A stretch of 64,000 nucleotides of DNA from Thermoanaerobacteraceae bacterium (lineage in GTDB: Bacteria > Bacillota > JADQBR01), in the NCBI GenBank assembly GCA_017656305.1, contig JACDOG010000004.1:1-64000 (forward strand), read 5' to 3'. Within the stretch, counting starts at the first letter, position 1. The number at the start of each line of letters is the position of its first letter. The translations under genes were made by a program, and so were the position numbers. The notes under the pieces were generated by a model, which saw only the letters and a list, made by a program, of their open reading frames with translations, had not been told where the DNA came from and did not search any database. Below, piece by piece: positions 1 through 64,000 of this stretch.

Positions 1-869
1 GTCCTGGCTACGGTAGAAATCATTAGGCCAAATCCTAAAGCCGTCCACAAAAATATCAGGGCCAACGACATCAACAACAGAAAACTTCCCTTTATTGGAA
101 CATCAAACCAAAAGACCGCTACAGTAATCACCAGCAAAACATCAAAGAGCCCGATGAATATATAAGGTATGAGCTTCCCGATAATAAGTTCAGCGGGCTT
201 GATGGGAGTGATAATCAGTTGCTCCAGCGTCCCTCTCTCCCGTTCTCTTACCAGGGCAAAAGCCGTAAGCATGACGGTGATATTCTGGAGTACGACGCCG
301 ACCAGCCCCGGAACGTTGAACTTTATGCTTTCCATGTCTGGATTGTACCAAACCCTGCTTCTTAAATCGATAGGCATCTTGAACGATTTCTCATTAATTC
401 CCCTGCTTTGCAATCTCTCTTTTTGGATAACAAAGGATTTGGCCTGAGCCAGCATGCGGGCGGTGGACAATGCCTTGGTGGCTACCAGCGGGTCTGAACC
501 GTCAATAATAATTTGCAGGGAGGCGCTTTTACCACTGTACAGATTCCGACCAAAACCCGGGGGAACCACTAGTCCCACCCTGGCATATCCGCCGTCAATA
601 CTGTTGCGTAACTCTTCATAACTGAAAACGTGGCCGATCACGTTAAAGGTTCCAGTGGCTTCAAAGCTCTGAATCAGCCTTCGGCTGGAAGAGGACATAT
701 CCTGGTCAAATACCACGGTCTTAATGTTGTCCACATCGGTATTCACCGCATAACCGAAGATAAGCATCATTACTAAAGGCAGGAGCAGGGCGATGGCCAG
801 ACTGGGTTTATCCCGACGAATCTGAATAAATTCCTTCCAAATGATGGCTCTTATACGGTTCCACTTCAT
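1..869 (-). CDS. ABC-2 type exporter permease, 3' part missing (runs off the window)
   Basis: Seen: an open frame from ATG at 869 that overlaps the ATPase stop (ATGA) and continues past base 1, so about 289 residues are visible. The translation begins MKWNRIRAIIWKEFIQIRRD, has one membrane segment at about residues 23-43, a large soluble domain to about 190, then several membrane segments preceded by the motif RERERGTLEQL. That layout, with an external domain between the first and second helices and the E-R-G-T-x-E-x-L motif, is characteristic of ABC2_membrane_3 permeases such as YhhJ/YbhR/YbhS. With the ATPase and HlyD-like partner upstream it should form the membrane channel of a drug-type exporter. 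Substrate unknown. A second permease may follow outside the window. Confidence 0.9.
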   Translation of the reverse strand, partial: MKWNRIRAIIWKEFIQIRRDKPSLAIALLLPLVMMLIFGYAVNTDVDNIKTVVFDQDMSSSSRRLIQSFEATGTFNVIGHVFSYEELRNSIDGGYARVGLVVPPGFGRNLYSGKSASLQIIIDGSDPLVATKALSTARMLAQAKSFVIQKERLQSRGINEKSFKMPIDLRSRVWYNPDMESIKFNVPGLVGVVLQNITVMLTAFALVRERERGTLEQLIITPIKPAELIIGKLIPYIFIGLFDVLLVITVAVFWFDVPIKGSFLLLMSLALIFLWTALGFGLMISTVAR

Positions 870-1630
870 TTCATCATCCCCCGACGGGCGAAATCTGCTC
901 CCGGCCCTTCCTTTTCCACGCAGGCAATAAACACGGACTCCAGAGAATCGAGACCGTGCCTGGCCTTAATTTCTTCCGGAGTTCCGAAATCCATGAGATT
1001 GCCCCGGAATATGAAACCGACCACGTCACATTTTTCGGCTTCATCTATGTAATGAGTAGTAACCAGGATGGTAACCCCTTCCTCGTGGGCCAGCCAGTAC
1101 AGGAGGTCCCAAAAAATTTTTCTGGACAGGGGGTCAACTCCGGCAGTAGGCTCGTCTAGAAAAAGCAGTCGGGGACGGTGTACCAGAGCGGCCGCCAGGG
1201 CCAGTCTCTGCTTCCATCCCCCGGACAAGGTCCCGGCCAGTTGTCTCTCCCGGCCCACTAGCCCGGCAAGCTCTACCAGTTCTCTAACTCTGCCGGTAAG
1301 TTTCTGTCCCTTCAGGCCGTAAATTCCCCCATAAAACCTCAGGTTTTCTTCTACGGTCAAATCTTCATAGAGGCTAAATTTCTGGGACATATAGCCTATC
1401 TGTTGTTTAATCCGTTCTCCCTCTTCCAACGGTATGCCCAATACCTCTCCGGTACCCGCAGTAGGAGTCAAGATCCCGCACAGCATACGAATGGTAGTGG
1501 ACTTTCCCGATCCGTTGGGGCCGAGAAAGCCGAAGATACTGCCGGGCTTGATGGAAAAAGAAAGGTTGTTAACAACCCTGTTTTCGCCGAAATCCTTGGT
1601 CAATTCGGATACTCTAATGGCATACTCCAT
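866..1630 (-). CDS. ABC exporter ATP-binding protein
   Basis: A 254-residue ATPase of the CcmA/YbhF-like drug-export group. Visible motifs are Walker A GPNGSGKST near residue 39, a Q-loop around YMSQKFSLYEDLT, a signature LSGGWKQR (the usual LSGGMKQR with Trp for Met), Walker B LLFLDEPTAGVD and the H-loop VTTHYIDEAE. It has one nucleotide-binding domain, whereas E. coli YbhF has two, so it probably acts as a homodimer. The ATG at 1630 lies a short distance behind a G-rich ribosome site. It sits 12 bp after the HlyD-like gene and overlaps the permease by 4 bp, so all are in one operon under the TetR regulator. Confidence 0.93.
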   Translation of the reverse strand: MEYAIRVSELTKDFGENRVVNNLSFSIKPGSIFGFLGPNGSGKSTTIRMLCGILTPTAGTGEVLGIPLEEGERIKQQIGYMSQKFSLYEDLTVEENLRFYGGIYGLKGQKLTGRVRELVELAGLVGRERQLAGTLSGGWKQRLALAAALVHRPRLLFLDEPTAGVDPLSRKIFWDLLYWLAHEEGVTILVTTHYIDEAEKCDVVGFIFRGNLMDFGTPEEIKARHGLDSLESVFIACVEKEGPGADFARRGMMK

Positions 1631-1642
1631 AAGCTCTACCCC

Positions 1643-2659
1643 CTACTCGACAAACACCACATCAGCCGGCATACCGGGCTTAAGCTTACCGCCGGCATTT
1701 TCCAGGGCTACTTTCACCATAAACACCATATTGGTCCTTTCCTTCCTGGTCTGTACGTTTTTAGGGGTAAATTCCGCCTCCTGTGAAATATAGGTTACTT
1801 TTCCCTTAAACGTCTCACCGGGAAAAGCATCGACAGATACGCGGGCGTCCTGTCCTATTATTACCTTTCCTAACTCTGCTTCGGGAATATAAACTTCCAG
1901 CCAAAGATGGTCAAGGTCGGTTATAACGGCTAACGGGGTACCGGGATTGACAAATTCACCTTCATTAATGAGTTTTTCCGTAACCACACCATCTGCGGGC
2001 GCCTTTATTACCGCCTTTTCCAGCTGGGCTTTGGCAATTTCCCAGGCTGCCACCGCCTGTTCAAGTCCTGCTTCCAGGGCAGAAATAGTCTCTTTGGTAG
2101 CACCGGCCATAACCAGCTTTGATTGTTCCCTTGCCGCCCGGTACTGGGAAGAGACAGCGTCCAAATGACTTTGGGCCGCATCTACTTTAGCCCGAGCCGC
2201 CTCCAGTTGCCGCTCCGTAACCGCCCCCTCTTCATAAAGCTCTTTTAATCTTTCATAATCTTTCTGCGCCGTGAGAAGGGCTTTCCTGGCCCCTTCCACC
2301 AAAGCCCGAACCTGGGCCGCTGTAGCTTCGGCTTGCCGTATTTGTTCTAATCTGCTACCTTTTTTGGTTTCCCCCAACCTGGCCTCAGCGGCCGCCACCG
2401 CAGCTTCCGCTTGCTTTACCTGCCACTGTAAAACTGTATCATCAATGCGAGCTATTTCCTGTCCGGACTGTACAAATTGTCCTTCGCCCACACTAAACGA
2501 AATTACTTTACCCGCTATTTCCGCTGCTACTACAACCTCATTAGCTTCAATGGTTCCCGACGCCTCCATTCTACCGTTGTCATCCTTCTCTGATAATGCA
2601 CAACCGGTAGCTAACACGGAAATAAGCAAAAATAACGCTAATTTTTTAAAATGCTTCAT
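1643..2659 (-). CDS. HlyD/YbhG-type membrane fusion lipoprotein
   Basis: 338 residues. A lipoprotein signal is visible: MKHFKKLALFLLISV followed by the lipobox L-A-T-G-C with Cys20, so the protein should be anchored on the outer face of the membrane. It then shows the first half of a barrel-sandwich domain (GEGQFVQSGQEIARI), a long alpha-helical hairpin rich in A, E, Q and R (about residues 75-215), the second half (VIKAPADGVVTEKLINEGEFV) and a beta-barrel domain. This is the adaptor of the exporter. It overlaps the TetR gene by 4 bp at ATGA, implying coupled translation. Its role in an organism that may lack an outer membrane is unclear; similar adaptors occur in monoderm Bacillota. Confidence 0.92.
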   Translation of the reverse strand: MKHFKKLALFLLISVLATGCALSEKDDNGRMEASGTIEANEVVVAAEIAGKVISFSVGEGQFVQSGQEIARIDDTVLQWQVKQAEAAVAAAEARLGETKKGSRLEQIRQAEATAAQVRALVEGARKALLTAQKDYERLKELYEEGAVTERQLEAARAKVDAAQSHLDAVSSQYRAAREQSKLVMAGATKETISALEAGLEQAVAAWEIAKAQLEKAVIKAPADGVVTEKLINEGEFVNPGTPLAVITDLDHLWLEVYIPEAELGKVIIGQDARVSVDAFPGETFKGKVTYISQEAEFTPKNVQTRKERTNMVFMVKVALENAGGKLKPGMPADVVFVE

Positions 2660-3264
2660 GTGTTATCTCCCTCTTTCTTAACAATACCATGCAAAAAGAT
2701 ATTAACGATTTCCTGAAGGTATACTTTTTGATCTTCTTCATCGAATTTTTCTGGAGGCAACATGTACTTGGAAATAAGGAAAGACAGAAACATTCCCCCA
2801 AAAATTCTCGCGGCAATCACGGAATCAAGGGGACGAAAAATTCCCTTATCTATCCGTTTTTCAATATAACCGGCTAAAGCCCCTAAGATTTCAGCTCCGA
2901 TATTCTCATAAACTTCCTTCCTTATCTCTTCATGGAATTGTGCTTCCGTAATGATGACTTTCAATAATTTCATGTTCTCAGAAATTACTTTCAGCCTGTT
3001 TTCAATAATACTTTGCAGGACTGTTTTGTCATTGGTCTCCGGCAGGTCCTCAAACACCTGCTTCAGTCCGTGCAGAGCAGCGGGTCGGGCAAGGGAAATC
3101 AGTATATCTTTTTTAGTGGGAAAATAACGAAAAATGGTTCCTTCGGCACATCTTGCTTCGTAGGCAATCTCCCTGGTAGTAGTGGCAGAAAACCCTTTTT
3201 CGCTGAACAACTTCAGCGCCGCATCTAAAATGATCTTACGGGTATCTCTCTTTTTTGCACACAA
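2656..3264 (-). CDS. TetR/AcrR family transcriptional regulator
   Basis: About 202 residues. The N-terminal helix-turn-helix is clear: ILDAALKLFSEKGFSATTTR, then EIAYEARCAEGTIFRYFPTKKDIL. The C-terminal ligand-binding region is variable, as in the family. The longest frame starts at GTG 3273, but its ribosome site AGGGAG directly abuts that codon. TTG at 3264 lies 8 nt after GGGAG and is the better start. The gene leads the exporter operon and probably represses it and itself. A near-perfect palindrome at 3305-3318 and a second inverted repeat over the start site at 3268-3287 are candidate operators. Confidence 0.9.
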   Translation of the reverse strand: MCAKKRDTRKIILDAALKLFSEKGFSATTTREIAYEARCAEGTIFRYFPTKKDILISLARPAALHGLKQVFEDLPETNDKTVLQSIIENRLKVISENMKLLKVIITEAQFHEEIRKEVYENIGAEILGALAGYIEKRIDKGIFRPLDSVIAARIFGGMFLSFLISKYMLPPEKFDEEDQKVYLQEIVNIFLHGIVKKEGDNT

Positions 3265-3267
3265 ATA

Positions 3268-3318
3268 GATCACTCCCTATAGTGATCGATGAAGGTTTTT
3301 AATGAGTGAGTACTTACT
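3268..3318. promoter_or_regulatory. Candidate TetR operators
   Basis: Two inverted repeats sit at the head of the exporter operon. GATCACT-N6-AGTGATC (3268-3287) has perfect 7-bp arms and overlaps the ribosome site and start of the TetR gene. AGTGAGTACTTACT (3305-3318) is a 14-bp palindrome with one mismatch pair, centred on GTAC; this pattern resembles the TGA-rich operators of many TetR-family repressors. Which one is the true operator cannot be told from sequence alone. Confidence 0.5.
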
Positions 3319-3700
3319 ATAAGTCTCCGTTATATAATTTCATTTGTCAATACCTAAATTCCGAAATAGCTTTCATGTTGCGACGTATGAGTCGTTGAAA
3401 TACAAACAGAAAACACCCGGCCAATTTACGACCAGGTGCTAGGGTTTGACTTGATCAAATAATCGCAAACCTTAAATACAAACAGTGGGCCTTATGATAG
3501 GTAATGTTAGATTAACTAGGGCTGTGTTAACTCCACTTATCACTAATGCGGTAAAGACGTACTTGCGATTTTGAAAAAGATAAATAATACCTTTTTTACC
3601 TTCCAAAATGCCGCAAAAAAGCCTTCACCCATGCCGGGCGCACACACAAAAAGTCCTGTGAACAAAATTCACAGGACTTTTTTGACGGGCAGAGTAAAAG
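3274..3700. other. Intergenic region between the exporter operon and lpd
   Basis: No convincing gene. It holds the candidate TetR operators at its left end, an imperfect stem at 3414-3438 (CACCCGG with CCAGGTG, one mismatch) followed on the minus strand by a T-rich stretch, and the strong lpd terminator at 3648-3683. The remainder is AT-rich and featureless. Confidence 0.6.
3648..3683 (-). terminator. Rho-independent terminator of lpd
   Basis: AAAAGTCCTGTGAA pairs with TTCACAGGACTTTT around a short loop, flanked by A/T tracts on both sides, so it can act in both directions. It lies just after the lpd stop codon at 3701. Confidence 0.88.
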
Positions 3701-5098
3701 CTATGCCAGATGCAGCGGTTTATCGAGCAGACCATGAGCAGCTTCCATAACGTTTTCTGCCAGCGTGGGATGGGCGTGAATGGTTTCAGCCACATCTTTA
3801 GCTGTTAAGCCCGCTTTAATGGCCAGTGCTATTTCCGCAATTAAATCCGTAGCATGCGGTCCCATTATGTGGCCGCCAATTATCCTGCCGCTGGCCTTTT
3901 CAGCAATCAATTTTACCGTCCCCGTTGTCTCCCCGAGAGTCAAGGCTTTCCCGTTGGCCGTAAAGGGGAAGCTGCTTTTAACGATGTCCAAGCCCCGTTC
4001 CCTTGCTTCTTTCTCTGTCAAACCTACACCGGCCACTTCCGGATAGCAGAAAATACAGTTGGGAACCGTACCGTAATCCACTACAGTTTCCTTACCCATG
4101 GCATTTTCCGCCGCCACAATTCCTTCAAATGATGCTACATGCGCCAGCATACTGCCTCCTGTTACATCGCCAACGGCATAAATCCCGGCCACGTTTGTCT
4201 GCATCCTCTCATCAACCACGATTGCTCCTTTGTCTACTTCCAGTCCCAACCGCCCGGTATCTATACCTTCCATATTCGGCACCCGGCCGGCCGCAAGCAG
4301 CACCTTGCTGCTTGTCACGCTTTGTTCTCCTCTGGCTGTTTCCACTGTGGCCTCATAACCACCGTCCGGCAGTTCTCTGACCTCTTTAACCTTCGCTCCA
4401 GTTAAGACATTGATACCGGCTTTTTTAAATACAGGGCGCAACCTGCGGGTTATTTCCTCATCCACCTGCGGTAAAATACCAGGCAGCATTTCCACCACGG
4501 TAACCTGCGTACCAAAAGTACTGAAAATGCTAGCAAACTCAACACCGATGACACCGCCACCGATAATGAGAAGGCTCTCAGGAACCTCTTTTAAATCGAG
4601 AATCGAATCACTGGTCAGTATGCCGGGCATATCCAGCCCGGAAACGGGAATCCTGGCCATGGTGGAACCGGTAGCAACAATAATCTTACTCGTGACAATA
4701 TCCTGTTCGGAACCATCCTCCCCGAGAACAGTCACCTTTCCGGGCTGGCTGACTTGACCTATCCCGGAAAAAACCGTGATCTTATTTCTTTTCATCAAGG
4801 TTTCTATGCCGGCCACCAAAGTATCCACTATAGCTGCTTTTCTGGCCAGTACCTTGGAAAAATTTACCCGCATACCTGTCACTTCTATACCAAAATCTGC
4901 CGCTTTTTGCATTTCCCGCCACAAAGCGGCACTCTTTACCATGGCCTTGGTAGGAATACAACCCCTGTTCAAGCAGGTTCCACCCAGCCGGTCCTTTTCC
5001 ACCAGGGCCACCTTTCCGCCGAGCCGTGCCGCCTTAATGGCCGCAACATAGCCGCCGGGACCACCGCCAACAACCGTTACGTCAAATTTTTCCGTCAC
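3701..5098 (-). CDS. lpdA: Dihydrolipoyl dehydrogenase (E3 / L-protein)
   Basis: About 465 residues. FAD-linked disulfide reductase that reoxidises dihydrolipoyl groups with NAD+. Seen: FAD dinucleotide motif GGGPGGYVAAIKAA at the N-terminus, redox-active disulfide GGTCLNRGCIPTK, a second nucleotide-binding motif IIGGGVIGVEFAS, the ATGRVPN-like segment AAGRVPN, the FAD motif YAVGDVTGG, and the C-terminal HAHPTLAENVMEA with the catalytic His-Glu pair. The longest frame begins with TTG at 5119; GTG at 5098 lies 5 nt behind AGAGGTGG and gives the usual MTEKFDVTVVGGG start. No E1/E2 genes adjoin it, and the glycine cleavage genes lie 5 kb away, so it is probably the L-protein of that system and may also serve 2-oxoacid complexes. 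Confidence 0.95.
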   Translation of the reverse strand: MTEKFDVTVVGGGPGGYVAAIKAARLGGKVALVEKDRLGGTCLNRGCIPTKAMVKSAALWREMQKAADFGIEVTGMRVNFSKVLARKAAIVDTLVAGIETLMKRNKITVFSGIGQVSQPGKVTVLGEDGSEQDIVTSKIIVATGSTMARIPVSGLDMPGILTSDSILDLKEVPESLLIIGGGVIGVEFASIFSTFGTQVTVVEMLPGILPQVDEEITRRLRPVFKKAGINVLTGAKVKEVRELPDGGYEATVETARGEQSVTSSKVLLAAGRVPNMEGIDTGRLGLEVDKGAIVVDERMQTNVAGIYAVGDVTGGSMLAHVASFEGIVAAENAMGKETVVDYGTVPNCIFCYPEVAGVGLTEKEARERGLDIVKSSFPFTANGKALTLGETTGTVKLIAEKASGRIIGGHIMGPHATDLIAEIALAIKAGLTAKDVAETIHAHPTLAENVMEAAHGLLDKPLHLA

Positions 5099-5147
5099 TA
5101 AAACCACCTCTACTTCCAAAAATAACTGCTATGTGAAAAACCCGGCC

Positions 5148-5194
5148 CGGTACTCAACACTTTTCACAACCAGTTCCAGGCCAGTTGAGCACCG
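5148..5194 (-). terminator. Inverted repeat after the symporter gene, possible terminator
   Basis: CGGTACTCAAC (5148-5158) and GTTGAGCACCG (5184-5194) pair with one mismatch around a 25-nt loop. On the minus strand the stem is followed by a GC-rich stretch and five T residues. It lies downstream of the symporter stop (5254), so it may end that transcript or act as an attenuator before lpd. Confidence 0.4.
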
Positions 5195-5253
5195 AGCCAT
5201 GCCAGAACCCTTCATTTATACAGGCCAATCTTTAATTCGCGGCAAACCATGGC

Positions 5254-6600
5254 TTACCCTTCCAGGGAAACCCGGGTTTTCTCAAACTCACATCTTCTTT
5301 CGGTTAAGAACCGGTTGGTTTCAGCAACAACAACGCCACTCAATCCCAGCAAGCCAATTAGGTTTGGCACTGCCATCAAACCGTTGAAGACGTCAGCCAG
5401 CTTCCAGACCAGGTCCAGCTCGGAAACAGCACCTACAAACACAGCGGCGACAAACAGATAGCGGTACACCATAACCGCACCTTCGCCCATCAGGTACTCC
5501 AGGCATTTCTCACCATAGTAGCACCAGCCGAGAATGGTCGAGTAGGCAAAGAAGATCAGACTGATTGCTACCAAAATACCACCGAAACCGGGCAAACCAT
5601 TGTTGAAGGCAATAGTGGTCAGTGCTGCACCGGTTTCACCGGAACCCAAAGCACCGGAAGTTATGATTGCTAGCGCGGTAATGGTACAAACAACAATGGT
5701 ATCGATAAATGTCTGTGTCATACTTACCAGCGCCTGGCGCGCCGGGTAGTCAGTTTTGGCCGCTGCAGCCGCAATGGGTGCACTGCCCAATCCGGCCTCG
5801 TTGGAAAAGACACCGCGAGCCACACCGTAACGGATGACTGTACCCAGGGCACCACCGGCAGCAGCCTTACCGGTAAAGGCTGAACTGAAAATGGTGGCAA
5901 ACGCTGCGGGAATTGCGCTGGCATTGATCAACAGGATTACCAGACCACCAATTACGTATATGGCAGCCATAATAGGTACTACAAAAGCCGTAACCCTGCC
6001 AATGCTCTTAATGCCGCCGAGAACAACCAGGGCAGTTAACACTACCAGCACTATTCCCGTAATTACCGATTCAACGCCAAAACTCTGGTACATGGCGTCG
6101 GCCACGGAATTGGACTGAACCATATTACCGATACCGAAGGCAGCCACGGCACCGAAAACGGCAAACAGCACACCCAGCCACTTCATGCCCAGACCTCGTT
6201 CGAGGTAGTACATGGGCCCACCGGACATTTCTCCTTTTTTATCCTTCACCCGGTACTTGACTGCCAAAATGGCCTCGGAATACTTGGTGGCCATTCCCAC
6301 AAGACCCGTCATCCACATCCAAAATACCGCTCCGGGACCACCAGAGAAAATTGCGGCTGCCACACCGGCAATATTACCGGTACCAATAGTAGCTGCTAGA
6401 GCTGTTGCCAGAGCTTGGTACTGGGAAATATCACCACTGCTGGTATCATCCTTGGAAAAAATCTGTTTATGGGCATAAATAAGCTTGGTGAACTGCAGAC
6501 CACGAAGACGAATTGTTAAAAACAAACCGGTACCTACCAACAAAATCAGCATCGGAGGACCCCAGACAAAATCACTGATAGCTGACAGAATATCCATCAT
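5254..6600 (-). CDS. Alanine/glycine:cation symporter (AGCS family)
   Basis: About 448 residues with roughly ten or eleven hydrophobic segments. AGCS hallmarks are visible: [50 protein letters not shown], and [26 protein letters not shown]. Family members import alanine or glycine with Na+ or H+. The longest frame starts at TTG 6609, only 3 nt from AAGGAG; ATG at 6600 (12 nt) or 6597 are alternatives. The gene lies just downstream of alanine dehydrogenase on the same strand, separated by a terminator, so it probably has its own promoter. A small palindrome, ATACCTGGTAT, is upstream at 6698-6708. Together with ald and the glycine cleavage genes it suggests uptake and catabolism of small amino acids. 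Confidence 0.95.
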
Positions 6601-6800
6601 GTTCGGCAAACACTCCTTTGATGCGGAAATAAATTTTCAATTTCTTAAAAAAAATCCGACAACATAAATGAGACCGCTTCAATTACCACCTTCTGCTATA
6701 CCTGGTATCACATGGGCAACAAATGTTAAAAGTCTATTCACCCCCCTCCAAAAAGGTTGCGAAATATACAACATTGCAAATTTTCTGAATTAAGAGTTGT

Positions 6801-6833
6801 TAAGAGAAAGCCCTGTTTAAGGGCTTTCTCTTA
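6801..6833 (-). terminator. Terminator after ald
   Basis: A perfect 13-bp stem, TAAGAGAAAGCCC (6801-6813) with GGGCTTTCTCTTA (6821-6833), and a 7-nt loop. It follows the ald stop at 6850 and insulates the symporter gene. Confidence 0.8.
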
Positions 6834-6849
6834 TTTAACTATATCGAAA

Positions 6850-7971
6850 CTAGTCGATTTCTGTCAATGGAGTATACTGGTAACCCAGGGCATCGGCCAC
6901 CACTTCATGTGTCACATAACCATTGTAGACGTTAACTCCTTTGGCCAATGCCTCATCTTCCCTGACAGCCTGCCGCCAACCCTTGTTGGCAATCTTCAAC
7001 GCATATGGAAGAGTGGCATTGGTCAAGGCAAAGGTGGAAGTGCGTGGTACCGCACCGGGCATGTTGGCCACAGCATAGTGCACCACGCCATGTTTTACGT
7101 AAATAGGATCATCATGGGTAGTTACGCGGTCAATGGTTTCAATACATCCACCCTGGTCAATGGCTACATCCACAATTACGGAACCGGGTTTCATTTGTTT
7201 TACCATTTCTTCCGTAACCAGGCGCGGTGCCCTAGCTCCCGGCAGCAGTACGGCACCGATCAACAAATCCGCTTCTTTAACCGCACGCTCTATGTTATAG
7301 CTGTTAGACATGATGGTCTGTACCCTGCTGCCGAAAAGGTCGTCCAGGTACATTAATCTTTCGGGGTTGATATCCAAAATTGTCACCCGGGCACCCATGC
7401 CAACGGCCATTTTTGCTGCATTGGTACCCACGGTACCGCCGCCAACTATCACCACATTGGCCGCCGGCACACCGGGGACGCCGCCCAAAAGCACACCTTT
7501 TCCGCCCTTGGGCTTTTCTAAAAACTGGGCGCCTATCTGCACGCTCATCCGTCCGGCAACTTCACTCATGGGAGCCAGCAGGGGCAGGGAACCATCCGGC
7601 AGCTGCACGGTATCGTAGGATATACCGACAACTTTTTTCTCCAGCAAAGCTTTGATTAGTTCCGGACCTGTAGCCGCGTGCAGGTAGGTAAACAGTATCT
7701 GTCCTTCTTTGAACAGGTCGTACTCCTGCGGCTGCGGTTCCTTGACCTTAAGAATCATGTCTGCTTCGGCAAAAACTTCTTCAGCACTGCCGGCTATTTT
7801 CGCCCCGGCCTGTACAAACTCTTCGTCAGTGAAACCGCTGCCCGTGCCGGCTTGCGTCTCCACAACCACCCGGTGATTGTTTTTTACAAAAGCTTCAACA
7901 CCAGCCGGTGTAATGGCAACCCTGTTTTCATTATTCTTTATTTCCTTGGGTACACCGATAATCAATTGCAT
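6850..7971 (-). CDS. ald: Alanine dehydrogenase
   Basis: 373 residues, the normal length. NAD-dependent interconversion of L-alanine with pyruvate and ammonia. Seen: N-terminus [20 protein letters not shown], the substrate region ILKVKEPQ with Lys75 and TYLHAA with His98, the NAD-binding glycine motif [16 protein letters not shown], and the C-terminal [20 protein letters not shown]. The open frame continues upstream to 8166, but ATG at 7971 behind AAGGGGAGTT is the real start: the 65-residue extension has no family counterpart and crosses a sigma-54 promoter at 8016-8031. Expression therefore appears to be sigma-54 dependent, with the activator encoded immediately upstream. Confidence 0.96.
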
Positions 7972-8015
7972 CAACTCCCCTTTTGTCGAACTACTTTTTT
8001 CAACCTCATTCTCTC

Positions 8016-8031
8016 GCAAATATCGTGCCAA
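8016..8031 (-). promoter_or_regulatory. Sigma-54 (-24/-12) promoter of ald
   Basis: On the minus strand the sequence is TTGGCACG-ATAT-TTGC, matching the YTGGCACG-N4-TTGC consensus with the exact GG-N10-GC spacing. Transcription would begin near 8004, giving a leader of about 33 nt before the ald ATG at 7971. The window also encodes sigma-54 (44552-45943) and a sigma-54 activator directly upstream of ald. Confidence 0.85.
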
Positions 8032-8133
8032 ATTAATTTCCGTCAATTCAGGCATCCCGACAAAGAGCCCAATAAAACTGGCTTCCGGTGGATACAAGCC
8101 TTGTACGCCTGTGCGGTAAAAAACAAAACTGAC

Positions 8134-8251
8134 GGCAAGAAATCTTGCCACCAGCCACCGGTTCATTTTGTTGAAAAATGTTTATTTTTCGCAATTCTTT
8201 AGTCTTTGACATGGTGGCAATTTTTCTTGCCAAGCGTAAAATTTTCTTGCC
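8134..8251. promoter_or_regulatory. Repeated GGCAA-N6-TTGCC palindromes, candidate activator sites
   Basis: Site 1 (8134-8149) is GGCAAGAAATCTTGCC with perfect 7-bp arms. Site 2 (8216-8231) is GGCAATTTTTCTTGCC with the same 16-bp length. A weaker third copy (8236-8251) keeps the right half TTGCC. Their centres lie about 138 and 220 bp upstream of the predicted ald transcription start, the usual place for sigma-54 enhancer sites. Inference: bound by the adjacent TyrR-like activator. Confidence 0.6.
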
Positions 8252-8261
8252 ACCCGCTCTG

Positions 8262-9812
8262 TCAGTAGCTGATATTGTATTTCTTAATCTTGTTCATAAT
8301 TGTAGTGTGCGATACTCCCAGCGCTTTTGCCGCTTTACGAATGGAACCGCTGTTTTTCAACACCTGGGTTATCAGCTGTTTTTCCACCCGGCTGACAATG
8401 TCATTAAGTGTTCTTTCCCGGGGTATACTTTGGGCCGGGATGTCCTGGTTGGGATCAATTAAAATCACATCAGGTGTCAGCCATTTTCCCGTCACCAGGT
8501 TAACCGCACGCTCAATGACATTTTCCAACTCCCGCACATTGCCCGGCCAGTCATGGCTGTACAGTTTCTCCAGTGCTTCCTTGGAGACGTATTCAACATT
8601 TTTATTAAACCTGATATTCATTTTTTCCAAAAAATGATTTACCAGCAGCGGAATGTCTTCCTTTCTTTCACGCAGGGGCGGCAGGTGAATGGGAATCACG
8701 TTTAAACGGTAGTACAGGTCTTTGCGAAATTCACTGGTTTCCACCATCTCTTCCAGGTTTTTGTTGGTGGCCGCTATTACCCTGACGTTTATGGGTATCT
8801 CCTCCTGACCGCCCACCCTTCGCACCTTTCCTTCCTGCAGCACCCGCAGCAGTTTGGCCTGCAGGTGCGGCGACACTTCCCCTATCTCGTCCAAAAAGAT
8901 AGTACCCCCGTTGGCAAACTCAAACAAACCCTGTTTCCCGTTTTTCCGGGACCCGGTAAACGCCCCTTCCACATAACCAAATAATTCACTCTCCAGCAAC
9001 GAATCCGGCAGAGCCGCACAGTTTACCGGCACAAACGGCTGGTCACGCCTGGGACTAGCCATGTGAATGGACCGGGCAAACAGTTCCTTACCCGTGCCGC
9101 TTTCACCCCGCAGCAGTACCGTGGAACCGCCCTCGGCCACCCTTTTACCCATTTCAATTACCTGCTGCAGCTTTTCACTTTCCCCAATTATGTCATCAAA
9201 AGTAACCATAGTGGGCTTGGTTACGGAGTAAACCAGTCTTCTCACTTCCGTCATATCCTTGATAGTGGCAACCACGCCGACAACTTTATTGTTTTTGTCG
9301 CGGATAGGTCTGCCGCTGGTCACATAATGATATTTTTTCTTCCCTTTGCTAATATTTATTTCATGATGGTTATAGGTCCGGCCAGTCCTTAAACAGTCCA
9401 GCATGGGTACGTCATCGGCCAGGACATCATTAATTTTCCTGCCAACCAGCTCTTCCTTGCTGGCATTTAAAATCTGTTCCGCAACGGGATTGACAGTGGT
9501 TATCTCTGCTTTGGAATTAATGGCCAGCACACCCTCGCTGATGGCATCCAGCACTGCCTGCAACCGCTGGTTGGTTTCCTCCCAGGGCATGAGCTCAATT
9601 TCCACACATTTAATTACGGCAGGAACAGCTTCCAGTTCCCGAAACAGCACCTGCTTGTCAGTGTTCTCCGGCACTGCCACTTCCAAGTAGGTAATATCGG
9701 GCACCACTTCTAAATTGGTCACGTTAATGTTTCTCGCCGTCAGCACTTTGGAAATATCCAGCAGCAGCCCCACCCGGTCTTTATTGATCACCTTGAATTT
9801 CAGGGTTTTCAC
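8262..9812 (-). CDS. TyrR-like sigma-54-dependent activator (ACT-PAS-AAA-HTH)
   Basis: About 516 residues. Domains in order: ACT-like domain (residues 1-75, [14 protein letters not shown]), a PAS domain (about 85-190), the AAA+ sigma-54 interaction domain (about 205-435) with Walker A GESGTGKE, Walker [10 protein letters not shown] and the sigma-54 contact loop GAFTGS (consensus GAFTGA), then a Fis-type HTH ([20 protein letters not shown]). No phosphoreceiver domain is present, so control is probably by a small ligand at ACT or PAS, as in TyrR. The longest frame starts at GTG 9836; GTG 9812 lies 6 nt behind GGGGGTGA and removes eight non-conserved residues. It precedes ald on the same strand, with repeated palindromes and a sigma-54 promoter between them, so ald is its likely target. 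The ligand is not predictable; alanine or another amino acid would fit. Confidence 0.93.
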
Positions 9813-9961
9813 CGCAGTCACCCCCGATTCCGTCACAGGTTGGTTACTTATTTACTACCTTCTGCTTTGAAGTCAATATTCCTCTAAATGCTTTCAAGTT
9901 AGCACATATTACCTGAGAAAAGCCACCCGTTAAATTTAAATTTATAATTTTTAAAAAATTG

Positions 9962-9990
9962 TTGCACAACTTTGCAGCCAATGTTACAAT
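9962..9990 (+). promoter_or_regulatory. Sigma-70 type promoter of the glycine cleavage operon
   Basis: TTGCAC (9962-9967), 17-bp spacer, TACAAT (9985-9990). Transcription would begin near 9997 and produce a 340-nt leader that holds the glycine riboswitch. Confidence 0.75.
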
Positions 9991-10029
9991 AGCGGTAAAT
10001 AGTAGAAAATTGTTTGAAAAATACATATT

Positions 10030-10251
10030 GCCGGATGAACGTCTCGGGAGAGACCTCCGGCAGGAGGCGCCGAAGGAGCAAACCAAAGCAGTTTCGCTGG
10101 CTGTTTTGGAGAAACTCTCAGGCACCCGTACCGGGATGGGACGGACCTCTGGAGAGTTCCTTGTTAAGGCAGCATGCTTAGCAAGGGCACCAAAGGGGTA
10201 GCTTCGGTGTACCCGTACAGCGAAGTAATCTCTCAGGTAACCGGACAGAGG
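10030..10251 (+). ncRNA. Tandem glycine riboswitch
   Basis: Two consecutive glycine aptamers. Aptamer 1 spans about 10041-10142: P1 is GTCTC (10041-10045) with GGGAC (10138-10142), and the conserved cores GGAGAGACC, GGCGCCGAAGGAGCAA and AACTCTCAGGCA are present. Aptamer 2 spans 10146-10251: P1 is CCTCTG (10146-10151) with CAGAGG (10246-10251), with cores GGAGAG, GGCACCAAAGGGG and AATCTCTCAGGTA. The 3' strand of the second P1 is also part of the terminator that follows, so glycine binding should block termination. The element precedes the glycine cleavage operon, which is its classical target. Confidence 0.95.
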
Positions 10252-10287
10252 AAACAGCGTGTTACGGTGTTTCCTCTGTCTTTTTTT
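10244..10287 (+). terminator. Riboswitch-controlled terminator
   Basis: GACAGAGGAAACA (10244-10256) pairs perfectly with TGTTTCCTCTGTC (10268-10280), followed by seven T residues. CAGAGG of its 5' arm is shared with P1 of the second glycine aptamer, making the two folds mutually exclusive. This predicts an ON switch. Confidence 0.92.
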
Positions 10288-10336
10288 CGTTTAAATATCC
10301 CGTCAATTTAAGATACTAAAAGTGAGGTGATGAAAA

Positions 10337-11425
10337 TTGAAAAAAACCCCGCTACACAAAGCACATCTGGAAGCCAATGCTAAAATGGTAAATTTTGGTG
10401 GCTGGCACATGCCAGTGCAGTATGTGGGCATTTTGGAAGAACATAGAAACGTGCGCACCAAAGCAGGATTGTTTGACGTATCCCATATGGGAGAAATTGA
10501 TATCAAGGGTAACAGGGCCCTGGAACTGGTACAGAAGCTGATCACCAACGATGCCAGCAAGCTGGCCGTAAAACAAGCACTATACACACCCATGTGCCTG
10601 CCCAACGGCGGCATTGTGGATGACCTGCTAGTCTACCGCAAGGGTGAAAACCATTTTCTGCTGGTAGTCAATGCGGCCAATACAGATAAGGATTACCAGT
10701 GGATTGAAGAGCACGCCATTGACGGCGTGGCAATCGCAAACATTTCCTCAGAAGTGGCGCAGCTGGCCCTGCAGGGTCCCCTGGCGGAACAAATCCTGCA
10801 AAAAATCTCTAACAAAGACCTGTCTCAAATCAAGTTTTTCTGGTTTGACTACGTCAAGGTAGACGGCGAGGATTGTCTGGTATCCCGCACCGGTTACACG
10901 GGTGAAGACGGGTTTGAAATTTACCTGGCACCGGACAAGGCAAGAAAAGTCTGGTATGCCATCCTGGAAGCAGGTAAAGAGGAAGGCGTCATGCCTATCG
11001 GCCTGGGTGCCAGGGATACGCTGCGGTTTGAAGCAAGATTGCCCCTGTACGGCAATGAGTTGAGCGAAGAAATCTCGCCGCTGGAAGCCGGCCTAGAAAT
11101 GTTCGTGAAACTTGACAAGGATAACTTCATCGGCAAGGAAGCGCTGGAAAAACAAAAAGCCGCCGGCGTTAAAAGAAAACTGGTCGGACTTGAAATGCTG
11201 GACAGAGGGATACCGCGCACCCATTATAAGGTGCTGAAAGACGGCGAAGAAATCGGCTTTGTCACGTCCGGTTCCTTTTCACCAACGCTGGAGAAAAATA
11301 TCGGCCTGGCATTGATCAAAGCGGAACACGCCCGGATAGGTAACAAAATAGAAATTCAAGTGCGCGGGAGAAATTTAAAAGCCAAAATTGTCAAAACACC
11401 ATTTTATAAAAGGGAGGTCAAATAA
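10337..11425 (+). CDS. gcvT: Glycine cleavage T-protein (aminomethyltransferase)
   Basis: 362 residues. Transfers the aminomethyl carbon from lipoyl-GcvH to tetrahydrofolate, releasing ammonia. Seen: N-terminal [48 protein letters not shown], the folate-binding region with [33 protein letters not shown], and the C-terminal barrel with [20 protein letters not shown]. The start is TTG at 10337, 6 nt after GAGGTGA; the nearby ATG at 10330 is out of frame. First gene after the glycine riboswitch; gcvH follows after 2 bp. Confidence 0.97.
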
Positions 11426-11427
11426 AT

Positions 11428-11811
11428 ATGTTTCCAAAAGATTTTAAGTATTCCAGAGAACATGAGTGGGTGAAAATTGAGGGAACTAAGGTGCGTCTGG
11501 GGATTACACATTATGCCCAGGATGCACTGGGGGACGTTGTGTTTGTGGAGCTGCCGGAAGTAGGAACTGAATTTGCAGCCAATGATTCCATCGGGGTTAT
11601 TGAATCCGTCAAGGCGGTTTCCGATGTCTACACCCCCGTATCGGGCAAAGTAGTTGCGATTAATGAAGCCCTGCTGGATTCACCGGAACTGGTCAACGAG
11701 GACCCTTACGGTGACGGGTGGATAGTGGAAATGGAAATGAGTGACACCGGCGAGCTGGATAACCTCATGACGGCGGAAGAGTACCAGAAGTTTCTCAAAG
11801 AGGAGGCTTAA
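11428..11811 (+). CDS. gcvH: Glycine cleavage H-protein
   Basis: 127 residues, the standard length. Lipoyl carrier that shuttles the aminomethyl group between P-, T- and L-proteins. The lipoylation site is Lys62 in IESVKAVSD, within the barrel motif [12 protein letters not shown] ... [25 protein letters not shown] at 11428 follows AAAGGGAGGTC of the preceding gene's end. In this operon it is also the likely substrate of the LipM and radical SAM proteins encoded downstream. Confidence 0.97.
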
Positions 11812-11813
11812 AG

Positions 11814-13154
11814 ATGAATTTCGTTCCCAATACCGACAGAGACCGGCAGAAAATGCTCGAATTCCTCGGCATGAATTCGCTCGCGGACCTCTTTGCTCAT
11901 ATACCCGACAGCATAAAACTGAAAAAAGAGCTCGACCTGCCTGAGGGCATGTCGGAGCTGGAACTGGTAAGACATGTCAGACAATTGAGCGATAAAAACG
12001 CCAACCTGGAGGAATACAACTCCTTTTTGGGCGCCGGAAGCTACCAGCATTATATCCCCAGCATTGTCAATCACTTGCTGCTGCGGTCGGAATTCTACAC
12101 TGCCTATACCCCGTACCAGCCGGAAATCAGCCAGGGTACACTGCAGGCAATTTACGAATTTCAGAGCCTGATCTGCCAGCTGACCGGTATGGACGTGGCT
12201 AACGCTTCCATGTACGATGCCTCCACCGCCATGGCGGAGGCAGCGGCACTGGCCAGCGGGCAAACCAGAAAAAACAAAATTGTGGTTTCCTCCACGGTAC
12301 ATCCCGAATACCGGCGGGTGCTCAAAACCTATGCCGAAGCACAGGGGTTGGAAGTTGTGGAAACGGGATACCGGGACGGTGTCACGGATTTGGAGGACCT
12401 GGAGGCCAAACTGTCGGACAATACCTCGGCGATAATTGTACAGCAGCCCAACTTTTTTGGCTGCATTGAACCCATGAAGGACATCAGTGCCGCAGTGAAA
12501 AAGACCAGGGCAATGTTTATAACTTCCGTTGACCCGGTTTCACTGGGGGTGTTGCGCCCTCCTGCCGAGTACGGCGCCGACATCGTTGTCGGGGATGCAC
12601 AGGCTTTTGGCAATCCCATCAGTTTTGGCGGACCCCATGTAGGCTTCTTTGCCGTAACCAAGAAACTGATGCGCAAAATGCCCGGCAGGATTGCCGGAAA
12701 AACAAAAGATAAGGATGGTAGGCGTGGCTTTGTCCTGACGCTGCAGGCCAGGGAACAGCATATCAGGAGAGAAAAAGCCACGTCCAACATCTGCTCCAAC
12801 CAGGCCCTGGCAGCACTGGCCGCCACCATTACCATGGTCACCCTGGGCAGACAGGGTCTGAAAGAAATGGCAGTGCAGTGCGTGAACAAGGCGCATTACG
12901 CCTGCCAGCAGCTCACAACCGTTGAAGGTGTCAAAAGGACCTTTAGCGCACCGTTCTTTAAGGAATTCGTAGTAACAGCCGACAGGGACATCAATACCAT
13001 CAATAACGGCCTGCTTAAGCAAAAAATTATCGGCGGCTTACCGGTGGAAAGATTCTATCCCGAATTAAAGAACAGTTCCTTGCTCTGCGTAACGGAGGTA
13101 AAATCCAAGGAACAAATTGATGAGCTGGTAAGCGCGTGGGAGGGATTAAAATAA
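11814..13154 (+). CDS. gcvPA: Glycine dehydrogenase (decarboxylating) subunit 1
   Basis: 446 residues. N-terminal half of the split P-protein found in Bacillota, Thermotoga and archaea; it pairs with GcvPB to decarboxylate glycine. Recognisable segments are [82 protein letters not shown] and the C-terminal [10 protein letters not shown]. The start is the ATG at 11814, 2 bp after gcvH and behind AGAGGAGG. The stop TAA overlaps the ATG of gcvPB (TAATG), so translation is coupled and stoichiometric. Confidence 0.97.
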
Positions 13155-14608
13155 TGACAGAACCCTTAATATTTGAACTGAGCAAACCGGGACGCAAGGC
13201 CTATTCGTTGCCCGCCTTAGATGTACCGGAAAAAAGTCTGGAAGACCTGCTGCCGGAAGAAGAACTGCGGCAGAAAGACCCTGCATTTCCGGAAGTAAGC
13301 GAAGTGGACGTAGTGCGGCACTATACCCGCCTGTCCCAGCTAAATCACGGCGTGGATACCGGGTTTTACCCCCTGGGTTCCTGTACCATGAAGTATAATC
13401 CCAAAGTTAACGAGGACCTGGCGCGGCTGCCGGGATTTGCCCATATTCACCCGTACCAGCAAGAAGAAACCGTGCAAGGCGCCCTGAAGATTATGTATGA
13501 ACTAAACCGGTATTTAAGCGAAATTACCGGCATGGAGCGTTTCAGCCTGCAGCCGGCTGCCGGCGCCCACGGCGAGCTTACCGGTCTAATGATCATCAAA
13601 AAATACCACAAAGACCGCGGGGATAACCGACGCACCCAGGTAATCGTACCCGACTCGGCCCACGGCACCAACCCGGCTTCTGCCGCAGTATGCGGGTATG
13701 AAACCGTGGAAATTCCCTCTAACGACAAGGGTAGCATAGACATCGAAGCATTGAAAGAGGCCGTCAGTGATAAAACGGCCGCTTTAATGCTTACCAACCC
13801 CAACACCATAGGCTTGTTTGAAGAAAATATCGAGGAAATTGCAGCCATTGTCCACGAGGCCGGCGGGCTGCTCTATTACGACGGTGCCAACATGAACGCC
13901 ATTATGGGTATCGCCCGCCCGGGTGACATGGGCTTTGACATAGTTCACCTCAACCTGCACAAAACCTTTTCCACCCCCCACGGTGGCGGTGGTCCCGGGG
14001 CAGGACCGGTGGGAGTGAAGGACTTTTTGGTCCCCTACCTGCCAAACCCGCTGGTGGAATATGACTCCGCAAATAACCGGTATTACCTGGATTATGACCG
14101 ACCCCAATCGATCGGGCAGACAAAAGCTTACTACGGTAATTTCGGCGTAGCCGTCAAGGCCTATGCATATATTATGAGCGTAGGTGGAAAAGGTCTAAAA
14201 GAAGTTGCGGAAAACGCCGTTTTGAATGCCAACTATCTCATGCGCAAATTGAGCAGGTATTATCACCTGCCCTATGACCAAACATGTATGCACGAGTTTA
14301 TCATCACGCCCAAACCTTTTAAAGAAAAGGGAATACACACTCTGGACATAGCCAAGCGGATGCTGGACTTCGGCTACCATCCACCTACCATTTACTTCCC
14401 GTTAATTGTGGATGAAGCAATGATGTTTGAACCCACGGAAACCGAGTCCAAGGAGACGCTGGACAACTTTGTTAAGTCCATGTTACAAATTGCCAGGGAA
14501 TGCGAGGAAAACCCGGAAATAGTAAAAAGCGCCCCGCACAACACACCGGTCGGCCGGCTGGATGAGGTAACTGCCGCCAGAAAGCCGGATTTGAAATGGG
14601 ATTCCTAG
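13154..14608 (+). CDS. gcvPB: Glycine dehydrogenase (decarboxylating) subunit 2
   Basis: 484 residues. Pyridoxal-phosphate subunit of the split P-protein. The cofactor lysine is Lys270 in [20 protein letters not shown]. Other conserved parts are [45 protein letters not shown], and [12 protein letters not shown]. The frame opens at GTG 13136 but ATG at 13154, after GGGAGGG and overlapping the gcvPA stop, is the real start. The operon continues on the same strand into two radical SAM genes after a 112-bp gap that holds an imperfect palindromic repeat. Confidence 0.97.
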
Positions 14609-14619
14609 AATACAGAAGT

Positions 14620-14677
14620 CAGAAGTCAGGAGACAGAATCCCACTGTTTCATTCTGGATTCTAACTCCTGTCTTCTG
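14620..14677. repeat. Long imperfect palindrome in the gcvPB-radical SAM gap
   Basis: CAGAAGTCAGGAG (14620-14632) pairs with CTCCTGTCTTCTG (14665-14677) with one mismatch, and the inner AGAATCC (14635-14641) pairs with GGATTCT (14656-14662), leaving a 14-nt loop. A 7-bp unit AGAAGTC is repeated in tandem at its left end. There is no T-run, so it is not a standard terminator. It looks like a copy of a dispersed palindromic repeat, but only one copy is in this window. Confidence 0.6.
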
Positions 14678-14720
14678 ATGGAAACTCCTTTTGAAAACAC
14701 TGGGTAACCGGAGGATATTT

Positions 14721-15608
14721 ATGACTAGCGCAAATACCGATTTAACTGCTCTTGTAAATACTGCCTGGATGCTGCGGAAAATCCATTTTCCCGCCAGCAT
14801 CCAGTTTAATTACCCCACAGGTACCAAAGTACTCAGCGTCACCGGCAGTCACTGTTCCCTGAACTGCGCGCACTGCGGGGGGCATTACCTGAAAAATATG
14901 ACGCCACTTCAACATATTTCTGCTGACTGCCAGGCAGGCAATCTCCATGACTGCACCAGTTGCCTGATAAGCGGCGGCTGTGACAGCCACGGGAAAGTCC
15001 CGCTGGCGTCCAACTGGGAACTGTTGAAAAAATTAAAAGCAACCAAAAGGATGAACCTGCATGTTGGCCTAGTATCCGAAGAAGAGGCAAAGAAACTGCC
15101 GGAAGTTTGCGACGTGGTCTCCTTTGATATGGTAGGAGATGACGAAACAATCCGGGAAGTTTACGGGCTGGATAAAAGTGCAAGTGATTACCGGAAAAGT
15201 TACAACATTTTACGAAAATATGTAAAGGTATTACCCCATATCTGCATTGGGCTCAGGGGCGGAAAAATCAGCGGGGAGTACCGAGTGCTGGAAATGCTGG
15301 CTGAAGACGGCGCCGACGGCCTGGTATTTATCGTTTTCAGCCCGACGAAAAACACCAGGTATGCCGCAAAAGAGCCGCCCCCGCTGGAAGAAGTCGTCAA
15401 AGTCTTTGCCACTGCCAGAAGGATGTTTCCCCACATACCTATTCACCTGGGATGCATGCGCCCCAAAGGACGGTATCGTGAAAAGCTGGATGTCCTGGCT
15501 GTCAGGTGCGGGGTAAATAAAATTGTCGTACCCACAAAAAAGGCAGTGGAAACCGCGAAAAACCTGGGTTTGAAAATTTCCTACGGAGAGGAGTGTTGTG
15601 TACTGTGA
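14721..15608 (+). CDS. Radical SAM protein, probable LipS-type lipoyl synthase component
   Basis: 295 residues. The radical SAM cluster motif CX3CX2C is C45-C49-C52 (SHCSLNCAHCGGHYL). Further cysteines lie at 70, 78, 81 and 87 and at the C-terminus (292, 293), enough for an auxiliary cluster. The frame opens at TTG 14691, but ATG 14721 lies behind GGAGG and is preferred. The stop overlaps the GTG of the next radical SAM gene (GTGA). The pair is followed by lipM and preceded by gcvH, whose product needs lipoylation. Two-protein lipoyl synthases made of radical SAM enzymes LipS1 and LipS2 are known in Thermococcus and some bacteria that lack LipA; the context and cysteine layout fit this. Which of the two subunits this is cannot be told here. 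Confidence 0.7.
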   Translation: MTSANTDLTALVNTAWMLRKIHFPASIQFNYPTGTKVLSVTGSHCSLNCAHCGGHYLKNMTPLQHISADCQAGNLHDCTSCLISGGCDSHGKVPLASNWELLKKLKATKRMNLHVGLVSEEEAKKLPEVCDVVSFDMVGDDETIREVYGLDKSASDYRKSYNILRKYVKVLPHICIGLRGGKISGEYRVLEMLAEDGADGLVFIVFSPTKNTRYAAKEPPPLEEVVKVFATARRMFPHIPIHLGCMRPKGRYREKLDVLAVRCGVNKIVVPTKKAVETAKNLGLKISYGEECCVL

Positions 15609-16582
15609 TCAGGGTGTCAGCCGGTACGGCAAATGTTTTGGGCTTAAAAAAATTAACCACGGACGCTCCTCCCACTACCGCCTATCTAATGTCCGGGGAA
15701 AAGTGCTCCCACGACTGTGCCTTCTGTCCCCAGGCACGAAACAGCACCGGCAGAAGCGACCTGCTGGCCCGGGTAACCTGGCCGGATTATGATGAAAATA
15801 CAGTGGTAAGCGAAATCGGCAGGTCATTCGCATGCAACAGGTTGAAGCGAACCTGCCTGCAGGTGGTCAATAGGCAGGATTCACTGGATAAGGCCAAAAA
15901 TTTCTTAACCAAACTCAAACAAAACACCTCTGTTCCCGTCTGTGTTTCCTGCAACCTTTCAACGCCGGAGGAAGCAGGTGAACTTTTTGCACTGGGTGCC
16001 GACCGGGTGGGATTGGCCCTGGATGCCGCGTGCGAAAGGGTATATCAAAAGGTAAAAGCCGGTTCGTTTACAAAGCACCTTCAGCTGATAGAAGAAACAG
16101 CCAGGCTTTACCCGGGCAGGATTAGCACGCATTTAATAGCCGGTCTCGGGGAGACCGAGGAAGAAATGGTAGCAATCATGGCTTACATGGTCAGCCTCGG
16201 CGTGACCATCGGCCTATTCGCGTTTACCCCGGTGAAGGGTACCCGCCTGGAAAACGGGCAGCCCCCTGACATCGCCTCGTACAGGAGAATCCAGTTGGCC
16301 CAGTACCTGCTAGCAAATAAGTTGGTGGACAGGAAAGATATTAAGTTTCACGGTGGAAAAATCATTGAGTTTGGCCTTCCCCGGAAGCAGCTGGCTGCAG
16401 TTGCAAAAACCGGCAAACCCTTTCAAACATCCGGCTGCCCGGACTGCAACAGGCCCTATTATAACGAAAAGCCGGGCGGTGTTATTTATAACTATCCCAG
16501 ACCTTTAACTCCAGAAGAAATAGATGCCGTGTTGCGAGAATTGGGTTTTACGGCAGGTGATGCAGCATGCAGTGGCGACTGA
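15605..16582 (+). CDS. Radical SAM protein, probable partner LipS-type lipoyl synthase component
   Basis: 325 residues, similar in build to biotin synthase-like radical SAM enzymes. The radical SAM motif is C34-C38-C41 (EKCSHDCAFCPQAR). Additional cysteines include C77 and C84, C113 and C116, and a C-terminal pair C278-x2-C281 within SGCPDCNRPYYNE, followed by YNYPRPLTPEE. The chosen start is GTG 15605, overlapping the upstream TGA; the frame is also open from GTG 15593. It overlaps lipM by 16 bp. No biotin genes are nearby, so biotin synthase is unlikely. With its neighbour it is the best candidate for sulfur insertion into octanoyl-GcvH. Annotation as lipoyl synthase subunit is inference from context. 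Confidence 0.7.
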   Translation: MIRVSAGTANVLGLKKLTTDAPPTTAYLMSGEKCSHDCAFCPQARNSTGRSDLLARVTWPDYDENTVVSEIGRSFACNRLKRTCLQVVNRQDSLDKAKNFLTKLKQNTSVPVCVSCNLSTPEEAGELFALGADRVGLALDAACERVYQKVKAGSFTKHLQLIEETARLYPGRISTHLIAGLGETEEEMVAIMAYMVSLGVTIGLFAFTPVKGTRLENGQPPDIASYRRIQLAQYLLANKLVDRKDIKFHGGKIIEFGLPRKQLAAVAKTGKPFQTSGCPDCNRPYYNEKPGGVIYNYPRPLTPEEIDAVLRELGFTAGDAACSGD

Positions 16583-17385
16583 TTAATACGGGCTACAATA
16601 CCGGCGCCTATAACATGGCGGTAGATGAAGTTCTGCTGCGGCAGGTTAGTACCGGAAGAAGCAAACCTGTCATCAGATTCTACGGCTGGAAACCGCCTGC
16701 CATTACGCTGGGCTACTTTCAGGACCTGGAACGGGAAATAGATACTGCAAGCTGCAGGAAAAGAGGCATTGACATTGTAAGAAGGCTCACCGGAGGGCGG
16801 GCGGTTCTGCACCATTACGAAGTTACCTACAGTGTAATTGCACCGGAAAAGGATGAACGGGTATCGGGTACCATTATTCAATCATATTTAAAGATAAGCC
16901 GGGGGCTTGTAGCAGGCTTACGCTCTCTTGGTATTCCCGCCGAGCTGACGCCTCACGGTAAAAAACCGGGACCGGACAGTACAGCAGCATGTTTTGAAGC
17001 ACCTTCGTGGTACGAGATAGTAATTGACGGTAAAAAGCTGGTGGGCAGTGCCCAAACCAGAAAAAACGGCACTTTACTGCAGCACGGGTCCGTGCTGCTT
17101 GACCTGGACGTGGAAGAGCTGGCAGATACCATAAAATTCAAGAGGCCGGAGATCAAAGAACGCTTTATAAAATCATTCCCCCGAAAGGCCTGTGCAGTCA
17201 ATCAAGTTATGGACAGGAAATTTGATTTTGATACCGTTGCCGCGGCGCTGACCAAAGGGTTTGAACAGGAGTTTCGCATCACACTAGTGCCGGAAAACCT
17301 CACTGTGGAAGAGCAGGCCCTGGTCCGGGACCTTGTGCCCAAATATACCTCTCCCGACTGGAACCTGCACCGAAAAGTCACCTGA
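16567..17385 (+). CDS. lipM: Octanoyl transferase LipM (lipoate-protein ligase A family)
   Basis: 272 residues, of the LplA/LipM/LipL fold. It closely resembles Bacillus LipM, which moves octanoate from acyl carrier protein to GcvH. Visible family motifs are PVIRFYGWKPPAITLGYFQ, VRRLTGGRAVLHHYEVTYSV, CFEAPSWYE with Cys142 (the acyl-thioester cysteine of LipM enzymes) and KKLVGSAQTRKNGTLLQHGS with the conserved lysine region. ATG 16567 lies behind AGGTGA and overlaps the upstream gene by 16 bp. A lipoate ligase using free lipoate is the alternative, but the Cys and the whole-length match favour LipM. It closes the gcv-lipoyl operon. Confidence 0.9.
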   Translation: MQWRLINTGYNTGAYNMAVDEVLLRQVSTGRSKPVIRFYGWKPPAITLGYFQDLEREIDTASCRKRGIDIVRRLTGGRAVLHHYEVTYSVIAPEKDERVSGTIIQSYLKISRGLVAGLRSLGIPAELTPHGKKPGPDSTAACFEAPSWYEIVIDGKKLVGSAQTRKNGTLLQHGSVLLDLDVEELADTIKFKRPEIKERFIKSFPRKACAVNQVMDRKFDFDTVAAALTKGFEQEFRITLVPENLTVEEQALVRDLVPKYTSPDWNLHRKVT

Positions 17386-17492
17386 GAACGGTTGATGAAA
17401 ACCATTGCCGCACCTTGAAACCAGCACCCAAAATCACGCCGCCATCACCCCGGACCATGGAACGGTTTGCGCAGGCAACTTACCGCCGGGAA

Positions 17493-18623
17493 TCACTTGC
17501 CGAGACTGCATTTTAACCGGCGGTCGCCGGAAAACTCCTCAAATTCCGATTTATTTTCCCAGTAGATACGCACTATGCGTTCCAAAAAGTAGATTATCTG
17601 TTCTATTTCATAGCCGATATTAGCCAGTTCCATCAGTGAGGTCACATTTTCCCGGTTTTCCGCAGCCAGGTGCCACTCCCCTATTTTTTCCTTTAATTCA
17701 GTCACCATTTCCCTGGTCTCCCGCGATTTGCTCAAAATAAAATCATGAATGTCATCGTCGCGGGTGGTGAGAAAAGCAATTAGGTTATCCTGGATACTAA
17801 CCGTCGACGTCAGCAGCTGCTTGATCACCCGGATAATTTCCTCGTATTCCTTGCTGGCATCAGTGAGGTCCGGGTTTCTTTTCGCCCTGTTGCACTCCGT
17901 ATTGTAAATACCGAGAATCCGCTCAAAAATGAGGTTGAAACTAGAGAGAATATTTTCGTACATATTCACCTTGCCGCTGTGATTGCTGCGGCGGAAGCCT
18001 ATCTTGTCTTTATAATGAAACAGGCTCTGCCGGGCTTCATCCAGCGCGCGGCGCACATCCCCAATGGCCAGATTGATACTTTCCTCATCGTAGCCTTTCC
18101 CGGCAATAAAGGCCGACAGAACTTTGACGTAAAACGCTTTCAGCTTGTAATTCAAAACCTCAATTTTAACAAACAAATCCTGTTCCAGGTTGGGCGGGGC
18201 AATGACAACGTTGACAACTATCCCGGTCATGATTCCCACCACGGTGGCCGCCAGCCTTTCGGCAGCATAAAGGTAAGCCGGGTCCGTCACATTTATCATC
18301 ACAGCAGCAGTGGTGATGACTGTCAACGTCACGGCATTTTCCAATTTCAGCTTTAAACATATCAAGATAGAGATCACCACGGCCAGGCCGATTAAAATAG
18401 GATCGGCATACAGGAAATTTACGATAACAAAACCCACCGTACCGCCTATGGCGGTGGCTACCATCCGGTTCCAGCCTTCGGTAAAGGATTTCGGTATGGA
18501 AGGCTGAATACTGATGACAGTGGCAATAACCGCCAAAATCGAAGGAAGCCCCAATACCTCGCTCAGCCAGATACTCAGGACTACGGCCAGCCCGGTTTTC
18601 CAGATGCGCGGGCCTATGGTCAT
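17493..18623 (-). CDS. Aromatic acid exporter family (ArAE/FUSC) membrane protein
   Basis: 376 residues. The first 140 residues hold about five membrane segments and the family motif IQPSIPKSFTEGWNRMVATAIGGTVG. The remainder is soluble and helical, with a C-terminal ArAE_1_C-like region. This layout matches Bacillus YgaE/YqjA-type proteins. Transport of aromatic acids is known only for distant members, so the substrate is open. ATG 18623 follows GGGGAGG. The gene is convergent with lipM and has no operon partner. Confidence 0.85.
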   Translation of the reverse strand: MTIGPRIWKTGLAVVLSIWLSEVLGLPSILAVIATVISIQPSIPKSFTEGWNRMVATAIGGTVGFVIVNFLYADPILIGLAVVISILICLKLKLENAVTLTVITTAAVMINVTDPAYLYAAERLAATVVGIMTGIVVNVVIAPPNLEQDLFVKIEVLNYKLKAFYVKVLSAFIAGKGYDEESINLAIGDVRRALDEARQSLFHYKDKIGFRRSNHSGKVNMYENILSSFNLIFERILGIYNTECNRAKRNPDLTDASKEYEEIIRVIKQLLTSTVSIQDNLIAFLTTRDDDIHDFILSKSRETREMVTELKEKIGEWHLAAENRENVTSLMELANIGYEIEQIIYFLERIVRIYWENKSEFEEFSGDRRLKCSLGK

Positions 18624-18728
18624 GCTCTTTACCTCCCCGGTCTATGCAACACCACGCAAATTCAATATATACCTGCATATTATAGCAAATACCATATAGC
18701 TGATAAAGTGCTTTAATTAATTCTTAAC

Positions 18729-18758
18729 AAAAAAAAAGCGCCCGACCCCTGGTCAGGC
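18729..18758 (-). terminator. Terminator of the MacAB-like operon
   Basis: GCCCGACC (18740-18747) pairs with GGTCAGGC (18751-18758) with one wobble, followed on the minus strand by a run of T residues at 18729-18737. It comes right after the permease stop at 18772. Confidence 0.8.
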
Positions 18759-18771
18759 AAAAACGGTTTCC

Positions 18772-20097
18772 TTATCGCCGCAGGGCTTCCACAGGCGGTA
18801 CGGAAGACGCCGATATGGCTGGGTAAACACCAAACAAAAGCCCGGACCCCAGTGCCACTCCCGCAGCTATTTCAATAGCCTCCAAACTGACTGCCGTTTC
18901 AAAACCGTACTGAGCAAACAGGTTGATTCCCCATATGCCCGCTGCTATCCCCGCAATAGAACCGATACCGCTCAAGTACAGAGCTTCCAGCAAAAACTGC
19001 ACCAGCAAATCACCTTGTTTGGCTCCCAAGGCCCTGCGAACACCGATTTCTCCTGTTCTTTCCGTTACCGCCACCAGCATGATATTCATAATTCCCAGAC
19101 CGCCGACCAGCAGGGAAACAGCCGCTATTCCCCCGAGAAGTAAGGTCATGACCCGGTTGGCCTTATTGGCTTCATCCACCAGCTGGTTCAGGTTGGTGAT
19201 AGTAATCAAATCTTCACTGCTGGATAAAACCGGCAGTTCATCCTTGGGCCCGCCGGGTTTTGCCGGCACCGGCACGGGTTGGAGTTCGCCCGGCCGTTCC
19301 GGGCCGCCTTGATCAGGAGGTGCCGGGGTAGGCGCTCTCTGGTCCAGCCCCAATTTTCTCCGAAATATCCGGCCCATCTGGACCACCGCCAGGTCCGCTT
19401 CCGTTTCCGAACCGGCTTTCGCCCATATCTCCTCAACCGTCGTCTTTTCCGCAATGCGCTGGGCGGTGGTATAGGGAATTAAGATTTTATCATCAATACC
19501 CTCGCCGTTTCCTTTACCCTTCTTTGTCAGCACACCGATAACGCGGAACGTGCGGCCTTCAAGAGTAAATGTCTGTCCCACGGGATTGCGCCCCCGCATC
19601 AAGCCGACCCCTACATTATATCCCAGTACAGCAACCGGCGAGCGCTGCTCCACATGCCATTTGGTAAAAAAATGCCCTGCCAGCAGCGAGTGGTCACGAA
19701 TTTCCGGAAACAAGTGATTGACACCGATAATATCAATCTTTCCCCGGGAACGCCGCCAGCGCATTAGCCCTTTGGTATGCACCACCGGTGTGGCCATTTC
19801 CAGGCCTTCCACCCTTTCCACCAGTTCCGCGGCCTCTTCCGGTTCAAACTCCACCGCTTTTTCCTGGGCACGCACCACGATAACGTTGGTGCCCAGGCTT
19901 TTAAATTGAGCTACTACCGCTTGCCTGGCACCTTCGCCGATACCCATCAAGCTAACCACCGATGCCACACCAATGGCAACTCCCAAGATAGTGAGAGCCG
20001 ATCGCAAGGGGTTGGATAGGATGCCGTGCCCGGCCATTTGGGCACTAAACCAAAAACGCACCCACAGCGAACGCAAAGTCCGTCCCACACCTATCAC
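18772..20097 (-). CDS. MacB-type ABC exporter permease
   Basis: 441 residues. MacB/FtsX-type topology: one membrane segment near residues 30-53, a large extracytoplasmic domain, then three C-terminal helices with VTERTGEIGVRRALGAK, the family hallmark. The external domain has a proline-rich insert at about residues 255-290 (P, G, Q and E rich), which may be a flexible linker. It is fully separate from its ATPase (encoded at 21860-22579), unlike E. coli MacB where the two are fused. It overlaps the adaptor gene by 4 bp. Substrate unknown; peptides, lipids or drugs are exported by relatives. Confidence 0.92.
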   Translation of the reverse strand: MIGVGRTLRSLWVRFWFSAQMAGHGILSNPLRSALTILGVAIGVASVVSLMGIGEGARQAVVAQFKSLGTNVIVVRAQEKAVEFEPEEAAELVERVEGLEMATPVVHTKGLMRWRRSRGKIDIIGVNHLFPEIRDHSLLAGHFFTKWHVEQRSPVAVLGYNVGVGLMRGRNPVGQTFTLEGRTFRVIGVLTKKGKGNGEGIDDKILIPYTTAQRIAEKTTVEEIWAKAGSETEADLAVVQMGRIFRRKLGLDQRAPTPAPPDQGGPERPGELQPVPVPAKPGGPKDELPVLSSSEDLITITNLNQLVDEANKANRVMTLLLGGIAAVSLLVGGLGIMNIMLVAVTERTGEIGVRRALGAKQGDLLVQFLLEALYLSGIGSIAGIAAGIWGINLFAQYGFETAVSLEAIEIAAGVALGSGLLFGVYPAISASSVPPVEALRR

Positions 20098-21860
20098 TCC
20101 CCTTCAGCCTTGCCTGCATTGGGTTTACCGTTACCTGCTTCGCCGCCCTTATTTTCATTTCCCGGCAATATTGTATCCTGAGATTGAATGTGCTGGCTGG
20201 GCAGCAGGTCCTCCGTGCTGCCGGTGATTACCAACTGTCCTTCTTTCAAACCGCTTTTCACTTCAGCTACCCGGTCATTCATCAGCCCCAGTTCCACCGA
20301 TACTACCTTGGGCACACCATTGGGCTGCAGTATTTCCACCTTGGGTTGCCCGTCCTCTTCAAAAATGGCTTCCAGCGGCACTAACAGTACATCCTCTGCA
20401 CTGCCCGCTTCAATATGGGCCTTGGCCTGCATTCCAGGTCTCAATTCTGGCCCGCCTTTTACTTTAATATTGACTTGAAAGCGTGCTATGCCGTTTTGAT
20501 CTCGGCCCATGGTGGAAACGTGGGTGACCTCGCCTTCAAAGGTCTTGCCCGGCAGAGCATCTACCGTTACTTTAACTGGTGCACCCTGCCTTACCAGTAA
20601 AACATCAACATCATCCACTTCCACCCACATGCGCATATTGGAGGTGGTGTAGACACTACCTACGTAGCGTCCCGGTTCGATACTTTGACCCGGCTCGGCA
20701 TCGATGTAGGCTACAATGCCGTCCATGGAGGCTGTCACCTCCAACTGTTCCAGCTGGGAACGCAGCTTCTGCAATTCCATTTCCTGTTCTCTAATTTCAT
20801 CCAGTTTTGTTTCAATTTTTTCCCGGGCATCCTCACCAGCCAGCGAAACTATAGGGTCTCCCTTTTCAACCGTCTCCATCTCGTGGACAAATACTTTTGT
20901 CGCTATGGCATCGGCCCGGCTTAAAATTGTCTCCTCATCAACATACCGTTCGACCTTGGAGTAATAGCGCAGCCAGTTGACCCAGGTAACATCAATATCT
21001 TCACTCGCATCACCGGCATCCTCCTGCTTTACCAGGCCAACCTGCGCCCGCATGCCCGGGCGTACCAACCCGGGATTCTCAGCTTCCAATGTTATCCAGT
21101 AAGTCAGTTGATACTGGTCTTCTTCATAATTTCCTCCTGCATATAAAGCATCTTCCAACTCGGAACTGGGGACAGGAATAGGACTGGGATTAACATCAGT
21201 TACCCTGGCTTTAATCAAACTGCCAAACTCGTCAAAACGCAGCACAGCCAGGTCACCTTCAGACACCCTCTGAAACTCCCCGGGTGTCAGCTTGGCGGTC
21301 ATTCTAAACCGGGAATCATCCACAACCCTGGCCACAATCTCACCCTGAATTAATTCTTCACCTTCTTTAACACTCAAGCCCTGCACCCGCCCGCTGATAG
21401 GCGCTCTCAAAGTTATACCCTGGGCAGGATTAATATTGTGCAGCTCACTGACAGGAACACCCATCATATCCGCCAGATATTCCTTGTCCGCTTCCAGCTG
21501 TTCCTGTAAAGTTTCAATATTTGTTACCAAATCAGGAGCACTTAGCCGCAGCAGGACCTGGCCTTTCTTGACTTCGTCTCCCTCTTCCACCAGTACTTCG
21601 TCAATTATGTAATTGCTTACGGCATTGGCAGTCATAGGACCCCGGCCGCCGGGTATCCTGATGGCACCGTGGTCTGCAGGGTTGAGCGAACCGGTTGCCT
21701 CAACACTGACTTCAATATCCCCGCGCACCACTTCCTGGGTGGCGTAAACCGGTCCCTGCGCTTCCTCCTCCGGCGGGGGCGCCAACTGCCGGTAAGAATA
21801 GTACCCTCCTCCAAGAACCACGGCTACAATCACAATAATCATGATAATACGCTGCATCAT
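20094..21860 (-). CDS. MacA/HlyD-like adaptor with two tandem adaptor modules
   Basis: 588 residues, well above the 370-400 usual for MacA. An N-terminal membrane anchor lies at residues 4-22. Two similar halves follow. Module 1 (about 40-290) has a barrel-sandwich half (VLVEEGDEVKKGQVLLRL), a short helical hairpin and RAPISGRVQGLSVKEGEEL. Module 2 (about 300-560) has FVHEMETVEKGDPIVSLAG, a coiled coil around EIREQEMELQKLRSQLEQLE, then a beta-barrel region ending in VPLEAIFEEDG and GLKEGQLVITGS. The tail is Gly/Asn/Lys/Glu rich. It is encoded between the ATPase and permease with 1-bp and 4-bp overlaps, so the three form one exporter. Confidence 0.88.
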   Translation of the reverse strand: MMQRIIMIIVIVAVVLGGGYYSYRQLAPPPEEEAQGPVYATQEVVRGDIEVSVEATGSLNPADHGAIRIPGGRGPMTANAVSNYIIDEVLVEEGDEVKKGQVLLRLSAPDLVTNIETLQEQLEADKEYLADMMGVPVSELHNINPAQGITLRAPISGRVQGLSVKEGEELIQGEIVARVVDDSRFRMTAKLTPGEFQRVSEGDLAVLRFDEFGSLIKARVTDVNPSPIPVPSSELEDALYAGGNYEEDQYQLTYWITLEAENPGLVRPGMRAQVGLVKQEDAGDASEDIDVTWVNWLRYYSKVERYVDEETILSRADAIATKVFVHEMETVEKGDPIVSLAGEDAREKIETKLDEIREQEMELQKLRSQLEQLEVTASMDGIVAYIDAEPGQSIEPGRYVGSVYTTSNMRMWVEVDDVDVLLVRQGAPVKVTVDALPGKTFEGEVTHVSTMGRDQNGIARFQVNIKVKGGPELRPGMQAKAHIEAGSAEDVLLVPLEAIFEEDGQPKVEILQPNGVPKVVSVELGLMNDRVAEVKSGLKEGQLVITGSTEDLLPSQHIQSQDTILPGNENKGGEAGNGKPNAGKAEGE

Positions 21861-22579
21861 TACCCGCTCACCTCCGAAACAGAACCAGTATTGTTCTCTA
21901 ATATTTCCTCCCGCTCGATTTCCCCATCCAGCAAACGTATAATACGCCGGCCGTAATGCGCGATATCCTCTTCATGGGTCACCTGGACAATGGTCAAGCC
22001 CTGTTCGCGGTTGAGTTTTTGAAATATGGCCATGATATGCTCGCCGGTTCGCGAATCCAGGGCTCCCGTAGGCTCATCGGCAAGAATAACTTCCGGTTCA
22101 CCTACTAACGCCCGGGCAATGGCCACACGCTGCTGCTCACCACCGGATAACTGGGCCGGGCGGTGATGAATCCTGTTACCCAAGCCTACAGACTCCAACG
22201 CTGCCACGGCGCGGCGGCGGCGTTCCTTGCTGCTTATACCGCGGTAGATTAAAGGTAGCTCCACATTTGCCTGGGCAGTTAAATCAGGCAGCAGGTGAAA
22301 GCTCTGAAATACAAACCCGATAAATTCATTTCGAATTTCCGCCAGTTTATTATCGCTCAATTTGTCCACCCGTTTTCCGGCAAGTTCATATATCCCGGAA
22401 CTGGGCCGGTCCAGTGCCCCGATTATGTTGAGCAGTGTCGACTTCCCGGAACCCGACGGCCCCATAATTGAGACAAAATCACCTTTCTCTACTGCCAAAT
22501 CCACTCCTTTTAACGCCTCCACACGGACCTGACCGGTTTTATAATAACGTGTCACCTGCTCCAGTTTGATTAGAGGCAA
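21860..22579 (-). CDS. MacB/LolD-type ABC transporter ATPase
   Basis: About 239 residues. Walker [11 protein letters not shown]-loop [15 protein letters not shown], signature [15 protein letters not shown], Walker [13 protein letters not shown] and H-loop VTHEEDIA are all visible, with the LolD-type Q-loop. The longest frame starts at GTG 22588, but TTG 22579 lies 6 nt behind GGGAGGTG and gives [13 protein letters not shown], the usual start. First gene of a three-gene exporter operon. A 16-bp perfect palindrome lies just upstream. Confidence 0.93.
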
Positions 22580-22600
22580 CCAGTTCACCTCCCTTCAAGT

Positions 22601-22616
22601 TTTCAATATATTGAAA
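22601..22616. promoter_or_regulatory. Palindrome before the MacAB-like operon
   Basis: TTTCAATATATTGAAA is a perfect 16-bp palindrome 22 bp upstream of the ATPase start codon, in a position where a repressor would block transcription. The regulator is unknown. Confidence 0.4.
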
Positions 22617-22763
22617 CCCACGCATCACCTTACTTTCAATAACCCGCACTTATGTTATTCGTTGACTTGCATATTTTTCCTGCATCACCCGGCATCTCAA
22701 CACCAAAATTACATGCCGATCTATTTATTAGACTGGAATAAGAGAAAAAAGTTCCCAGCAAAA

Positions 22764-22794
22764 GAAAAAAATGCCCGCTCGCTTTTTGGGGCAT
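22764..22794 (-). terminator. Terminator of the larA-type operon
   Basis: ATGCCC (22771-22776) pairs with GGGCAT (22789-22794) around a loop, followed on the minus strand by T residues at 22764-22770. It follows the stop of the LarA-like gene at 22812. Confidence 0.7.
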
Positions 22795-22811
22795 CCAATA
22801 TTTCTAATTTG

Positions 22812-24065
22812 CTATTCCTTTTTAATTGCCAGCTTTCCCTGATTGAACTCCAAGGTACATTTATCTTCAATGATAATATGGTCCAGCTGCGCCACTTCTT
22901 CATACAATGCCTCAGAAATATAAAGTTCGTCAAGGTGCAGGGTATTATGAATTATCATGACTCGAGCCTGTCGGGGATTGTCCAGGCGCAGACTTTCCCA
23001 GGCCTTTTTAATTGCCTGTTCATCATCAGGCATGATTACAGGCAGTTTAATCCGCCGCAAAAAGTTGGTAGTCAGCCCGTTCATATACGTCTTTTCCAAA
23101 TCTATAGCATCAAACAAGCGTTTTGTGATGAAATCCGCCAAGCCTACACCGTTGGCGTTGCCATGGGAAGCCTCCGATAAGCCTAAAACCACAATTCTGG
23201 TGATTTTTGGGATTTCCGGCTCCGGCACTCCTTCCAGATAAAATCTTCCAATTACATTGGTATCCAAACCAGTGCCGCTGTAATTTTTACCCATTTCCTC
23301 CACTATTAATAAATCTATTTGTTCAACCGGTAAAGATGGAGCTAAACTTTTTGCCCTCTCCAATAACTTTTTATCCACCGTCTCAAAATCCATGGGCTGG
23401 CAACCTTTGATTACCGCCGTCTCTTCATTGCCATTTTCCACTATGCCAATTCCACCGATTACCGGCACCCGGTTTAACACCGCACTGCCCACTTCGTACA
23501 CTACTTGAGCCATTTTAGCCGGCCCCAATCGGTGAACGGCAGCCGCCCCCCGTGCCCGGCCCAGGCCCACCGAGAGCATTTTGTACAACCCGCTTTCGTG
23601 CTCACCGCGAAAGGCAGTATGGGCTTTAACACGGTTAACCACAATAATCCCGTCGGCTGCATAAGCTTCTTCCGCACAGTAGACCGGAATCCCGGAAGCG
23701 GTATTGCCCAGGTGTACAACCGCACTGGAAGCTTTGACGGGCATCCTGACGGTTTCGGGCGTTATCCCCAGACTTTCCAAAATCTCCAGCATTCCCTGGG
23801 CAGTACCGCCACCGTGACTCCCCATAGCGGCTACCAAAAACGGCTTACCGCCCAGGGCCCGAATTTCCTCACCCACCAGCCGTAATATCTCGGCAATATT
23901 GGCAATCCCACGGCTACCCGCTGTGATAGCAACTGCTGCCCCGTGTCTTATTTTATCAGCCAGGGCTATCTCCCTGACAGCTTGCTTAACCGATAACCGA
24001 AGATCAGAAATTCGCATCTCGGAAAACTTTTGCCCGATTCGATAAAATGCGGGATAATACCTCAT
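22812..24065 (-). CDS. LarA-like nickel-pincer racemase/epimerase homologue
   Basis: About 417 residues of the LarA (DUF2088) superfamily. It is a paralogue of the adjacent LarA, not a close copy. Key residues align by motif: Arg52 (GSRGI) with Arg75 of Lactiplantibacillus LarA, His84 (GSHGGGT) with His108, His149 (KAHTAFRG) with His174, Lys162 (GLYKML) with the pincer-bearing Lys184, and His178 with the nickel ligand His200. The Lys-to-His spacing of 16 is the same in both. The frame opens at ATG 24101; ATG 24065, 10 nt after GGAGG, gives a natural MRYYPAFYRIG start. LarA homologues act on several 2-hydroxyacids, so the substrate is open. It is probably cotranscribed with larA. Confidence 0.8.
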   Translation of the reverse strand: MRYYPAFYRIGQKFSEMRISDLRLSVKQAVREIALADKIRHGAAVAITAGSRGIANIAEILRLVGEEIRALGGKPFLVAAMGSHGGGTAQGMLEILESLGITPETVRMPVKASSAVVHLGNTASGIPVYCAEEAYAADGIIVVNRVKAHTAFRGEHESGLYKMLSVGLGRARGAAAVHRLGPAKMAQVVYEVGSAVLNRVPVIGGIGIVENGNEETAVIKGCQPMDFETVDKKLLERAKSLAPSLPVEQIDLLIVEEMGKNYSGTGLDTNVIGRFYLEGVPEPEIPKITRIVVLGLSEASHGNANGVGLADFITKRLFDAIDLEKTYMNGLTTNFLRRIKLPVIMPDDEQAIKKAWESLRLDNPRQARVMIIHNTLHLDELYISEALYEEVAQLDHIIIEDKCTLEFNQGKLAIKKE

Positions 24066-24230
24066 TAATAAGATACCCTCCAAAGTAAACTTTCCTAGCA
24101 TGGCTTTTTAATGCTGCTTCAAAAACAGAGTCTAATAACAAAAAAGCGCATTGACATTGATTTTCACTAAAGAACTGACAAAGACTGTAACCAACACACG
24201 TGGTCACAGCCTCAACCATTTTCAAGCACA

Positions 24231-25487
24231 CTATTCTACTTGCGGCAATACCAGAGTGGCCTGCGGCATCACGTAGGCCTTAAAATTACTACCATGGCGC
24301 TGCGCTACTTGGTCCAGCGCTTCCTGAAAGCTGGCGGCATAAGTGAAATACAGCTTTTCAACATCTTCCCGCGGCATATCCGATACCAAAATTACGTTCT
24401 TCTCTTTTAACACCCGGGCAATGGCAAAGGCCTTGTGGCCACCAAGTACAAATTGCCGTTCAAATCTCTCAAATATATCTTCCAGCTTGTTAGACTGGCG
24501 AATCCACTCCTCGAAAACGTCCTCTCCATAGCCTTCCCTACACTGGGCCACCAAGATTATGGTCCCGCCCGGTTTGACTGCCGCCGCAGCATTTTCCAAT
24601 GCTTTCTGCGCCTGGTATATGTTGATATCCTTCGGATGGCCTCCGGCCCCGGCAATAACAACATCAGCAGCTTCGCTGAGCTTGACAACGCTGATTTCCT
24701 CACATACCTTAACTCCCTCCAGCCAGGCTTTTTCCACGTCCCCGGCAACCACGGATACTATTTCTTTCTGGGTATTGGTAACCACATTGAGGATAAAATC
24801 CACACCGGCCATCCGCGCCGCTTCCAGCATGATCCAATGAACCGGGTTGTCCTTGTAATTGCCGGTAGCGGCCCTGGGATCGGTCATTTTCGCGTGGTTA
24901 GCAGTGATCAGTTCACGCGCTGCTACCCCCGGCAAGATGGACTTCCGTCCACCCGAATAACCAGCAAAATAATGCAGCCCTATGAGCCCGGTGGTAATCA
25001 CCATGTCTGCTTCTGCCACCTCACGGTTAACGGAAAGTTGGGTGCCGTCGGACATTTTCCCCAGCGTCACCAAGTTTTCGTCTGCACTGTGGTTGACAAT
25101 CCGGTAGCGGTCCACAATCTCCGGGGTAAACGTCTGCCGGTTTTCCTCTTCGGTATTTCCCCTGTGAATACCGGTAGCCACCACGAAAACAATCTGCTCA
25201 TCCTTTACTCCTGCATTCTTCAGCTCTTCCATTAACGGAGGAAGCATGTATTTGTACGGCGTAGGTCTGGTCACATCATTGACAACAATAGCGACTTTTC
25301 CCGGCTTCTTCTTGTTTACTATCCCCGCAATGGTGTCACTGCCGATAGGATTTTTGAGCGCCCTCTTTACCGCTTCCAGGGGATTCTCCAGTCCCCTTGC
25401 AGTTTTAGGGCTCACCTCGGCCAGCACGTTATCCTCGTTAATCGTTCCTTTCACCACATCTTTCCCGTATGCCAGTACTATCTCCAT
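24231..25487 (-). CDS. larA: Nickel-dependent lactate racemase
   Basis: About 418 residues. Interconverts L- and D-lactate with the nickel-pincer nucleotide cofactor. Seen: DVTRPTP with the substrate Arg, VATGIHRGNTEEE with catalytic His108, GLHYFAGYSGGRKSILPG with the second catalytic His172 and the cofactor-binding Lys182, and NHAKM with the nickel ligand His198 (His174, Lys184 and His200 in the Lactiplantibacillus enzyme). The frame opens at GTG 25493; ATG 25487 is 5 nt behind AAGGGG and preferred. The cofactor genes larB, larC and larE are not in the window. It diverges from a D-lactate dehydrogenase gene pair, so it probably lets the cell use both lactate isomers. Confidence 0.92.
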   Translation of the reverse strand: MEIVLAYGKDVVKGTINEDNVLAEVSPKTARGLENPLEAVKRALKNPIGSDTIAGIVNKKKPGKVAIVVNDVTRPTPYKYMLPPLMEELKNAGVKDEQIVFVVATGIHRGNTEEENRQTFTPEIVDRYRIVNHSADENLVTLGKMSDGTQLSVNREVAEADMVITTGLIGLHYFAGYSGGRKSILPGVAARELITANHAKMTDPRAATGNYKDNPVHWIMLEAARMAGVDFILNVVTNTQKEIVSVVAGDVEKAWLEGVKVCEEISVVKLSEAADVVIAGAGGHPKDINIYQAQKALENAAAAVKPGGTIILVAQCREGYGEDVFEEWIRQSNKLEDIFERFERQFVLGGHKAFAIARVLKEKNVILVSDMPREDVEKLYFTYAASFQEALDQVAQRHGSNFKAYVMPQATLVLPQVE

Positions 25488-25552
25488 AGTCACCCCTTAG
25501 CGGGAACACCACCCTTCTTGCAAAAATTTCAAGTAACATTCTAACTTTTTAT

Positions 25553-25581
25553 TTTATCATAAAATACTTATTATTTATCAA
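25553..25581 (-). promoter_or_regulatory. Promoter of larA
   Basis: On the minus strand: TTGATA (25581-25576), 17-bp spacer, GATAAA (25558-25553). An ATACTTA half-site, as in the neighbouring palindrome, lies in the spacer at 25564-25570. Confidence 0.6.
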
Positions 25582-25588
25582 AATTTTC

Positions 25589-25609
25589 TTAAGTATACAT
25601 GATACTTAA
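25589..25609. promoter_or_regulatory. Operator-like palindrome between divergent lactate promoters
   Basis: TTAAGTAT-ACATG-ATACTTAA has perfect 8-bp arms. It lies between the -35 elements of larA (25576-25581) and of the GlcD-like gene (25621-25626), a typical place for a regulator acting on both operons. No regulator gene is adjacent. Confidence 0.6.
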
Positions 25610-25620
25610 TATATAAATAA

Positions 25621-25648
25621 TTACAAATTTTCAAATTTAATATATAAT
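25621..25648 (+). promoter_or_regulatory. Promoter of the D-lactate dehydrogenase operon
   Basis: TTACAA (25621-25626), 16-bp spacer, TATAAT (25643-25648). Transcription would start near 25655, immediately before a tandem repeat. Confidence 0.55.
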
Positions 25649-25658
25649 AAACTTTAGT

Positions 25659-25696
25659 GTATATGTTTATTTTTAGCGTACATGTTTATTTTTGCG
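25659..25696 (+). repeat. Two adjacent 19-bp direct repeats in the leader
   Basis: GTATATGTTTATTTTTAGC (25659-25677) is followed without a gap by GTACATGTTTATTTTTGCG (25678-25696). The copies agree at 15 of their first 16 positions. They lie between the predicted transcription start and the ribosome site of the GlcD-like gene, so they may be a downstream operator or an RNA-level element. Confidence 0.6.
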
Positions 25697-25708
25697 AGGT
25701 GAACAAAT

Positions 25709-27154
25709 ATGCAAGCGGAACAACTGGTTAAAGAACTAAAATCCATTTTGGGCGAGGACAAGATACTACATGAAAAATTGGACCTGCTCAGCTATTCCTA
25801 TGACAGCTCCTTTAAAGCCCGCAACAACCGCTACGTACCGGACGTGGTAGTCACTCCCACCAGTACGGAAGAAGTAAGCAAGGTAATGCGTTTGGCCTAC
25901 GAGCACGGTATCCCCGTAACCCCACGGGGTGCCGGAACCGGGGAAACCTGCGGCGCCCTGGCAGTTAACGGCGGTATTGTTATGGACCTGGCCACCTGGG
26001 ATACTATCGAAGAGGTAGACGTAGAAAATATGCAGGTCCATGTACGTCCTGGTGTTGTACATGCCGAGCTAAACAAGCACCTGGCACAGTACGGCCTGTT
26101 CTTCCCCCCCGATCCCGGCAGCTCAGCCATGTGCACTGTCGGCGGCATGGTAGCAAACAACAGCAGCGGCTTACGCGCTGTCAAGTACGGCACCACCGAG
26201 CAATACGTACTGGGACTGGAAGTCGTGCTCCCCAACGGGGAAGTAATTACCACCGGGGGAGTTAACTCCCGGGCCATAAAAAATGTTTCCGGTATGAACC
26301 TGACCAAATTATTCGTGGGTTCAGAAGGTATCCTAGGTGTGATTACCAAAATACGCCTGCGTCTGTGGCCCAAGCCAAAGGCAAGAGGCATATTAATGGC
26401 AATATACGATGACCTGGAAGCAGCACCAAAGACCGTGTTAGACGTTTACAAGGCCGGCATTTTGCCTTCCGGCATAGAAATCCTGGACTCGTCAGCCATC
26501 AAAGCAGTTAATGAGTTCAAACCGGAAATCAACTTACCCGATGCTGAAGCCATCCTGCTCTTTGAACTGGACGGTAATCCCGCCAGCGTGGAGTGGGAAG
26601 GCAAGGAAGTGTCACGCCTGGCAAAACAACGGGCCGCAAAAGTTGAATGGTCTACCGACCCCAAACGCATGGCGGAATTGTGGCAGGGCCGTGCCGTAAC
26701 GGCTTCGGCTGCAGCCCGCGTCCGTGCCGACGGCAGCCGCATTTTTGCCGGCGAGGATATCAGCATTCCCTTGAATAAAGTTACGGAATCCCTGCGCCGC
26801 ATCAAGGAAATAGGCAAAAAATACGGCATCGGTGTTGTTAATTACGGCCATATCGGCGACGGCAACGTGCATACCGCACCAGTAATCAACCCCGAAGACC
26901 CGGCGGAAGTGGACAAAGCCAACAAGCTGATTGATGAAATTCACAGGACGGCTATTGAACTGGGCGGCAGTACCACCGGTGAACATGGCGTTGGTGCTGT
27001 GCGGTCACAGTATGCCCGCCTGGAACACGGGGCAGCACTGGACGTGATGTTTACCATAAAAAAAGCACTGGACCCCAAGGGCATCATGAACCCAGGCAAG
27101 CTATTACCCGAGGAGGGAAACAACCATGCTGCTTCAGCAAGTACCGGCAGTTAA
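25709..27154 (+). CDS. FAD-linked oxidase, probable D-lactate dehydrogenase (GlcD-like)
   Basis: 481 residues. FAD_binding_4 domain with VTPRGAGTGETCGALAVNGGIVMDL and PDPGSSAMCTVGGMVANNSSG, then the FAD-oxidase C-terminal domain with NYGHIGDGNVHTAPVI and GGSTTGEHGVGAVRS. The family oxidises D-lactate or glycolate. With larA divergent from it and an iron-sulfur partner overlapping by 29 bp, D-lactate is the best guess; glycolate remains possible. Electrons would pass to the partner and then to quinone or an electron-transfer flavoprotein. ATG 25709 lies 7 nt behind GAGGTG. Confidence 0.9.
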   Translation: MQAEQLVKELKSILGEDKILHEKLDLLSYSYDSSFKARNNRYVPDVVVTPTSTEEVSKVMRLAYEHGIPVTPRGAGTGETCGALAVNGGIVMDLATWDTIEEVDVENMQVHVRPGVVHAELNKHLAQYGLFFPPDPGSSAMCTVGGMVANNSSGLRAVKYGTTEQYVLGLEVVLPNGEVITTGGVNSRAIKNVSGMNLTKLFVGSEGILGVITKIRLRLWPKPKARGILMAIYDDLEAAPKTVLDVYKAGILPSGIEILDSSAIKAVNEFKPEINLPDAEAILLFELDGNPASVEWEGKEVSRLAKQRAAKVEWSTDPKRMAELWQGRAVTASAAARVRADGSRIFAGEDISIPLNKVTESLRRIKEIGKKYGIGVVNYGHIGDGNVHTAPVINPEDPAEVDKANKLIDEIHRTAIELGGSTTGEHGVGAVRSQYARLEHGAALDVMFTIKKALDPKGIMNPGKLLPEEGNNHAASASTGS

Positions 27155-28418
27155 GGATTTGCTGCGCAAATGTGTGCGCTGCGGAAAATGCCGCTCTGTT
27201 TGTCCCATATTTAAAGAAATAAAGACTGAAAGTGCAGCCCCAAGAGCCCATGTCTTCCTGACTCAACTGTTACGGGACGGGGAGCTCCAGCCGGCTGCCG
27301 ACGTGGCCCAGCGGGCCGGCCGCTGCCTGCTTTGTAAATCGTGCAGCGTCGAATGCCCCTCAGGCATTCCGGTGGACCAGATGGTTGTGGCCATGCGCAA
27401 TTACTTGAAAGACTACAGCAATGACAGCATTAAGCAGTTTCTGTTATCCACCCTGTTTAAAAACCGGAAAAGCTTACAGCGGGCGCACTTTCTCCTGCAG
27501 GGATACCAGGCTACCGGTCTGAAAAGCATTGTCCAAAAAACAGGACTTTTGAGTTTGATTTCTAAAGACCTGGAAAAAGCCAGCCGGCTACTTGCACCGG
27601 TATCCGGTCCTCTGGCAAGTAAAAATATCCCGGAAACGGCACCGGCCAAAGGTAAACGCAAAATGCGTGTAGGCTATTTCCTGGGCTGTGCCACCAACAT
27701 GTTTTACCCCCAGAGAGCCTTGGCCGCAGTGGAGGTACTGATGGCTAACGGCTGTGAAGTGGTGACTCCCAAAGAGCTGCAATGCTGCGGCATGCCCCAT
27801 ATTGCCAACGGAGACGCCGCTTCGGCACAATCAATGACGGCCCATAACTTTAAGCTATTTTATGAGGCCGGTGTGGAAGCTATTGTCAGTGACTGTGCAT
27901 CCTGCAGCAGCATGCTGCAGGGAGACTACTACGACCAGTTGTTTACCGATGAGTTACCCAGGGAAGTGGCTCATTTTGAGGGGAAAATTTTTGACCTCAA
28001 TAAATTCCTGGTAGATGAGATAGAATTGCAGGAAACCCTTTCTCCGGTACCCAAAACCACAGTAACCTACCATGATCCCTGTCACCTGGTAAAAAGCCAG
28101 GGAATTAAGGAGCAGCCGAGAAAAATCCTGGAAATGGTACCCGGTGTCGAGCTAATTGAAATGGAAGGTGCCGACCAGTGCTGCGGCGGGGCCGGCACGT
28201 TCGGCATCAGTCATTATGATTTGTCCCGAAGTATTCTGGACCGTAAGATAAACAGTATTAAACAAACAGGTGCCGAGTTCGTTACCACCTCATGTCCCGC
28301 CTGCTCCATGCAGCTGGCTCACGCCCTGACAGAACAAGGATTAAATTCAGAGATCAAGCACCCGGTTGAGCTGCTGGCTCAGGCATACAAAGCTGCGCGG
28401 CAGGCCAAAATTAGCTAA
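27126..28418 (+). CDS. Iron-sulfur partner of D-lactate/glycolate oxidase (GlcF/LutA-like)
   Basis: 430 residues. Two N-terminal 4Fe-4S ferredoxin motifs are visible: CVRCGKCRSVCP and CLLCKSCSVECP. The C-terminal half has two CCG (cysteine-rich) domains: YFLGCATNMFYP ... LQCCGMPHIANGD, and YHDPCHLVKSQG ... DQCCGGAGTFG. This is the GlcF build, used to take electrons from the flavoprotein subunit. It overlaps the upstream gene by 29 bp, implying tight coupling, and ends at a strong terminator. Confidence 0.92.
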   Translation: MLLQQVPAVKDLLRKCVRCGKCRSVCPIFKEIKTESAAPRAHVFLTQLLRDGELQPAADVAQRAGRCLLCKSCSVECPSGIPVDQMVVAMRNYLKDYSNDSIKQFLLSTLFKNRKSLQRAHFLLQGYQATGLKSIVQKTGLLSLISKDLEKASRLLAPVSGPLASKNIPETAPAKGKRKMRVGYFLGCATNMFYPQRALAAVEVLMANGCEVVTPKELQCCGMPHIANGDAASAQSMTAHNFKLFYEAGVEAIVSDCASCSSMLQGDYYDQLFTDELPREVAHFEGKIFDLNKFLVDEIELQETLSPVPKTTVTYHDPCHLVKSQGIKEQPRKILEMVPGVELIEMEGADQCCGGAGTFGISHYDLSRSILDRKINSIKQTGAEFVTTSCPACSMQLAHALTEQGLNSEIKHPVELLAQAYKAARQAKIS

Positions 28419-28423
28419 AAATA

Positions 28424-28461
28424 AGGGGTGAACCGAAAAAGTTCACCCCTAAATATTTTTT
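28424..28461 (+). terminator. Bidirectional terminator between glcF-like and BASS genes
   Basis: AGGGGTGAAC (28424-28433) pairs perfectly with GTTCACCCCT (28441-28450), followed by AAATATTTTTT. The A-rich left flank allows it to end the convergent BASS transcript too. Confidence 0.85.
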
Positions 28462-28469
28462 AACTTTTT

Positions 28470-29447
28470 CTACTGTTCGACCGCCACAACATGTTCGTTT
28501 TTCCAGTTGAGATACCGCATATAAAGCGCCGCAAACGGCACCTGGAGTAAATAGCCTACAGCAATGAGAAATACGGCCAATCCGCCTTCCAGCGAGCTTA
28601 TGGTTAAGGCCATGGCAATGGTTAAATTGCGCATGGTTGTACCGTAAATCAGTGCCACGCGATTACCGTAATCCAAGAATTTGCATCCCAAAATGTTGCT
28701 GATCAACAGAATGGAACCGTAATAGATAGCCAGGGGAACCAGCACCGCCAGAACCAACTGTACATCGCCCAGGATAGTCTTGCTTTTCAATGAAGTGGCA
28801 ATGAACACAATCATCAGTACGCCCAGGGCACTGATACCGCCAAAGTTAGGCTTCATCTGCTTAAACTTCTGTATGCCGTACCGCTTAACAAGAAACCGCC
28901 GGGTTAAATCCCCCAGCACCAGGGGAATTACCACTACTTTTACCAAGCTCATAACCACCAGCATGGTATTTAAAGCTACAACCTTACCCAGCAGTAGCTT
29001 CAGGTATACCGGTATCAGTACGATAGCCAACAGCAAGTTGACGGAAATGATAATCAAGGCCGACTTCATATTGCCGTTGGCAAGCCCGGTCCAGGAAGCA
29101 GTCATGCCGCTGGTAGGAATCAGCGAAATCAACACCAGCCCCACTGTTAACATGGGGTAATCAGCAAAAAATATCATACTCAGCACGTAGGCAATTAAAG
29201 GTGAAACAACAAAGTTCACCAGCAGGCTCAACAGTATGGGCTTGGGTGCGGAAAAGCCGGCCAGCACATCGGTAACCTTCAGGTTAATCATCATGGGATA
29301 AATCATTATAAATACTACCGGTGTCAGGAAATTCTTCAGGTAACTCACTTCATTGACATACCCGTTGATAAGTCCGGCGGCAATCATCACCATAATCAAA
29401 TACGGCAGCTTATCTTTAACCCATCTCAAAACGTTACTCACTTCCAA
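28470..29447 (-). CDS. BASS-family (bile acid:sodium symporter/ACR3-like) transporter
   Basis: 325 residues with about ten hydrophobic segments, in the SBF fold. Conserved-looking stretches are SLIPTSGMTASWTGLANGN and GTTMRNLTIAMAL. ACR3 arsenite exporters carry a conserved cysteine in the first of these regions; here it has Thr-Ser-Gly, so arsenite transport is less likely. Relatives move bile acids, pyruvate or other organic anions with Na+. The start is TTG 29447 (or GTG 29441) after a G-rich site. It is convergent with the lactate operon, so not cotranscribed; a monocarboxylate role is only a suggestion. Confidence 0.8.
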   Translation of the reverse strand: MEVSNVLRWVKDKLPYLIMVMIAAGLINGYVNEVSYLKNFLTPVVFIMIYPMMINLKVTDVLAGFSAPKPILLSLLVNFVVSPLIAYVLSMIFFADYPMLTVGLVLISLIPTSGMTASWTGLANGNMKSALIIISVNLLLAIVLIPVYLKLLLGKVVALNTMLVVMSLVKVVVIPLVLGDLTRRFLVKRYGIQKFKQMKPNFGGISALGVLMIVFIATSLKSKTILGDVQLVLAVLVPLAIYYGSILLISNILGCKFLDYGNRVALIYGTTMRNLTIAMALTISSLEGGLAVFLIAVGYLLQVPFAALYMRYLNWKNEHVVAVEQ

Positions 29448-29610
29448 TATACCCCCCTAGGGTTCAATTTTTGTTTTATTATACTATATTTATTTTTCGC
29501 TTTCAAGTGAGTTTTTGAAATTTCGCACATGTCTGTTTTAACTGTACATTGGAACATTCTGCTGCCGCTTTGGTCAATTCACCAGCAAAAACCTTGCACA
29601 CCTTGTTTGT

Positions 29611-29652
29611 AAAATAAAAAAAGCACAAGTCTTTCCGGCAGGACTTGTGCTT
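29611..29652 (-). terminator. Terminator of the aldo/keto reductase gene
   Basis: AAGCACAAGTC (29621-29631) pairs with GACTTGTGCTT (29642-29652) and is followed on the minus strand by T residues at 29611-29620. A 10-bp TTAAGTAGCA tandem duplication lies just before it (29651-29670). Confidence 0.85.
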
Positions 29653-29676
29653 AAGTAGCATTAAGTAGCAATATTT

Positions 29677-30684
29677 TCATGCAAGTTTCGCCCCGGCCCG
29701 GGCCAGCATTTCCCTAATTGGCAGGTTATACGGGCACTTCTCCTCACAAGCACCACACTGGACACAAGCATCCGCCTTTACCGGCAGGTTGCGATACCGG
29801 TCTTTGGCCCAATCAGCCAAATTATACCTGTCATAGTAGCCCTCAAACAGGAATACCGCCGGAATATTGATACCTTCCGGGCAGGGCTGGCAGTACTCGC
29901 AGCGGCGGCAGAAGGTGCTGCCCAAACGTGCAACCTCTTCTTCCAGCAAACTTTTCTCCTCACCGTTTAACACAAAATCACTGTCTCCCACTGCAGCGTT
30001 GGCCACAACCTGCTCTGCCGAATCCATGCCCGGAATTACGGTGGTAACAGGGTGTGAAAGAATAAATTTCAAGGCCACGCCGGCATTGGTTAAAGCTCCT
30101 CCGGCCAGCGGTTTCATGATAATGGTGCCGATATTGTTGGCCTCGGCCAAGTCCAGTATTTCTTCAACTCCATCCGTTTCCACGGCATTAAAAGGCAGTT
30201 GCACCGTTTCCACCCTGCCGGTCTGCATGGCAACTTTTAAAACGTCCTTGATATGACCGGTAATACCAATATGCTTTATCAACCCTTTCTCCCGCGCCTC
30301 TTCCAGTGCTTCCAGGGCCCCACCGGGAGCCAGTACCCGTTCCAGCGTCTCTTTTTCCTTGACATTATGGAGCTGGTATAAATCAATATAATCTACGCCC
30401 AAAGTATCCAAACTAGTGCGAATATCTGCCGCCATTTCTTCTTTGGTTCGAGCCATTGACTTGGTGGCAATAAACGCTTCCTGACGCCGTGCCCGAAGGG
30501 CCTTCCCCAATTTAAATTCGCTGTCGGTATAGGCACGAGCTGTATCAAAAAAGTTAATCCCCAAATCCAGTGCCCTATTGACTATTTCCACTGCCTGGTC
30601 AGCATCTACCCTTTGGATAGGAATACCGCCAAAGCCAATGACCGATACTTTCAGCCCAGTTTTTCCCAATATGCGATATTGCAC
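29677..30684 (-). CDS. Aldo/keto reductase with C-terminal ferredoxin domain
   Basis: 335 residues. N-terminal aldo/keto reductase barrel with GLKVSVIGFGGIPIQRV, the catalytic Asp-Tyr region FFDTARAYTDSE, Lys in ATKS and the HNV segment after YQLHN. The C-terminus has CRRCEYCQPCP and CVQCGACEEKCPYNLP, so it binds one or two 4Fe-4S clusters and may exchange electrons with ferredoxin. Such fusions are common in anaerobic Clostridia, with unknown substrates. GTG 30684 lies behind GGAGGAGGGG. It stands alone, with its own terminator. Confidence 0.92.
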   Translation of the reverse strand: MQYRILGKTGLKVSVIGFGGIPIQRVDADQAVEIVNRALDLGINFFDTARAYTDSEFKLGKALRARRQEAFIATKSMARTKEEMAADIRTSLDTLGVDYIDLYQLHNVKEKETLERVLAPGGALEALEEAREKGLIKHIGITGHIKDVLKVAMQTGRVETVQLPFNAVETDGVEEILDLAEANNIGTIIMKPLAGGALTNAGVALKFILSHPVTTVIPGMDSAEQVVANAAVGDSDFVLNGEEKSLLEEEVARLGSTFCRRCEYCQPCPEGINIPAVFLFEGYYDRYNLADWAKDRYRNLPVKADACVQCGACEEKCPYNLPIREMLARAGAKLA

Positions 30685-31114
30685 TTGTGACCCCTCCTCC
30701 GTTATGTGTTACTGGCAAAAAAATATATGAATATCAATTTGTCACCACAATTATTTTAACCTAAAATCGGCAAGTGAAAAGACATTCCTGTAAAAACATC
30801 ACCGATTTCAAAGTTAATAACCAGAAATATCCATTAAAATAAGTAAAATTAGTTTTGGTATTAATTTTTTCCAGCCTCGCTGGTGATGCATAAAACAAAA
30901 TCGAATTTGTCAAATCATAAAACCAGTAGAAAATGCCAGTAAACCCTGCCTATGCAAGAAAAAACCTAATAATAGAAATAGAGGGTAGCCCTTGCCCAAA
31001 TCTCTAATATAAGGAGAAAAAATGCAAGGCAAGGATACCACAAAATCCACATTTAATTAATTCTTTAGCCCAATTTTTATGTATTTTAAGCAGCTTACTG
31101 ACTTGGAGGTTAAT
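30685..31114. other. AT-rich intergenic region before the recombinase remnant
   Basis: No gene is supported. AAGGAG followed by ATG at 31022 opens a 12-codon frame, too short to call. The base composition is markedly more AT-rich than the flanking genes, in line with leftover mobile-element DNA. Confidence 0.5.
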
Positions 31115-31316
31115 AATGCAGACGGCTGTATGTGGCCAAGTTACAGACCAAAATTAATTCTCTTTCCATTGACAATATGAAAAACTACCTGGCGAAGAAC
31201 CGTGACTTAAAAAACAAAAGCCTGGAAGCCCCAAAAAAACAGGTCATCCAGACTTATGTTAAAAAAGTTATTGTCTATGAAGATTATACCGAAACTCATT
31301 TTATCGTGGATTTAAA
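31115..31316 (+). pseudogene. Serine recombinase remnant with internal deletion
   Basis: Two pieces of a large serine recombinase remain. After a good ribosome site (GGAGG) ATG at 31117 encodes MQTAVCGQVT, which resembles the canonical recombinase start MKTAVYARVST. In another frame from about 31132 comes the family's C-terminal end: KLQTKINSL ... SLEAPKKQVIQTYVKKVIVYEDYTETHFIVDL. The catalytic serine domain and everything between are gone. The second frame stays open through the tmRNA gene (to 31440), but that part only reads the antisense of the tmRNA. Inference: scar of an element that had inserted at the 3' end of ssrA. Confidence 0.7.
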
Positions 31317-31673
31317 TGGTGGAGGCGGTGGGAGTCGAACCCACGTCCGAAGGAGTACCCACATGAGCTTCTACCAGGATAGTCCCTGTTTTGGCATTCA
31401 CCCGAAGAAACTCCCAGGGACAGGATTTCCTTCAGGCTAGCCTGCATACATTTCCCCTAAAGACCGCAGGCACTGCCTTTAGAGTAGCCCACTAGCGATG
31501 ACACCCGGAACTGGTCCCATGGGCGAGGACCAGGCGGATGAGCTGCGGTTAGTTACGCAGCTAGAGCGAGATTATCTTCGCCAGTTAATTTTTGCCCACC
31601 GTTTTACGAGCAGGTGGAATCTCGCCTGGCTACTCATGCTCATACTTCCCCCGTCGAAGCCAATTTCGCCCCC
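31317..31673 (-). ncRNA. ssrA: Transfer-messenger RNA
   Basis: 357 nt. The tRNA-like ends pair: 5' GGGGGCG (31673-31667) with 3' CGCCTCC (31327-31321), then A and an encoded CCA (31319-31317). The 3' part has the T-arm with GGTTCGACTCCCAC, and the 5' part has the conserved TTGGCTTCGACGGGG. The tag frame is best read as GGC GAA GAT AAT CTC GCT CTA GCT GCG TAA (31582-31553), giving (A)GEDNLALAA, with the ALAA end used by ClpXP. Its partner smpB lies 55 bp upstream, and RNase R, which degrades the rescued mRNA, is next. Confidence 0.96.
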
Positions 31674-31698
31674 AGGTATTTTACTCTCTATATATTAT

Positions 31699-31707
31699 AT
31701 TATAACA
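31699..31707 (-). promoter_or_regulatory. Extended -10 promoter of ssrA
   Basis: The minus strand reads TGTTATAAT, an extended -10 element about 31 nt before the mature tmRNA 5' end, which RNase P would then trim. No clear -35 element is visible. Confidence 0.4.
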
Positions 31708-31727
31708 TATTTGCCCTCTAAAATTTA

Positions 31728-32189
31728 TTACATCATTTGCCGTTCTTTCAGCGCCCGCTCTATTTCTCGCTTAGCATCGCGCTCGGCTATATCCCGCCGC
31801 TTATCGTGCAGTTTTTTCCCTTTGGCCAGAGCCAGTTCAATTTTTGCTATGCCCCGCTCGTTAAAATATGCTTTGAGCGGAACCAGCGCATAGCCTCTTT
31901 CGCGGGTTTTCCCGATTAAACGGCGAATCTCCGACTTGTGCAGCAACAGCTTGCGCTTCCTTTTGGAGTCGTGATTGAAACGGTTGCCCTGCTCGTAGGG
32001 ACTGATATGCATGTTGTACAAAATCACTTCCCCGTTTTCCACCCGGGCAAAGCTATCCTTCAGGTTGGCCTTACCTGCCCGCAGCGATTTAACCTCCGTC
32101 CCCTTCAAGGCAATACCCGCTTCGTAAACCTCTTCTATATGGTAATCATGTTTTGCTTTTCTGTTTTCGGTAATTATCTTGGTTGGCAC
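31728..32189 (-). CDS. smpB: SsrA-binding protein SmpB
   Basis: About 153 residues, typical length. It binds tmRNA and delivers it to stalled ribosomes. Conserved parts: [29 protein letters not shown], the [11 protein letters not shown] and [16 protein letters not shown] segments, and the basic tail [12 protein letters not shown]. The frame opens at 32258; GTG 32189 lies 6 nt behind GGGGTG and gives [19 protein letters not shown] 32195 is the alternative but abuts that site. Same strand as rnr and ssrA. Confidence 0.96.
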
Positions 32190-32310
32190 CCGCATCACCC
32201 CGACAAAAAGACCCTTGACTGCAGCTTGAAGCCCAGACAAGGGTTGCCAGCAATTCACTTATACATTATAACACAGCAAGGCAGATAGTCAAGATTGGGC
32301 CCCTATTAAT

Positions 32311-34428
32311 TTAAAAATCCTGCACCAGTTCGAAGTCAATCTCCCTGGCAGCAACATTGACCTTGACAACTTCCACCTTGACTTCATCGCCAATCTTGTA
32401 GATATTGTTGGTATGCTGTCCCACAAACGCCAACTGCTCTTCCACATACTCATAATAATCATCCGTTAAAGTGGATACATGTACCAGACCCTCTACAGTA
32501 TTATCCAGCTCCACAAACATGCCGAAGGGGGTCACGCTGCTGATAATCCCGGTAAACACCTGACCCAAGTGCCGCTGCATGTATTCCACTTTCTTCATAT
32601 CTACAGATTCACGCTCGGCTTCCTCAGCAATCCTTTCCCTGATAGAAGACTGGTCAGCCGAGGCAGCAGTTAGTTCCTGTAATTGCTCCACCCTTTTTTT
32701 ATTTAACCTGGCTCCCCTGTCCAGATACTCCCTGATAATACGGTGAATTGTCAAGTCGGGATACCGCCTGATGGGCGAGGTAAAATGACAGTAATAACGG
32801 GACGCCAACCCAAAATGTCCCAGGCATGTGGAAGCATACCGGGCGTGTTTCATGGAACGCAGCATCACCGTGTTGACCACCCGTTCCTCCGGCTTGCCAT
32901 GAACTTTATTTATTACCGCCTGAAACGCCCGGGGGTGAATGCTGTCCTCACCGCCGACTATATGGTACCCCAGACGGTGCAGAAAATCGTTCAATGCCTG
33001 GAAATCATCAGGGTCCGGCGGTTCATGGACACGGTACACAAAGGGAGCCTCCAGCCAGTACATGTATTCCGCTACCGTTTCGTTGGCCAGGATCATAAAT
33101 TCTTCAATTAATTTTTCTCCTATGCCGCGCTCCAACTTTTTAATTTCCAGCGGCTTTCCCTGCTCGTCTAAAATCACCTTGCTCTCCGGAAACTCAAAAT
33201 CAATGGCTCCCCGGGCCAGCCTTTTCTTCCGCAAAATCTTACACAACTCTGCCATCAGCTCAAATTCCGGTACAAAATCCCGGTACCTTGCCCGCAGTTC
33301 CTCATCCCGCTCCTCCAGAATTTTGTTCACTGCCGTATATGTCATGCGGTGATCCACATTAATCACCGACGGAATGATTTCATGATCCAACACCTCCCCT
33401 TTGGGCGTCACTTCCATGATTACCGACATGGCCAGCCGGTCCACCCCGGCATTCAGGCTGCAGATATCATTGGACAGTTGCGGCGGCAGCATGGGAATCA
33501 CCCGGTCTACGAGGTAGACGCTGGTTCCCCGGTTAAAGGCTTCTTTGTCCAGTTCACTGTTCTCCTTAACGTAGTAACCCACATCGGCAATATGTACTCC
33601 CAGCAGGTAGTTCCTGCCTTTCCTTGAGATAGTTACCGCATCATCCAGGTCTTTGGCATCTTCCCCATCTATGGTTACGGTTTTCCAGTGGCGCAGGTCC
33701 CTGCGTTTTTTGTATTCCTCTTCAGGGAGGAAAGCCACCCGTTTGGCTTCGTTGAGCACCTTTTGTGGAAATTCCTCGGGCAGCTGGTACTTGCGCACGA
33801 TGGACAGCACGTCCACTCCCGGCTCATTGTATTTTCCCAGTACCTCGATGATCCTGCCCTCGGGATTGCGCCCGGGTTTGGGCCAGGTAGTAATGGAAAC
33901 AACCACCTTGTCACCGGTTTCGGCATCCATGGTTTCCTTTTTCGGAATGTAAATATCCTGTTTAATACGCCGGTCATCAGGCACCACAAACCCAAAGTTA
34001 TTACTGCGCTCGAAGGTACCCACAATGGTTTCGTTGGCCCGTTTCAGGATGCGGATGACTTCTCCTTCCGGCTTTCTACCGATACTCGGTTTATGTTTCC
34101 TGACAACTACCTTATCATTATGCATAGCACCGTTAAGGTTTTCGGCACTGACGTACACATCCGGCTCACCGACACGGTCAGGAAGGACAAAGGCAAAGCC
34201 GCCGGGGTGTCCCTGAAGGAGCCCCACTACCAGCCCCATCTTCTCGGGCAGGCCGTATTTATTCTTCCGGGTGAGGATTACTTCTCCTTCACGCTCCATC
34301 TCCCGCAGCAAACTTAAAAACCCAGGGATTTCGTCCACATCAAGGTCAAAAATGGAAACAAGTTCCTCGGCGGTCAGCGGCTTATATGTTTTTTTACGCA
34401 TTAAATCTATAATCTCTTGTTTTTTCAT
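32311..34428 (-). CDS. rnr: Ribonuclease R
   Basis: 705 residues. 3'-5' exoribonuclease of the RNB family. Domains in order: winged-helix HTH (1-65), two cold-shock domains, RNB catalytic domain with DAKDLDDAV (catalytic aspartates), DVGYYV, and FTSPIRRYPDLTIHR, then an S1 domain with FTGIISSVTPFGMFVEL. It degrades structured RNA and the messages released by tmRNA. The frame opens at TTG 34440; ATG 34428, behind GGAGG, is preferred. Its place beside smpB and ssrA is the usual Bacillota arrangement. Confidence 0.96.
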   Translation of the reverse strand: MKKQEIIDLMRKKTYKPLTAEELVSIFDLDVDEIPGFLSLLREMEREGEVILTRKNKYGLPEKMGLVVGLLQGHPGGFAFVLPDRVGEPDVYVSAENLNGAMHNDKVVVRKHKPSIGRKPEGEVIRILKRANETIVGTFERSNNFGFVVPDDRRIKQDIYIPKKETMDAETGDKVVVSITTWPKPGRNPEGRIIEVLGKYNEPGVDVLSIVRKYQLPEEFPQKVLNEAKRVAFLPEEEYKKRRDLRHWKTVTIDGEDAKDLDDAVTISRKGRNYLLGVHIADVGYYVKENSELDKEAFNRGTSVYLVDRVIPMLPPQLSNDICSLNAGVDRLAMSVIMEVTPKGEVLDHEIIPSVINVDHRMTYTAVNKILEERDEELRARYRDFVPEFELMAELCKILRKKRLARGAIDFEFPESKVILDEQGKPLEIKKLERGIGEKLIEEFMILANETVAEYMYWLEAPFVYRVHEPPDPDDFQALNDFLHRLGYHIVGGEDSIHPRAFQAVINKVHGKPEERVVNTVMLRSMKHARYASTCLGHFGLASRYYCHFTSPIRRYPDLTIHRIIREYLDRGARLNKKRVEQLQELTAASADQSSIRERIAEEAERESVDMKKVEYMQRHLGQVFTGIISSVTPFGMFVELDNTVEGLVHVSTLTDDYYEYVEEQLAFVGQHTNNIYKIGDEVKVEVVKVNVAAREIDFELVQDF

Positions 34429-34526
34429 ACCGTCCTCCAACTTTCACACAAGAAATCTAAGTAAGACAAATAATCTTACTTAGATTATTCCCAAAAGTGC
34501 TCAATTCATAAACATTTACGTTCACT

Positions 34527-35078
34527 TTACAACCCCAGCTCGTCAGAGATGCCCTTCATGGCTTCCAAACCAAGGCCCATGAATTCTTCCAGACTCAGGT
34601 CCAGCTCCTCACAGGAAGCAATGACGTCCCTTCTGGCACCACGGGCAAATGATTTTTCATTATACCTGTTCATGAGAAAATTCACATCGACAATGTCCAG
34701 CTTTTTCTCCGGCCTGATCAGTGCCGCCGCCACAATCAGCCCCGTCAGTGGGTCCGTAGCGTACAAAGCCTTATCCAGCCTTGTCTTTCTGGGCAGGCCG
34801 TGATGGTCATTATGTACCTTGACGGCATACACCAGTTCTTCGGGAAATCCTTCTTTCTCCAGCATTTCCGCGCCCACAATGCTGTGCTGTTCCGGATTGT
34901 CCTTGGTCTGTTCATAATCAATGTCATGCAGCAGCCCTGCCAAGGCCCACAGCTGCGTATCCTCATTGAAGTATTCCGCTAAACGGTGCATCACCGCCTC
35001 AACAGCCAGGCAGTGTTTCAGCAAATTTTTGTTTTTCAGGTGTTTCTTCAGCAGCTCATAGGCTTCTTCCCTTGACAT
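34527..35078 (-). CDS. HD domain phosphohydrolase-like protein
   Basis: 183 residues. HD-superfamily fold: His22 (LLKHCLAVE), His51-Asp52 (GLLHDIDYE), later VHNDHHG, with a C-terminal Asp in ATDPLTG. These four metal-binding positions suggest a working phosphohydrolase or nucleotidase. Substrate unknown. It lies between the esterase and rnr genes on the same strand. Confidence 0.85.
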   Translation of the reverse strand: MSREEAYELLKKHLKNKNLLKHCLAVEAVMHRLAEYFNEDTQLWALAGLLHDIDYEQTKDNPEQHSIVGAEMLEKEGFPEELVYAVKVHNDHHGLPRKTRLDKALYATDPLTGLIVAAALIRPEKKLDIVDVNFLMNRYNEKSFARGARRDVIASCEELDLSLEEFMGLGLEAMKGISDELGL

Positions 35079-35097
35079 GATAAGTTGCTCAACCTCC

Positions 35098-35892
35098 TTA
35101 ATAACCCTGATATCCCATTATTTCCCTAAAAAACCCGTCAATACAGTTTAACACTAAATCCCGCTCCTTGTCCAGGGTAATGATGTGATCCGAGCGCTCC
35201 ACGTAAAACAGCTTCTTGTTTTGCGTGCCCAGCCTGCTGTAAATAAACCGTGCGCTGCCCGGATGGATGGTGGCATCAGCCCGGGAGTGCATTACCAGCA
35301 CAGGCGCATATACCTGAGGCAGTCTTTTTTTGACCACATCCGTTAATTTTAACAGACTGTGTACCGCAGACAGGGGACGCTTGACATAGTAGACTCGTCC
35401 CATTTGCCGGTGCAGCCTTTTTTTGTCCTCCGGAATCTGCCTTATGTGATAGGGTATAAAGTGTTTGATAAGGGGAGTCAGGTGAATGCGCCAGTCCCGA
35501 AAAAACCGCCTGGCCCCCGGCGTTCCCGCGGTGACCACACCACTTACCGCCTGCGGGTAGTCGGCGGCCAGCATTAGCGCCAGCAACCCTCCCATGGAGA
35601 CACCCACGGTTAATATTCGGTCATGCCGCTCTTTCAATTCTAAAAAAGCCTGCTCTACCGACCGGTACCACTGCGGCCACCCGGTTTGCGCAAATTCCTC
35701 CGGTGTAGTTCCGTGCCCCGTCAGTAACACCCCTCTCACGGCATACCCTCTGCCGTACAGTTGCTCGCCCAGCCACCGCACTTCGGAAGGTGTGCTGGCA
35801 AACCCGTGTATGAGCAGGCAGACTGCTTTGCGGTCATTAAAATAAAACGGTTTTGCTTGTGCCGGCAGCTTTTTCACATTTTCCACCACCAA
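35098..35892 (-). CDS. Alpha/beta hydrolase, carboxylesterase (YvaK/Est30-like)
   Basis: 264 residues. Lipase-like alpha/beta fold: LLIHGFASTPSEVRWLGE, nucleophile GVSMG with Ser99, acid near HSRADATIHPGSA, and His in ERSDHIITLD. It resembles the Bacillus carboxylesterase YvaK (Est), whose gene also lies between secG and rnr. It hydrolyses short esters or monoacylglycerols in relatives. The gene is 20 bp before the HD protein gene and follows a terminator after the pyrophosphatase gene. Confidence 0.9.
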   Translation of the reverse strand: MVVENVKKLPAQAKPFYFNDRKAVCLLIHGFASTPSEVRWLGEQLYGRGYAVRGVLLTGHGTTPEEFAQTGWPQWYRSVEQAFLELKERHDRILTVGVSMGGLLALMLAADYPQAVSGVVTAGTPGARRFFRDWRIHLTPLIKHFIPYHIRQIPEDKKRLHRQMGRVYYVKRPLSAVHSLLKLTDVVKKRLPQVYAPVLVMHSRADATIHPGSARFIYSRLGTQNKKLFYVERSDHIITLDKERDLVLNCIDGFFREIMGYQGY

Positions 35893-35913
35893 TCTCTTAC
35901 TTAAGGATTATAA

Positions 35914-35948
35914 AATAAAAAAGGGTGCCAGGCCAAACCTGACACCCC
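35914..35948 (-). terminator. Terminator of hppA
   Basis: GGGTGCCAGG (35923-35932) pairs with CCTGACACCC (35939-35948) with one mismatch, followed on the minus strand by T residues at 35914-35922. It separates hppA from the esterase gene. Confidence 0.85.
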
Positions 35949-35957
35949 TGGTTTTTC

Positions 35958-37955
35958 TTACATAAACAGCGGTGCAAATACCAAAGATACGATGGTCATC
36001 AGCTTAATGAGAATATTAATGGAGGGACCTGAAGTATCCTTGAACGGGTCACCCACTGTGTCACCGTTAACTGCGGCAGCGTGAGCTTCAGAACCCTTAC
36101 CGCCGTACTGACCGGTCTCAATGTACTTCTTGGCGTTGTCCCAGGCACCACCGGCATTGGCCATCATAACAGCCAGCAGAAATCCGGATACCAGCGCGCC
36201 TGCCAGCAGACCACCCAGGGCCTCTTTCCCTAGCTGCGGAATTAAACCGACAGCAATGGGCACAACTACCGCCAGCAAACCAGGAACAATCATTTCTCTC
36301 AAAGCCGCACCGGTACTAATCTTGACGCAGTTTGCATAGTCCGGCTTGGCTTTGCCTTCCATCAAACCGGGAATTGTTTTAAACTGGCGGCGTACTTCCT
36401 CAATCATATCAAACGCCGCGCGGCCCACAGCCTGCATGGTCAGTGCCGAGAATAAGAACGGCAGCATACCGCCGATAAACAGGCCGGCAACTACGTTAGG
36501 TGAAGTAATGTCAATGGACGCAATGTTTGCTGCCTTAGTATATGCAGAGAACAATGCCAAGGCCGTCAAAGCTGCAGAACCGATGGCAAAGCCCTTACCA
36601 ATTGCAGCAGTGGTGTTGCCCACAGCATCCAGTGCGTCGGTAATTTTCCTTACTTTCGGGTCAAGGCCGGCCATTTCAGCAATACCACCGGCGTTGTCGG
36701 CAATGGGGCCGTAAGCGTCAACCGCAACAGTCATACCGGTTGTAGATAGCATACCTACGGCTGCCAAAGCGATACCATACAGGTCAGCAGATTTATAGGC
36801 AATGATAATGGCAATAACAATAACCAAAATGGGCAGTGCCGTACTGATCATACCAACACTGATACCGGAAATAATGTTAGTTGCTGTTCCGGTCTGGGAA
36901 GCCTTAGCGATTTCCTTAACCGGTTTATAACGCTCGGAAGTATAGTACTCGGTAATCTTACCAATAAGCACACCCGCCAGCAGTCCGGCTACGGCAGCGA
37001 TAAATACGCCCATACCCATTTCTGGAAGCAGAGTAGTGCTTAGGAAATAAATGGCAATTATGGATAGAACACTGGATACCACAGTACCCATGTTCAGCGC
37101 ACTCTGCACGTTGGCACCCTCGCCGGTACGTACAAAAAAGGTACCGATAATGGATGCAATGATACCTGCACCGGCAATCATTAACGGCAGAATGCTGGCA
37201 TTGGGTATACCCATGGCAGCACCCAGGGCAATACCGGCAATGATTGAACCGACATAAGACTCAAATAAGTCCGCTCCCATACCGGCAACGTCACCTACGT
37301 TGTCACCGACGTTGTCGGCAATAGTCGCCGGGTTTCTCGGGTCGTCTTCCGGAATACCTGCTTCCACCTTACCGACCAGGTCGGCACCTACGTCAGCAGC
37401 TTTGGTGTAAATACCGCCGCCGACACGACCAAACAGGGCAATGGAACTGGCACCCAGCGCAAAGCCGTTGATTACCTGCGGGTTTTTGAAAATTATGTTT
37501 ACGATACCAAGACCTAATAAACCCAAGCCAACAACAGACATACCCATGACAGCGCCGCCGGAAAAAGCAACTCCCAGAGCCTTGTTGGCGCTGGTCCGGG
37601 CAGCATTGGTGGTACGAACGTTAGCTTTGGTTGCAACATTCATACCAATCCAACCTGCCAGCACGGAACAGGCAGCACCTAAGATAAAGGCGATTGCAGT
37701 GGCAGGCTGCATGCTGTCAGCACCGGGAGTGAGAATACCTGCACCGACAATAACTGCCGCCAATACCGCCACGAAGATTACCAGTGTGGAATACTCCCTC
37801 TTGAGAAATGCCAGGGCTCCTTCGTGGATGGCATCGGCCAGTTCCTGCATTTTTTCGTTTCCCGGGGAAACGCTATTAATCCGAGTAGTTAAATATAAAG
37901 CAAAAATAAGCGCAATTACTCCGGCAATAGGAGCAAAATACGTTAAACTAACCAT
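35958..37955 (-). CDS. hppA: K+-stimulated membrane-bound pyrophosphatase
   Basis: 665 residues, about 15-16 membrane segments. Hydrolyses pyrophosphate to pump H+ and/or Na+. The substrate-binding loops are clear: [45 protein letters not shown] and the C-terminal [14 protein letters not shown] and [26 protein letters not shown] has Ala where K+-independent enzymes have Lys, so K+ should be required. H+ versus Na+ cannot be fixed from sequence here. ATG 37955 is behind GGAGGG. It lies directly after secG, in a block where Bacillus has no such gene. Confidence 0.95.
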
Positions 37956-37981
37956 TCAGCTTTTTCCCTCCTTAATGAAGC

Positions 37982-38203
37982 TTATACTATTGACAATAAC
38001 AAAGTAAGCGCAATGAAAGCGGCTGCCAATCCGACAGTTATTTTGTTAAAAAGCTCATCCAAACCCTTTTTCTTGCCAAAAAAGCTCTGCGCTGCGCCGC
38101 CTATAGCACCTGAAATACCGGCACTTTTACCCGACTGTAACAAAACCGTTGCTATGAGCCCTAGAGATACCAGCACTTGCATGATCACTATCAAAGTCTT
38201 CAT
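37982..38203 (-). CDS. secG: Preprotein translocase subunit SecG
   Basis: 73 residues with two membrane segments: VIMQVLVSLGLIATVLLQ, a GKSAGISGAIGGAAQSFFGKKKG loop, and ITVGLAAAFIALTLLLSIV. Third subunit of the SecYEG channel; the loop GxxGxxx-SFFGK is typical. ATG 38203 follows GGAGG by about 12 nt. It is 26 bp before hppA, so probably cotranscribed with it. Confidence 0.94.
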   Translation of the reverse strand: MKTLIVIMQVLVSLGLIATVLLQSGKSAGISGAIGGAAQSFFGKKKGLDELFNKITVGLAAAFIALTLLLSIV

Positions 38204-38239
38204 CCCACTGCCACACCTCCTAACCAGAATAACATCAAC

Positions 38240-38268
38240 ATTCTAGCATACTCGTCCTGAGATGGCAA
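38240..38268 (-). promoter_or_regulatory. Promoter of secG-hppA
   Basis: On the minus strand: TTGCCA (38268-38263), 17-bp spacer, TAGAAT (38245-38240), about 35 nt before the secG ATG. A second possible promoter, TTACTT-N17-TATAAT with an extended -10, lies at 38355-38383. Confidence 0.6.
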
Positions 38269-38393
38269 CAAGTAACTATAGACGGGCCGTCCACCCATCC
38301 CCCTTTCCCTAAATTTCCTATTCATAAAATTAAGACTATTCAGTAATTCTATTTATTATACCAATTTCCTGCAAGAAAAGTAATTTTTTCCCG

Positions 38394-39680
<1,287 letters not shown>

Positions 39681-39706
39681 TTATCACTCCTCCAAACTAT
39701 TTTTGT

Positions 39707-41251
39707 CTACTTAATCAGGCTTTCTCCGATCATATCCGCAGGCTTGTCTAGGTTGAGAAGCTGGAGCATGGTCGGCGCCACGTCCTTCAGAGCGCCACCG
39801 TCTGCCAGTTCCCGGTTTTTTAAACTATCCACCACCAAAATAAAGGGAACCAGGCTCTCGGTGTGGGCAGTATGCGGTTCACCGGTTTCCAAATCTACCA
39901 TCTTTTCCACGTTTCCGTGGTCCGCAGTGATTATTAAAGGCGCACCTTTAGCCCGCATTTTCTCATAAATTCTGCCGATACATTCATCCACCGCCTCCAG
40001 TGCCTTGACGGCGGCCTCTTCAATACCGGTGTGGCCCACCATGTCGGGATTGGCAAAGTTGAGGATGATGACATCGTATTTGTCCTCATCTATCTTTTCC
40101 AGCACTTTGTCGGTAACTTCATAAGCGCTCATTTCCGGCTTCTGGTTATAGGTAGCCACTTTCGGTGAGGGAATCAAAATTCTGTCCTCACCTTCATTGG
40201 GCTCTTCCACACCGCCGTTGAAAAAGAAGGTGACATGGGCATACTTTTCCGTTTCCGCAATGCGCAGCTGCTTATAGCCCTGCTGCGACAGGTACTCTCC
40301 CAGGGTGTTTTCCAGGTTTTGCGGTGGGAAAGCTACCGGCGCCTTGATATCAGCATCATATTGGGTCATGCAAACAAAAGGTACCGGTTGAAAACCTTCT
40401 GGGCGCTCAAATCCCTGAAAATCTTTATCCACAAAAGCCCGGGTAATCTGGCGGGCCCTGTCGGCGCGAAAATTGTAAAAAATGACCCCGTCACCCGACC
40501 GCACGGTAGCCACGGGATTTCCCCGTTCATCCACCATAACCGTGGGTTCCACAAATTCATCAGTTACTCTTTTATCATACGAGCGCTCCAGAGCAGCCTT
40601 GGGAAACGTGGCTTTCAGGCCTTCACCCAGCACCATGGCTTTAAAGGCCCGGGCCACTCGTTCCCAGCGTTCATCCCGGTCCATGGCATAATAACGGCCC
40701 ATGACGGTTGCCACTTTCCCCACCTGCAGTTCCCTGCACTTTTGCTGCAGGGCGTCAAAGTATTCCGCAGCGTTGGCCGGGGGTACATCCCGACCATCCA
40801 AAAAGGCATGAATGTATACCTTCTCCAGTCCATGCTGTTTAGCCATTTCCAGCAGTGCATACAGGTGTTCAATGTGGCTGTGTACCCCACCGTCGGATAG
40901 TAACCCCATTAAGTGGAGGGATTTGCCCTGTGCTTTTACCTGCTCCATTAACGACACCAGTGCCTCGTTTTCAAAAAAGCTGCCTTCTTTGATAGCGCGG
41001 TTGATGCGGGTAATTTCCTGGTAAACAATTCTACCGGCACCCAGGTTTAAATGGCCGACTTCGGAATTGCCCATCTGTCCCTCGGGCAGCCCTACGGCTT
41101 CGCCCGAAGCCTTCAACTTGGTATGCGGGTACTCCCGCCACAGGCGCTGGAAATTGGGTATAGAGGCTTTCTTTATAGCATTGCCTTCTGCTTCATCCCG
41201 CATACCCCAGCCGTCAAGTATCATCAATATCAAAGGTTTTGACACCGTCAT
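39707..41251 (-). CDS. gpmI: 2,3-bisphosphoglycerate-independent phosphoglycerate mutase
   Basis: 514 residues. Mn-dependent mutase of the alkaline phosphatase fold. Catalytic Ser in [14 protein letters not shown], first metal motif LMILDGWG, and DHGNVEKM and [11 protein letters not shown] near the C-terminus. It belongs to the gap-pgk-tpiA-gpmI-eno gene order seen in many Bacillota; spacing to eno is 29 bp and to tpiA 8 bp. ATG 41251 follows GAGGAAGGG. Confidence 0.98.
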
Positions 41252-41259
41252 CCCTTCCT

Positions 41260-42015
41260 CTAATCCTTATATTTTACTATGGCTGCAAATGAATCCGCTT
41301 TGAGAGATGCTCCGCCAACCAGTGCCCCGTCTATGTTGGGCTGTGCCATAAGCTCCTTGATATTATTGGGCTTGACACTGCCGCCGTATTGAATCCTCAT
41401 CTGTTCCGCCTGTTTGTCGCCGTACATCCCAGCCACTACCAAACGGATAAAGGCAATGACCTTTTCCGCATCCTCGCTGGAAGCGGTTTTACCCGTGCCA
41501 ATGGCCCAAATGGGTTCATAGGCTACAACCAAATTGGCTACGTCGGCCGGTGCCAGGTCGGCCAGACCGTTTTTTACCTGTTTTTCAATGACTTCCTGTG
41601 TGATACCCTTTTCCCGCTCTTCCAGGGTTTCACCAACGCATACTATGGGTTTAAAACCGTAGGCAAAGGCCGTTTTTACTTTTCTGTTAACCGTTTCATC
41701 GGTTTCATTAAAATACTGCCGCCGTTCCGAATGGCCGATAATCACGTAGTCCACGGCCAGTTCCTGCAGCATGGCGGGAGAAATTTCCCCGGTATAAGCC
41801 CCTGCTTCTTCCCAGTGCATGTTCTGAGCTCCCACTTTGATATTGCTGCCTTTTGCAGCTTTCTTAGCTGCCGCTAAAGTTGTAAACGGCGGGCAGACCA
41901 CCACTTCCACATCAGTAACATCCTGCACTTCTTTCTTAAGCTCTTCCACCAACGCCGCACCCTCAGCAGCATTTTTATGCATCTTCCAGTTTCCCGCAAT
42001 AATTGGCGTGCGCAT
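41260..42015 (-). CDS. tpiA: Triosephosphate isomerase
   Basis: 251 residues. Catalytic residues are visible in GNWKMHKN (Lys), [11 protein letters not shown] (His) and [17 protein letters not shown] (Glu), with the phosphate-binding QYGGSVKP. The frame opens at 42030, but ATG 42015 behind GGGGAGG gives [11 protein letters not shown]. Second last before gpmI in the glycolytic operon. Confidence 0.98.
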
Positions 42016-42050
42016 AAAAATCCTCCCCAAAATTTTTTCATATACTTCCT

Positions 42051-43232
42051 TTACTTATCACGTAACGCTTCAATACCCGGCAATGGCTTACCCTCCAGAA
42101 ACTGCAGTGAGGCACCGCCGCCGGTTGAAATGTGAGTCAGCTTATCCGCAACTCCCATTTTTTCCACGGCTGCAACAGAATCACCACCGCCAACTATAGT
42201 TGTCCCCTCCACTTCAGCCATGGCCTGCGCCAGAGCTTCCGTCCCCTTGGCAAAGGGCTCTATTTCAAAAACACCCATGGGGCCGTTCCAAACTACTGTT
42301 TTGGAAGCAGTTATCTGCTCGGCATAGGTCTTGGCGGTTTCCGGACCTATATCCACTGCCTTCCAGTTTTCCGGAACCCGGTCCACAGGTACCGTCTTGT
42401 ATTCACTGTTTTCCGCCACCTCTCTAGCAACTACCAGGTCCCGGGGCAGCAGCAACTTCACCCCTTTTGCCTCGGCAGCAGACATGGCTTCTTTAGCCAG
42501 GTCCAGTTTATCTTTTTCTACCAGGGACGCCCCCATGTCATACCCTTTAGCCTCCAGGAAGGTGTTGGCCATGCCGCCACCGATAATCAGCGCGTCAACT
42601 ATTTCCAGCAGGTTGTTTATGACACCAATCTTGTCCGATACCTTGGCGCCACCCAGAACAGCCGTAAAGGGCCGCTCTGGATTCTGCAGCGCTTCTCCCA
42701 AGGTTTGAATCTCTTTTTCCACCAGCATGCCTGCCGCTGCCGGCAGGAACTTGGCCACCCCGACAGTGGAAGCGTGTGCCCGGTGTGCAGTACCAAAAGC
42801 GTCATTCACATAAACATCTGCCAGTGCTGCAAGCTGCCTGGCAAATTCCTCGTCATTGGCTTTCTCCCCGGGATTAAAGCGTACGTTCTCCAACAACAGC
42901 ACCTGGCCGGGCTGCAAGTTTTCCACCGCCTGCTGCACTTCCTCTCCCACAGTAGTGTCCGTTTTGACAACCTCTTTCTTCAATAAGTCCGCCAGTTTTT
43001 GTGCCACGGGGTCCAGGCGTAACTCGTCCTTTACCTGGCCCTTAGGTCTTCCCAGGTGGGTTACCAGGATAACCCTGGCGCTCTGTTCCAGTAAGTAATT
43101 GATGGTGGGTAAGGCGGCGCGAATGCGGGTATCATCGGCTACCTTACCGTCTTCCAGGGGGACGTTAAAGTCCACCCGTACCAGTACTCTTTTTTCGCTT
43201 ACATCCAAGTCTTTTACCGTCAGCTTGTTCAC
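42051..43232 (-). CDS. pgk: Phosphoglycerate kinase
   Basis: 393 residues. Seen: [15 protein letters not shown], the substrate-binding [40 protein letters not shown], the hinge and nucleotide region NGPMGVFE and [14 protein letters not shown] 43232 lies behind GGAGGG. Between gap and tpiA in the operon; it yields the first ATP of lower glycolysis. Confidence 0.98.
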
Positions 43233-43325
43233 GTAAAACCCTCCAACACATTTTTAATGTTCCGGCCAGTTTTTAAAGGGGAAGGATAATATCCTCCCCC
43301 TTGTGCCGGCTTTTCTCCAATTTAT

Positions 43326-44354
<1,029 letters not shown>

Positions 44355-44527
44355 TTATATTTTTAAAAAACTTAAAATTATTCACAACCCGCCTGCATTA
44401 GTATTCCAGTTTTCTGGATCCCTTATCCTGAAAAATCCCCCGTAATACAAGGCAGGCAAACATGGTAAGTATTCAACACCTCACCAAAAAATTCCTCTTG
44501 ACAAAGCAAAAAATCCGGATAAAAATA

Positions 44528-44553
44528 AAACTCCTAAATTTCTTTAGGAGTTT
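44528..44553 (-). terminator. Terminator of rpoN
   Basis: AAACTCCTAAA (44528-44538) pairs perfectly with TTTAGGAGTTT (44543-44553), followed by ATTTTT on the minus strand. It overlaps the rpoN stop codon and separates rpoN from gap. Confidence 0.75.
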
Positions 44554-45943
44554 AATAGCGCCTTCTTTTGTTTGCCGCAGGTATTCCCAGCTCCCCGCGG
44601 TATTTTGCCACCGTACGGCGGGATATTTTAATTCCCTGCACGTTCAGCAGCTTGGTTATTTTCTGGTCGGACAGCGGTTTTTGCTTATCCTCCCCGTCAA
44701 TCATCTCTTTGATCATTTTTTTGATGCTTTCCGAAGAAGTGGCCAAACCGCCGGCATTGTTGACCCCACTGGCAAAAAAGAACTTGAGCGGAAATACCCC
44801 CAGCGGGGTCTGCACGTATTTGTTGGCCGTCGCCCTGCTGACCGTGGACTCGTGAATCTGCAGCACATCCGCCACCTGTTTCAGGTTTAACGGTCGTAAG
44901 TACCTAATACCATGGTCAAAAAATTCCCGCTGCATATCCACAATGGTCCTCACCACACGGTACAATGTAAGCCGTCTCTGTTCAATACTACGAATAATCC
45001 AGCTGGCAGCATTCAATTTTGTTTCCAGAAACTCCCTAGTACCGGCATCAAACTTGGAGGCATTCTGCAAAATAGCGCGGTAAGCAGGGTTAATGGATAG
45101 CCGCGGCATGCTGACGTCATTGACCAAAACGATATACTCACCTTCCACCCGTTCCACCACAACATCGGGGATAATATACTTTACCGACTGCCCATCGCTA
45201 AACTGTCTACCCGGTTTGGGGTCCAGACTTTTAATCAAATCACTGGCCTGCTGAACCTGGCGTGCACTGGTACGCAATTTCTGCGCTATTTTGCTGATGC
45301 GCCCGGCTGCCAGGTCATCCAGGTGAAAACGGACAATCTTTTCCGCCAGCGAGTTGTGTTCCTCCCGCTGCCGCAGCTGTATCAACAAGCACTCCACCAG
45401 GTCGCGCGCGCCCACTCCCGGCGGGTCCATAGACTGGATTATTTCCAGAACCTCCGTCACTTCCGGCGCCGGTACGTTTAACTGTTCCGCCGCTTCCTCC
45501 ACAGAAACGCACAGGTAACCGTGGTCATCAATGTTTCCGATAAGAAACTCACCGACCAGCTTCTGTTTCTTATCCCGAACCATCAGCTGCAGCTGCATAT
45601 CCAAGTGATCATGGAGACTAGGTGACCGGGTAACAAACTGTTCATAAGGAACGTCCTCTTTTTTCTCACCATAGTTGCGAATATATCCCAGGTCACTGCC
45701 GTCCTGAAAATATTCCTGCCAGTCAACATCAAACTGCTCGCTATCATCCTCTTCCTTCGTACTGGCAGTTTCCTCCGGTGATTCGTCTTTCAGTTCCAAA
45801 ACCGGGTTTTCCAAAACAGCCTGCTCCAGGTATTCCGACAGTTCCACAGTGGAAAATTGTAAAATATTGATAGCCTGGCGCAGCTCAGGCGTTATTACTA
45901 ATTTTTGCGTTTGTTGAAGGGTTAAATCGTAACCCAAGCGCAT
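44552..45943 (-). CDS. rpoN: RNA polymerase sigma-54 factor
   Basis: 463 residues. Region I is glutamine-rich and ends in the usual LTLQQTQKLVITPELRQAI ... LQFSTVELSEYLEQ. The core-binding region follows, then the HTH (LNLKQVADVLQIHESTVSRATANKY) and the RpoN box ISRRTVAKYRGELGI near the C-terminus. The frame opens at 46033, but ATG 45943, 6 nt behind GGGAGTG, gives MRLGYDLTLQQTQK, the family start. A strong inverted repeat lies in its leader. It makes the polymerase form needed for the ald promoter in this window. Confidence 0.97.
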   Translation of the reverse strand: MRLGYDLTLQQTQKLVITPELRQAINILQFSTVELSEYLEQAVLENPVLELKDESPEETASTKEEDDSEQFDVDWQEYFQDGSDLGYIRNYGEKKEDVPYEQFVTRSPSLHDHLDMQLQLMVRDKKQKLVGEFLIGNIDDHGYLCVSVEEAAEQLNVPAPEVTEVLEIIQSMDPPGVGARDLVECLLIQLRQREEHNSLAEKIVRFHLDDLAAGRISKIAQKLRTSARQVQQASDLIKSLDPKPGRQFSDGQSVKYIIPDVVVERVEGEYIVLVNDVSMPRLSINPAYRAILQNASKFDAGTREFLETKLNAASWIIRSIEQRRLTLYRVVRTIVDMQREFFDHGIRYLRPLNLKQVADVLQIHESTVSRATANKYVQTPLGVFPLKFFFASGVNNAGGLATSSESIKKMIKEMIDGEDKQKPLSDQKITKLLNVQGIKISRRTVAKYRGELGIPAANKRRRY

Positions 45944-45964
45944 AGCGCCCACTCCCTTAAAAGA

Positions 45965-46008
45965 ATGTTCGAAAAGTTCACCAAACTGAACGGTTTCTTT
46001 TCGAACAT
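45965..46008 (-). promoter_or_regulatory. Inverted repeat in the rpoN leader
   Basis: ATGTTCGAAAAG (45965-45976) and CTTTTCGAACAT (45997-46008) are perfect 12-bp arms around a 20-bp loop that itself contains GTTCA-N6-TGAAC (45976-45991). It ends 22 bp before the rpoN ATG, so it could be an operator or an RNA stem-loop near the ribosome site. Confidence 0.5.
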
Positions 46009-46151
46009 ACACCCAATGTTTCAAAGAATTCAATCGATTTTACAGGTATTATATTCTGCTTAGCATCACCCTTTTCCTGCTAACCGTTGTTGGTAAAATA
46101 TTTATTCTACGGGATTTTTTATAGACCAGGGATATGTTGGATTCGCACAGG

Positions 46152-46183
46152 AAATAAAAAAAGTGCTACTTTTTCAGCAGCAC
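46152..46183 (-). terminator. Terminator after the DUF1405 gene
   Basis: GTGCT (46163-46167) pairs with AGCAC (46179-46183) and T residues follow on the minus strand at 46152-46162. The stem covers the stop codon at 46166. Confidence 0.5.
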
Positions 46184-46762
46184 CAACCCCAGTAAAACCA
46201 ACAGAAGCATGCAGGACAGGGCTACAGCGGTTATCATCCCGTAAAACACCTGGTCACTGCTGAAAAGGTAGGGATGAAACCCGTAGGCATAATCCACCCA
46301 ATCGTTAAAAAACATCCAAAGAGCGGGCACAATGATTGCAGCAGCATTGACAGATAAACGGCGCAGAAAAATCAGTCCCTGCGCAGCCATGCCCAGGTGG
46401 GACCACCAGAGCATCCAGTCGGTCCAGTTCTGACTGTCCCCCCAAAACCAGGCCTGGGTAATCATGACCACCGCCCAGATGCCGTACTTGACAACACCTG
46501 TATACGCCACAGCTTCAAACCAGAAAAACCTTTTCAGCAAACCGCGGTTATGTAACAGCAGCAGGACCATCACCAGTGCAAAAAACGTGGTGGAACGCGG
46601 GCTGTCGGGAATTACAGGCCAGTAACACAGGGCGTTGGCCGTCAGTTGGTGCCGGTACCAGTAGTAACCGTAAACGGAACCCAAAATGTTTATGACCAGC
46701 AGGCCGGCAAGAAACCAATTTTTATGCGGATTTTTCAGAGCATCAATAAAGCTTGACCACAT
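46166..46762 (-). CDS. DUF1405 membrane protein (YpjA-like)
   Basis: 198 residues with five or six membrane segments and an N-terminal WFLAGLLVINILGSVYGYYWY, typical of the DUF1405/YpjA family. Function unknown. It overlaps the acyltransferase gene by 20 bp, suggesting coupled translation. Confidence 0.85.
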   Translation of the reverse strand: MWSSFIDALKNPHKNWFLAGLLVINILGSVYGYYWYRHQLTANALCYWPVIPDSPRSTTFFALVMVLLLLHNRGLLKRFFWFEAVAYTGVVKYGIWAVVMITQAWFWGDSQNWTDWMLWWSHLGMAAQGLIFLRRLSVNAAAIIVPALWMFFNDWVDYAYGFHPYLFSSDQVFYGMITAVALSCMLLLVLLGLVLLKK

Positions 46763-47264
46763 TTTCCGCCTGCTCCTCCACCTGCAGTTTTTTGATTACC
46801 CGTGCCGGCACACCGCCAACCATGGTATAGGGGGACACATCCCTGTCAACCAGGGCACCGGCTGCCACCACTGCACCCCTGCCAATTTTCACTCCCGGCA
46901 GGATGGTGCTATTGGCGCCGATCATGACGTCATCTTCAATTTCCACCGGGCCGAGCCGGTATTCGTGGCGCAGAAACTCGTGGCAGAGAATCGTACAGTT
47001 GTAACCAAGTATTACCTCGTTCCCCAGGGTTATCAGTTCGGGATAAAAAATATCAATCATAGCCATGAGGCCGATGGAGACGTTTTTTCCCACCTTGACT
47101 CCCAGCAGGTTTCTAAACATCCAGGCTTTCAAGCGCATGGAGGGAGAATACCTGGCAATTTGGATGACGATAAAGTTTTTGGTTGCCTTTAACCGCCCCA
47201 CCACCCGGGGCCAGTACTGCAGTGAATTCTTGTCTTTAACCGGATACCGTTTGATGCGCCGCAT
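46743..47264 (-). CDS. Hexapeptide-repeat acyltransferase
   Basis: 173 residues. The C-terminal two thirds shows left-handed beta-helix repeats: VGKNVSIGLMAMID, ITLGNEVILGYNCTIL, VEIEDDVMIGANSTILPGVKIGRGAVVAAGALV, ending VGGVPARVIKK. The His in LCHEF may act in catalysis. Such proteins O-acetylate sugars or other acceptors. It lies between the MATE and DUF1405 genes on the same strand, possibly in one transcript. Confidence 0.88.
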   Translation of the reverse strand: MRRIKRYPVKDKNSLQYWPRVVGRLKATKNFIVIQIARYSPSMRLKAWMFRNLLGVKVGKNVSIGLMAMIDIFYPELITLGNEVILGYNCTILCHEFLRHEYRLGPVEIEDDVMIGANSTILPGVKIGRGAVVAAGALVDRDVSPYTMVGGVPARVIKKLQVEEQAENVVKLY

Positions 47265-47282
47265 ACCATCACACCTTCCGCT

Positions 47283-48635
47283 TTAAACCTCTATTGCCTT
47301 CCAACTTCCTCTTAAAAAGCGGTACAGCGCCAGCAGGCTCAGGATAAACCACTGGCCGACCGTTACCCACCAGACTCCTGCCAACCCAAGATGAAATACC
47401 TCCAGTACCAGGTAGACAAAAGGCACCCGAATAAACCAGTTGCCCACCACCGCCAGGTACATGGGCCACCGGGCATCTCCAGCACCGCGCAGCGCGCCGG
47501 CCAGCACCATTTCTACAGCCAGGGTGGTTTGCTCAAAGGCGCCGATGCGCACGGCCCGGGCAGCCTGACTTATAACCGCAGGCTCGTTGGTAAAGACAGC
47601 AACCACCTGCCGGCTGAAGAAAAAGAAAATCAGTGCCATGAAGGTCATAACCACTACAGCCCATTTAACGGCGGCCCAACCGCTTTTTTCTGCCTCTTCC
47701 GGCTGCTTTGCACCCAGGTGCTGCCCCACCAGGATGCTGGCAGCAATGGCAAACCCGTAACCCGGCATAAAGGACAGGGACTCCACGGATAGGGCCACCT
47801 GGTGCGCCGCGTAGGCAACGGAGCCCAATCCGGTCAGCATAAAGGTAACAATAAAGTTGCTGCTGCTTTTTAAAAATTCCTCAATACCACCGGGTACTGC
47901 CAGACGCAGGATTCTTTTGATCACTGCCAGTTGCAGCGGGAAAATATCCGTCACTTTGAGCCGGACGGACAGCCGGCCGCTGGCCAGTATAGATAAGATA
48001 ATGACGCTGGCCAAAAAGAAGGCGGTACCGGTACCGATGGCCGCACCCTGCACTCCCAGGCGCGGCAGCCCGAACTTACCGTATATGAGGGTGTAATTAA
48101 GCACGATGTTTACCGTATTGGCAAACCCGGCAACATACAGCGGGATTTTGGTGTACCCTGCACTGCGGGTAACAAACTCGCCAATAAGCAGTACCAGGAA
48201 AAATGTCCCGGGAAATGCTAAAATTTTCAAATAACTGCTGCCCAGCTCCAGCACCTGCCGGTTAACCTGAAACAACCCCACCACGCGTTCGGCAAAGAAA
48301 AAACCCATACACCCCAGGACCAGTCCAACCACGAGCCCCAAACCCACCGCCTGCGCAATGACAAACCCTGCCCGGTCGTATTCCCTGGCGCCCACGTGCC
48401 GGGCTACAATAGCGCCGGCACCAACTCCGATAGCAGCAAACACGAACAGTACGGTAAACAAAATCTGCTCGCCGAGACTGATAGCCGCCAGCGAGTCCGC
48501 CCCCAAACGGCCTACCATGGCCACATCGGCTATGCCCACCGCCATGTGCAGCATCATTTCCAGGATGGCCGGTAAAGCCAGCGGTAAAATGCGCCTGTTT
48601 GCTTGTAAATTCGCTTCTCTTACTGCGCCGGCCAT
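47283..48635 (-). CDS. MATE family efflux transporter
   Basis: 450 residues with about 12 membrane segments in two halves, as in NorM/DinF-type pumps. Recognisable parts: ALPAILEMMLHMAVGIADVAMVGRLG, the second-half VPGGIEEFLKSSSNFI and ASILVGQHLGAKQPEEAEKSG. Exports drugs or metabolites by Na+ or H+ antiport; substrate unknown. It begins 1 bp after the whiA stop codon, so it is probably cotranscribed with whiA. Confidence 0.93.
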   Translation of the reverse strand: MAGAVREANLQANRRILPLALPAILEMMLHMAVGIADVAMVGRLGADSLAAISLGEQILFTVLFVFAAIGVGAGAIVARHVGAREYDRAGFVIAQAVGLGLVVGLVLGCMGFFFAERVVGLFQVNRQVLELGSSYLKILAFPGTFFLVLLIGEFVTRSAGYTKIPLYVAGFANTVNIVLNYTLIYGKFGLPRLGVQGAAIGTGTAFFLASVIILSILASGRLSVRLKVTDIFPLQLAVIKRILRLAVPGGIEEFLKSSSNFIVTFMLTGLGSVAYAAHQVALSVESLSFMPGYGFAIAASILVGQHLGAKQPEEAEKSGWAAVKWAVVVMTFMALIFFFFSRQVVAVFTNEPAVISQAARAVRIGAFEQTTLAVEMVLAGALRGAGDARWPMYLAVVGNWFIRVPFVYLVLEVFHLGLAGVWWVTVGQWFILSLLALYRFLRGSWKAIEV

Positions 48636-48636
48636 C

Positions 48637-49578
48637 TTATTCCCTGAAACTTTCCGCCAGTTTCTCCAGACGGCGCATGCGGTGGTTGATAGCCGATTTG
48701 CTCAAGGGCGGTTCCATCATTTCTCCCAGTTCCTTCAAACTGGCATCAGGGTGCTCCAGGCGGAGGGCAGCCAGTTCCCGCAGTGCCGGGCTCAGTTTTT
48801 CCATGCCCATGTTGGCCGCAACCAGTTGTATCGCCTCTATCTGCCGCATGGACGCCTCGATACTCTTGTTCATATTGGCGGTTTCACAGTTAACCAGCCT
48901 GTTCACCTTGTTGCGTATATCCTTGTAAACCCGGATACTTTCGAAATTTAACAGGGCGGTGTGCGCGCCGATGATATTTAAAAATTGAATAATCTGGTCC
49001 GCCTCTTTTAAGTAAATCAACCCCACCTGCTTGCGTTCGGTGGCTCGGGGCTTCAGGTTAAAACTGGACATCAGGTCACAGATCAAGGAAAGATGCTCCG
49101 GGTCATGCACCACCAGTTCCAGGTGATAAGAACCCCCGTGGGGGTCATTAACCGACCCCCCGCCCAAGAACACTCCCCGCAGGTAGGCCTTGCGGCAACA
49201 GGGGTTTTTCAGCAGGGCATTCTCCTTCCAGCCGGTTTCACCGCTGCGAAAGGCCAGATCAATACCGGTGCGCTGCATCAGTTTAATTATGCCCGGTTTG
49301 TGATTGATTTCCACCACGTAAACATTATTTTTGCGCAACCGCCGCTTGCGCCGGATTAACGTTTCCGTATCTAGGTCAAACAGCATTTTTACCAGCTTGA
49401 TAATCTTTCTGGCTACCGCCGCATTTTCCGACTCCATGCGCAGGCTGAGACTCTGGTTGGCGCCCAGGTGAATGGTGCCGTCCAGCCGTACCAGCGCCGC
49501 CAGTTCGGCCAACCTGCAGCAGGCGCTTGACGGTATTTTGCGGGCCAGCTCATTTTTACACTTCTGTGAAAACGACAT
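48637..49578 (-). CDS. whiA: DNA-binding protein WhiA
   Basis: 313 residues. An N-terminal LAGLIDADG-like fold (SFSQKCKNELARKIPSSACCRLAELAALVR) followed by a C-terminal HTH (LRLEHPDASLKELGEMMEPPLSKSAINHRMRRLEKLA). In Bacillus WhiA affects cell division and chromosome segregation; in Streptomyces it controls sporulation genes. It is third in the rapZ-yvcK-whiA cluster, 47 bp after yvcK. Confidence 0.97.
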   Translation of the reverse strand: MSFSQKCKNELARKIPSSACCRLAELAALVRLDGTIHLGANQSLSLRMESENAAVARKIIKLVKMLFDLDTETLIRRKRRLRKNNVYVVEINHKPGIIKLMQRTGIDLAFRSGETGWKENALLKNPCCRKAYLRGVFLGGGSVNDPHGGSYHLELVVHDPEHLSLICDLMSSFNLKPRATERKQVGLIYLKEADQIIQFLNIIGAHTALLNFESIRVYKDIRNKVNRLVNCETANMNKSIEASMRQIEAIQLVAANMGMEKLSPALRELAALRLEHPDASLKELGEMMEPPLSKSAINHRMRRLEKLAESFRE

Positions 49579-49625
49579 AGCACTCCCCCCGAATCGTCGT
49601 TCCTGGGCAGGAACAAGAATCCCGG

Positions 49626-50966
49626 CTAATTCCGGTCAAAAATCCGCTGCCCCCAGTAAGCGTTTAACATGCGCAGGCGTTCCACCGTATTGTTAACGCG
49701 GAAAATCTCCTTAATCAGCCTGCGAGCCAGTTTATCCGGATGGTGCCTGACGACATTTGTTTCGTCAATCAATTGATCTGCAATTACGGTGATACCCAAT
49801 CTCGCCAGTTCCGGTTCATCAACCTTGACGGGATATGCCTGTTTCTCACGATATTTAGCCGCCAGAACAGGAGAAATTTCCTGGTTGTTGACTATCACGT
49901 AATCAATTACCGGTACCTCCGTATGCCTGTTAATGGCCTTGATATGATCGGAAACGGTATAATCATCCGTTTCCCCCGGCTGGGTCATCACGTTGCAGAC
50001 GTAAAACACCGGCGCTTTTGTGGCATACAGGGCCTGTACCATCCCCTTAACAAGCAGGTTGGGAATAATACTGGTGTACAGACTGCCGGGACCCAGGACA
50101 ACTGCGTCTGCATCCTTGATTACCTCCAGCACTTCCGGCAGGGCTTCCACTCCGTGGGGATTGAGAAACAACCGCTGAATTTTTGCCGGATAGGCAACTA
50201 TTTCCGTTTCCCCGTCCACCCAGCTGTCATCCTCCATGTGGGCACGCAGCGTCACATAATGTAGCGTGGACGGGTATACCTGCCCTCTGATAGCCAGCAC
50301 CCTGCTTATCTCCTGCACTGCCTGGTCAAAGTTGCCCACAATATCGGTCATGGCAGCCAAAAGTAAATTACCTAAATTGTGCCCCTGCAAATCACCTTTA
50401 GTAAAACGATAATTGAATAATTCCTCCATCAGTTTTTCCGTATCCGCCAGCGCCACCAGGCAGTTTCTCGCATCACCGGGCGGCAGGATACCCAGCTCAC
50501 CCCGGAGCCTGCCGGAACTGCCCCCGTCATCAGTAACGGTGACCACCGCCGTCAGGTTGCTGGTATACTGCTTCAAGCCCCGCAGCAGCACGGATAAACC
50601 CGTACCGCCGCCGATAGCCACTATTTTCGGCCCCTGTTTAAGACGCCGCTGCTGGTAAAGTATTTCCACCACTTTATTATTATTATCCGGTATTAAACCC
50701 AGCAAAATGGACCGCAGCAGGCGCCTGCTGCCCAGTGTTAACAAAAAAATTCCGCCTGCAATCAGTACCACTGCCACCAGCCACGACAGGGGGCGGCCAA
50801 AAAGAACACGAGAAATGTTGCGAACCCAGTCCAGCAGGTAAACCAGTAGCTGGACGTTGAGCAATACGGCTATACCTAGAATCAGGGACATAAGTCCCAG
50901 CAAGACCACAAAGGCCCAGCGTTTGACGCCCAACCCCGGAAAAAGCAGCTTGATCATGTTCTTCAT
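49626..50966 (-). CDS. yvcK: Gluconeogenesis factor YvcK (CofD-like)
   Basis: 446 residues. Two N-terminal membrane segments (to about residue 95) precede the CofD-like domain, with VAIGGGTGLSVLLRGLK, VTVTDDGGSSGRLRGELGILPPGD, GHNLGNLLLAA and VVLGPGSLYTSIIPNLLV. It binds UDP-sugars in Bacillus and is needed for growth on gluconeogenic carbon and for cell shape. Bacillus YvcK lacks the membrane anchor; longer anchored forms occur in Clostridia. It overlaps rapZ by 4 bp. Confidence 0.95.
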   Translation of the reverse strand: MKNMIKLLFPGLGVKRWAFVVLLGLMSLILGIAVLLNVQLLVYLLDWVRNISRVLFGRPLSWLVAVVLIAGGIFLLTLGSRRLLRSILLGLIPDNNNKVVEILYQQRRLKQGPKIVAIGGGTGLSVLLRGLKQYTSNLTAVVTVTDDGGSSGRLRGELGILPPGDARNCLVALADTEKLMEELFNYRFTKGDLQGHNLGNLLLAAMTDIVGNFDQAVQEISRVLAIRGQVYPSTLHYVTLRAHMEDDSWVDGETEIVAYPAKIQRLFLNPHGVEALPEVLEVIKDADAVVLGPGSLYTSIIPNLLVKGMVQALYATKAPVFYVCNVMTQPGETDDYTVSDHIKAINRHTEVPVIDYVIVNNQEISPVLAAKYREKQAYPVKVDEPELARLGITVIADQLIDETNVVRHHPDKLARRLIKEIFRVNNTVERLRMLNAYWGQRIFDRN

Positions 50967-51835
50967 ACTGTCTCTCCTGAACGACGTAAAATATCGCGAT
51001 GCTTCACCGACACGTAGTAGTCCCGGTTCTTCACCAGTCTGGAACCAATTTCATTGGCCAGGGCTACAGAACGGTGCTGCCCCCCGGTACAGCCAACCGC
51101 CACCACCAGTTGGCTTTTTCCTTCGTTTACATAGTACGGCAGCAAGAATGTGAGCATCTCGTGAAACTTTTCCAGGAAAGCTTTGGTGGCCGATGAACTC
51201 AAGACATACTCCTTCACCTGCTCATCATGGCCCGTAAAGTTGCGCAGATGCTCCACATAGTGGGGGTTGGGCAGAAAGCGTACGTCCATTACCAGGTCGG
51301 CATCCAACGGTATGCCGTATTTAAAGCCAAACGACATTACCGTCACCATCAGCTTGTATCTTTTATCACTACCAAACAGCTCCCTAATTTTTTCCTTTAA
51401 TTGGTGCACATTCAAATCGGAGGTGTCAATAATTTTACTGGCACGGCCACGCAAATCCTCCAGCCGCTTTCTCTCTTCAAAAATCCCTTCGGGTATGCGT
51501 CCCTGGGGAGCCAGCGGGTGATGGCGCCTGGTTTCCTTAAAACGCTTAATCAGTATCTCGTCGGAAGCCTCCAGGAACAAAATCTCGTAGTCATAATCAT
51601 GGGCATCAAGAAAGGTCAGTGCTTCAAACACCCGCTCGAAAAACCGGCCACCGCGGATATCCATTACCAGTGCGACCTTCTGGACTTCATCGTCGGCATC
51701 GTCAAAAAGCTCTGCAAAACGCGATATCAGGTTAGGCGGCATGTTGTCCACACAGAAATAGCCCAGGTCTTCCAAAGCTCTGATAGCCTGGGTCTTACCG
51801 GCCCCCGATAGGCCCGTCACAATCACAAGCTTCAT
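50963..51835 (-). CDS. rapZ: RNase adapter protein RapZ / nucleotide-binding YvcJ
   Basis: 290 residues. Walker A GLSGAGKTQA at the N-terminus, Walker B-like VALVMDIRG, and C-terminal SFGFKYGIPLDADLVMDVRFLPNPHY and IGCTGG-like VAVGCTGGQHRSVALA. In E. coli RapZ binds glucosamine-6-P and guides RNase E to the sRNA GlmZ; in Bacillus the homologue YvcJ binds and hydrolyses nucleotides. Leads the rapZ-yvcK-whiA cluster. Confidence 0.96.
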   Translation of the reverse strand: MKLVIVTGLSGAGKTQAIRALEDLGYFCVDNMPPNLISRFAELFDDADDEVQKVALVMDIRGGRFFERVFEALTFLDAHDYDYEILFLEASDEILIKRFKETRRHHPLAPQGRIPEGIFEERKRLEDLRGRASKIIDTSDLNVHQLKEKIRELFGSDKRYKLMVTVMSFGFKYGIPLDADLVMDVRFLPNPHYVEHLRNFTGHDEQVKEYVLSSSATKAFLEKFHEMLTFLLPYYVNEGKSQLVVAVGCTGGQHRSVALANEIGSRLVKNRDYYVSVKHRDILRRSGETV

Positions 51836-51906
51836 AGGTTAATCACCCCTATATAGAGAGACAAAATATACCATCACCGGTCCGCTATCCCGGCGGGTAT
51901 TGCCGC

Positions 51907-52647
51907 TCAATGCTTGATGTTAACAACCCGCTCCGGAGCCACTCCGGCTGCCTGCAGCAGTTCCCATCCGGACTGCAGTTCTCCCACGGTGTCGGGATAA
52001 TGAGCATCGCTGTTGACCACAAACCTTACTCCCTGTCTGCTTACCTTTTCAATAATGGACAAGGGCTGAAAATGCTGGTTTTTATGACCGGTATTTATCT
52101 CATAAAGCGTATTGGTTTCCGCGCAGGCGCGGGCCACCTGTTCGTAATCAATGGGCATATTTAACCCCGGGTGAGTCAGGATATCTACCGGGTGCTTTCG
52201 CAGCACCGCAATGACCGCTTTGGTATTGATCTCAATCACCCGCCGCCGCACCGGCTCGGACAGCTTATACAGCTGGTTGGGAAGTACAAATGTTAGGCCG
52301 TCGGTTATGGTGCCGGGAAATACGTACGGGTGCAGGCCCACCAGCAGTAAATCCAGCTGTCGGTAGATTGTTTCCGGAATATCAATCTCTCCGTTGACAC
52401 CCAGGATATCCGCTTCCACCCCTACCAACACCTTGATGTTTTGCCCCCGTGACACCTGTTCCGCCTCTTTTTTGATATCCAGTAGCTGTTCCGGTGATTT
52501 TATCCCCACACCGATATTTTTGGGGCCGTGGTCCGTGATTGCTATCTTTTCCAGCTTCCTGGCAATTGCTGCCTGCATCATTTCTTCAATGGTGCCGCGC
52601 CCGTCACTGTATTTGGTGTGCATGTGTAAGTCCGCTGCAAACTGCAT
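51907..52647 (-). CDS. PHP-family phosphoesterase 1
   Basis: 246 residues. PHP fold: DLHMHTKYSDG (first His pair), ITDHGP, GVEADIL, HPYVF, ILTHPGLN and NSDAHYPDTVG supply the metal-binding His/Asp/Glu residues, resembling the YcdX group. A trinuclear zinc phosphatase is likely; substrate unknown. It follows a related gene at 52704, of similar length and motif order, suggesting an ancestral duplication. Confidence 0.88.
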   Translation of the reverse strand: MQFAADLHMHTKYSDGRGTIEEMMQAAIARKLEKIAITDHGPKNIGVGIKSPEQLLDIKKEAEQVSRGQNIKVLVGVEADILGVNGEIDIPETIYRQLDLLLVGLHPYVFPGTITDGLTFVLPNQLYKLSEPVRRRVIEINTKAVIAVLRKHPVDILTHPGLNMPIDYEQVARACAETNTLYEINTGHKNQHFQPLSIIEKVSRQGVRFVVNSDAHYPDTVGELQSGWELLQAAGVAPERVVNIKH

Positions 52648-52703
52648 TTTTTTGTACCTCCCCTAAGCGATGCGCGAGGTGCCAATATGTTTGCCCACTC
52701 ATA

Positions 52704-53447
52704 TTATATTTTCGGCGCATCATAGTCTTTTAAAATTTCCTTCTTCCTGGATAAGTATTCCCTAATTCTAGTTACTGAAGCATTGAGAATCTGCTCCGGC
52801 TGGATGCCCGCCTCTTGAACCAGTTCCAGAGCCCGTGCAAAGGAACCAACATCTTCACACCAGTGGGCGTCACTGCTGACAATGACGGTTATTCCCTTTT
52901 CCGCCGCCAGCTGGGCTATCTTGTGGCAGTTGGTTTCGCTGCCCTCCCTGCTGCCGCCCAGGGAACTGTTGTTAATTTCCAGCGCCACTCCGTATTCCCG
53001 AGCTGCCTCCACCACAGCCGTCACTTCCACCTGAAATTCCGGGTTGCCGGGATGGACAATAGCATCCACATGGGGGTTTTTCATGGCGTTAATCATTGCT
53101 TCCGTATTTTCCGCCACGCTGCCCCCGGGAAAACAGTATGTATGGAACCCGGCCATTACCCAGTCCAACCGTCGCAGGTAAGCCCGGGGAATATCAATCT
53201 TGCCCTCCCTGTCAACTATATTGGCCTCCACACCGCGCAAAATTTCCACACCCCGGTACTGCAGCGGCAGCACGTTGAGATTGCCAAAATGATACAGGTG
53301 GGGTCCGCCGGGCATAGCCGGCCCGTGATCCGTAACAGCAATCATCTTCAAGCCTTTCCGGGCAGCACATGCCGCGTATTCCGCCACCGTACTGTAGGCA
53401 TGCCCGCTGGAAACGGTATGTACGTGCAAATCAGCCTCCAAATGCAT
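52704..53447 (-). CDS. PHP-family phosphoesterase 2 (YcdX-like)
   Basis: 247 residues. The same motif series as its neighbour: DLHVHTVSSGHAYST, VTDHGPAMPGG, GVEANIVD, GFHTYCF, IVHPGNPEF and SSDAHWCEDVG. It is closer to the YcdX group, given the HAYSTV and PGGPH motifs. ATG 53447 directly abuts the HAD gene stop (53448). Together with its neighbour and the HAD phosphatase it may form a phosphate-release operon, but no pathway is evident. Confidence 0.88.
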   Translation of the reverse strand: MHLEADLHVHTVSSGHAYSTVAEYAACAARKGLKMIAVTDHGPAMPGGPHLYHFGNLNVLPLQYRGVEILRGVEANIVDREGKIDIPRAYLRRLDWVMAGFHTYCFPGGSVAENTEAMINAMKNPHVDAIVHPGNPEFQVEVTAVVEAAREYGVALEINNSSLGGSREGSETNCHKIAQLAAEKGITVIVSSDAHWCEDVGSFARALELVQEAGIQPEQILNASVTRIREYLSRKKEILKDYDAPKI

Positions 53448-54251
53448 TTACCGACCCTCCAAAACAAACTTTTCGATGGCCTCGGCAACGCCGTCATCTT
53501 CACAGGTGGCCGTCACGTAGTCCGCCGCTGCCTTCACCTCGTCTCTGGCATTCCCCATCACCACGCTGAGGCCGGCATGACAGAACATCTCCAGGTCATT
53601 GTAACTGTCACCAATAGCCATAATATCATCTGTGCTAACACCCATCCACCGGGCCACAGCCATCAGGCCATGCCCTTTAGTGGCCTCCGGATGCGTGAAC
53701 TCCAGGAAATAATACTTCGATTTGGTGATGTAAACCGCATCGCCGAACAGTTGGCAGCACTCCTGCTGCATGACGTCCAGTTCTTCCTCGCGGCCAATGA
53801 GCAGCAATTTGGTCGGTTCCGTGGTAAGGAAGTCCAATAAATCATCCACCACATGCACTTTGACCCCGGTCTTTTTGCCATAATCCCGGCTCAGGTGAGT
53901 ATCCTCCTCTACATATAAATTGTCATTTACATATGAGTTAATCTGAAAGCCGTATCTCCGGGCTTTTTTAATGATTTCCCGGGCATAAAACAGCGGCAGC
54001 TCCCGGTGGTAGAGTACTTCCCCGGTTTTACTCAACTTGACAAGACCTCCCTGGTAGGTAATCAGGGGGACCTCCACGCCCAGTTCCTGGGCATAAGGCA
54101 GCGCCGACCGGTACATTCGCCCCGTAGCCAGGGTGACCTGCACACCCTGGTCCATGGCCCGCCTGATGGCATTCTTGGCCCTAGGGGAAATGGTTAAATC
54201 ATCCCCCAGCAGCGTCCCGTCCAGGTCTATGGCAACCAACTTGATATTCAA
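53448..54251 (-). CDS. Cof-type HAD-IIB hydrolase
   Basis: 267 residues. HAD motif I is AIDLDGTLLGDD, motif II LATGR, motif III around TKLLLIGREEEL and motif IV MAIGDSYNDLEMF, with a C2B-type cap in between. Sugar phosphates or flavin nucleotides are typical substrates; none is indicated here. Single bp junction with the PHP gene. Confidence 0.93.
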   Translation of the reverse strand: MNIKLVAIDLDGTLLGDDLTISPRAKNAIRRAMDQGVQVTLATGRMYRSALPYAQELGVEVPLITYQGGLVKLSKTGEVLYHRELPLFYAREIIKKARRYGFQINSYVNDNLYVEEDTHLSRDYGKKTGVKVHVVDDLLDFLTTEPTKLLLIGREEELDVMQQECCQLFGDAVYITKSKYYFLEFTHPEATKGHGLMAVARWMGVSTDDIMAIGDSYNDLEMFCHAGLSVVMGNARDEVKAAADYVTATCEDDGVAEAIEKFVLEGR

Positions 54252-54352
54252 TTATGACACCCCCACGTTTTTCTCATATAAAATTCGACATTTGACAGCG
54301 CATCAGTATCAACGTGCCACGGCCAATTTAGACCGGCCCGGCACCGCGTTGC

Positions 54353-56182
54353 TCAATTCCGCCCCAGGTATTCGTGCAGCTGTTCAGCTACCTTCCTGGT
54401 CATCCCTTCCACTTGACTGAGCTCCTCTACCGTGGCCTCACCAATTCTTTTGACCGAACCGAAATGACGCAGCAGCGCCTGTTTTCTCTTGGGCCCGATA
54501 CCGGGAACTTCATCCAACAGCGAGCGTTTGGACTCTTTGGCCCGCAGGTTCCGGTGGTAGCTGATGGCAAAGCGGTGCGCCTCATCGCGCAGGCGCTGCA
54601 GCAAGTACAGGGCTTCGCTGTCCCGCGGCAGGCGAATGGGATTAGGGTTTCCCTCGGCAAACAGCAGTTCCTCCTCTTTGGCCAAACCAAAAGTCGGTAT
54701 GGAGGCCACTCCCAGTTGGCGCATGACCCGGCGCGCGGCGCCCAATTGGCCCTTGCCCCCGTCTATAATTACCAGGTCAGGCAGGTTTTCAAACCCTCTT
54801 GTATCCTCCGCCTGCACCCGGCGAAACCGTCTGGTCAGCACCTCCGCCATGGAAGCAAAGTCATCCGGCCCCTTTACCGCCCTGATTTTGAACCGGCGAT
54901 ACTGGTCCGGACGGGGTTCCCCGTCCACAAATACCACCATGGAACCCACCGAGTTGGTGCCCTGAATGTTGGAAATATCGTAACACTCAATGCGCCGGGG
55001 AAGCTTTGACAAACCCAGCTGTTCCTGCAGCTCAAGCAGTGCCTGTTCCCCAGCCATGGCCTTTTTGCGCCGGGACAGTTCCTCCTCCTGCAACACCATC
55101 AAGGCATTGCGTGCGACCATCTCCACCAGCTTCAGCTTTTCCCCCCGCTTAGGCACCTTGAGATAAACGCGACTGCCCCGTTTTTCCGACAGCCACTGTT
55201 CCAAAAGCTTTTGTTCCTCCACCGGCTCCTGGAGCAGGATTTCCCGCGGCGGCCGCTCTACCCTACTATAATATTGCTTGATAAAGGCGGTCATGATTTC
55301 CGTCCGCGTCATTTCTTCTGTAACCTCAAGAAAAAAATGATCTCTCCCCAGCAGCTTTCCCTGGCGCACAAAAAATACCTGGACGCAGGCTTCGTTAAAC
55401 CCGCGGGCAAAAGCAATGATATCCTGGTCCTCCTGTCCGGAGGAGATAATCTTTTGCTTGGTCATTACCTTCTCCACCGCCTGCAGCTGGTCGCGCAGTT
55501 CGGCGGCCTTCTCAAATTCCAGCCGTACCGCCGCCGCTTCCATTCGCTCCCGCAGGCGCTCTACCAGGCGCTCCTGTTTTCCTTCCAAAAACAGAATTAG
55601 TTCATTTACCACTTCCCTGTATTCTTCTGGAGTCACCTTGCCGCTGCACGGGGCCAGGCAGCGCTTGATATGGGCATTGAGGCAGGGGCGGGATTTCCCG
55701 TCCACAGTGGGTTGCTTGCAACTGCGAATGGGAAACAGTTTTTTCAGCAGCTTCAGCATCTCCCGCATGGCTCCTGCCTGAGTGTACGGCCCGAAGTACT
55801 TGGCCCCGTCCTTTTTCAGGGACCGCGTTACAACCACCCGGGGATAGGTCTCGTTGACCGTTACCTTGAGATACGGGTAGTGCTTGTCATCTTTTAAGTT
55901 TATATTGTACCGCGGCCGGTGTTTTTTTATCAGGTTGCACTCTAGTATCAGGGCCTCTACTTCCGTGTCGGTCACTATATATTCAAAATCCGCAATCTTT
56001 TCCACCATAGCCTGTACTTTCACAGGCTGGTGTTTTCTGCCCCGAAAGTAGGAACGCACTCGGGATTTCAACGAACGCGCCTTTCCCACGTAAATAATCT
56101 GCCCGTTTTCATCCTTCATCAAATATACCCCGGGTTTATCCGGTAAATGCTTTAGCTTCTCCTCCAATGTCAATGCTATCAC
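54353..56182 (-). CDS. uvrC: UvrABC system subunit C
   Basis: 609 residues. N-terminal GIY-YIG nuclease ([29 protein letters not shown]), UVR motif ([21 protein letters not shown]), a C-terminal RNase H-like nuclease with [14 protein letters not shown] ... GSMVVF and two HhH motifs ([21 protein letters not shown]). It makes the dual incisions in nucleotide excision repair. The frame starts at GTG 56182 and overlaps uvrA by 47 bp; the exact start is uncertain. Confidence 0.97.
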
Positions 56183-58997
56183 GCTCCAGGACAGGTCTCA
56201 AATATTCACCTGTGTAAGAGCCCGGCGTGGCCGCCACCTCTTCCGGCGTACCAGCCGCAATCACCCGGCCGCCCTTACTGCCGCCTTCCGGACCCAGGTC
56301 AATAATGTAGTCCGCAGTCTTGATCACGTCCAAATTGTGCTCAATGACCAGGACCGTATCGCCGGCATCGGTCAACCGCTGCAGCACTTTCAGCAGCTTG
56401 TGAATGTCTGCCATGTGTAGCCCGGTAGTGGGCTCATCCAGAATATACAGCGTCTTCCCGTTGCTGCGGCGGCTCAATTCGGCTGCCAGCTTCACCCGCT
56501 GGGCCTCGCCACCGGACAGGGTGGTTGCCGGCTGGCCCAGTTTAATGTATCCCAAACCCACATCCTGCAACGTTTTCAGCTTGCGATAAATTTTCGGGAT
56601 GTTTTGGAAGAACTCCACCGCCTGGTCCACGGTCATATTGAGCACATCGGAAATGTTCTTCCCTTTATATTTAACCTCCAGGGTTTCCCGGTTATACCGG
56701 GCGCCCTTACATACCTCGCAGGGCACGTAAACATCCGGTAGGAAATGCATTTCTATCTTGATAATCCCGTCGCCGCGGCAGGCTTCACAGCGCCCACCCT
56801 TGACGTTAAAACTGAACCGCCCCGGCTTGTAGCCGCGCATTTTCGCCTCGGGAGTCTGGGAAAACAGCTCCCGAATGTAGTCGAAAACCCCCGTATACGT
56901 GGCCGGGTTGGAACGGGGCGTCCGCCCGATGGGTGACTGGTCGATGTCTATTACCTTGTCCAGGTGCTCAATCCCCCTGATGGCCTTGCATTTCCCCGGC
57001 TTTACCTTGGCCCTGTGCAGTTTCTGCGCCAGGGTTTTATATAATATCTCGTTAATCAGAGTGCTCTTACCGGATCCGGACACTCCGGTAACGCAATTGA
57101 ACACTCCCAGGGGGATTTTTACATCAATATTCTGCAGGTTATGCTCCCGGGCCCCCTCTATCACCAGCCACTTACCGTTGCCCGGCCGGCGAAACTCGGG
57201 CACGGGAATGCGCTTGGCACCGCTAAGGTACTGGCCGGTTTCAGAACGCCTGCAGGCAGTGATGTCTTCCAGCGTCCCCGCCGCCACCACCTCACCGCCG
57301 TGCGCACCGGCACCGGGGCCGATATCCACAATATAATCCGCCTCACGAATGGTATCCTCATCGTGTTCCACCACAATCAGCGTGTTGCCCAGATCTCTCA
57401 GCTTTTTCAAAGTGTTGATCAACCGGGCATTGTCACGCTGGTGCAGGCCGATGCTGGGCTCGTCCAAAATATACAGCACACCCACCAGGCTGGAGCCAAT
57501 CTGCGTTGCCAGGCGAATGCGCTGAGCCTCACCGCCGGACAGAGTACCCGCCGCCCGGTCCAAAGTCAGGTAATCCAGGCCGACGCTGACCAAAAAGCCC
57601 AGTCGCTCGTTTATTTCCTTCAGGATTTGTCTGGCAATCAACTGCTGCCGTTCACTCAATTCCAGGTTATTAAAGAAATCCCTGGCTTCCACAATGGACA
57701 TCCGGGTGACTTCATAGATATTTTTACCGCCAATTTTTACGGCCAAGGCTTCCGGACGCAACCGCGCGCCCCGGCACTTGGGGCAGCGCTGCGCGCTGAG
57801 GTAGTTTTCAATGTCACCGCGGGAGCTGTCCGATTGCGTTTCCCGGTAGCGCCGCTCCAAATTGGGAATCACTCCCTCAAAGGTTGTCTCGTAAACGCGG
57901 CGCCTGTTAAACCGGTTGACGTACCTAAAGGTTATCTTTTCTCCCCTGCTGCCCCACAAGATTATGTCCAACTGTTCTTTGGGCAGGTCCTTTACCGGTA
58001 CGTCCAAGTCAATACCGTAGTGCCCGGCCACTGCCGCCAGCAGCTGGTGGTAATAACCGTGGGTCTTTTTATTCCAGGGGGCGATGGCACCCTGGTTCAG
58101 ACTGAGGCTATTATCAGGAATGACCAGATCCGGGTCCACTTCCATCTTGACACCCAGGCCACTGCACTCGTCACAGGCTCCGTAAGGACTGTTGAAGGAA
58201 AAGATTCGCGGGGTTATTTCTTCAAAGCTGATGCCACAGTCCACACAGGCGAAGTGTTCGCTGAATGTAATCTCCTTATCACCAACAATATCTACCACAA
58301 CTATACCTTCAGCCAGGGATAACGCCGTCTCCAAAGAATCCGCCAGTCGGCTCTCAATACCGTCTTTGATCATAATCCGATCCACGACCACTTCGATGGT
58401 GTGCTTTTTGTTCTTGTCGAGATTAATATCTTCGCTCACGTCACAAATCTCGCCATCGACACGGACGCGCACAAAACCTTCCTTGGCAATATTGTCCAGC
58501 AGTTGCCTGTGCTCTCCCTTTCTGCCCCTGACCACCGGTGCCAGTATCTGCATCTTGGTGCGTTCCGGGTAAACCATCAACTGGTCCACCATCTGCGTTA
58601 CCGTCTGCTGCGCAATGGGCCGCTGGCATTTGGGGCAGTAGGGTTGTCCCACCCGGGCAAACAGCAGCCGCAGGTAGTCATAAATTTCCGTCACCGTCCC
58701 CACGGTGGAACGCGGGTTGTGACTGGTAGTTTTCTGGTCAATGGAAATGGCCGGCGAAAGGCCTTCTATATAATCCACGTCCGGTTTTTCCATCTGGCCC
58801 AAAAACTGCCGCGCGTAGGCAGACAGCGACTCCACGTAGCGCCGCTGCCCCTCGGCATAAATGGTGTCAAAAGCCAGCGAAGATTTGCCGGAACCGCTTA
58901 AGCCCGTAAAAACTACCAGCTTGTCCCGCGGTATGGTGAGATCGATATTTTTTAAATTGTGTTCTCTGGCTCCCTTGATAACCAGGTTCTTGCTCAT
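56136..58997 (-). CDS. uvrA: UvrABC system subunit A
   Basis: 953 residues. Two ABC ATPase modules: Walker [23 protein letters not shown] and [15 protein letters not shown], signatures [16 protein letters not shown] and [16 protein letters not shown], and Walker [13 protein letters not shown] and [12 protein letters not shown]. Zinc ligands lie in CPKCQRP-type motifs ([26 protein letters not shown]). Damage recognition and loading of UvrB. It is 15 bp after uvrB and overlaps uvrC, so uvrB-uvrA-uvrC probably form one transcript. Confidence 0.98.
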
Positions 58998-59012
58998 GGT
59001 CAGCTTCCCCCG

Positions 59013-61016
59013 TTATTGCAGATTTGCCTTTTTCAATCCCTTGACTCGACCCTGCAGTTCGATAATCAGGTCCCGCAGCTGCGCGGCCTTCTCAAATTCC
59101 AGCTGTCGCGCCGCTTCCTGCATTTCCTTCTCCAAATCAGCTATCACAGCTTTCAGCTCGCTCTTGGACATCCTGTCAAAATCCTTCTGGGTGATGTAGT
59201 CTTCCCGAGTTTCGGCTGCGTAAGTGGCTTCAATAACATCGTGCACGGACTTTTTGATGGTAACCGGAGTGATGTTATGCTTCTTGTTATACGCCATCTG
59301 TATTTCACGGCGCCTGTTGGTCTCATCAATGGCCTTGCGCATGGATTCAGTGATGGTATCGGCATACATGATAACCTGGCCGTCGGCATTCCGGGCTGCC
59401 CGGCCAATGGTCTGTATCAGGGAACGCTCCGACCGTAGGAATCCTTCCTTATCCGCATCGAGAATGGCCACCAGAGATACTTCAGGTAAATCCAGGCCTT
59501 CCCGCAGCAGGTTAATTCCCACCAGCACGTCAAACTCACCCAGCCGCAAGTCCCTAATAATCTGCATCCGCTCTATGGTATCAATTTCCGAGTGCAGGTA
59601 GCGTACTCGCACGCCCATTTCCCTGAAGTAATCGGCCAGGTCCTCAGCCATTCTTTTTGTCAGAGTAGTGACTAGCACCCGCTGGTTCCTTTCCACCCGC
59701 AGTCGAATTTCGTGCAGCAGGTCATCAATCTGCCCCTTAACCGGCCGCACGTGAATTTCCGGGTCCACCAGGCCGGTAGGGCGAATAATCTGCTCCACTA
59801 CTTTTTCGCTGTGCTGCAGCTCGTAAGGACCCGGCGTAGCCGAGACGTAAACCACCTGGTTGATTTTTTGTTCAAACTCCTCAAACATCAGCGGACGGTT
59901 GTCCAGAGCCGAGGGAAGGCGAAAGCCGTGTTCCACCAGGGTTTTCTTGCGGGAATAGTCCCCGGCGTACATGCCGCCTATCTGGGGAATGGTCACATGA
60001 GATTCGTCCACCATCAGCAGAAAATCATCGGGAAAATAGTCTATCAAGGTATAGGGCGGTTCGCCCGGCTTGCGTCCCGTCAGGTGCCGGGAGTAATTTT
60101 CAATCCCCTGGCAGAAACCCAATTCCCGCATCATTTCCAAATCATAACGCGTGCGCTGTTCCAACCGTTGCGCTTCCAGCAGTTTTCCCTGGCTTTTCAA
60201 GTACGCCAGCTGTTGCTCCAATTCTTCCTCTATGCTGCTGATAGCTTTTTTCAGCTTATCCTCTTCAGTAACGTAGTGGCTAGCCGGAAAAATGGAAACA
60301 TGCCTGCGTTTGGCCAGCACCTCACCTGTAAGGGTGTCTATCTCCAAGATCCGGTCTACTTCATCGCCGAACAACTCGACGCGGATGGCTTTCTCGGCAA
60401 ATGACGCCGGGAAAATTTCAATCACGTCACCGCGCACCCTGAAGGTACCGCGCCGGAAATCCACATCATTCCGTTCGTATTGAATCTCCACCAGCTTTCG
60501 CAATATGTAGTCGCGGTCATATTCCTGCCCCTCGCGCAGGGACAGCATCAGGTACTTGTAGTCTTCCGGCGAACCTAAGCCGTAAATACAGGAAACACTG
60601 GACACGATAATCACGTCACGCCGCTCGAACAGGGCGGCCGTGGCAGAGTGTCGCAGCTTGTCTATCTCGTCGTTAATGGAAGCATCCTTTTCAATATAGG
60701 TATCCGTCTGGGGGACATAGGCCTCCGGCTGGTAGTAGTCATAGTAGCTGACAAAATACTCCACAGCATTTTCGGGGAAAAACTCCTTGAACTCACTGCA
60801 GAGCTGTGCCGCCAGCGTCTTATTGTGGGCAATCACCAGCGTGGGACGCTGTACTTTTTCAATGACGTTTGCCATGGTAAACGTCTTGCCCGAACCGGTA
60901 ACACCCAGCAAGGTCATGTGCCGCGCTCCGCTGTTTATCTGTTCTACCAGCTGGGCAATGGCCTTGGGCTGGTCCCCCGTCGGTTTATAGCTGGAATGCA
61001 GTTTGAATTTGCCCAT
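59013..61016 (-). CDS. uvrB: UvrABC system subunit B
   Basis: 667 residues. Helicase-like protein with Walker [16 protein letters not shown], the beta-hairpin [22 protein letters not shown], motif [10 protein letters not shown], helicase motifs [26 protein letters not shown] and a C-terminal UVR domain ([19 protein letters not shown]). It checks damage and holds the pre-incision complex. Confidence 0.98.
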
Positions 61017-61144
61017 TTTCCATCACCTGCCTGGAAATGGTGGAAAAAATAACTTAACATATTATTATATCATAACTTAACCCCCGCAGCCCAGGCAAAA
61101 ACTACTAACTAATAAATCAGACCGATAGATCAACAACGGCACTC

Positions 61145-62380
61145 TTATTTCCTAATACGCCGCCACAGTCGTTCCAGTAGGCCGTAGCCAGTTTTCTGTT
61201 CCACCTGGGGCTGGTCATACGGGTCGGGTACCGGTATGACACCAAACGGTTCCCCCGCCGGTTTCTTTACCACTTCCCGCAAGTATTTTCCGTCCCGCTT
61301 GATAAACTCTACCTCCAGTATATCCGCGGGCATGTGATTTAAAACCATACTCAAGTCATAACGGCTGTTCACATGCATATTATTGATCTTCATTATGATA
61401 TCGCCGCTTTGAAGCTTCGTCTTTGCGGCGGCAGTTCCCCGCAGGACATCCAGCACCATGACGCCTTCCGCCGGCGCCACGTACAGGGGCTGGCCCTTGA
61501 ACTCCATCTGCCGGCCCAGCTTAATGACATACTCGTGCCCAAGTGGGGAAAACAAGGCCGGAAATATGGCAAACATGGGGTAATGCGAGGCAAAAATGGA
61601 TAATAGCAGCAGTATAAAGCTGTATGCCGTCAGTAACACTGCAGACTTCTTGCTTTTTTCCTGCGGCACCGAGGTGACAGCCAGATCGCTGTACCCCAAA
61701 CCGGCAACCACCGGCAGTATCAGGTAAAAAGCGTTGTCCAGGTTCTGCAGGCCGGGCTTAATCAGCGGCCACCATTCGGGCATTGAAACCATTCCCCGAA
61801 CCATCCCGGCATGTGGCAGCTGCATTAGCAGCATGCCGACAATGGGAATGGGCCAGAATTTCTGCAGGTTAAACCCGCCCACAACCCGGCCGTACCTGTC
61901 CCTGGTATAGATAGGCATGGCCCCCAGATGCCCGCTAAACAGTATCAGCAGACCCTCTACCATGTGCAGTATCGCCACCAGCGCCGTAAGCTGGGGTACA
62001 TCCACCTCGGGCCAGCCAAGGAGCAGCGCGCTGACGGCAATAATGCCCCCTGAATAGGAGAAACACAAAAAGCGCGGGTGAACCAGCATTAACAAGATGG
62101 CCAGCACCCATAAGTAACCAATCCCGATATCGGACAGCGAAATACCCACCAGCACCATGATGAAGCTGCCAATCAGGCCGCCGGCCATGCCGTGTCCGGT
62201 GGCCAGCAAGGTATGCTGCCAGATAGGCTCTCCCTTGACACCGTACAGTTCCTCCTTCATTTTGGAAAATCGCCGGTACTGGAAGGCAATAAACAGGACC
62301 ACCAACCAAAATGCAGGGTGTATCAACATGCTCCAAAAAGCACGCAGTACCATGGGAACAACCTGCACAAACTGATTCAT
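61145..62380 (-). CDS. MinJ/SwrAB-like polytopic membrane protein with C-terminal PDZ domain
   Basis: About 411 residues. Roughly eight hydrophobic segments occupy the first 290 residues, followed by a PDZ domain with YVAPAEGVMVLDVLRGTAAAKTKLQSGDIIMKINNMHVNS. In Bacillus the ctpB-minJ-uvrB neighbourhood has MinJ, a PDZ membrane protein linking DivIVA to MinD; here the gene lies between uvrB and ctp with a similar length and build. The MinJ role is an inference from synteny. The frame opens at 62428; ATG 62380, after GGGTGGGATGG, is preferred. Confidence 0.75.
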   Translation of the reverse strand: MNQFVQVVPMVLRAFWSMLIHPAFWLVVLFIAFQYRRFSKMKEELYGVKGEPIWQHTLLATGHGMAGGLIGSFIMVLVGISLSDIGIGYLWVLAILLMLVHPRFLCFSYSGGIIAVSALLLGWPEVDVPQLTALVAILHMVEGLLILFSGHLGAMPIYTRDRYGRVVGGFNLQKFWPIPIVGMLLMQLPHAGMVRGMVSMPEWWPLIKPGLQNLDNAFYLILPVVAGLGYSDLAVTSVPQEKSKKSAVLLTAYSFILLLLSIFASHYPMFAIFPALFSPLGHEYVIKLGRQMEFKGQPLYVAPAEGVMVLDVLRGTAAAKTKLQSGDIIMKINNMHVNSRYDLSMVLNHMPADILEVEFIKRDGKYLREVVKKPAGEPFGVIPVPDPYDQPQVEQKTGYGLLERLWRRIRK

Positions 62381-62524
62381 GTTCCATCCCACCCGTCTTT
62401 GAAAACAGTTGTTCTTCCAGCCCGGCACTCAGTTATATAGAGCGAATCATTTATGCCCCTTGGCTGAGTGCCGGGCTAAATAAAAGGCCATGGGAACACG
62501 TTTGTCCCATAGCCTCCCATTGAC

Positions 62525-63721
62525 TTATTCCGCCAATTTTTCTTTCAGAATTTCCACAGCCTTCTGCAGCTGCGGGTCAATTTCCAGGCTGGGCGCATTC
62601 AACAGCGCCTGCTGTTCCGTTTCCGGGTCCATTTCTACCTTTACGTCAGGCTCAATACCCTTTTCATTGATGTCATTTTTATTGGGAGTCAGATACTTGG
62701 CCGTGGTCAGTTTTACAGCCGCACCTTCATCCAGCCTGAATACCGTTTGCACCAGGCCCTTGCCAAAGGTGGTCTCACCGACAATTGTACCCACGCCGGT
62801 ATCCTTGATGGCACCTGATACAATTTCCGATGCGCTGGCACTGCCCTTGTTGACAAGCACCACCAGCGGCAAATTCAGGTATTTTTCATCTGCCTTATAA
62901 GTCTCGGTCCCGTCCCGACCCTGAATGTACACAATAGGTCCAGGGGGAACAAACATTTCCGCCACATGCACCGCAGCCCGCAAAGCACCACCGGGATTGT
63001 TCCGCAGGTCCAATACCAGCGCCTTTAACCCCTGGCTTTTCAGGTCCGCTATTACTTTCTCCAGGTCATGTCCCGTGGTATCGCTGAACATGGTAATATT
63101 AATGTAGCCGATGCCGCTGGCATCCTCTACCTCTAGCATTTCCCCCGTTACCGTCGGTATGCTGATTTTTTCACGTACAATGGTATAATCCTTTTCCTCA
63201 GCACCTTCCCGGCTGACCGTCAGGACAACCTTGGTACCCGGTTCACCTTTCATCAAATCCGCAGCCTCGTCCAGGTCCAGACCCGCAGTACTTTTCCCGT
63301 CAATTTTGGTAATAATATCCCCGGCTTTAATCCCGGCCCGGTGCGCCGGCGTACCCTTAAACGGTGACAGAACCGTCAGTTTCTTTTCCTTAACGGTAAT
63401 CAAAAGGCCGACCCCGCCGTAAGAACCCTGAATATGCGCCGTCAGTTCCTTGTAAGCCTTGGGTTTCATATAAACGGAATAGGGGTCGCCCAGGGCCTCT
63501 ACCATACCCTGCATAGCGCCGTCAACCAGTTCCACAATGGGCACCGGGTCCAACGCCTGGGTCTCTATATATCCGATAACCTTTAACAAGCGCCCGAGAT
63601 GGAGAAAATCCGTGACAATCACATAACCAAAAATACCCGTGACCAGCACGGCAATAACTAAAATCGTGGATACAAAACCTGGTAAAACTCGTCTAGCCAT
63701 AAAACACCCGCTTTCCCCCAA
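62525..63721 (-). CDS. Carboxy-terminal processing peptidase (S41 family)
   Basis: 398 residues. An N-terminal membrane anchor (about residues 13-34), a PDZ domain (YGGVGLLITVKEKKLTV ... AGIKAGDIITKIDGKST), and the S41 core with the catalytic Ser in LVNKGSASASEIVSGA and Lys in GETTFGKGLVQT. Extracellular serine protease of the CtpA/CtpB type, as in the Bacillus ctpB-ftsEX region. It lies 84 bp after ftsX, with no M23 peptidase gene in between. Confidence 0.95.
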   Translation of the reverse strand: MGESGCFMARRVLPGFVSTILVIAVLVTGIFGYVIVTDFLHLGRLLKVIGYIETQALDPVPIVELVDGAMQGMVEALGDPYSVYMKPKAYKELTAHIQGSYGGVGLLITVKEKKLTVLSPFKGTPAHRAGIKAGDIITKIDGKSTAGLDLDEAADLMKGEPGTKVVLTVSREGAEEKDYTIVREKISIPTVTGEMLEVEDASGIGYINITMFSDTTGHDLEKVIADLKSQGLKALVLDLRNNPGGALRAAVHVAEMFVPPGPIVYIQGRDGTETYKADEKYLNLPLVVLVNKGSASASEIVSGAIKDTGVGTIVGETTFGKGLVQTVFRLDEGAAVKLTTAKYLTPNKNDINEKGIEPDVKVEMDPETEQQALLNAPSLEIDPQLQKAVEILKEKLAE

Positions 63722-63804
63722 CGAACATTTGTTATTTTTTGATTTATATGTATAATGTTACTAAAATATTAGCGGAAAAACAAGCTCACAAATTTGTACT
63801 ATTT

Positions 63805-64000
63805 TCATACTTTAAGAAACCTCCTGACAGATATGGCACTGCCAACAGCGCCAAGTACCGCACCCCCGGCCAGCAGGCACAGCAATACCTGCAGCAGGAA
63901 TTCCCTGTCCGTAATCAGGGGTATAAAGCTAATGGACGCGGCAACATAACCGACCAGATAACTGTAGCTGTAATAAAGTGCTGCCGTAGCCAGCAGTGAA
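63805..64000 (-). CDS. ftsX: Cell division protein FtsX, C-terminal part (5' end outside the window)
   Basis: The visible frame ends at TGA 63805-63807 and encodes the last 64 residues. It has two hydrophobic segments, around YLVGYVAASISFIPLI and LLQVLLCLLAGGAVLGAVGS, and ends in AISVRRFLKV, the usual FtsX tail. FtsX with FtsE controls cell-wall hydrolases at division. The gene precedes ctp as in related Bacillota; the rest, and ftsE, lie to the right of the window. Confidence 0.85.
   Translation of the reverse strand, partial: SLLATAALYYSYSYLVGYVAASISFIPLITDREFLLQVLLCLLAGGAVLGAVGSAISVRRFLKV

Follow-up and report, generated by a model that had tools for sequence, protein, structure and literature searches.

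A predicted LipM-LipS2-LipS1 lipoylation line encoded with the glycine cleavage genes behind a tandem glycine riboswitch in a Thermoanaerobacteraceae bacterium

Lipoyl assembly routes and layout of the gcv-lip locus

In Thermococcus kodakarensis the lipoyl sulfur atoms are inserted by LipS2 at C8 and then by LipS1 at C6, and this order has been demonstrated (PMC9585515). Bacterial LipS1/LipS2 proteins have been established by experiment for the sLpl(AB) route, and that study also describes frequent pairing of LipS1/LipS2 with ligases, a co-occurrence with LipM inferred from genomes of Schekmanbacteria, Synergistota and Thermotogota and, as cited background, the Bacillus subtilis route LipM-GcvH-LipA (PMC10332631, PLoS Biol 2023). 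The novelty of a bacterial LipS1/LipS2 system with LipM is thus smaller than a first, sequence-only reading of the present locus had implied, both the bacterial pair and its combination with LipM being already published there.

The window analysed is a stretch of 64,000 nucleotides of a Thermoanaerobacteraceae genome (contig JACDOG010000004.1), and the features considered are the following:

3701-5119, minus strand: lpd, dihydrolipoyl dehydrogenase, candidate L-protein of glycine cleavage (TIGR01350, 558 bits, cut-off 409)
8262-9836, minus strand: ACT-PAS-sigma54 activator (TyrR/PrdR-like), divergent from the operon (Pfam PF00158, PF00989, PF01842)
10035-10251, plus strand: tandem glycine riboswitch, two RF00504 aptamers at 10035-10143 and 10146-10251 (Rfam cmscan)
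10241-10289, plus strand: long hairpin followed by TTTTTTT, intrinsic-terminator-like expression platform (sequence and fold)
10337-11425, plus strand: gcvT, aminomethyltransferase (NCBIfam TIGR00528, 462 bits)
11428-11811, plus strand: gcvH, presumed lipoyl acceptor, Lys62 in IESVKAVSD (NCBIfam TIGR00527, 180 bits)
11814-13154, plus strand: gcvPA, glycine dehydrogenase subunit 1 (open reading frame, tblastn homology, same order in relatives)
13136-14608, plus strand: gcvPB, glycine dehydrogenase subunit 2 (same evidence as gcvPA)
14606-14695, plus strand: hairpin between gcvPB and lipS1 (fold -31.4 kcal/mol, z -3.6)
14721-15608, plus strand: lipS1, predicted C6-sulfur radical SAM lipoyl synthase subunit (NF053742, cluster ligands)
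15605-16582, plus strand: lipS2, predicted C8-sulfur radical SAM lipoyl synthase subunit (NF053743, cluster ligands)
16567-17385, plus strand: lipM, putative octanoyltransferase with acyl Cys142 (PF21948, no Lip_prot_lig_C match, CFEAPSWYE loop)

The two overlapping radical SAM genes and the octanoyltransferase gene lie after gcvT-gcvH-gcvPA-gcvPB as originally noticed, with the gcvH gene in the same apparent operon. The four gcv genes are separated by 2, 2 and -19 bases, 112 bases follow before lipS1, and all genes are on one strand. The lipS1 gene has an ATG start with GGAGG 6 bases upstream (product of 295 aa), lipS2 has a GTG start that overlaps the lipS1 stop by 4 bases (325 aa) and lipM overlaps lipS2 by 16 bases (272 aa). 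The hairpin between gcvPB and lipS1 is an almost perfect inverted repeat that lacks a T run, and no second copy was found within the window. It possibly has a role in processing or attenuation and, because such a strong structure separates gcvPB from lipS1, co-transcription of the gcv and lip genes is less than assured.

On the opposite strand, divergent from the gcv genes, the region 3701-9836 encodes the ACT-PAS-sigma54 regulator, an alanine dehydrogenase, a Na+/alanine symporter and the dihydrolipoyl dehydrogenase, functions of glycine/alanine catabolism. The regulator scored 452 bits against NF041552, under the cut-off of 795. A -24/-12-like site with one mismatch (TGGCACGATATTTGCG) is located at 8015-8030 on the minus strand, 50 bases before the likely alanine dehydrogenase start at 7965, and it could be a target of this regulator; a scan for sigma-54 promoters allowing 3 mismatches gave no excess above chance.

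Identity of the radical SAM pair and its acyl-transfer partner

The profile search has assigned the two radical SAM proteins to LipS1 and LipS2, as had been proposed. LipS1 covers the whole curated NCBIfam equivalog NF053742 (317.1 bits, model span 1-268 of 268, cut-off 230) and LipS2 the whole of NF053743 (395.1 bits, model span 1-292 of 292, cut-off 270). With the starts chosen here the CX3CX2C cysteines fall exactly at the positions first given, C45/C49/C52 in LipS1 and C34/C38/C41 in LipS2. The remaining ligand residues are C245, C292, C293 and H173 in LipS1, and C84, C278, C281 and H176 in LipS2. In T. kodakarensis, mutagenesis has identified as auxiliary [4Fe-4S] ligands C230, C276, C277 and possibly H159 of LipS1, and C85, C276, C279 and H178 of LipS2 (PMC9585515). 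These residues were located by way of Thermococcus homologues in alignments with 71 LipS1 and 86 LipS2 sequences, and both proteins of the window have every mapped ligand. The auxiliary cysteines and histidine of LipS1 are kept in 68-71 of the 71 aligned rows, the exceptions being mostly gaps, and those of LipS2 are invariant (86/86). From these assignments it is predicted that LipS2 adds sulfur at C8 of an octanoyl substrate and LipS1 at C6 of the 8-mercaptooctanoyl substrate.

The initial impression that neither radical SAM protein resembles LipA is borne out by the LipA model TIGR00510 (cut-off 310), to which LipS2 gave 29 bits and LipS1 no match at an E-value of 0.001; a single-gene LipA variant was rejected as their identity. 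It is scarcely conceivable that they are biotin synthase-like enzymes without a role in lipoate synthesis. Weak BioB matches (30 and 56 bits) and the best PDB match of LipS2, weakly a biotin synthase, would favour such an identity, but the BioB cut-off is 225 bits, both proteins exceed the thresholds of their LipS equivalog models and both have the auxiliary [4Fe-4S] ligands, so that biotin synthase was rejected. The PDB search gave no close solved relative of LipS1.

The third protein contains the LplA/LipB-family catalytic domain (PF21948, 155 bits) without the accessory domain PF10437 (Lip_prot_lig_C). Its Cys142, at the position originally given, sits in AACFEAPSWYE, and this cysteine probably corresponds to the active-site cysteine of B. 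subtilis LipM. The CFEAPSWYE loop occurs in nearly all gcv-linked LipM partners and is missing from the archaeal LplA-type partners and from both LplA-type (ligase-like) proteins encoded on another contig of this genome, C7. This distribution argues for an octanoyltransferase more than for a ligase and supports, at the level of sequence, the LipM-type assignment made at the outset. That the protein is instead a lipoate:protein ligase salvaging free lipoate or octanoate, and not an ACP-dependent octanoyltransferase, is improbable: its PDB sequence matches are all lipoate-protein ligases, and LipS1/LipS2 are often paired with ligases elsewhere (PMC10332631), but the acyl-Cys loop, which ligases lack, is present and no LplB or Lip_prot_lig_C domain was found. 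The features of the sLpl(AB) type, a ligase with an LplB domain and a nearby lipT gene, are both absent from the gcv-lip operon; LipT-like and LplAB-type proteins are encoded on contig C7 instead.

Glycine control, the lipoyl acceptor and the distribution of LipA

The two aptamers upstream of gcvT scored 67.8 and 40.6 bits in Rfam cmscan, with a gathering threshold of 32. A weak promoter match lies upstream of them (9963-9990), and the terminator-like hairpin at 10241-10289 was absent from the output of the consensus scanner. Glycine riboswitches of gcv operons are in general activating. Since the tandem riboswitch and the terminator hairpin precede gcvT, glycine probably turns the gcv-lip operon on, which supports the earlier idea of a bacterial, glycine-inducible version of the system. 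A glycine riboswitch was also found before gcvT in 15 of the 17 gcvPB-linked lipS loci tested, and Peptoclostridium litorale (L042) has one, together with a terminator, directly upstream of lipS1-lipS2-lipM and with no gcv genes nearby.

Judged from the sequence, it is highly probable that the operon supplies both a cofactor-bearing protein and the enzymes that mature it. Abundant glycine would act through the tandem riboswitch to block termination, so that gcvT-gcvH-gcvPA-gcvPB-lipS1-lipS2-lipM would be transcribed. LipM would then transfer the octanoyl group from octanoyl-ACP to its own Cys142 and on to Lys62 of GcvH, LipS2 would put sulfur from its auxiliary [4Fe-4S] cluster at C8, and LipS1 would put sulfur from its own auxiliary [4Fe-4S] cluster at C6, giving lipoyl-GcvH. 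The order C8 then C6 is assumed for these enzymes by analogy with the archaeal pair. No gene for the electron donor LipT was found in the gcv-lip operon, so that a general ferredoxin or flavodoxin is the probable source of electrons.

The pathway had also been called LipA-independent, which holds for the chemistry of the operon and fails for the genome. A genome-wide search for lipA revealed a canonical lipA on contig C7 (G000:C7:53077-53946, 394.6 bits, cut-off 310) adjoining lipB (194 bits, cut-off 155) within a 2-oxoacid dehydrogenase cluster, so the organism is not LipA-free. The same cluster includes a second, diverged LipS1/LipS2 pair whose LipS2 is below the NCBIfam cut-off. Genome-wide, four GcvH-family proteins (three besides that of the operon), one E2 and two ligase-like proteins were found. 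The presence of lipA/lipB, the second LipS pair, the ligase-like proteins and the additional GcvH-like proteins makes the substrate of the operon LipS pair and the need for it less certain in this organism.

The C7 region (46182-61401; L032, L033) encodes E1a and E1b of a 2-oxoacid/acetoin-type dehydrogenase, an NAD-kinase/DAGK-like (AcoX-like) protein, an E2 fused to a CMD/AhpD-like domain, an LplAB-DUF116 fusion, LipB, LipA, two GcvH-like proteins around GlcD/GlcF-like genes, a geranylgeranyl-reductase-type (LipT-like) flavoprotein, LipS2 and LipS1, the LipA and LipS systems thus sharing one cluster. The fusion (L033:2202-3800) is a lipoate ligase with a C-terminal DUF116 domain. In Thermodesulfobacteriota/Myxococcota MAGs and in Sporomusa, homologues of about its length (518-533 aa) are encoded next to lipT-lipS1-lipS2 (L114, L116, L117, L118).

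It is unlikely that GcvH is lipoylated here mainly by the C7 LipB/LipA, with the operon LipS1/LipS2/LipM as a backup or condition-specific supplement. The high-scoring lipA and lipB lie side by side with a 2-oxoacid dehydrogenase, which would favour this route, but the gcv-linked LipS pair has intact ligands and is itself kept in family-mates with or without lipA, and its operon location and riboswitch fit the demand for GcvH.

Synteny has been analysed in the 80 best LipS2 loci of public GTDB genomes. The gcvPB-lipS1-lipS2-lipM order recurs in 25 of these loci which, together with E-values of 1e-94 and 2e-118 for the two curated families, indicates that neither the radical SAM pair nor the gene order is due to chance. 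Another 5 loci, from Chloroflexota, show the order lipS1-lipS2-gcvT, and gcvH lies near lipS1-lipS2 in 6. In a quick LipS2 tree (SH-aLRT support, without bootstrap) the window protein falls in a clade with all gcv-linked rows (54 rows, SH-aLRT 99), and the C7 protein in a separate 8-row clade (SH-aLRT 100) with Sporomusa and lipT-linked Thermodesulfobacteriota/Myxococcota relatives.

Two other arrangements were observed. In Clostridioides difficile (L069:445-11813) the genes annotated here, from their protein sequences, as lipS1-lipS2-lipM close what appears to be the acetyl-CoA (Wood-Ljungdahl) operon, after gcvH, with a putative activator-like protein containing a ferredoxin domain between gcvH and lipS1. 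In one family-mate (G002, L036:1492-2474) lipS1-lipS2-lipM is divergent from the same ACT-PAS-sigma54 regulator at about 107 bases, with no gcv genes between them.

It is very improbable that the LipS pair modifies another acceptor, such as an E2 domain or a GcvH-like protein from a different locus, and lies in the gcv operon by coincidence. The four GcvH-family proteins and the E2 of this genome offer such acceptors and the trio of P. litorale has no gcv neighbours, yet association with gcv genes or with gcvH is seen repeatedly across both Bacillota and Chloroflexota, and in the C. difficile acetyl-CoA pathway operon the trio comes after gcvH.

A lipA gene above the cut-off was detected in only 6 of the 47 genomes reached through such loci, many of them MAGs that are perhaps incomplete; both counts include Sporomusa malonica, which has a LipS2 outside the gcv type. 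Seven isolates carrying the same lip genes (P. litorale, Propionispira arboris, Romboutsia maritimum, R. sedimentorum, Tepidibacter thalassicus, C. difficile and Peptococcaceae CEB3) and a 100%-complete single-contig family-mate gave no lipA match above the cut-off, and as a control the model exceeded its cut-off in 10 of 14 genomes. We consider it rather likely that many anaerobic Bacillota, C. difficile and Peptoclostridium included, have as their only lipoyl synthase a GcvH-dedicated LipM-LipS2-LipS1 line, located in the gcv operon or controlled by a glycine riboswitch of its own, that cofactor synthesis is then under glycine control and that, where both systems occur, LipA and LipS are split between the 2-oxoacid dehydrogenase and GcvH.

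Comparison with described systems

The enzymes are already known; the setting in a gcv operon with a glycine riboswitch, and the spread in Bacillota without detected LipA, were not found described among the open papers searched, a partial set that was also searched for glycine riboswitches with LipS or lipoate genes and for lipoate synthesis in C. difficile. The locus would represent a compact bacterial system in which the target protein, an octanoyltransferase, a split lipoyl synthase and a glycine sensor are found in one apparent operon, and the order LipM, LipS2, LipS1 would become testable on a natural substrate. A possible source of lipoyl-GcvH would be explained for many anaerobes that have a glycine cleavage system and no detected LipA, and annotations of such genes as "biotin synthase" or generic radical SAM proteins would be corrected.

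The T. kodakarensis system (PMC9585515) shares with the operon both LipS proteins, all cluster-ligand residues and the predicted two-step chemistry, but it is archaeal, lies outside a glycine cleavage operon and, according to PMC10332631, has a bipartite LplAB ligase as partner instead of LipM. The B. subtilis route, as outlined in that source, also begins with octanoylation of GcvH by LipM, whereas its sulfur is inserted by the single-chain LipA. In the sulfur-oxidiser pathway sLpl(AB)-LipS1/LipS2-LipT (PMC10332631, PMC6067878), a LipS pair also serves a GcvH-like acceptor encoded nearby, but with the ligase sLpl(AB), the flavoprotein LipT and the acceptor LbpA, in contrast to LipM, no lipT and a true GcvH in the operon; the C7 LipS pair appears nearer to this type than the operon pair. 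The LipM with LipS1/LipS2 of Schekmanbacteria, Synergistota and Thermotogota is an identical enzyme combination, but these are other phyla, and for them the main text of PMC10332631 does not mention a gcv operon such as the one that accompanies the same enzymes here.
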